DNA of 28,195 nt, taken from a virus. The stretch is from positions 1 through 28,195 of IMG/VR virus record IMGVR_UViG_3300032086_000875. One strand, written 5' to 3'. Of this stretch, positions 1 through 28,195 are shown in pieces; the first letter of the stretch is position 1; every line of letters starts with the position of its first letter. Made by a program: the position numbers and the translations under genes. The notes under the pieces are model-generated. The model was not told where the DNA came from. It saw nothing but the letters and a program-made list of their open reading frames with translations, and did not search any database.

Positions 1-19
1 TTGCCATCAATGCAAAAGA

Positions 20-33
20 GTGCAACAATGCAC
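20..33. repeat. Short inverted repeat ahead of the first gene
   Basis: A perfect 5-base inverted repeat (GTGCA, loop ACAA, TGCAC) lies about 45 bases before the first start codon, in a segment where TGCAA occurs several times. It could be an operator half-site pair or simply chance. No promoter hexamers could be recognised in bases 1-79. Confidence 0.25.
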
Positions 34-79
34 AAACAGCTACACAATTTCACAAACAACTTAACGAAGGACTATTGAA

Positions 80-1006
80 ATGCAACATAATCCAAACGTA
101 ATTCAACTGAACAACACCCGCTCACCAATGGAGCGACTGCGCGAGAATGCCGTGCTTCTATCTGTAGAAGTCCACCTACCGTCATTCAAAAAGACCGACA
201 AGCGTGCCGGTGCTGAACACTCACGTAGCCGGAATGCGAAGGTGGGTAGGCACAAGATCGACAAGATTCTGATCGACTCACCACTACTCAAAACGATTAC
301 CTCACTGGGCAACGAGGCGCGGAACATAGTGAAGAAGCACTGTGCGCCGTATGATCACGGGCGGTATCTCTGTCCGAACTACCGGTACATCGACGTTAAA
401 GAAGAAGTGCGTAAAGTGTTCGACGAGATGCAGGCCAACAAGGACAAGTTTGTCGCGGAGTATCCCACGATCATGGCGCATAACCAGATCGAACTGGGTG
501 ATGACTTCAATCCGGCTGAGTATCCATCTCTACAACAAGTTAAGGACAAGATCGGCTGGAATCTGACCCCGCACCCCGTACCGCTACAGGGTGACTTCCG
601 TAGTCAGGTAGAGCAGGACGGTATCGACGAGATGACTGAGGACTTCCACCGTGCTACCGACAACGCACTGCGTGACTCTCTGGAACATGTTTTCAATCAT
701 GTGCGAAGGACTATCGAGAACGTGTCGGAACAACTCACCGACCGCGACATTGATCCGGACGCAAAGCGGAAGTTTAAGTCCTCATGCCGTGGGTTCCATG
801 ACACCCTGCTGGACAACGTGCTGCGCTACGTCAACATGCTGGACGTGTGCAACATCTATGACAATCCGGAGGTGAAGGCATCCCAGCAGCAGATCAGGGA
901 CTTGCTCACATCCGTCAGTGTGCCGCAGTTGAAAGCATCAGATACGCTGCGCCACGAAACCAAGCAACAAGTGGACGAGATCATCAAGAACTTGCCCACC
1001 CTATAA
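80..1006 (+). CDS. DUF3150-like protein, first gene of a MoxR/VWA module
   Basis: A 308-residue soluble, largely helical protein with no signal peptide or membrane segment. A GAAGGA ribosome site at 66-71 lies 8 bases before this ATG. I see no catalytic motif. The N-terminal part, with a beta-like stretch (LSVEVHLPSF, about 27-36) and a basic helix, resembles the DUF3150 family from memory, and the gene order (this protein, then AAA+ ATPase, then VWA protein) is the arrangement in which such proteins occur in phages. The family name is therefore an inference from context plus weak similarity. It is probably a partner or adaptor of the downstream ATPase. Only 30 bases separate it from that gene, so co-transcription is likely. 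It could also be an unrelated phage-specific protein. Confidence 0.6.
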   Translation: MQHNPNVIQLNNTRSPMERLRENAVLLSVEVHLPSFKKTDKRAGAEHSRSRNAKVGRHKIDKILIDSPLLKTITSLGNEARNIVKKHCAPYDHGRYLCPNYRYIDVKEEVRKVFDEMQANKDKFVAEYPTIMAHNQIELGDDFNPAEYPSLQQVKDKIGWNLTPHPVPLQGDFRSQVEQDGIDEMTEDFHRATDNALRDSLEHVFNHVRRTIENVSEQLTDRDIDPDAKRKFKSSCRGFHDTLLDNVLRYVNMLDVCNIYDNPEVKASQQQIRDLLTSVSVPQLKASDTLRHETKQQVDEIIKNLPTL

Positions 1007-1036
1007 CCACCAACCACAACCAACGAGGAACTAGAA

Positions 1037-2197
1037 ATGCAACTCAATACTGTAATGCAATACGCCGACTCTCACGATGAGCTGATCGAAGACATCGCTG
1101 ATCTGGGCCACGAGATTTCCCTGATCATTCAGGGGCCAATGGGCTGGGGTAAGTCGGCCATGTTACACACGCTGGGCGAGATGCCTAGATTCAAGGGATA
1201 TACACTTGTTTATATAGATTGCACCACCAAGTCCGACTCTGGTGACTTCTTTATGATCAAGTACGGTGAGGACGGCAAGACGTTTCTGACCGTACCCCAC
1301 GAAGAACTGGGCCTACATCTTGAGGGGCCAGTGATCATAATGTTCGACGAGATCGGCAAGATGCCGCGCTCCGCATTCAATGCAGTGCTGCGTATCCTGT
1401 ACGAACGTCGGGCCGGAGGTGACGCACTGCACCCTGATTCGATTGTGTTCGCCACCACTAACCTAGCAGCAGAAGGCTTGGGTGACTTGTTACCACCGCA
1501 TGGTATCAATCGCTGTCAGGTACGGACGTACAAAGTACCCACCAAGATGGAGTGGTTGGGCTGGGCTATTCGCAGGGCTGTTCACCCTTTCATACTGTCG
1601 TACGCTAACCAGAACGACCACATCTTTTCCTGTTTCCTTGAGCATGAAGAGATCGGTCAGTACCCCGAACTGTACGACCCCCGTGCAGCTAACAAGCCCG
1701 TCGCGTACATCACGGGCCGATCTATGGAGCACGCGTCGCATGTGTTCTATGCGTATGACCGTCGCATTGAGGCAGCTAAGGACAACGGGGTGTACCAGCA
1801 AGGTGGAGACCTTGAGAAGAAGTATCAGAGAGTGTTGCTCAATGGCTTGGTCGGAACCGTTGGCCCAGTGGCAGCGAACAACATGATGACCTACTTCAAG
1901 ATGCAGGGTGAGATACCCACGCGTGACCAGATCATACAGAACCCGATGGGTGCGCCTATCCCCAAGAGTGGTGCAGCTAGGTGTCTGTTGATCAGCCGGA
2001 CTCTGAGCGACATGGACAAGGAACTCGCTGAACCGTGGATGACCTACCTGATGCGCGAAGGCTTTACCAATGTTGACCAAGCGTTGTTCGGCATGGGTAC
2101 ACGCGTTAAGGGATACCCTGAGAAGAAGTTACGAGCAGTTGCCGGTAACACGCAGTATCAGAAGTGGGCCGAAGCTAACTCACACTTGTTCGGATAA
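1037..2197 (+). CDS. MoxR-type AAA+ ATPase
   Basis: A 386-residue AAA+ ATPase. The Walker A motif GPMGWGKS spans residues 33-40, Walker B (VIIMFDEIGKMP) residues 99-110 with D104 and E105, sensor 1 is the ATTN segment near 139-142, and an arginine (R159) in INRC is a candidate arginine finger. MoxR-family ATPases act as chaperone-like remodellers together with VWA-domain partners, and the next gene encodes exactly such a partner. The C-terminal 200 residues are not assignable to a known domain and may contact the VWA protein. A GAGGA site at 1025-1029 supports the start. The gene ends 19 bases before the VWA start codon. ATPase assignment is firm; what it remodels is unknown. Confidence 0.88.
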   Translation: MQLNTVMQYADSHDELIEDIADLGHEISLIIQGPMGWGKSAMLHTLGEMPRFKGYTLVYIDCTTKSDSGDFFMIKYGEDGKTFLTVPHEELGLHLEGPVIIMFDEIGKMPRSAFNAVLRILYERRAGGDALHPDSIVFATTNLAAEGLGDLLPPHGINRCQVRTYKVPTKMEWLGWAIRRAVHPFILSYANQNDHIFSCFLEHEEIGQYPELYDPRAANKPVAYITGRSMEHASHVFYAYDRRIEAAKDNGVYQQGGDLEKKYQRVLLNGLVGTVGPVAANNMMTYFKMQGEIPTRDQIIQNPMGAPIPKSGAARCLLISRTLSDMDKELAEPWMTYLMREGFTNVDQALFGMGTRVKGYPEKKLRAVAGNTQYQKWAEANSHLFG

Positions 2198-2216
2198 TAA
2201 TTACGAGGACGATGAA

Positions 2217-3410
2217 ATGTTTGCACTAGATATGGCACTGACACCCGAGCAGCGGTTGAACCGTGAACTCACCAGAGTGCTAGACCATGACCGCTACGCA
2301 GCACTGTCAGGTGTGGCACAACTGGGTGAGATACGGGTGGAGCGCGGTGTACCTACCGCCTACACAAATTTCAGAGATTTTGTCTTTGGGTACGAGTATA
2401 TAGAAACTCTGACCGATGAAGAGATACGGGGTTTGCTCATCCACGAGTTGTATCACCCGACTTACATGCACATGCCGAACTATCTTTGGATGTACAAGAT
2501 CAACCCCAAGCTGGCCAACATGGTGTGGGATTACCGCATCAACGGGCAGATCGTGGCAGAGAATCGGGTGGATGGATTCGCCAAGCTACCTGACGGTGCG
2601 TTGTACGATAGCAAGTACGACGGGATGCTTGAGGGTGAGATATGGAAACTTCTGTACGAGGAACAAGAGGAAGGTGGAGCTGGTGGTGTCCCTAACAATG
2701 AGCAGGGCAGCTTGGACGAGCATGATGTCGAAGCGTTTGAATCACTGTCCGAAGAAGAGCAGCGAGAACTTGTCAACGATATACAGGAAGCCATACGGCA
2801 GGGACTACTTGCCGCAGAGAAGTCCGGCAAGGGGGGTAACAAAAACCTTGAGGAACTTGTTGAGGTAGTTATCCCGTGGGAGGACATCCTCCAAGAGTGG
2901 TGTGTTGATACGTGCAGCGGGGGTGAGGACGGTACGTTCCGCGTTCCCAATCGCAAGTACATGCCGATGGACATCATCAGACCGAGCCGTATACAGGACA
3001 AGCTGGACGATCTTGTCATATCCATCGACACGTCAGGCAGTATTCAGTCCAAAGAAATCACCGTGTTTGTGTCAGTGATGCGTAGCATTATCGAGACACT
3101 GGCAATCAACAATGTACATGTGATTTACTGGGATACTGAGGTTCGCTCGCACGAAGTCTATGGTGAGACAGCCATACCACTGTCTGAACTTGTTAATACA
3201 ACTAAGCCGAAGGGAGGTGGCGGCACTGACGTAACGTGTGTACCCGAGTACATAAAGCAGAACAACATCCAAGCCGAAGGCGTTGTGGTACTGACTGACG
3301 GTCACATATGGGGAGGATGGGGTACGTGGACAATGCCTGTACTATGGGCAGTCCTGAACAACAAAGAAGCAAACCCAAGCGTCGGCAAAAAGCTAGACGT
3401 ACTTATATAG
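2217..3410 (+). CDS. Metallopeptidase-like plus VWA domain protein (DUF2201 type)
   Basis: A 397-residue protein with two visible domains. The N-terminal domain has an HExxH zinc-protease motif, HELYH at residues 76-80, with D105 in the NMVWDYRING segment as a possible third ligand. A Glu-rich linker (about 141-200) follows. The C-terminal VWA domain has a complete-looking MIDAS: DTSGS at 271-275, GGTD with T337 and D338, and LTDGH with D361. This architecture matches the DUF2201 metallopeptidase/VWA family that accompanies MoxR ATPases. The frame stays open upstream to 2070, but that part lies inside the ATPase gene; the ATG at 2217, 8 bases after a GAGG site, is the sensible start. Another ATG at 2212 is out of frame and soon stops. 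Whether the protease is active is unknown. Confidence 0.85.
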   Translation: MFALDMALTPEQRLNRELTRVLDHDRYAALSGVAQLGEIRVERGVPTAYTNFRDFVFGYEYIETLTDEEIRGLLIHELYHPTYMHMPNYLWMYKINPKLANMVWDYRINGQIVAENRVDGFAKLPDGALYDSKYDGMLEGEIWKLLYEEQEEGGAGGVPNNEQGSLDEHDVEAFESLSEEEQRELVNDIQEAIRQGLLAAEKSGKGGNKNLEELVEVVIPWEDILQEWCVDTCSGGEDGTFRVPNRKYMPMDIIRPSRIQDKLDDLVISIDTSGSIQSKEITVFVSVMRSIIETLAINNVHVIYWDTEVRSHEVYGETAIPLSELVNTTKPKGGGGTDVTCVPEYIKQNNIQAEGVVVLTDGHIWGGWGTWTMPVLWAVLNNKEANPSVGKKLDVLI

Positions 3411-3417
3411 GAGAACG

Positions 3418-4464
3418 ATGATGCGAATAACAGACTTTCTAAATAACAGACACCTACTAAAGTACTTCAACCCGCACAGCTACGGTAAAGCTGAGTTAGA
3501 TGTGGACGAGGAACTTAAAGACATTGAAACTGCGATAAACAAGTGTGTGGGGTACGAGGCTACGCCCATACAAATGACCCATGAGAATCGTTTTCACCAA
3601 GAGCCGACCGAGTTTAACGCTCTTGGTGTTAAGTACAAAGGCGATCTCATGTACCGCGCTTTGGTCACAGGGACTATGGAAGAGAACATGCTGGGTGTCG
3701 AGACATTGAGGTATTGGGTGATCTCGCCGTTCATACACAAGCAACGAGCGAACAGTAACAACCCCTACCCGTCTAGGCTTACAGACAAGGCTGCTATCCG
3801 CACGAACGATATTAAGAAAGCAGTTAACGAAGTGCTTAGATGCCCCGCTGTAACTTTTGATCTCATCGTTGCCCATTCCTATAACAAGATGGCGAGTATG
3901 GCTAAGGATGTTTTGGAGACAGACCAAGTTGCACTTAACAAAGAAGTGACTGAGTTTTGGTCAGACGTTAGGCATGAGGACAACAAACCCCTGTTGATGG
4001 AGTGGTTGGCTCACGCGCTTACCGGCAACATGGAGATGTACATACCAGCAAGTGAAAAACTTGTGGAGAGAGCGAAGGAACACCTAGAGGCTATCAAACC
4101 TTTGCATGAACAAATTGACGAAGCTAACTCATTGGTTCCTGTATTTGTTTCACAGTTTGGTGATGATGACGTGGCTCGTTGTTACACAGTGAAGTCTACA
4201 GAGCAGAAGGGGTATATTGACCCACAAGGTTTTGTTGACAAACTCACCGTGCATGAAACTGCAAGCGGGATGCCGTACATAATCCGATCCAAGTTGGCTG
4301 CGATGCAGATCAATGAAGCGAATTTGCTCGCCAGTTGGGATCATTACAAGTACATACCCAACGTCGGTGCGTTCATGCTTGACAATTTTCTACACACAGG
4401 AGGTAAGCACGGCATGGTGTTCTTGAACCCTACTGAGTTTGCCGAGGTGTTTCCGAGTGAGTGA
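3418..4464 (+). CDS. Unknown 348-residue protein downstream of the VWA gene
   Basis: A soluble protein with no motif I recognise. It starts with two adjacent ATG codons (3418 and 3421) after AGGAG at 3409-3413, which itself overlaps the stop of the VWA gene, so it is translationally close-coupled to the module. The middle (about 130-240) is predicted to be helical and charged; the last 100 residues contain alternating hydrophobic stretches that suggest a mixed fold. There are no membrane segments and no cysteine clusters. By position it is a candidate fourth partner or substrate of the MoxR/VWA machine, but that is guilt by association only. Confidence 0.75.
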   Translation: MMRITDFLNNRHLLKYFNPHSYGKAELDVDEELKDIETAINKCVGYEATPIQMTHENRFHQEPTEFNALGVKYKGDLMYRALVTGTMEENMLGVETLRYWVISPFIHKQRANSNNPYPSRLTDKAAIRTNDIKKAVNEVLRCPAVTFDLIVAHSYNKMASMAKDVLETDQVALNKEVTEFWSDVRHEDNKPLLMEWLAHALTGNMEMYIPASEKLVERAKEHLEAIKPLHEQIDEANSLVPVFVSQFGDDDVARCYTVKSTEQKGYIDPQGFVDKLTVHETASGMPYIIRSKLAAMQINEANLLASWDHYKYIPNVGAFMLDNFLHTGGKHGMVFLNPTEFAEVFPSE

Positions 4465-4795
4465 TGCGTTCAGGCTTGAGGTATTTGTAGACAAGGACGG
4501 CACGGTTTATGACGAGGTGATACTAGACAAGGTGGGCGATGACACTAACAAGTGGGATTACTTACTAGACTCTAAACTTCACCATATAAACAACTTACCA
4601 AGCTGGATGCGAAGGAAGTTAGCTGTGTTGAAAATGCGTAGCTACGACCCACCTACTGAGGACATACCGGAAATCGGTAGGCGCATAAGTAAATACACGT
4701 TCTGGGTTTATCCCAGCGAAGGAGATACCGATGGCGATGACGCCAGAGAAGAAAGTAAAACAAGAAGTAGTGAAGCAACTGAAGAATATGGATGA
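4457..4795 (+). CDS. Small unknown protein
   Basis: I place the start at the GTG of 4457 (VSDAFRLEVF), about 9 bases after a GAGG at 4444-4447; it overlaps the end of the previous gene by 8 bases. A TTG at 4439 in the same frame is a poorer candidate. The product is about 112 residues, with a beta-rich N-terminal half (two DKDG/VGDD turns), a central basic helix, and an acidic, polar C-terminal tail. The tail is encoded by DNA that also encodes the start of the VRR-NUC gene, an overlap of 65 bases. No function is recognisable. Confidence 0.6.
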   Translation: MSDAFRLEVFVDKDGTVYDEVILDKVGDDTNKWDYLLDSKLHHINNLPSWMRRKLAVLKMRSYDPPTEDIPEIGRRISKYTFWVYPSEGDTDGDDAREESKTRSSEATEEYG

Positions 4796-5081
4796 TGTGT
4801 ACTACTTCTTTCCAGCAACGGGCGGTTATGGACGGTCAGGTGTACCCGACATAATCGTCTGTTACAAAGGTTGGTTCTACGGTATTGAATGCAAGGCAGG
4901 AAAGAACAAACCCACCGCCCTCCAGTTGCGTGAACTGGAGAACATTAACGAAGCCGGAGGTGTTGGGTGGGTAGTAAACGAAGATAACGTACATCTTGTG
5001 CAACAAGTTTTAGAAACAAGAGAACATGATGGGCCGCGCAGACAGTCGTGGCAACAACTGATACTAGAATTTGATAAGTGA
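4731..5081 (+). CDS. VRR-NUC domain nuclease
   Basis: A 116-residue PD-(D/E)xK nuclease of the VRR-NUC family. The catalytic pattern is clear: G37-V-P-D40 in the SGVPDIIV segment, E53 and K55 in GIECKAGKNK, and Q65 in the following helix. Stand-alone VRR-NUC proteins of about this length are common in phages, are thought to cut branched DNA such as Holliday junctions, and typically co-occur with the SNF2-type helicase seen later in this window. AAGGAG at 4719-4724, 6 bases before the ATG, supports this start despite the 65-base overlap with the upstream gene. It is the last gene before the gene-free stretch at 5082-5352. Confidence 0.9.
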   Translation: MAMTPEKKVKQEVVKQLKNMDDVYYFFPATGGYGRSGVPDIIVCYKGWFYGIECKAGKNKPTALQLRELENINEAGGVGWVVNEDNVHLVQQVLETREHDGPRRQSWQQLILEFDK

Positions 5082-5352
5082 TTCTTGTGTAGGGTAAGGG
5101 GTCTTTAGTTATTTTCTGACCTTGCCCCCATCCCAGCGGGCGGTGGATAGGCATTGGAAAACACCCGCAGCATACGGTTGTGTTCATTCTGCTTTCGGTT
5201 AATCGATGTGACCGAGGCGATTCCTGCACGACTGAGTATGCCGACTAGGCCGCGCTAAGGTTAGCCGTGATGAAGCACAGACGAACTCTGAATGGGTGGA
5301 GGAACTCTGTGTGGATTCACGCACTCTACTAATAACTTAACTAGGAAGAACG
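5082..5352. other. Gene-free stretch with possible hairpins
   Basis: About 270 bases, the longest non-coding gap in the window. Visible pairings on the + strand are GGGTAAGG near 5094 with CCTTGCCC near 5121 (8 pairs, one G-U), TCGGT with ACCGA around 5196-5214 (5 pairs), GCTAA with TTAGC around 5254-5265, and GTGTG with CGCAC near 5310-5325. No tRNA is recognisable. The right end carries the ribosome site of the next gene. A 20-codon ORF (5270-5332) is present but weak. The stretch could hold a small RNA, a leader, a promoter or an origin-like element; none can be proven by eye. Confidence 0.5.
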
Positions 5353-6456
5353 ATGAAACGACCAGACATAGACTTTTTACAAATTGCTAAGAAGAACTTA
5401 AAGGTTATGCCCAAGCGGCATCAAAAAGCATATTTTGATACGGTATTAAGTTGCCCCTTGTTGTGGTTTGGGGACAAGTCTTATAACGATCTTTGGGACG
5501 AATGGCACGTAACAGATGTTCCGGCGGTTGTTGATACGCATGAGTGGAGCTTTGATGAATTTGTGTTCTGCTACCGCGCCGTAACCGAAACTAAATGCGC
5601 ATCAGATGCACACTCTATAGAAATTGTTGATAAAACCCGCATGAGTCCTGAATTCACTGACGTGTGGATATACGTGTGTACTAACCCTGATAAACTTTCT
5701 ATTCAACAAAAAGCAAGTATGGGTATGCGACCATCTATAGATAGGGAAATAGAAGGTGTGCGTAACACATACTCACATTTTTCTGAGAAGCATCCAAATG
5801 TATTTCAGTTTAATTTTCTCCCTGAACATCAAGATGACATACCAACAGATCGGACTGTGTACCTGCGTGTCCATATGCTAGATAAAAGTCTTGGTTTTCA
5901 CAGAGCGTTTGGTGGTTACTTCTTGATGGACAAGTGGGACGGACATAGTGATCCTGCCGAAGCGAATTATACCTACGTCCCAGCCTACGGCTCTTTGGTA
6001 AGTATGTTAGAAGAGCACCGCCATGACATAGACCTGTTTAATAACAGCCACAAACTAGCAAAAGAATTAAGCGAATGTGTGCTATCGCTTTGTATAAAAC
6101 TTATGACGTACATGAAGTACGGCGAGAAGCACGCGGTGGAGAAGCTACCAGAAACACCAAAGAAAACGGTTGGCCCTCTTGCAGAGAAACGTCCGTGGGT
6201 AAACGCTAGTGGCCCACACATACTACTGCTGGATCGTTTGCCCAGTACACAGAAGCCACATCAAGGTGGCACGCACGCTAGTCCTAAACCACACCGTAGG
6301 CGCGGGCATTGGAAGACACTGAACCATCCGAGGTACAGGCGTCACCCGCAATACCAAAAGAAGATATTTGTTAAGCCCAGCTTTGTAGGGCCAAAACAAG
6401 TTAGTTACGAAGGAAACATTTACCGCCTTGTAGACCCTTTGGAGGACAAGCTATGA
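5353..6456 (+). CDS. Unknown protein with basic RRRGHW C-terminal motif
   Basis: A 367-residue protein. Residues 1-260 form a mixed alpha/beta region without a motif I know. A Pro-rich linker (about 263-312) then leads to a strongly basic tail: PHRRRGHWKTL at 313-323, further Arg/His residues, and KKIFVKPSFVGP at 336-347. Tails with an R-R-x-GHW block followed by a V-x-P-x-x-VG block recur, as I remember, in many otherwise unrelated phage and bacterial proteins; their role is not known to me, and nucleic acid binding is only a guess from charge. AGGAAG precedes the ATG. The gene ends in an ATGA overlap with the next one, indicating translational coupling. Confidence 0.75.
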   Translation: MKRPDIDFLQIAKKNLKVMPKRHQKAYFDTVLSCPLLWFGDKSYNDLWDEWHVTDVPAVVDTHEWSFDEFVFCYRAVTETKCASDAHSIEIVDKTRMSPEFTDVWIYVCTNPDKLSIQQKASMGMRPSIDREIEGVRNTYSHFSEKHPNVFQFNFLPEHQDDIPTDRTVYLRVHMLDKSLGFHRAFGGYFLMDKWDGHSDPAEANYTYVPAYGSLVSMLEEHRHDIDLFNNSHKLAKELSECVLSLCIKLMTYMKYGEKHAVEKLPETPKKTVGPLAEKRPWVNASGPHILLLDRLPSTQKPHQGGTHASPKPHRRRGHWKTLNHPRYRRHPQYQKKIFVKPSFVGPKQVSYEGNIYRLVDPLEDKL

Positions 6457-6743
6457 CAGACGAAGAGATAGATAAGTTATTAGAGCAGCTTGATGATGAA
6501 GAAGATGTAGACAGTGCGCTCAAAGAATACGCGACGATAGAAAGACAAGTAGCGACGGCTTTAGTTGAAGGTATAGATGCCGACGCTGATGTACGCATGG
6601 TGCAGTCTGTACTGCTTACCAAACTTGTTGGTGTGGCTATATCTATGGGTATGCCAAGAGAAAAGTTTATGAGCATCGTGTCTAACACTTGGCGAGTAGT
6701 TGAGTGGCATACTGAACATAACGATGACGGAGTGATACACTAA
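6453..6743 (+). CDS. Small acidic helical protein
   Basis: A 96-residue protein. The first 25 residues are very acidic (EEIDKLLEQLDDEEDVD) and the rest is helical with a hydrophobic patch around residues 50-75. The start overlaps the previous stop (ATGA), with GGAGG at 6441-6445, an ideal ribosome site. The stop overlaps the next start (TAATG). No family is recognised; small acidic proteins in this position of phage genomes are often host-interaction factors, but nothing here shows that. Confidence 0.7.
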   Translation: MTDEEIDKLLEQLDDEEDVDSALKEYATIERQVATALVEGIDADADVRMVQSVLLTKLVGVAISMGMPREKFMSIVSNTWRVVEWHTEHNDDGVIH

Positions 6744-6952
6744 TGAATGGTGAATCCTTTTACTTGGACATCGACGGAGAGAAGTGGCAGTACATGTTGG
6801 TGACTGATCCAGAAGCTGCACTGTATTGGAACCCGTCTAGCTACAAACTAAAACTAAGCGACATCAAGATCGTAAGTAAATGTTCGCCCGAAGATCGCAA
6901 GAGACTAAGGCGAGAGATTCTAAAAGATATTCAGGAGAATGATGATGGGTAG
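6743..6952 (+). CDS. Small unknown protein
   Basis: A 69-residue protein with a beta-rich first half (FYLDIDGEKWQYMLV) and a charged C-terminal helix. It starts within the TAATG junction with its upstream neighbour; GGAG at 6729-6732 is 10 bases away. The 3' end overlaps the next small gene by about 11 bases. No family is recognised. Confidence 0.65.
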   Translation: MNGESFYLDIDGEKWQYMLVTDPEAALYWNPSSYKLKLSDIKIVSKCSPEDRKRLRREILKDIQENDDG

Positions 6953-7097
6953 AGTATATAACGATTGGCGCACAATACCGGATGATCCGAACCGTGTAGG
7001 CGATGAGGACGAGGATTACAAGTGGCGGTCATACGAAGTTGACCCAGACGAAGAACGCGAGCGGGAGTGGGACAGGCATGTTAGAGATAACAATTAA
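6942..7097 (+). CDS. Very small acidic protein (51 residues)
   Basis: A short frame beginning at the ATG-ATG pair of 6942/6945, directly after AGGAG at 6933-6937 with the same AGGAG-four bases-ATG spacing as the 3418 gene. It encodes about 51 residues (begins MMGRVYNDWRTIPDDP, ends DRHVRDNN) and stops at TAA 7095-7097. It is rich in Asp, Glu and Arg with several Trp/Tyr. The strong ribosome site and the way it fills the gap between two other small genes are the reasons for calling it. No function is known. Confidence 0.6.
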   Translation: MMGRVYNDWRTIPDDPNRVGDEDEDYKWRSYEVDPDEEREREWDRHVRDNN

Positions 7098-7203
7098 GGT
7101 AGACGAGGAACATGCCGAAGAACTAATACAGCTAGGCAAACGCATCATAGCAGCAGTAGAAAAGCTGGAAGAGTTTGTAGAAGAAGATGTACAAGAATCT
7201 TGA
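7078..7203 (+). CDS. Small helical protein (41 residues)
   Basis: The frame is open from 7003, but the upstream part reads as low-quality sequence in the frame opposite the 51-residue gene. The ATG at 7078 (MLEITIKVDEEHAEEL) gives a tidy 41-residue product: one strand, then an amphipathic acidic helix with heptad-like leucines and isoleucines, so a possible coiled coil or dimer. GGGAG at 7062-7066 is 11 bases upstream. It overlaps both neighbours slightly. No family is recognised. Confidence 0.5.
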   Translation: MLEITIKVDEEHAEELIQLGKRIIAAVEKLEEFVEEDVQES

Positions 7204-7369
7204 GCAACAATGTAAGTGCGGCCAGAAGATGGTCGAGGTGCTTGGGTATGTCGAAAAGCAGGACGGTGATGAACACCCGAAGGCTTTTCGCAAAGGTTGG
7301 TTCTGCCCGTGGTGCAGAGAATGGAAGGACGCAATACTTAGAGAAAAACTATTAGAGGAAGAACGATGA
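7187..7369 (+). CDS. Small zinc-ribbon-like protein
   Basis: A 60-residue protein with two cysteine pairs, C9-K-C11 and C40-P-W-C43 (GWFCPWCREW), separated by 28 residues. This is the spacing expected for a small zinc ribbon, though the first pair is CxC instead of CxxC. The start lies inside the upstream gene and the end forms an ATGA overlap with the next gene. Zinc binding is inferred; DNA, RNA or protein binding cannot be told apart. Confidence 0.65.
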   Translation: MYKNLEQQCKCGQKMVEVLGYVEKQDGDEHPKAFRKGWFCPWCREWKDAILREKLLEEER

Positions 7370-7566
7370 TTATCACAAAAGTTAGTAAAGATTTCTGGCG
7401 TTTAGAATTACGCAGCGGTGACGATAAGTTAATCTGGTATGCCCCAACACGTACTGAGGTGCGCGGTAAGTACCAGCGTTGGGCGCGTGATAAGAAGTTA
7501 GACAAGATAAACTCACAGACGCCGCAACCAACTATAGCAGCGGAAAGCGTGGCTCATTTGGAATAG
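7366..7566 (+). CDS. Small unknown protein
   Basis: A 66-residue protein with a beta-rich N-terminal half (KDFWRLELRSGDDKLIWYAP), a basic helix (RGKYQRWARDKK) and a low-complexity tail. The ATG overlaps the previous stop (ATGA), so it is probably translationally coupled. It could bind nucleic acid by charge alone, but no family is recognised. Confidence 0.6.
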   Translation: MIITKVSKDFWRLELRSGDDKLIWYAPTRTEVRGKYQRWARDKKLDKINSQTPQPTIAAESVAHLE

Positions 7567-7589
7567 AACTAAATAGTTAGGAGAGAGCT

Positions 7590-7994
7590 ATGATAACTCC
7601 TCTTATGTGCGTAGCCCTAGCTATCTACTTTGAAGCTAGAGGTGAACCAGATGCAGGGCAGATTGCAGTAGCTCATGTGATCCGAAACAGAATCGAAGAC
7701 CCACGCTATCCAGACAATGCGTGCGAGGTAGTGAAGCAGGGTTACTACTGGAACGGTAACCCTATTCGCAACATGTGTCAGTTTAGTTTTTACTGTGACG
7801 GCAAACCGGAAGACCCGCACGACGAACAAGCTTGGCGCGATGCGTTATATATGGTGCATCTAAGTGGTTTGATCCCCGACATAACAGGCGGCGCGACTCA
7901 TTACCACAGTACAAAGGTGTTCCCAGCGTGGGCTTTTACAGGACAAGTTACAGCCAACATACACAAACATGTGTTTTACAAAGGAGTTAATTAG
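7590..7994 (+). CDS. SleB-like cell wall hydrolase
   Basis: A 134-residue protein that is essentially a bare SleB/CwlJ hydrolase domain (Hydrolase_2). Hallmarks are ALAIYFEARGEP at 9-20 with E15 as the expected catalytic glutamate, AGQIAVAHVIRNRI at 22-35, a QFSF segment, and GATHYHS followed by a P-x-W near the C-terminus. Relatives cleave peptidoglycan glycan strands. There is no signal peptide, so it needs a holin or another export route if it acts as the endolysin. It lies in the replication region, away from the late genes. An AGGAG site precedes the ATG, and its TAG stop overlaps the GTG start of the next gene by one base. Confidence 0.88.
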   Translation: MITPLMCVALAIYFEARGEPDAGQIAVAHVIRNRIEDPRYPDNACEVVKQGYYWNGNPIRNMCQFSFYCDGKPEDPHDEQAWRDALYMVHLSGLIPDITGGATHYHSTKVFPAWAFTGQVTANIHKHVFYKGVN

Positions 7995-8398
7995 TGTACG
8001 AATACAAAGCAACGATAGTTAAAGTGGTGGATGGAGATACTGTAGATGTTGACATTGATCTTGGTTTTGATACTTGGCTGCACAATCAGCGGATTCGTTT
8101 GTATGGTATTGATACTCCCGAATGCCGCACAAGAAATGAACAGGAGAAAGCTCATGGACTCCTCGCAAAGAAGTACGTTCAAGAAGCTCTCGTCGTGGGA
8201 AGAACATATGCGCTCACAACAAAAGAGAAAGGAAAGTTTGGAAGATTTCTGGGCGAGTTCAAAACGGGAAAAGGATTTATTACGAAACTCCTTATCAAAG
8301 AACGATTGGCGGTTCCGTACACTGGGCAAAATAAAAAGGAAATAGCTGCTGCACAAGAAGCTAATCGTCTTGCTCTTGTTAAGGAAGGTAAGCTGTAG
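7994..8398 (+). CDS. SNase-like thermonuclease
   Basis: A 134-residue staphylococcal-nuclease-fold protein. The first strand block VVDGDTVDVDID (11-22) supplies the calcium-binding aspartates, RIRLYGIDTPE (33-43) contains R35, D40, T41 and E43, and R84 in the FGRFLGE block completes the active-site set. Known relatives cut DNA and RNA with calcium. No signal peptide is visible, so it probably acts in the cytoplasm, perhaps on host DNA. The GTG start is chosen because AAGGAG at 7981-7986 is 7 bases upstream and because it sits in the TAGTG junction with the hydrolase gene. It ends in an identical TAGTG junction with the polymerase gene. Confidence 0.9.
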   Translation: MYEYKATIVKVVDGDTVDVDIDLGFDTWLHNQRIRLYGIDTPECRTRNEQEKAHGLLAKKYVQEALVVGRTYALTTKEKGKFGRFLGEFKTGKGFITKLLIKERLAVPYTGQNKKEIAAAQEANRLALVKEGKL

Positions 8399-10278
8399 TG
8401 GATGTAATAACCGTAGACTTTGAAACTTATTACAGCAAAACCTTTGGCTTTAGAAAGTTAACGACTGAACAGTACGTACGCAGTCCTGACTTTGAAGTCA
8501 TAGGTGTTGCTGTAAAAGTTAATGACGGCAAGACCAAGTGGTTGAGCGGAGCGTTCGATGATCTCAAAACTTATTTACAGAATGAGTACGATTGGGCTAA
8601 CTCTGCAATACTGGCTCACAATACTTTGTTTGATGGGGCTATTCTTAATTGGCTGTTTGGCATTAGGGGTAGGGTTTATTTTGATACTCTCAGTATGGGT
8701 CGTGCTATTCATGGGGTGGATGCTGGTGCATCTCTTAAAGCGTTGTCTGATATGTATGGCATCGGTCAGAAGGGGGACGAGGTACTCAAAGCCGAAGGTA
8801 AGCGAAGGGAAGATTTTACCGAGGAAGAACTAGCTGAGTACGGAGACTACTGTATAAATGATGTGGAGTTGACTTACCAACTGTTTGACATCTTTATGAA
8901 GAAGCGTGGGTTTCCCATGATCGAACTCAAAGTGATAGACATGACTCTGCGTATGTTTATCGAACCTATGCTCGAACTGGACGTAGCCAAACTAGACAGC
9001 CATCTTGATAACCTTAAAGAACAAAAAGAGAAACTTCTTTTACAGAGTGGTGTCGAGCTAGAGAACTTGATGTCCAACAACAAGTTTGCAGAACTGTTGC
9101 GTGACGCTGGGGTTGAACCCCCTACAAAGATCAGCGCACGTACGGGCAAGGAAACCTATGCGTTCGCCAAAACAGACGAAGGCTTCAAGGCGCTACAAGA
9201 ACACGAAGACATAAACGTACAGACCTTAGTAGCTGCACGACTAGGTTTGAAAAGTACTTTAGAAGAAACGAGAACAGAACGATTCCTAGACATTGCCACC
9301 CGTGGCAAGAAGATGCCAGTTCCCATCAAATATTACGCAGCACACACCGGACGGTGGGGTGGGTACGACAAGGTAAACCTACAAAACTTACCATCACGAG
9401 GGCCAAATGCAAAGGTATTGAAATCATGTATTTGCGTCCCTGAAGGGCACACCCTGATCCAAGCCGATTCCGCTCAGATAGAGGCACGAGTACTGGCGTG
9501 GTTGGCAGAACAGAACGATCTGGTCAGTGCATTCAATCGTGGTGAAGATGTGTACAAGAAGATGGCTAGTAGCATCTACAAGACCAAAGTAGAAAAAGTC
9601 ACGCCAGAACAACGGTTTATAGGCAAGACCACAATACTAGGGGCTGGCTACGGTATGGGTGCGGTCAGGTTCCGTGAACAGTTGAAGACCTTTGGTGTAG
9701 AAGTTGACGCGAAAGAATCCCGTCGGATTGTGGATGTGTACCGAAATACCAACGACAAGATCACTCAATTATGGCGGGACGCTAACACCGCACTGGAGTG
9801 CCTGCATAGTAATGCCATAACAACGCTGGGTAAGAAGGGCGTTCTGAAACTTCTGCCGAAGGAGAATGCTATCCAACTGCCGTCCGGCCTCAGTATGTAC
9901 TACAACAAACTGAAGATGGAGCTAGATGAAGAGGGTAGAGAGCAATACTCCTACAAGACCCGCATGGGGTACATCAAAATATACGGCGGTAAAGTTATTG
10001 AAAATGTATGTCAAGCCATAGCACGTTGTGTAATGGCAGAACAAATGCTGAGAATACAAAAGGAATACAGAGTTTTGTTAACAGTCCATGACTCTGTGGT
10101 ATGCTGTGTACCGGACGAACAAGTTACCGAAGCTTGTAACTACATAGATTCCTGCATGGCTTATGTTCCCGAATGGGCATCTGGCCTGCCCGTCCGTGGG
10201 GATGTGGAAGTTGGGAAGAACTACGGAGACTGTATTGAATGGGTACGAAAACCGCCGCATGGTCTTACAGCAGCCTAA
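8398..10278 (+). CDS. Family A DNA polymerase with 3'-5' exonuclease domain
   Basis: A 626-residue replicative polymerase. An N-terminal DnaQ-like proofreading domain has D7 and E9 in VDFETYY, an exo II block AHNTLFDGAIL, and an exo III block YCINDVELTYQLF. The polymerase domain has motif A (QADSAQIEARVLAWLA, D357), the O-helix motif RFIGKTTILGAGYG (R406, K410, Y418), and motif C TVHDSV (H564, D565). The 5'-3' exonuclease domain of bacterial Pol I is absent, as usual in phage enzymes. The residue equivalent to E. coli Phe762 is leucine (L414, codon CTA at 9637-9639). Motif C reads HDS where E. coli has HDE. Start: GTG in a TAGTG junction with the SNase gene. The 3' end overlaps the next gene by 40 bases. 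Confidence 0.95.
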   Translation: MDVITVDFETYYSKTFGFRKLTTEQYVRSPDFEVIGVAVKVNDGKTKWLSGAFDDLKTYLQNEYDWANSAILAHNTLFDGAILNWLFGIRGRVYFDTLSMGRAIHGVDAGASLKALSDMYGIGQKGDEVLKAEGKRREDFTEEELAEYGDYCINDVELTYQLFDIFMKKRGFPMIELKVIDMTLRMFIEPMLELDVAKLDSHLDNLKEQKEKLLLQSGVELENLMSNNKFAELLRDAGVEPPTKISARTGKETYAFAKTDEGFKALQEHEDINVQTLVAARLGLKSTLEETRTERFLDIATRGKKMPVPIKYYAAHTGRWGGYDKVNLQNLPSRGPNAKVLKSCICVPEGHTLIQADSAQIEARVLAWLAEQNDLVSAFNRGEDVYKKMASSIYKTKVEKVTPEQRFIGKTTILGAGYGMGAVRFREQLKTFGVEVDAKESRRIVDVYRNTNDKITQLWRDANTALECLHSNAITTLGKKGVLKLLPKENAIQLPSGLSMYYNKLKMELDEEGREQYSYKTRMGYIKIYGGKVIENVCQAIARCVMAEQMLRIQKEYRVLLTVHDSVVCCVPDEQVTEACNYIDSCMAYVPEWASGLPVRGDVEVGKNYGDCIEWVRKPPHGLTAA

Positions 10279-10922
10279 AGACTTTTGAACAATGCCCGAA
10301 AAAGTATTACCACCTGAAAGTTATAAGGGACTACGACGAAGAATTTAACACTGAAGCAATGCGGTACGGCAACGAGTACCACATGGCAGCAGAGCAGTAT
10401 GTGAGTGGTTTGGTTGATGAGTTAGACCCCCGATTCGATTACTCACAGAACGTGCTGGACAAGTTACTGGCAATGCCGGGTGAGAAGTTATGCGAGTACA
10501 AGATGGGCATTACGTCTAACTTGGAGCCGTGTGAGTTTTTCGCTGACAATGTTTGGTATCGAGGTGTAGCTGACCTGATTATCTTGGACAGAGATACAGG
10601 GATAGCGAGAGTGTTTGATTACAAGACAGGCAAGTCTGCCAAGTACGCTGACGTTGGTCAGTTGGAGCTTATGGCGCTGTGCGTGTTCAAACACTTCCCA
10701 GAAGTGCATACAGTAAAAGCAGGTTTGCTGTTTGTTGTGTGTAACAAGTTAGTTAAAGAAACGTATGAACGTAAAGATGAGTCGGAGTTGTGGAAGAAGT
10801 GGCTGACCAAACACGGAATCCTAGAGAAAACTTTCGCAACAGATGTATGGAACCCAAGACCCACTGGATTGTGCAAGGCTCATTGCATTATACTAGAGTG
10901 TCCTCATAACGGGAGAAGATGA
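10239..10922 (+). CDS. RecB/Cas4-like PD-(D/E)xK nuclease
   Basis: A 227-residue nuclease. It begins with the typical SYSSLKTFEQCPKKYY block (9-24), followed by GNEYH (44-48), then GVADLIIL with D112 and VFDYKTGK with D127 and K129, and a QLELMAL helix containing the downstream glutamine. One cysteine near the N-terminus (C19) and three near the C-terminus (LCKAHC...EC) reproduce the 1+3 pattern that holds a 4Fe-4S cluster in Cas4 and AddB. Such phage proteins sit beside Pol A and SNF2 helicases and are thought to process DNA ends in replication or recombination. GGAG at 10225-10228 lies 10 bases before the ATG; the gene overlaps the polymerase by 40 bases and ends in ATGA. Confidence 0.88.
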   Translation: MGTKTAAWSYSSLKTFEQCPKKYYHLKVIRDYDEEFNTEAMRYGNEYHMAAEQYVSGLVDELDPRFDYSQNVLDKLLAMPGEKLCEYKMGITSNLEPCEFFADNVWYRGVADLIILDRDTGIARVFDYKTGKSAKYADVGQLELMALCVFKHFPEVHTVKAGLLFVVCNKLVKETYERKDESELWKKWLTKHGILEKTFATDVWNPRPTGLCKAHCIILECPHNGRR

Positions 10923-11239
10923 TGCCGTACACAAAGAAGAAGCGCCCGTACAAAAAGGAGTACGAGCAACAGAAGAAGCGTGGTGAACATGCTGATCGTA
11001 TGGAACGGCAGCGTGCACGGCGTAAAATAGACAAGGAAGGTGTAGACAAAAACAAGAACGGCAAAGCCGACAAGCGAGAGGGCAAGGATGTAAGCCACAA
11101 GAAAGCACTGAGCAAAGGTGGCAAGAACTCTCACGGTACCAAGATAGAAAGCAAGTCACGCAACCGATCCTTCAAGAGAGATTCTAGTGGACGATTAGTT
11201 TCTGAAACTAGTAAGCGCGAAAGAAAGAAAAAGAAGTAA
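10919..11239 (+). CDS. Lysine-rich protein with HNH-like remnant
   Basis: A 106-residue, extremely basic protein (Lys/Arg about 40 percent) starting in an ATGA overlap with the nuclease gene. The C-terminal half, KDVSHKKALSKGGKNS then ASK-like SKSRNRSFKR, follows the pattern DHKKPLSKGGSNS...N seen in small HNH-fold phage proteins, but the usual Asp before the His is Ser here and the following Asn is not clearly placed. It is either a degenerate HNH protein or a DNA-binding protein that keeps the shape. It ends 12 bases before the helicase gene. Confidence 0.7.
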   Translation: MMPYTKKKRPYKKEYEQQKKRGEHADRMERQRARRKIDKEGVDKNKNGKADKREGKDVSHKKALSKGGKNSHGTKIESKSRNRSFKRDSSGRLVSETSKRERKKKK

Positions 11240-11251
11240 ACTGGAGAAACG

Positions 11252-12793
11252 ATGAGAGTAGTTGATAACAGGGGTCTACGCCTGCGGGTTCGTGACCCCC
11301 AAAGAATCACAACAGCCATACCGACTAGCCGTGATCTCGGCAACAACGAAGTCCTAGTTAAGTGGGGCGTAGACGAAGCAAGAGTGCTACGCAATCTTAA
11401 CGTCAAGAATGTACCGTCCCCAATACTAGGTCAGTACGATTGGCCGGGTCGATACAAACCTTTTGAACACCAAAAGACTACAGCATCCTTCCTTACACTA
11501 AACAGTAAAGCGTTCTGCTTCAACGAGCAAGGTACAGGAAAGACTGCCTCTGCTATCTGGGCTGCTGACTTCTTACTCAAACAAGGTGTCATTAATAAAG
11601 TCCTGATCATCTGCCCTCTGTCTATCATGGACTCTGCGTGGAGGGCTGACCTATTTACATTCGCAATGCACCGTAGTGTAGATATAGCCCACGGGCCAAA
11701 GGACAAGCGCCGTCAGATAGTCATGGGGGATTCAGACTTTGTGATCATCAACTACGATGGTGTAGAGATAGTAGAAGAACATATACAGATGGCTGGGTAC
11801 GACTTGATAATCGTAGACGAAGCCACACACTACAAGAACGCAAATTCAAAACGCTGGAAAGTACTTAACAGAATAATAAAACCTGAGACATGGGTGTGGA
11901 TGATGACGGGTACGCCTGCTGCTCAGTCCCCCCTCGATGCGTTCGGGTTAGCCAAGATGATTAATCCACTGGCCGTACCGCGTAGCTTCTCGTCATTCCG
12001 CGAGATGGTCATGTATAAGGTGACGCAGTTTAAGTGGGTTCCCAAAGACAATGCAGTAAACAAAGTACACGCAGCACTACAGCCAGCAATTCGGTATACG
12101 AAGGAGCAATGCCTCGATCTACCAGAGATGACATACGCCAAGCGTGAGATCGAACTGACACCGCAACAGAATAAATACTACAAAGCTATACGCAGTCACA
12201 TGCTAACAATGGCTGCTGGAGAACAAGTTACTGCACCAAACGCTGCTGTAACTATGAACAAGCTACTGCAAATCTCATGCGGTGCAGTCTATGCCGACAG
12301 TGGAGAGACAGTAGAGTTTGATATTAAGAACAGATACAAAGTATTGAAGGAAGTTATTGACGAGGCTAGTCAGAAAGTACTGGTCTTTGTGCCGTTTAAG
12401 CACGCCATCGACATACTATCTGAGAAACTTTTTAAGGACAAAATATCTAACGGGATCATCCGGGGCGACGTAAGTGTTTCAAAGCGCACTCAACTGTTCA
12501 AAGAATTCCAAGACACAGACGATCCCAGAGTCCTGATAATACAGCCGCAAGCCGCAGCACATGGTGTCACCCTAACCGCAGCAAATACCATCGTATGGTG
12601 GGGGCCAGTGGCTTCGTTAGAAACTTATGCTCAAGCTAATGCACGGGTGCATCGGTCTGGGCAAAGGCATCCTTGTACAGTCGTACAGTTACAAGGCTCA
12701 CCGGTCGAGAAAAGAATATACAAACTACTTGACCAAAGAATAGATGTGCATACAAAAATAATAGATTTGTACAATGAAGTACTTGAAATGTAA
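11252..12793 (+). CDS. SNF2-type superfamily 2 helicase
   Basis: A 513-residue SF2 ATPase. Motifs in order are FEHQ (71-74), Walker A NEQGTGKT (91-98), a DEAT box (189-192, in IIVDEATHYKN), TGTP (219-222), motif V (QPQAAAHGVTLT, 431-442), and motif VI QANARVHRSGQ (461-471). The motif VI form QxxxRxHRxGQ is diagnostic of SNF2/RapA-type translocases. There is no extra chromatin-like domain. In phages it accompanies VRR-NUC nuclease and Pol A and is thought to act on branched DNA during replication or recombination. CTGGAGAAACG just before the ATG supplies a ribosome site. The last codons overlap the -35 hexamer of the promoter at 12783. Confidence 0.93.
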   Translation: MRVVDNRGLRLRVRDPQRITTAIPTSRDLGNNEVLVKWGVDEARVLRNLNVKNVPSPILGQYDWPGRYKPFEHQKTTASFLTLNSKAFCFNEQGTGKTASAIWAADFLLKQGVINKVLIICPLSIMDSAWRADLFTFAMHRSVDIAHGPKDKRRQIVMGDSDFVIINYDGVEIVEEHIQMAGYDLIIVDEATHYKNANSKRWKVLNRIIKPETWVWMMTGTPAAQSPLDAFGLAKMINPLAVPRSFSSFREMVMYKVTQFKWVPKDNAVNKVHAALQPAIRYTKEQCLDLPEMTYAKREIELTPQQNKYYKAIRSHMLTMAAGEQVTAPNAAVTMNKLLQISCGAVYADSGETVEFDIKNRYKVLKEVIDEASQKVLVFVPFKHAIDILSEKLFKDKISNGIIRGDVSVSKRTQLFKEFQDTDDPRVLIIQPQAAAHGVTLTAANTIVWWGPVASLETYAQANARVHRSGQRHPCTVVQLQGSPVEKRIYKLLDQRIDVHTKIIDLYNEVLEM

Positions 12794-12811
12794 AAGCACT
12801 GCACATATAAT
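12783..12811 (+). promoter_or_regulatory. Near-consensus sigma70-type promoter
   Basis: TTGAAA at 12783-12788 (5 of 6 matches to TTGACA), then exactly 17 bases, then a perfect TATAAT at 12806-12811. The -35 box lies in the last codons of the helicase gene and transcription would begin near 12818, about 30 bases before the next start codon. It would drive the helical protein, HTH, four-cysteine and SSB-like genes with the host RNA polymerase. Confidence 0.7.
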
Positions 12812-12848
12812 CACTCCCCCAAACTAAAACATAAAGGAGAACGATGAA

Positions 12849-13253
12849 ATGACCGAAGCTGAAGAGGTCGGGTTAGACCGGCTTGTTGACGCCTGTATAA
12901 AAATCCGTGATCGGAAAGCGGCTATCACTGACGAGTTAAACACTAAGCTCAGTGCGCTGGACGAGAAGCTGACTAAATTTAAGCAGGTGCTTAACGATCA
13001 TTGCGAAGCTACTGGCGCTGAGTCAGTACGCACGGCCAGCGGTACCTTCTACCGATCAGTTAAGACCAAGTTCTGGACATCTGATTGGGAAAGTATGAAC
13101 GAGTTTATCATGCAGCATAAGGCTGTGGATTTGCTGGAGAAGCGTATCCATCAGACCAACATGCGTACCTTCCTTGAGGAGAACCCTGACAAACTGCCGC
13201 CCGGTCTTAACGCTGATAGCGAATACACTATAACTGTACGGAGGAAAAAATAG
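12849..13253 (+). CDS. Conserved-looking helical phage protein
   Basis: A 134-residue protein. The first 60 residues form a long charged helix likely to be a coiled coil (RDRKAAITDELNTKLSALDE), followed by a segment with KFWTSDW and RIHQTNM blocks and a short C-terminal strand EYTITVRRKK. I recall similar proteins beside SSB and HTH genes in other phages, perhaps related to the Gp157 group of siphovirus proteins, but cannot confirm a family. AGGAG at 12835-12839 is shared by two ATGs: 12844 reads ATG-AAA-TGA and stops at once, while 12849 opens the real gene. It ends in a TAGTG junction with the HTH gene. Confidence 0.78.
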   Translation: MTEAEEVGLDRLVDACIKIRDRKAAITDELNTKLSALDEKLTKFKQVLNDHCEATGAESVRTASGTFYRSVKTKFWTSDWESMNEFIMQHKAVDLLEKRIHQTNMRTFLEENPDKLPPGLNADSEYTITVRRKK

Positions 13254-13618
13254 TGTCAGATGCAAAGTACGTTACTTTGGATGAACTAGCTGCACACGTA
13301 GGTGTCAAAGTATCTACGGTTAGGCAGTGGGTGAAGCGCGGGTTTGTCCCACGCGAGACTTACATAAAGGCCGGTAATACCTACCGTTTCTGTGTGGAAG
13401 ATGTTGTTGCTGCACTGCGGAAGGAAGAGCCAAAGGGTCGGTATGAAGCAGCGGTTGAGAAAGCCGCAGATAATCTGCGTGAGGGGGATGAACGCTCTGA
13501 GCGCGGTACTGTAACTCGTGAGATGATAGAGAACGTCATCAATGAGTACGAAGAAACGAAGTCGAGCGAAGAGCGCGACGTAGAAGACATGCTGTCGGAG
13601 TTAGATGATGACATCTGA
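13253..13618 (+). CDS. HTH protein of MerR/excisionase-like type
   Basis: A 121-residue protein. Residues 6-33 (YVTLDELAAHVGVKVSTVRQ onward to KRGFVP) form a helix-turn-helix of the MerR/HTH_17 type, followed by a wing-like segment NTYRFCVEDVVAAL. The C-terminal half is a charged helical region ending in an acidic tail. The GTG start forms a TAGTG overlap with the gene upstream. Possible roles are a DNA-binding regulator or an accessory replication protein; excisionase is possible by fold only, and no integrase is present in the window. It overlaps the next gene by 14 bases. Confidence 0.8.
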   Translation: MSDAKYVTLDELAAHVGVKVSTVRQWVKRGFVPRETYIKAGNTYRFCVEDVVAALRKEEPKGRYEAAVEKAADNLREGDERSERGTVTREMIENVINEYEETKSSEERDVEDMLSELDDDI

Positions 13619-14378
13619 TGGGTTGCCTGATAGCTATAAGAACTTGTTTTCTAAGCTGAAGTCTGAGGCTCCGAAGTCAGAGATCAACCGGATAAGTATC
13701 CGAGAGAATGCGTTTCGCAAAGTAGTTGGTGGTAAAGAAGTTGAGGTTCTTGAGGGCGATAGTTTAAAACTTGTAATAGTAAAGACTGCACCGATCTCAA
13801 GAATGTATTATGCTGGTGAGTTCGTATCCGGCGACCACAACACTCCCACTTGTTGGTCTGACGATCAGGCGAGTGGGAGACCCTCACAGAATGTTGGTGA
13901 AGGTAAACAACACATTACATGTTTTGATTGTAAGCAAAACATAAAAGGTTCCGGACAGGGCAACTCCCGTGCGTGTCGGTTTCGGCAACGCATAGCAATC
14001 ATGCTAGTCGATGATAATAACGAGTTGACCAATGATACGGTGTACCAACTTGACCTTCCGTCTACCAGTATTTTTGGTAACGATCAAAAGAAGATGTCAA
14101 TGCAGGCGTTTGCAAAGTACTTGAATGCTAACAAAACTCCGTTGGCTACTGTCCTTGTAGAAGCTAGGTTCGATGCGGATTCCTCGATACCTAAGCTGTA
14201 TTTCAAAGCAGTGCGACCACTGGAAGAGCGAGAACTTTCAATTGCGATGCACGCACAGAAAGACCCAGACACTAAGGAATTAGTGAAACTTGTTTTCAAA
14301 TCTAACACCCCCAAAGGTGACAATGTTCAAAGTATGTTTGATGTTGTTGAAGGGGAAGGAGTCTACGTTCAAAAGTAA
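13605..14378 (+). CDS. Phage protein with a four-cysteine zinc-knuckle pattern
   Basis: A 257-residue protein. Cysteines C83 (TPTCWS), C106 and C109 (CFDC), and C124 (SRACRFRQRIAI) form a likely zinc site in the first half; the second half is beta-rich. Proteins with a TPxCWS...C-x-x-C...KAC-RR order occur, as I remember, next to SSB-like genes in phage replication clusters, but I do not know their function. The start uses the second of the overlapping ATGs inside the HTH gene end, with a CGGAG upstream. Single-strand DNA binding or replisome scaffolding are guesses from context. Confidence 0.78.
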   Translation: MMTSDGLPDSYKNLFSKLKSEAPKSEINRISIRENAFRKVVGGKEVEVLEGDSLKLVIVKTAPISRMYYAGEFVSGDHNTPTCWSDDQASGRPSQNVGEGKQHITCFDCKQNIKGSGQGNSRACRFRQRIAIMLVDDNNELTNDTVYQLDLPSTSIFGNDQKKMSMQAFAKYLNANKTPLATVLVEARFDADSSIPKLYFKAVRPLEERELSIAMHAQKDPDTKELVKLVFKSNTPKGDNVQSMFDVVEGEGVYVQK

Positions 14379-14395
14379 TACCGCAGTATCTAATC

Positions 14396-14411
14396 TTGGC
14401 TGCAAAGCCAA
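14396..14411. repeat. Perfect hairpin between two replication genes
   Basis: TTGGCT, loop GCAA, AGCCAA: a perfect 6-pair stem with a GNRA-type tetraloop in the 66-base gap before the SSB-like gene. No T-run follows, so it is not a standard terminator. It could set mRNA stability or processing between the two cistrons. Confidence 0.5.
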
Positions 14412-14444
14412 AGCACATTAACCCTTGTTTATACGAGAGCGATT

Positions 14445-15128
14445 ATGAGTAAGAAAACTTTTATGATTCGCAACGTGGAAGCGTTATATCCGCGACTAGA
14501 TCAGCCATACCACTTCTCATCTACGGGTGGTAAGAACGGTAAGGGCGGCACTGTACCTTGTGCAGCTACTGATCAGGGCGCTGAGTACAGCATGAGTTTT
14601 AAGCTGGACAAAGCGCAAGCTAAAGAGCTACTAGCAGCGATGACTAGTGCCTATGAAGATGATCGGGAAGATAGCTGGCCCGGTATGTCTATGCCTTTCA
14701 AGAAGCCAGAAGATGGCGGTATTGTAGGTAAAGCCAAAATAGCTGCGTCCTACAAAAGCCCACCAAAGTTATTTGATGCGGCAACCAAACCTTTACCCGA
14801 GGATTTCCAACTCACTACAGGTAGTATTGTGAATATATTTGTAGAGTTGATTCCTTATAGCGGTGGTATGGGCAGCAGCGTATCTCTACGGTTACGGCAA
14901 GTTCAAGTAATCAAACTGAAAGAACGTACTGATACTTCTGTGTTCGATGCACAAGAAGGATTCACTCAGTATGAAGAAAGCGTGTTTGATGCCGCTCCAA
15001 CTGAAGCTCCTAAAGAAGCTGCTAAAGAAGAACCAGAAGAGCCATCAGAACCAAAGGTTCGTGAGTCTAAGAAGAAGCCACCGGCTGATGACGATCTGTC
15101 TTCAATGCTCGATGAGTTTGATGACTAA
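14445..15128 (+). CDS. Single-strand DNA-binding-like protein (DUF2815 type) with acidic tail
   Basis: A 227-residue protein. The first 165 residues are beta-rich and resemble the DUF2815/SSB-like family (MIRNVEALYPRL at the N-terminus, a central SYKSPPKLFDA block, an LRLRQVQVIKL strand near the end). A Glu/Pro/Lys-rich linker follows, then a very acidic C-terminus, DDDLSSMLDEFDD at 215-227. Acidic tails of this kind are typical of ssDNA-binding proteins and recruit replication partners in T7 gp2.5, T4 gp32 and bacterial SSB. A CGAGAG site precedes the ATG. A hairpin terminator-like element lies 23 bases after the stop. Confidence 0.82.
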   Translation: MSKKTFMIRNVEALYPRLDQPYHFSSTGGKNGKGGTVPCAATDQGAEYSMSFKLDKAQAKELLAAMTSAYEDDREDSWPGMSMPFKKPEDGGIVGKAKIAASYKSPPKLFDAATKPLPEDFQLTTGSIVNIFVELIPYSGGMGSSVSLRLRQVQVIKLKERTDTSVFDAQEGFTQYEESVFDAAPTEAPKEAAKEEPEEPSEPKVRESKKKPPADDDLSSMLDEFDD

Positions 15129-15150
15129 TAACTTTTGTTCTTTTAACCTG

Positions 15151-15175
15151 AGACGCCCTTCGGGGCGTTTCTCTC
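15151..15175 (+). terminator. UUCG hairpin terminator-like element
   Basis: ACGCCC (15153-15158), tetraloop TTCG, GGGCGT (15163-15168), followed by TTTCTCTCT. The stem and UUCG loop are very stable, but the T-run is interrupted by C, so partial termination is likely. It separates the SSB-like gene from the primase-helicase gene and would lower expression of the latter relative to the former. Confidence 0.75.
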
Positions 15176-15190
15176 TACGATATATGACTT

Positions 15191-18061
15191 ATGGATACTC
15201 GACAGTTTTTAGATACTGTCTTAGGAAGTGAGGGTTTCTATTGCACAGTCGGAATGAAGGAGGGGATCAAGGCTAAATTTTCCAAGACAAAGGAAGAAGC
15301 TTTGGCCCATATAGACGCTGCTAACAAGGACGACAACAATGTATACGTAGCTCTGGCTACGTTCAAAACGGAAAAGCGCGAGAAGAACAACGTACAGCAG
15401 TTAAAGACTATATTCCTTGATATAGATTGCGGTGAAGGAAAAGACTATCCAACTAAGACTGAAGCTTATACAGCACTAAAAGAATTTACTAAACGCTACA
15501 CCCTGCCAAACCCATCTGTCCTTGTTGATTCAGGGCGAGGCTGGCATATCTACTGGGTGCTAGATAAACCGTACGGTAGGGACGAATGGATCACCGTTGC
15601 GGAACAATTAAAGAGAACCTGCAAACATGCAGGGTTAAAAGCAGACGTACAAGTTACTGCGGATGCCGCTCGTATCCTACGCGTACCGGGGACACGCAAC
15701 CACAAGACTAGCCCCCCTTTAGATTGCACTGTGTACAGCCACAACGATGGCGTAATTAGTTTGGAAGAGTTTTCGTCCAAGCTACCCGAAGATTTGATAC
15801 CAGTTCTCTCTGTACAGGAATTCTCTGAAGAAGATCAGGAGGATATGAAGAACGCTCTGGGCAACAGAGTGATAAAAAGATTTGAGGTACTGCTAGATAA
15901 AACAGTAAACGGTACGGGCTGCGCTCAGATAGACAGAGCTATACGCGAGCCTGACTCAATAAATTACGCGCTGTGGACGCACGTCATGTCCATAGCAAAG
16001 TTCTCTGACATAGATATAAGCGAAGCGCGTGGTATGGAGAACGTGCACGCTATATCTAGTGGGTACAAAGATTACACTGTAGAAGAAACCAATAACGTAG
16101 CGCGTACCATTGAGGCACCGCACAGTTGCGCGAGGTTTGAAGAGGAGTACCCAGAGGGTTGCGAGGGTTGCCCACACAAGGACAACGACAGATTCAAAAG
16201 CCCGATAAGTCTAGCCATAGTTCCAAACGAGGCGTCTGAGGAAAGCTACACAGTAGAGGTTCCAGACAATAGTGAGGTTGCGCTAGACACAAAGAACACA
16301 GAGGACGCACCCTCTACAGTAACTATCCCCAAATACCCGAAGCCGTATTTCAGGTACGAGGGTGGGGGCATAGGTCTTAGGGAGATGAAAGATGGCAACG
16401 CTGAGATAAAGGAAGTACTCAGCACTGATCTGTATATCATACGCAAGTTACGCGACAGAGTAGCTGGCACTTCTTTTATATTTCGTCATCATACTAAGCG
16501 ACATGGTATCCGAGACTTTATGATACCTGCTTATAAACTTGTTGGTAGAGAAACATTTAAGGTAGAGCTGACCAAGCGCGGTGTTTTTACTATGAAACCT
16601 GCGGTGCTTATGGACTTCGTGGCGGCTCTTGTGGATCACGCTGAAGAGCACATGGAAGAGCACAGTGTGGCAGAGCAGTTTGGTTGGACTGAGAATAACA
16701 AGTCTTTCATTCTGGGTGACCGAGAGGTATTTCCTAACGAGGTCAAACCCAACTACCCCAGTTCAATAACAGAGGGATACTTCGCACACTTCGACAAAAG
16801 CGGTAGCTTAGATGAGTGGAAGAAGATTCCTGAGTTCTTTGACAAAGTGGGGTTTGAGCCGCATCAGTATATGTTCGGTATGTCGTTTGCTGCACCGCTA
16901 ATGATCTTTGCACCAAAGATAGCTGGCAGTATCTTCCACTTGAAAAGCACCGAGTCGGGCTTCGGTAAGTCTACCGGTCAGTTTGCTGGTGCGTCCGTGT
17001 GGGGCAACCCTTCGCTAGTAGTACAGAAAGGTGATGATACGTTTGCTTCTGTGTGGAAAGTTACAGAGACATACAAGAACATCGTTGTGTACCTAGACGA
17101 GTTGTCCAACAAAGACGGTAAAGAGCTTAGTAACTTCGCCTATGCAGTCAGTCAGGGTATGCAGAGAAACCGTCTGCGGGGTAACTCAGGCGAGACTGTA
17201 GAGCGTTACAGAGGCAAGCCGTGGGCTACTCTGGTACCGACCAGTGGTAATACAGGCATTCTCGACACCATATCAGCAGACTTCAGGCAGCATCCGAAAG
17301 GAGAAGCACAACGTCTGTTAGAAGCAGAGACTTTGGTAAAGCTTGAAGAAGATGCAGATACCACCAAAGAAGGCTTTGAGCTTAACAAGTTGTTAGAGAA
17401 CAACTATGGGTGGGCTGGTGAACTTTACATAAAGAAGTTAGTGAAGAATCAGGAAGCTGCGGAAGGTTTGTTACTTCATCACGTCAACAAACTTATAGAC
17501 CGTACGGGGCTGACAGCACAAAACCGATTCTGGTTGTGGCAGGCTGCTGCTGTGATAACTGGACTAAGCATTGCTCAACGCATAGGGCTGCATAACCTTA
17601 ACATAGCCAACCTTGAGGATTGGATATGCAAGATGCTACGGAAAGCACGCAGTGATACTACCGCCGCCGTACTGGATATAAGAGACATACTTGCCCAGTA
17701 CTTCGCCGAAAACAATCGCAATATAATTAGAGTAAATGATTCTCAAGATGCAGTCATAGACCCAGAGCTAGAGGTGTACCTGAGAGACACCGATAAGCCG
17801 ATGTATAAGATTGTGGCTAGGATAGAGAACCAAACCAACATTGCGTACCTGTTACCAACACCGTTCAAGAAGTGGTGCGGTAATAGAAAGCTTGAATACA
17901 GCCACATGCGGCGTCTGATAATTGATGAATTGGGGGGTGTAGATGCCAAATACAGGCTCGGTACAGGCATATCAGGGATAAATTTACCCCCAACCTATGT
18001 TTTAAAGCTGGATTGGAGCGAGGAACAGCCCGTAGAAACGGTAGAAAAAGACGATATATAG
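15191..18061 (+). CDS. Primase-polymerase and DUF927 helicase fusion
   Basis: A 956-residue replication protein. The N-terminal part has archaeo-eukaryotic primase hallmarks: FLDID (75-79), SGRGWHIYW (114-122) with the catalytic His, and RILRVPGTRN (161-170). A cysteine cluster C313...C324-x-x-C327 follows (CEGCPHK). The C-terminal part is a DUF927-type SF3-like helicase with Walker A STESGFGKST (586-595), Walker B VVYLDE (632-637), and a PTSGN sensor block (683-687). One chain can thus prime and unwind. No clear Shine-Dalgarno precedes the ATG; it follows the 15151 terminator closely. This is the last gene of the + strand block. Confidence 0.9.
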   Translation: MDTRQFLDTVLGSEGFYCTVGMKEGIKAKFSKTKEEALAHIDAANKDDNNVYVALATFKTEKREKNNVQQLKTIFLDIDCGEGKDYPTKTEAYTALKEFTKRYTLPNPSVLVDSGRGWHIYWVLDKPYGRDEWITVAEQLKRTCKHAGLKADVQVTADAARILRVPGTRNHKTSPPLDCTVYSHNDGVISLEEFSSKLPEDLIPVLSVQEFSEEDQEDMKNALGNRVIKRFEVLLDKTVNGTGCAQIDRAIREPDSINYALWTHVMSIAKFSDIDISEARGMENVHAISSGYKDYTVEETNNVARTIEAPHSCARFEEEYPEGCEGCPHKDNDRFKSPISLAIVPNEASEESYTVEVPDNSEVALDTKNTEDAPSTVTIPKYPKPYFRYEGGGIGLREMKDGNAEIKEVLSTDLYIIRKLRDRVAGTSFIFRHHTKRHGIRDFMIPAYKLVGRETFKVELTKRGVFTMKPAVLMDFVAALVDHAEEHMEEHSVAEQFGWTENNKSFILGDREVFPNEVKPNYPSSITEGYFAHFDKSGSLDEWKKIPEFFDKVGFEPHQYMFGMSFAAPLMIFAPKIAGSIFHLKSTESGFGKSTGQFAGASVWGNPSLVVQKGDDTFASVWKVTETYKNIVVYLDELSNKDGKELSNFAYAVSQGMQRNRLRGNSGETVERYRGKPWATLVPTSGNTGILDTISADFRQHPKGEAQRLLEAETLVKLEEDADTTKEGFELNKLLENNYGWAGELYIKKLVKNQEAAEGLLLHHVNKLIDRTGLTAQNRFWLWQAAAVITGLSIAQRIGLHNLNIANLEDWICKMLRKARSDTTAAVLDIRDILAQYFAENNRNIIRVNDSQDAVIDPELEVYLRDTDKPMYKIVARIENQTNIAYLLPTPFKKWCGNRKLEYSHMRRLIIDELGGVDAKYRLGTGISGINLPPTYVLKLDWSEEQPVETVEKDDI

Positions 18062-18077
18062 TGGTTCTACGTTGTTC

Positions 18078-18097
18078 TACCACACTATATTGTGGTA
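18078..18097. repeat. Perfect 7-pair inverted repeat in the convergent gap
   Basis: TACCACA, loop CTATAT, TGTGGTA. It lies between the two convergent gene blocks, 17 bases past the primase-helicase stop. It has no T-run on the + strand; it could be an RNA 3'-end processing hairpin or a weak terminator for the late transcript entering from the right. Confidence 0.55.
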
Positions 18098-18131
18098 CAT
18101 TGCGCTCTCATCGTTCTCGTAGAGAGATCAT

Positions 18132-18157
18132 TGCCCTCCTTGTGGGGGCATTTTTTT
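18132..18157 (+). terminator. Intrinsic terminator of the + strand block
   Basis: Stem TGCCCTC (18132-18138) with GGGGGCA (18144-18150), one G-U pair, loop CTTGT, followed directly by seven T residues (18151-18157). This is a textbook intrinsic terminator for the replication block. The T-run overlaps the stop codon of the convergent late gene. On the - strand the hairpin is not followed by a T-run, so it acts in one direction only. Confidence 0.85.
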
Positions 18158-21100
18158 ACAAGAAAAAGTCTCTCTCGCCCATCTCTTCTAGCCTCTTCTG
18201 CATCACTTTGTCCAACCTACGTGGGCTGATCGTTATACCACCTAGTTGACGCGCTATCTGACTAGTAATCTTATGTTGTCGTAACGACCTAGCCTTAGTA
18301 TCCCCAGTAATTCTTACCTCGGGGTTACGTTGGTTGAACTCGTTTATTTCTTGATCTACGTCACGGACACCTTCAAAGTCACCTACTCTAAAGGCTACAT
18401 ATCTCTGGCGAAGAAGTCTGGTACGAGTTTCGTTGATCTTACGATCTATTCGTTTATCACGAGCGTTGATCTCTAACTGTTTTATGTATCCTGCTGGAGC
18501 AAATCCAAAAAATTGTCCTGCGATAGATAAGGGGGTCATATCCTCTACGATAGGATCACCACGCAACGTAGTGGCTCCCTCTGTTGCATAACGGATGCTT
18601 CTCAGAGGGCCACCCAAACCTGAAGGTACAAATCCTTCTATACCACGGCGGTACTCTCCGTCCATGAATAGGTCATAGCTACGATCCATTCTTTGTGCGA
18701 TACCAAGAAGTGGGCCACCACCAAGTTCAGCCCAGTACGCTAAATTACTTTCATACTCTTTGTTTGGTAGTGTTCTGAACAATAAGTTGCTCATACCGAT
18801 ACGTGGGGCTATGTCTAAGCCAAATATTTCGTTTAATGCTCCAGAGTACGGGCCTTCTCCTATGTAAGATGCAACTAGACTATCGAAGTCATCGTCTTCA
18901 TCATCCAAGAAGAACTGATTCATCACACCAGCAATAAGGCCGTATGCAGGTAAACCTTGTACTCCTGCCAGTAGGCCAGACATACCAAACAATCCGACTA
19001 ATTGTTTTTTAGCCTCCGCAGTTTCTTTTTCACTGTAGTTGCCAATCTTCAACGCTTGCCTTGCCATCTTGGCTTGGAGGTAAGCCATAGATACACCAAA
19101 GCGTTTGTACATAAGTAGCACACTACCGATATTATTTTGAGCAAGCTTGGGCGCAGTCTCAATTAACGCACCACTGTTGGTGTGTTCCATATCGAGAAAC
19201 ACGTCGTCTAGTATTTTGTTCCTTTGTTCTTCAGTAATGTCAGCACCTTTGTTCTTCTTTTTCTGTGCGTCCATTGCCAAATCATACATAGCCATTGCAG
19301 TGACTTGGCGGTTTAAGCGTTCGCCTTGGTGGAACAGGAAACCTGAAATACCGTTAACTCTAGTCATACCCCTTTCAAGGCGACCACCCATTGGGTTATC
19401 TATATCAAGCATGTCACCTACAGTAGAAGTGTTAGCCGCTCCTCTGGAAACAAGTTCTTCTATTAGTGGCTTATATTGCCTGTATTCTTCGGGTAAGTTT
19501 TCTGGGTCTAGGTTAGCTAAGGATGGGCCGTCAAACTCCGTACCTTCGGGCGCTCCGCCGAATGGTTCTAATCTACGACGCATACCGGTGCCCATATACA
19601 TCCGCATAGCGCGATACATAGCTGCACTAGCTGGCCCAATGCCGTACTTTCCGGCTAAGAATGGGAACACTACAACCGGTAAGATGAATGAGTTGACTAC
19701 AGCAGAAGACAAGTTAAAGCCCAAAGTCATGAAGAAACCCGCACTCTTTAAAGCGCGTGACCAAGTGGCTATCTGCGGGTCATTAACAAAGTCTATATAC
19801 TCTCCACCCTTTCTCGCTATTTGTTTGGCGTACTCTAAGTCCGGAGTATTCCTTGCTTTGCTCGCAATAGCGTCTAAGTTATTGCGTCTTTGTCTGAGAG
19901 GTTGGTCAAATCTGAGCTTGTCTACCTGCCCCAAGAAAGCTGGCATACGCTGCCGGAATACATCTATAGCGTCCATCTGTGCGCCACGGACGTTCTGTCT
20001 GCGCTTAAAAGCTCTCTCCAAAGATCGTTCGGGCATAGCATCTAGCAGCGCATCCTGTACTATCGAATCTATAGCGTTACCGGCTCTCAGTGTTTGATCT
20101 TTTATTTTCTCTGCTTCTGCTTCACTTAAACCATCTTCTAAAGCTTTAGCTTTGGCTCTTTCTCCAGCAGCATCTTTCTTACGTCTTACATCAGCCAGTA
20201 ACCCTTGCGCCCACTGAAGGTCTACCGCAGTCTTTTCTCCACGGGCATTTGTTGGGCGCTCTGCAAATGTTGGTTCTAACGCTGCTCTGAACGCTGCTTC
20301 TTCGGCTTCTTGAGGGGTTGCACCACTGTCCAGAGCCTCTTTTCTAGCAGCCTCTCTAATATCTACTATAGTTGTTGCTTTGCTGTTGAGGATTTGTTGT
20401 CTCAACTCAGGGTCACTTTCAATTAACCTTGCGTAAGCCTGTCGTTCTTTGTCAGACTCGAAAGCAACTTTGAAAGTTTCTGGGTTATTAGTATATGGAT
20501 CAAAGCCCATATGGTTGTACCAGAAGTCACCCTTTCTATACAGCGGGAAGTATGGCTCAATAGATTCTTTGTTAAGAAGTTCTAGTAATATCTTATCCTT
20601 GTAAGCTTGTTTTGCTTGTACTGCTTCCTCAGTATCTGTCTTGATAGCATTTATCCGGTTTACTATAGTAACTCTCAGCTCTGTGTAAGCCTCACTGTAA
20701 GCGTCACGTAATGTTTCATATGCTTTTTGCGCTTCAGGTTTTAACTTTTTAAAGTCATCTTTTACGCGAGTGTACTCTTCTAACTTACCTTCGCTTGGGT
20801 TGGTTACAGCCACCGCAACATTACCAGTAGGATGCTCTTTCTTGGCTCGCTCTAAACCTTTGTCTGCTTCTCTTGCAGCGTCACGTAGCTCTTTTGTTTT
20901 ATATGGTTTAGAGCGAAACTCTTTGCCATCTTGATCTACATAGCTGTATCGAAAACCTTCGTAGTAACTTCTTTCTTTAGTAGGATCAACACGACGCAAC
21001 GTGCTTTCCATAACAACTTTGTTAAAAAGATCGCGTTGTTCTTTACCAAGCTCTTTAAATACAGCATCTAGTTGTTTAGCAGTATCTTTAGTCTTACGTA

Positions 21101-24041
21101 GGTACAGTTGTCGTGACCCATTCTTTTGCTGGATGACTTTAAACAACTCATCTAACTCTGCTCCAAGCTCTCTTAGTACAGGGTTATTGCTGTCTTTAAT
21201 AAAATCTGCAATAGAGTTGAGTGGTAACGCACGTAAGAAGTAATCTCTGGCTGTATTTGATAGCCCCGGCATGGTGTCGTTGTACGTGTTGATCATGTCT
21301 GTTGTTATAGGGCCACCATAACTGTTTAGTATGTTCCCAAACAGTTTGCCTTCTTCTTTGGCTGTAGCGGCCATGTTCAACCGTGCTGCATCTCGGTATT
21401 CTGGAGCTGGTGACATCAACTCTGTGACTAGTTTGTCCACTTCGTTTCGCGCCGAAGTTACTTGAGTAATAGGTTGTTTTAGTATTTTACGAACAAGGTT
21501 TTTAATTATGTTTGTGAATCTTTCCCATGCGCCTAGCTTTTCGCCTTTGACGTTCATAGAGGCAAGCTTTGTTTGGAACTCTGGGTTTGAAAACGCTTCG
21601 GCTACAAATTCATCTAGGCTAGTAGCACCGTAAGAACTATCAAGTCTGTCTTTGACATTATCGAAAAGTGTCTGTAGCTGTTTGGTTATTGGGCTGGCCT
21701 TGTTTGCTATCTCGTGGGAAGTGACAGCATGAAGCGCCTCATGCAAAAGAACATGAGTGGTGGGGTTTAAATCACTGTTGATAATTATTGTGTTGGTCTT
21801 GGGATCAAACGTACCAGCCAACAGCCGCCCGTCAGTTGACATCAACCCAGACTCAAGCGTAACTTTTGTGCCACCGTCTTTTAGTATGGCCGCACTAACA
21901 GCACGGGCTACCTTTGATACAGTCTTGTCTTTGTTTCTTCCTAGCGTATCAAGAGCGTCAACCAACCTACCGTCACGAAGGAGTTCCATAACTTCTGGCT
22001 CTAACCCCATTGAGGTAGAGGCTAAAGCTTTGGCAGGTAGCTCTAAATTATTATCAAGCCTTATTTTATTTTGAGCGGCGATTACATCTCGTTTTATTTG
22101 TTCAGAAAATTCAGGGCTTGTGCTTATCTCTGCTATTTCTGCTAATGCAGTAGCTTTTGCTTCTGGTTTACCATACACGCTGTTAAAAGCTATACCAGAT
22201 ATAAGCGAATCTCTTTCCGCCGCAGTCTCAGCTATATTAAACTTTTGTGCTAACGCTTTTGTGTCTATACCCGCTTCTTCTACAGTGGGGACAGTAGCGG
22301 CTACCCGTTCTTGCTGTGCAGTAGCGACGTTATCTCGTCTCTCTTGGAGGCGTTGTTTCTTTTGATCTAACGCTCGTTGTGCTGCTACCTTTGCGCTAGT
22401 TCTGTATCTAGGGGGCGCATCTACTTGTGCGTCTATTTCTGCATCTTGTTCTTCTTTTTTAGCAGTTTCAGACACGGATTCTTGAGGTACAGTGGATGCC
22501 TCTGCTTCTGTTTCTAAATCCGTTGCTTCTACTTCTTGTTCTTGTTCGACTACTTCGGCTGGTTTTTGTTCTTCTGCCGCTAGTGCTTCAAACTCTTGTT
22601 GTCGTTTAGCAGCATCAGCAGCATTTCGCTGGTCAATGTCCTGTTCCCATGTTACAGGAGCTTCTTCAGTCGCTTCCTCAGTAGCTTCCTGTTCGGCAGC
22701 GTACGCTTGCTGTATTTGCTCCTCGGTTACACCTTCTCCGGGTCTTCCAAGAAACGGCTGGTCAAACTCAATATCGGGGTCAGCGACGCCTTCCTCGACT
22801 GCTTGCTGCTCCCTACGAGCTTCTTCTGCAAGAAGAGTTTGCTGTTGAATAGCGGCTTCGTCTACATCAGCAGGAGCTTCTCCTAACTCAGTTAGATCAA
22901 CTTCTGTTTCTACTGGTGGTGCAGCAGGGGGTTCAGCGGGGGCTTCCTCAACTACTTCTACAACTTCTGCTTCTGGTTCTGTTGTTGGTTCAGTAGGTAC
23001 TTCCCCTGTACGAGCCGCTAGTTCTTCACGCTGTCGCCTTGCGGCACTTCGACCAGATATAGTACCGATGGGGCCAAGAGTGCCGCCTATTGTTGCTGCC
23101 AGATACGCAGCTTCACCGTATTCTGCTAAGGCTTCTTCAGACAGTACATCTAAGCCAGCTTGTGCTCTTTCCAGAACTTGTTGTGCTACTTCTGTAGGTA
23201 TCTCCGCAGCAGCACCGGTAGCAATACCACGACCTATAGCACCTACACCGCGCTCGCCTTTTTTAAGGCTTGGGAGTAATTTTTCCCGTGCTGTCTGTAT
23301 GAGCTTCTCTGCGTTGCCCCTAGCTACAGCTTCAGTCGTATCACCAAGACCCCCTTTGAGTATCTTGTTGATGACACCTCGGCCTAATATAAAGTACTGG
23401 CCTGCTAGTTCCGGCACAGCCTGTAGTGCAGCAGTTCCTAGTGCTTTCCCTGTATCAATGTCTACAGGACGCCCCTCGGCTATGTCTGCTTCAGCCTGAC
23501 GTTCAATGTTGTAACCAGCAAATTGCGGTATGAGGGAAGTTAGTGCGCCTAGACCACCGCCTACGACTGCACCTGTTGGGCCGAATCGAGCACCTAGTCT
23601 AGCACCTGTAGCTGCACCTGCTGCTGTAGCACCTAACTGAGCGCCTTGCCCTGCTAAGGCTCGTGGTATCTGTCCTAGCGCGGTGCTGATGGTGGGTAGA
23701 ACACCCTCCGCTTCACGTACAGCTTGGAAGGATGGGCCTTCGCCGTATTTTTGAGCAATATCTTCACTACGCTCTAGTGCAGCAAGGGCTGCTGCTTCTT
23801 CGTCACCCAGTACGGCTCCAGCAGTAGTGCGTAAAGCCGACGCGAGTGATTCCGCGCCACGCATAAGCTCCCCACCGATAGTGCTCTCAGGTGGAGGCGG
23901 GGGTTGAGTTACGTCTATACCTTGGCGTCTTTTGAAGTAGGCGTCTCTAGCTAGAGCTTTCCGTTCTTCTGAAGTTGTGCCTTTGGGTACGTAATACTGA
24001 AACTCTTCCCCAGATGGGTCACGCGTCTTGGCTAAAGGCAT
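18156..24041 (-). CDS. Giant polyvalent virion protein with HEALH metalloprotease motif
   Basis: A 1961-residue protein. Residues 1-50 form a short charged domain, then PPPPP, then Ala/Gly-rich amphipathic or membrane-active segments (about 125-230 and 265-335). A Glu/Ala/Pro-rich, probably disordered linker spans about 345-560. A zinc-protease motif HEALH (767-771) with DEFVAEAF at 810-817 (E811/E815 as third ligand) follows. Long charged helical regions fill about 900-1440, with hydrophobic stretches near 1445-1475 and 1690-1710. Very large multi-domain proteins of this build are packaged in the heads of podovirus-like phages and ejected with the DNA. I infer an internal virion or ejection role; a packaged anti-host protease is also possible. 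A poor GAAGA ribosome site precedes the ATG, only 3 bases after the upstream stop. Confidence 0.82.
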   Translation of the reverse strand: MPLAKTRDPSGEEFQYYVPKGTTSEERKALARDAYFKRRQGIDVTQPPPPPESTIGGELMRGAESLASALRTTAGAVLGDEEAAALAALERSEDIAQKYGEGPSFQAVREAEGVLPTISTALGQIPRALAGQGAQLGATAAGAATGARLGARFGPTGAVVGGGLGALTSLIPQFAGYNIERQAEADIAEGRPVDIDTGKALGTAALQAVPELAGQYFILGRGVINKILKGGLGDTTEAVARGNAEKLIQTAREKLLPSLKKGERGVGAIGRGIATGAAAEIPTEVAQQVLERAQAGLDVLSEEALAEYGEAAYLAATIGGTLGPIGTISGRSAARRQREELAARTGEVPTEPTTEPEAEVVEVVEEAPAEPPAAPPVETEVDLTELGEAPADVDEAAIQQQTLLAEEARREQQAVEEGVADPDIEFDQPFLGRPGEGVTEEQIQQAYAAEQEATEEATEEAPVTWEQDIDQRNAADAAKRQQEFEALAAEEQKPAEVVEQEQEVEATDLETEAEASTVPQESVSETAKKEEQDAEIDAQVDAPPRYRTSAKVAAQRALDQKKQRLQERRDNVATAQQERVAATVPTVEEAGIDTKALAQKFNIAETAAERDSLISGIAFNSVYGKPEAKATALAEIAEISTSPEFSEQIKRDVIAAQNKIRLDNNLELPAKALASTSMGLEPEVMELLRDGRLVDALDTLGRNKDKTVSKVARAVSAAILKDGGTKVTLESGLMSTDGRLLAGTFDPKTNTIIINSDLNPTTHVLLHEALHAVTSHEIANKASPITKQLQTLFDNVKDRLDSSYGATSLDEFVAEAFSNPEFQTKLASMNVKGEKLGAWERFTNIIKNLVRKILKQPITQVTSARNEVDKLVTELMSPAPEYRDAARLNMAATAKEEGKLFGNILNSYGGPITTDMINTYNDTMPGLSNTARDYFLRALPLNSIADFIKDSNNPVLRELGAELDELFKVIQQKNGSRQLYLRKTKDTAKQLDAVFKELGKEQRDLFNKVVMESTLRRVDPTKERSYYEGFRYSYVDQDGKEFRSKPYKTKELRDAAREADKGLERAKKEHPTGNVAVAVTNPSEGKLEEYTRVKDDFKKLKPEAQKAYETLRDAYSEAYTELRVTIVNRINAIKTDTEEAVQAKQAYKDKILLELLNKESIEPYFPLYRKGDFWYNHMGFDPYTNNPETFKVAFESDKERQAYARLIESDPELRQQILNSKATTIVDIREAARKEALDSGATPQEAEEAAFRAALEPTFAERPTNARGEKTAVDLQWAQGLLADVRRKKDAAGERAKAKALEDGLSEAEAEKIKDQTLRAGNAIDSIVQDALLDAMPERSLERAFKRRQNVRGAQMDAIDVFRQRMPAFLGQVDKLRFDQPLRQRRNNLDAIASKARNTPDLEYAKQIARKGGEYIDFVNDPQIATWSRALKSAGFFMTLGFNLSSAVVNSFILPVVVFPFLAGKYGIGPASAAMYRAMRMYMGTGMRRRLEPFGGAPEGTEFDGPSLANLDPENLPEEYRQYKPLIEELVSRGAANTSTVGDMLDIDNPMGGRLERGMTRVNGISGFLFHQGERLNRQVTAMAMYDLAMDAQKKKNKGADITEEQRNKILDDVFLDMEHTNSGALIETAPKLAQNNIGSVLLMYKRFGVSMAYLQAKMARQALKIGNYSEKETAEAKKQLVGLFGMSGLLAGVQGLPAYGLIAGVMNQFFLDDEDDDFDSLVASYIGEGPYSGALNEIFGLDIAPRIGMSNLLFRTLPNKEYESNLAYWAELGGGPLLGIAQRMDRSYDLFMDGEYRRGIEGFVPSGLGGPLRSIRYATEGATTLRGDPIVEDMTPLSIAGQFFGFAPAGYIKQLEINARDKRIDRKINETRTRLLRQRYVAFRVGDFEGVRDVDQEINEFNQRNPEVRITGDTKARSLRQHKITSQIARQLGGITISPRRLDKVMQKRLEEMGERDFFL

Positions 24042-24044
24042 CGC

Positions 24045-25991
24045 TTAATCTTCTTCGTCAGTACCCAAATCAGGTAGGTCTAGCCCTCCTCCCCTACCCA
24101 GCACGTTCGCTACTATATCCATATTGGCAGAAAGTCGGTTTTCTAAGAGAGCATTCAGTAACGCCCCCGCCATTTCAGGTTGGTCTCTGTACTCATCCAT
24201 GATTTGCATAGATCGTTCGTAGTACAACGGGTCTTTGTCTTGTATTTCACTTAGAATTTCTTTTGCTGCGGCGGCGTCGATGCCCATTTGTTCTCTTATA
24301 AGAGCGGTTTGAGCAGTGCGTATAGACTCTCGCTCATCTTGCCCAAGCCTTGCCATAGCTGCTTCATAGTCTAGTTCAGAACCGTACCGTTGGCTGGCAA
24401 TCTTGGCAGCTTCCATTGCTTCTTCAGAGGCTAAAGCTTCACGGCGTTGTTTCTCTGCGCCTACACCACGCCCAAGACCCGCTAATGCGCCAGAAGTAGT
24501 AGTCTGTCCAGCACCGGCTGCGGCAGCTTCTCTCAGTAAGTCAAAGTCGATGTTAGCAAAAAAGCCTCCATCTTCTTCTGGTTCTTCAGGCCGTACGGGG
24601 CCGGTTTGTAATAGCTCTAAGATAGACTTGTCGCTGCGAGTAGCGTCATCCTGTGGTCTAGCTGGCCCGGCAGTGGCTGCATCATACTGCTCTTTAGTTA
24701 CGCCTGTACCAGCAAGTGCTTCTGCTGGGTCTTCTCCGTTAAGTATTGCATCCGCTAAAAATGCAGCGGTTCCAACGGTGGTACCAGTGCGGGCAGGAGA
24801 GAACTGACGATTCAACGGGACGCCTGCCCTTCTGGCCTGTTCTACCGACATCATACGGCCTGTTGCTGGGTTTCTAACTACTCCCGCATAACCTTGAGTA
24901 ATAGGTCTACTTACAGCAGCTTGTCCTGCTCTTCTGGCTCCGGATGCTGTAGCTCGTCCTGCACCTTGTAATGCAGACAAGGCTCTGGGGCCAAACCTAG
25001 AGGCTAACCCAGCCAACCCTCTAGCTCCTGCGATTACGCCACCTCCTACTGGTAGTAACATAGAAGCATAACCTAATGCTTCAAGAGGGTTTTCTTTAAC
25101 GTACTCAACGAATTCATCTGATTTCTGTTTGATGTAACCTTCTTCTACATCTCCACCCTCTTCAAACAACGTAACCTCGGGCGGTAGAGTGTTAGCAGGG
25201 TTAGCTTCGTCTATCATGTCCTGAGACCGCGCTAACATCTTTATGTAGTTTGCAGCGTTTTGTGCCTCTTCTTGTTTAGCGGCCTCTTGCATTCTGCCTA
25301 TCATCTGTAGGTATTGCAGGCCACCCATAGCACTACCGCCACCTTGATTGACGTACTCGCGTGCTTTAGGGAACATTTGAGCAAACTTCTCAGCACGAGT
25401 AGGAGGGCCGGACACAACTTGCGCTTTTGGTGCCCTGTCATCAGGGCGAGGCGCAGGGGCACGAGTCCGCGCATCAATGGCTGCGTTTCTCTCCGCCATC
25501 ATTCTGGGAGTAAACGTGCCTGTTAAGTCCATCCTATCTGCTTCGTTTAACTGCTCTTCGGTTATAGGCTGCATATCCCGCCGGAAGAAATCTAGTATCC
25601 GTTGGATAATTCCCCCGTCTTCATAACCCACAATACCGCCATCAGCCATACGGATGTTGGGTGCAGGTTGGGTAGGGATGCCCATAGCCCGACGTTGCAT
25701 GGCTTGTTGATCACGGGCAGCTTTCATCTGTACCCCCGGCATCATAGAGCGCATTATGTCGTTCTTGGTAACTTGTGCGTTAGACATGTCCAGTTGATCT
25801 TTAATTGAACCTGTCGGAGCTTGTGTAGCTGCTTGCATGGCATTACGTGCAGACGCATAGTCATTGCTCACTTTTTGAGCAACAAGCAAATCTAAAAGGT
25901 TTTTGCTTTGCGCGTACTTCTGCTGTGCTGCTTGGGGGTTGCCCATGACAGCCATTTCTCTCATACCTAATTCTTGATCTATGCCGGCCAT
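24045..25991 (-). CDS. Virion-associated protein with ADGG motif
   Basis: A 648-residue protein, probably internal or tail-associated. The N-terminus is a Gln/Ala/Met-rich helix, followed by RMADGGIVGYEDGGI near 114-128 and a second copy-like block LFEEGGDVEEGYI near 283-295. An Ala/Gly-rich hydrophobic region (about 310-350, SMLLPVGGGVIAGARGLAGL) could insert into membranes, followed by basic and acidic low-complexity segments. The C-terminal 150 residues are helical. I remember M/F-A-D-G-G-I motifs from many marine phage structural proteins but not their function. It is preceded by AGGGG and followed after 3 bases by the giant protein gene, indicating one late operon. Confidence 0.75.
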   Translation of the reverse strand: MAGIDQELGMREMAVMGNPQAAQQKYAQSKNLLDLLVAQKVSNDYASARNAMQAATQAPTGSIKDQLDMSNAQVTKNDIMRSMMPGVQMKAARDQQAMQRRAMGIPTQPAPNIRMADGGIVGYEDGGIIQRILDFFRRDMQPITEEQLNEADRMDLTGTFTPRMMAERNAAIDARTRAPAPRPDDRAPKAQVVSGPPTRAEKFAQMFPKAREYVNQGGGSAMGGLQYLQMIGRMQEAAKQEEAQNAANYIKMLARSQDMIDEANPANTLPPEVTLFEEGGDVEEGYIKQKSDEFVEYVKENPLEALGYASMLLPVGGGVIAGARGLAGLASRFGPRALSALQGAGRATASGARRAGQAAVSRPITQGYAGVVRNPATGRMMSVEQARRAGVPLNRQFSPARTGTTVGTAAFLADAILNGEDPAEALAGTGVTKEQYDAATAGPARPQDDATRSDKSILELLQTGPVRPEEPEEDGGFFANIDFDLLREAAAAGAGQTTTSGALAGLGRGVGAEKQRREALASEEAMEAAKIASQRYGSELDYEAAMARLGQDERESIRTAQTALIREQMGIDAAAAKEILSEIQDKDPLYYERSMQIMDEYRDQPEMAGALLNALLENRLSANMDIVANVLGRGGGLDLPDLGTDEED

Positions 25992-25995
25992 TTTA

Positions 25996-26826
25996 TTACC
26001 CCTGTGACTCTATTAGTCCAAGCCCTTGCAACAACCCTATAATGCCAGAAGCGTTGCCTAAGAACTGCGAAAAAGCACCCGGCTCACTGTAAGAGTAGGA
26101 CTGTGTAGCAAGCGGTAGCCCTTGCAACAAAGATTGCTGGTACTGTACTTGTTTATAAGGAAAATCACGCTCTTCTCTGAACTGTCCTATATCCGCAGCA
26201 ATGCCTTGTTGCTCTATAGCACGCTGCTGTGCTCCACCCGTTTGTTGTGCGGCTAACGCACGTAAGCCGTAGTCTTGCTCACGTCCAAACAGATCAGCAG
26301 CTTTGTCATAAGCTTGTGCATAGCCCTGTCCGGTTATGTTTGAAAGTCTGTCTAAAAGACCTCGTTGTAATTCAGCTTCGGCTATGCCTTGACGAGAGCC
26401 TCCATAAGCACCTGCTTTGCCATATTGACTTTGCAAGTTTTGCGCTGCTATCTGAGCTTGCCTTGTAGCTGCTTCGTATTGTGGCCGCAGTGCTGCTTCT
26501 ATGTACGGGTTCATGTACTGCTGCACAACACTAGTAGGTGAAGTAACAGTAGTAGGGGAACCACCCGTCATTTCGTAAGCTGCACCTGTAAAAGACCCCG
26601 CAGTACTAGCAGCGGGCATGTTCAATCCGGCTAGGCCAGTAAATGCTTGTTGCTGTAAGCTTGAGGCTCCTGCGCTAAGTGGGCCTTGATACGCTACGTA
26701 AGGTGTTTGAGCCAAAGCTTGGCCTTTACCCAACATATCAGTTACATAGGGGCCAGCCCATGAAGACAAAGAGGACTCTTGCCCTAACAGTTGTCCTGCA
26801 TCAGTTCCTGTTGCACCGTTTGACAT
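25996..26826 (-). CDS. Structural protein with AYGGSR motif
   Basis: A 276-residue protein. A Gly/Ala/Gln-rich N-terminal region leads to YMNPYIEAALRPQYEAATRQ (about 104-123) and GKAGAYGGSRQGIAEAE (136-152), then long Gln-rich helices and a hydrophobic C-terminus (GNASGIIGLLQGLGL). The MNPY...GAxGGSR order is one I associate with virion proteins of marine phages, perhaps internal or tail-associated; the precise role is unknown. AGGAG with an A/T-rich spacer precedes the ATG. Confidence 0.75.
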   Translation of the reverse strand: MSNGATGTDAGQLLGQESSLSSWAGPYVTDMLGKGQALAQTPYVAYQGPLSAGASSLQQQAFTGLAGLNMPAASTAGSFTGAAYEMTGGSPTTVTSPTSVVQQYMNPYIEAALRPQYEAATRQAQIAAQNLQSQYGKAGAYGGSRQGIAEAELQRGLLDRLSNITGQGYAQAYDKAADLFGREQDYGLRALAAQQTGGAQQRAIEQQGIAADIGQFREERDFPYKQVQYQQSLLQGLPLATQSYSYSEPGAFSQFLGNASGIIGLLQGLGLIESQG

Positions 26827-26835
26827 TTTATTCTC

Positions 26836-27483
26836 CTAAGCTGGCATCATCTTGATAGGGTTGATCTCTGGGCCTTGTTTGGTAGTCCCAGTGCGTTCTG
26901 TTCGCACCCTATCCATCATTGAATATAGTTGTTGTGCTCCTGCCTCTGAGTTGCCGTTGCCTAAATGACTAACTACATCAGCAGGTATTACAAATTCACC
27001 GTCGCTCAAAGCCGCCGGTTGGTTTCCATCTATTGTAGCAGGTACAAGGTCAGCCATCCCGTCAGTAGGGCCACCTAGGTAGTAGCCTTGGCCGCTCCCA
27101 GCCAAAGAAGCTAGGCCGCCTCCCGCCATTTCTGTAGTGGGTGCAACAGGCACAAAAGAATCACCACTTTGTTGTGTAAAATAGTAACGTCCCCCACTAC
27201 CCGGCCTACGCGGCACTACAGTAGGTAAACCGCCCTCTTCAGTAGGGGGTGCGGTGTACGTTGAAGCAAACGCATTTGGCAATAGTTCGCGTTTATACTC
27301 ATATTTTGGTATTCCGCCAGTGTACCCTATGGGTCTATTAGCAGTGTCGTCACTACCCTGCAAAAGCGAATAGATGCCGTAACCCCCAAGCCCTAAGCCT
27401 GCAAGTTTATTGAAGTCAAAACTGCCGTCGTCTTTGGTTAAAAAACCAAGAGCTTGATCTTTTAAATCAGAGAAAAAACTCAT
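26836..27483 (-). CDS. Late protein with SDGEFVIPADVVSHLG motif
   Basis: A 215-residue protein. An N-terminal helical segment with a Gly-rich stretch (KLAGLGLGGYGIYSLL) is followed by a Pro/Gly-rich middle, then MAGGGLASLAG, GPTDGMADLVPATIDG, and the very recognisable block LSDGEFVIPADVVSHLGNGN with a YSMMDRVRTERTG helix. I remember this last block as widespread in virion proteins of marine phages, function undetermined. The ATG lies two bases after the stop of the upstream gene (ATG-TAA-AA-ATG), with AGAGG about 10 bases ahead. Confidence 0.78.
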   Translation of the reverse strand: MSFFSDLKDQALGFLTKDDGSFDFNKLAGLGLGGYGIYSLLQGSDDTANRPIGYTGGIPKYEYKRELLPNAFASTYTAPPTEEGGLPTVVPRRPGSGGRYYFTQQSGDSFVPVAPTTEMAGGGLASLAGSGQGYYLGGPTDGMADLVPATIDGNQPAALSDGEFVIPADVVSHLGNGNSEAGAQQLYSMMDRVRTERTGTTKQGPEINPIKMMPA

Positions 27484-27485
27484 TT

Positions 27486-28195
27486 TTACATGCCTCTAAG
27501 TAAGCGCAATATTCTATCAAAATCGTCATTACTTTCGTCTACAAATCCGCCTTCTGCAAAAAACTCAAATGGCCCTCGTGTTCTCTGGTCTTGAGCACCT
27601 AATGCAGTAGGAGCAAAAATACTTTCACCACCAATGTCGAAAAAATAGTCTATTTCAGTAGCGGGCGATGGTTGCGTCGTTACTGTCCTCGTGCTGCCCA
27701 TACCTGTTAAGAACGGAAGTATATCTTCTGGCTCTGGTGATGGTGATGGGCTAGGCGATGGACTAGGCGATGGACTAGGCGATGGACTCGGAGTCGGGCT
27801 TGGAGTCGGCGTCGGGCTTGGGGTAACAGTAACCGTAACTGTTGGAGTCACAATAACAGTCGGACTAGGTGATGGACTAGGCGATGGTGTTGGACTCGGT
27901 GTTGGACTCGGTGTTGGAGTCGGTGTTGGACTCGGAGTTGGACTCGGTGTTGGACTCGGTGTTGGAGTCGGTGTTGGACTCGGAGTTGGAGTCGGAGTTG
28001 GAGTCGGTGTAACTGTTGGTGTAACCGTAACTGTCGGTGTAACCGTAACTGTTGGTGTAACCGTAACTGTCGGTGTAACCGTAACTGTTGGTGTAACCGT
28101 AACTGTCGGAGTTGGAGTCGGTGTAACTGTTGGTGTAACCGTAACTGTCGGTGTAACCGTAACTGTTGGTGTAACCGTAACTGTCGGTGTAACCG
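27486..28195 (-). CDS. Partial Pro-Thr/Ser repeat virion protein (5' end outside the window)
   Basis: The visible part is about 235 codons and the frame is open to the right edge, so the gene is 5'-truncated here. A GTG at 27851 could be mistaken for the start, but no stop separates it from the edge and the same repeat continues upstream. Working from the N-terminal side, the chain reads PTVTVT repeats, then PT/PS repeats, then PSPSP repeats, and finally a non-repetitive tail of about 80 residues: [12 protein letters not shown], an acidic/aromatic block [15 protein letters not shown], and [11 protein letters not shown] followed by [10 protein letters not shown]. The tail resembles marine phage structural proteins in my memory; the repeat is probably an extended, rod-like or mucin-like linker. 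Confidence 0.8.
27732..28195. repeat. Hierarchical in-frame tandem repeats
   Basis: Three zones are visible. Zone one (to about 27800, and again near 27861) has 12-base units GGACTAGGCGAT. Zone two (about 27880-28005) has 6-base units of GGWGTY/GGACTC type. Zone three (about 28008-28195) has 18-base units GGTGTAACCGTAACTGTY, in which the last base alternates T and C to give a 36-base period. The block starting GGAGTTGGAGTCGG at 27994 recurs at 28108, a 114-base higher-order period, and the 88 visible bases of the second copy appear identical to the first. All periods are multiples of 3. Confidence 0.9.

Follow-up and report, generated by a model that had tools for sequence, protein, structure and literature searches.

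The window analyzed here, a 28,195-base virus record that represents a fragment of an aquatic phage, opens with three genes whose products could be the parts of one machine. The question raised by the locus is whether these genes belong together and, if they do, what such a machine would act on and at which stage of infection. The genes, which we call D, M, and V, begin an operon on the plus strand. D (positions 80 to 1006) encodes a DUF3150-like protein of 308 amino acids, recognized from Pfam, family profiles, and a structural match and proposed to be a third subunit or adaptor. M (1037 to 2197) encodes a MoxR-class AAA+ ATPase of 386 amino acids, assigned from AAA_5, phrog_1297, and its Walker, sensor-1, and arginine finger motifs. 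V (2217 to 3410) encodes a DUF2201 protein of 397 amino acids with an N-terminal zincin-like domain and a C-terminal VWA domain.

Gene layout of the window

The preliminary description of this DNA placed three consecutive genes here, and plus-strand open reading frames (ORFs) at 80 to 1006, at 1037 to 2197, and ending at 3410 agree with it. The third ORF as listed overlaps M because of an in-frame ATG further upstream. We rejected that start, at 2070, since a relative has a stop codon within the upstream stretch and the ATG at 2217 follows a Shine-Dalgarno-like motif, gagg; V is therefore 397 amino acids long. The intergenic gaps are then 30 nt between D and M, 19 nt between M and V, and 7 nt between V and the next gene, g4, and a Shine-Dalgarno-like aaggac lies about 10 nt 5′ of the D ATG. 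The product of g4 (3418 to 4464, plus strand; 348 amino acids) is genus-specific, and we rejected g4 as a member of the module.

On the same strand, the trio precedes a VRR-NUC/Holliday-resolvase-like nuclease gene, g5b (4731 to 5081), which is a conserved downstream neighbor in 61 loci, and a replication block (8398 to 18061) encoding PolA, an exonuclease, an SNF2 helicase, SSB, and a DUF927 primase. A terminator-like hairpin (18132 to 18150) separates this transcription unit from an opposing one on the minus strand (18156 to 28195), which encodes a 1,961-amino-acid polyvalent protein and DNA-ejection-like and other likely virion proteins. A scan for sigma-70 promoters was uninformative (11 sites versus 22 expected), and megablast against phages gave no match.

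Three other genes of the window deserve mention. The large polyvalent protein (18156 to 24041, minus strand) carries LPD39 and a DarB-like C terminus, and its position is that of the N4 virion RNA polymerase. Within the replication operon, a small lysozyme- or endolysin-like gene (7590 to 7994; phrog_938) lies directly 5′ of PolA, and a 134-amino-acid protein (12849 to 13253) has weak Mu Gam-like matches and falls in a PHROGs family labeled “minor head protein.”

Domains and conserved residues of the three proteins

M exceeded the Pfam cutoff for AAA_5 (E = 1.1e-5) and was assigned to phrog_1297 in PHROGs. It contains Walker A (G33..GKS40), Walker B (D104-E105), sensor-1 (N142), and arginine finger (R159) motifs. 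The Walker motifs had been described as intact, and the comparison of 92 M sequences showed these and the other two motifs to be conserved. D104, N142, and R228 are invariant, and the Walker A residue K39 and R159 are each present in 91 of the 92. The nearest solved relatives of M are the AAA modules of Midasin (E ~ 5e-32), and a neighboring VWA partner gene is present as well.

V matched DUF2201_N (E = 8e-13) and DUF2201 (E = 9e-16) above their Pfam cutoffs within a single protein and was assigned to phrog_1314. Its gene encodes, on the plus strand, HELYHPTYMH, an HExxHxxxxH motif at residues 76 to 85 (2442 to 2471), and DTSGS, a MIDAS DxSxS motif at residues 271 to 275 (3027 to 3041); both were assessed by motif conservation and a shuffle test, and HExxHxxxxH arose in 0.015% of shuffled V sequences. 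The catalytic and MIDAS residues are nearly unchanged in 107 relatives that range from 21 to 89% identity. E77, H80, H85, and D105 and the MIDAS residues D271, S273, S275, T337, and D361 each occur in all 107, and H76 occurs in 106.

In a structural model of V (pLDDT 84.9), HExxH lies on a confident helix (residues 67 to 82). The VWA domain of the model matched the VWF A2 domain (Z 12.6; rmsd 2.5 over 134 residues), which confirms the predicted VWA fold, and the structural matches include the Midasin MIDAS domain. A weak profile match (E = 0.007) that spans the HExxH helix relates the N-terminal half to a solved metallopeptidase, MJ1213, which we take to be the peptidase selecase. In HExxH peptidases, the glutamate serves catalysis rather than metal binding. 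The invariance of the residues and the match to MJ1213 support the earlier reading of HELYH as a real metal-site motif, and we consider the N-terminal domain a probable zinc protease (zincin) on the basis of the motif, Pfam, and this one weak profile match. Phage homologs of V in GenBank (phrog_1314) are commonly labeled “HNH endonuclease” or “homing endonuclease.” Pfam found no HNH domain in the window V, whose significant Pfam domains are only of the DUF2201_N/DUF2201/VWA and metallopeptidase types, and we rejected the label for this protein. The HNH label on phrog_1314 proteins appears to have spread from PHROGs.

The Pfam assignments suggested at the outset held for M and V, but the window D fell below the DUF3150 cutoff (E = 0.0011; 18.8 bits versus 24.9 bits), and in its case the assignment stands at the level of the family. 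DUF3150 is the sole Pfam family that D itself matched at an E value of 0.01 or better. PF11348 was matched by 40 of 59 members of the D family (best E = 1.4e-7), and hhalign aligned D with its plasmid homologs, a family that includes proteins annotated as DUF3150, at 98.9% probability. In a structural comparison with BFVD, the top viral match was a DUF3150 protein (E = 3e-16; TM 0.79/0.83). Membership of D in DUF3150 is therefore supported despite the subthreshold score of the window protein. Against the PDB, D had no significant match by sequence or by Foldseek. We claim no known fold for it; the VIA-align rows were generic helical bundles (best Z, 10.9).

Co-occurrence and codivergence of D, M, and V

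For the comparison we assembled 80 viral loci and 21 bacterial contigs, along with several regions from plasmids and phages, and ran iterated profile searches. Because the viral loci are the 80 best matches to V, the co-occurrence figures describe its near and middling relatives rather than the whole family. Where a viral locus extended 3.5 kb or more beyond the 5′ end of V, M was present in 45 of 45 and D in 41 of 45. The gene order over all loci examined was DMV in 48, MVD in 14, and MDV in 9, two of them being viral orders and the third that of plasmids and bacterial contigs; D thus stays with M-V through rearrangement. The three proteins also diverge together. Across the 25 viral loci that have each of the five genes compared, pairwise distances correlated at 0.82 (D-M), 0.87 (D-V), and 0.90 (M-V), whereas those of D, M, or V against polA or g5b correlated at 0.56 to 0.73, although all of these values reflect shared phage ancestry in part. 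The joint machine proposed in the preliminary description is well supported by this neighborhood survey: a failure of the three genes to co-occur in other phages, named there as the refuting outcome, is clearly not what the loci show. As far as genomics can tell, D, M, and V belong together.

D was not found in N4, Ettore, K64-1, phage G, phiFa, K479, CRP-7, or TM3_14A, in two viral contigs (59 kb and 66 kb) with both M and V, or in Synechocystis pSYSA_M, and we rejected it as a universal partner. Its absence from N4, jumbo phages, CRP-7, and the 59- to 66-kb contigs indicates that D is not needed universally. Among the cultured phages searched by tblastn, clear D homologs were limited to one cyanophage sequence, in three deposits, and Tunturi_3. 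With so few cultured phages represented, the trio belongs chiefly to uncultivated aquatic phages and certain plasmids. The three deposits (OQ594354, OL906435, and PP438419) are 65,014-base records with differing phage and host names and a 100% identical DUF3150 gene, and they may for that reason be one phage deposited three times. Tunturi_3 encodes a DUF3150-like protein (7872 to 8831) in a genome without a V homolog.

The same D-M-V trio is carried by Burkholderiales plasmids, beside PRTRC and conjugation genes. D is the gene directly preceding V in 20 of the 25 plasmid V records listed, and the trio lies between PRTRC and type IV secretion/TraD genes, adjoining type IV secretion genes, or adjoining PRTRC genes. 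In one plasmid, pBcp895-1, counted among the 20, an IS21-type insertion (istA/istB; 6326 to 8445) interrupts the DUF3150 gene between M and V.

Related systems and a proposed role

The M and V families are those of N4 gp24 and gp25 (phrog_1297 and phrog_1314). The pair was treated as unexplored in the preliminary description, but it had been recognized before, both among the N4 core genes and in jumbo phages. As in the window, these Schitoviridae core genes encode a homologous MoxR ATPase and zincin-VWA protein and are adjacent and 5′ of replication genes; N4 differs in that no DUF3150 gene was found genome-wide and that identity is only about 25%. gp24 and gp25 are middle transcripts, and the pair is core in all N4-like phages compared (PMC4193335). 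A MoxR and metallopeptidase-vWA pair with the same two-gene architecture and domain fusion is present in group 2.2 jumbo phages (PMC7824862). In contrast to the window, searches of K64-1, Ettore, and phage G revealed no D, and the pair is near virion genes in some jumbo phages.

Several cellular systems resemble M-V. NorQ/NorD, CbbQ/CbbO, and RavA/ViaA likewise combine a MoxR AAA+ ATPase with a MIDAS-bearing VWA partner, and the mechanics are likely shared, but their clients are metabolic enzymes, and their VWA partners are not known to carry a DUF2201 zincin domain. In the solved NorQD, the AAA+ pore takes up a VWA finger, and rotation of the ring stretches the linker to the N-terminal domain (PMC13036017). 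Midasin (Rea1/MDN1), whose AAA modules come nearest to M, also docks a VWA-MIDAS domain on its AAA ring, but it is one giant polypeptide without a peptidase and acts in ribosome assembly. The MoxR-vWA ternary systems found in conflict loci (PMC7159879) share with D-M-V a three-part composition that includes MoxR and vWA; their third part is VMAP rather than DUF3150, and their effector domains are different. We did not assign the trio to them, as D had no Pfam match other than DUF3150 at the E value given above.

A literature search in which subscription papers were thinly covered returned no paper naming DUF3150, none on the D-M-V trio, and nothing linking gp24/gp25 to von Willebrand. The M-V pair is thus known from N4-like and jumbo phages, whereas its steady third partner, DUF3150, common to conjugative plasmids, appears to be undescribed. 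Genes of the gp24/gp25 type are core to N4-like phages, have relatives in more than 550 phage records, and are widely mislabeled as HNH endonucleases. The DUF3150 protein that accompanies and codiverges with them, in numerous aquatic phages as well as in Burkholderiales plasmids, gives them a named third partner and renders a role confined to the virion unlikely.

From gene content, motif conservation, co-occurrence, codivergence, and operon context, we infer a physical complex, a peptidase activity, an adaptor role for D, and a client. We would give an even chance to the model in which D-M-V is a single ATP-driven remodeling machine of early or mid infection, with the V peptidase cutting a client that D recruits and with replication or transcription machinery as the likely client. 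The three proteins would be made early or mid infection alongside the phage replication genes, and M would assemble as a MoxR-type AAA+ ring onto which the VWA domain of V docks. The MIDAS metal of V would grip an acidic residue of the client, and rotation of the M ring would pull on V, by analogy with NorQD (PMC13036017). Beyond the linker, the zinc metallopeptidase domain at the N terminus of V would then cut or process the client, which D, as third subunit, would recruit or hold. The client would most likely be a complex met by incoming mobile DNA, such as the replication or transcription machinery of the host or of the element, and not a virion part; host RNA polymerase, the replisome, and a defense complex, the targets suggested in the preliminary description, are candidates. 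A narrower form of this model, which we regard as tentative and somewhat unlikely, is that the DUF3150 adaptor, MoxR ring, and zincin-VWA protein make up a three-subunit ATP-powered protease of phages and conjugative plasmids that dismantles or cleaves a host complex just after DNA entry. If true, a machine common to both kinds of element would indicate a shared early need of incoming DNA.

The main rival is a chaperone or protease of virion assembly: MoxR-VWA would help to build virion parts, with the metallopeptidase processing structural proteins. The same role has been proposed for the jumbo-phage homologs (PMC7824862), mid-phase virion genes lie near gp24/gp25 in the N4-like phage RPP1 (PMC4193335), and there are exceptions to the layout of the window, the M-V pair of K64-1 and the V gene of TDDLMA being located among virion genes. 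However, in this phage and most of its relatives, the trio heads the replication operon and the virion genes lie opposite, a topology that N4 matches. A near-complete relative of 54.8 kb is arranged in the same way: its opposing unit holds the virion-like genes, those for head and tail among them, and a separate head-protease-like protein is encoded among the head genes. The trio-bearing conjugative plasmids, moreover, make no virions, and a purely virion-assembly role therefore fits poorly. We judge this rival to be unlikely; a putative early role in replication or host takeover agrees better with the setting, which is a replication operon in phages and, on plasmids, the vicinity of PRTRC and conjugation genes.

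We likewise doubt that the trio is a counterdefense device that unfolds or cleaves a host defense complex that phage or plasmid DNA encounters on entry, even though its presence in both phages and conjugative plasmids, adjoining PRTRC and transfer genes, would suit such a device. Antidefense genes are usually patchy, which counts against the idea, as does the lack of any match to the PADLOC antiphage defense models. The early/middle expression in N4 (PMC4193335) and the presence of related MoxR-vWA ternary systems in conflict loci (PMC7159879) are consistent with counterdefense, but a pair that is core in all N4-like phages compared suggests a housekeeping role (PMC4193335). It is very improbable that V serves solely as a structural VWA adaptor whose zincin is degenerate and noncatalytic and that D is an unrelated operon neighbor: some relatives have no D, but E77 and the candidate metal ligands are invariant or nearly so in the 107 V sequences, and D accompanies M-V through rearrangements and across plasmids.
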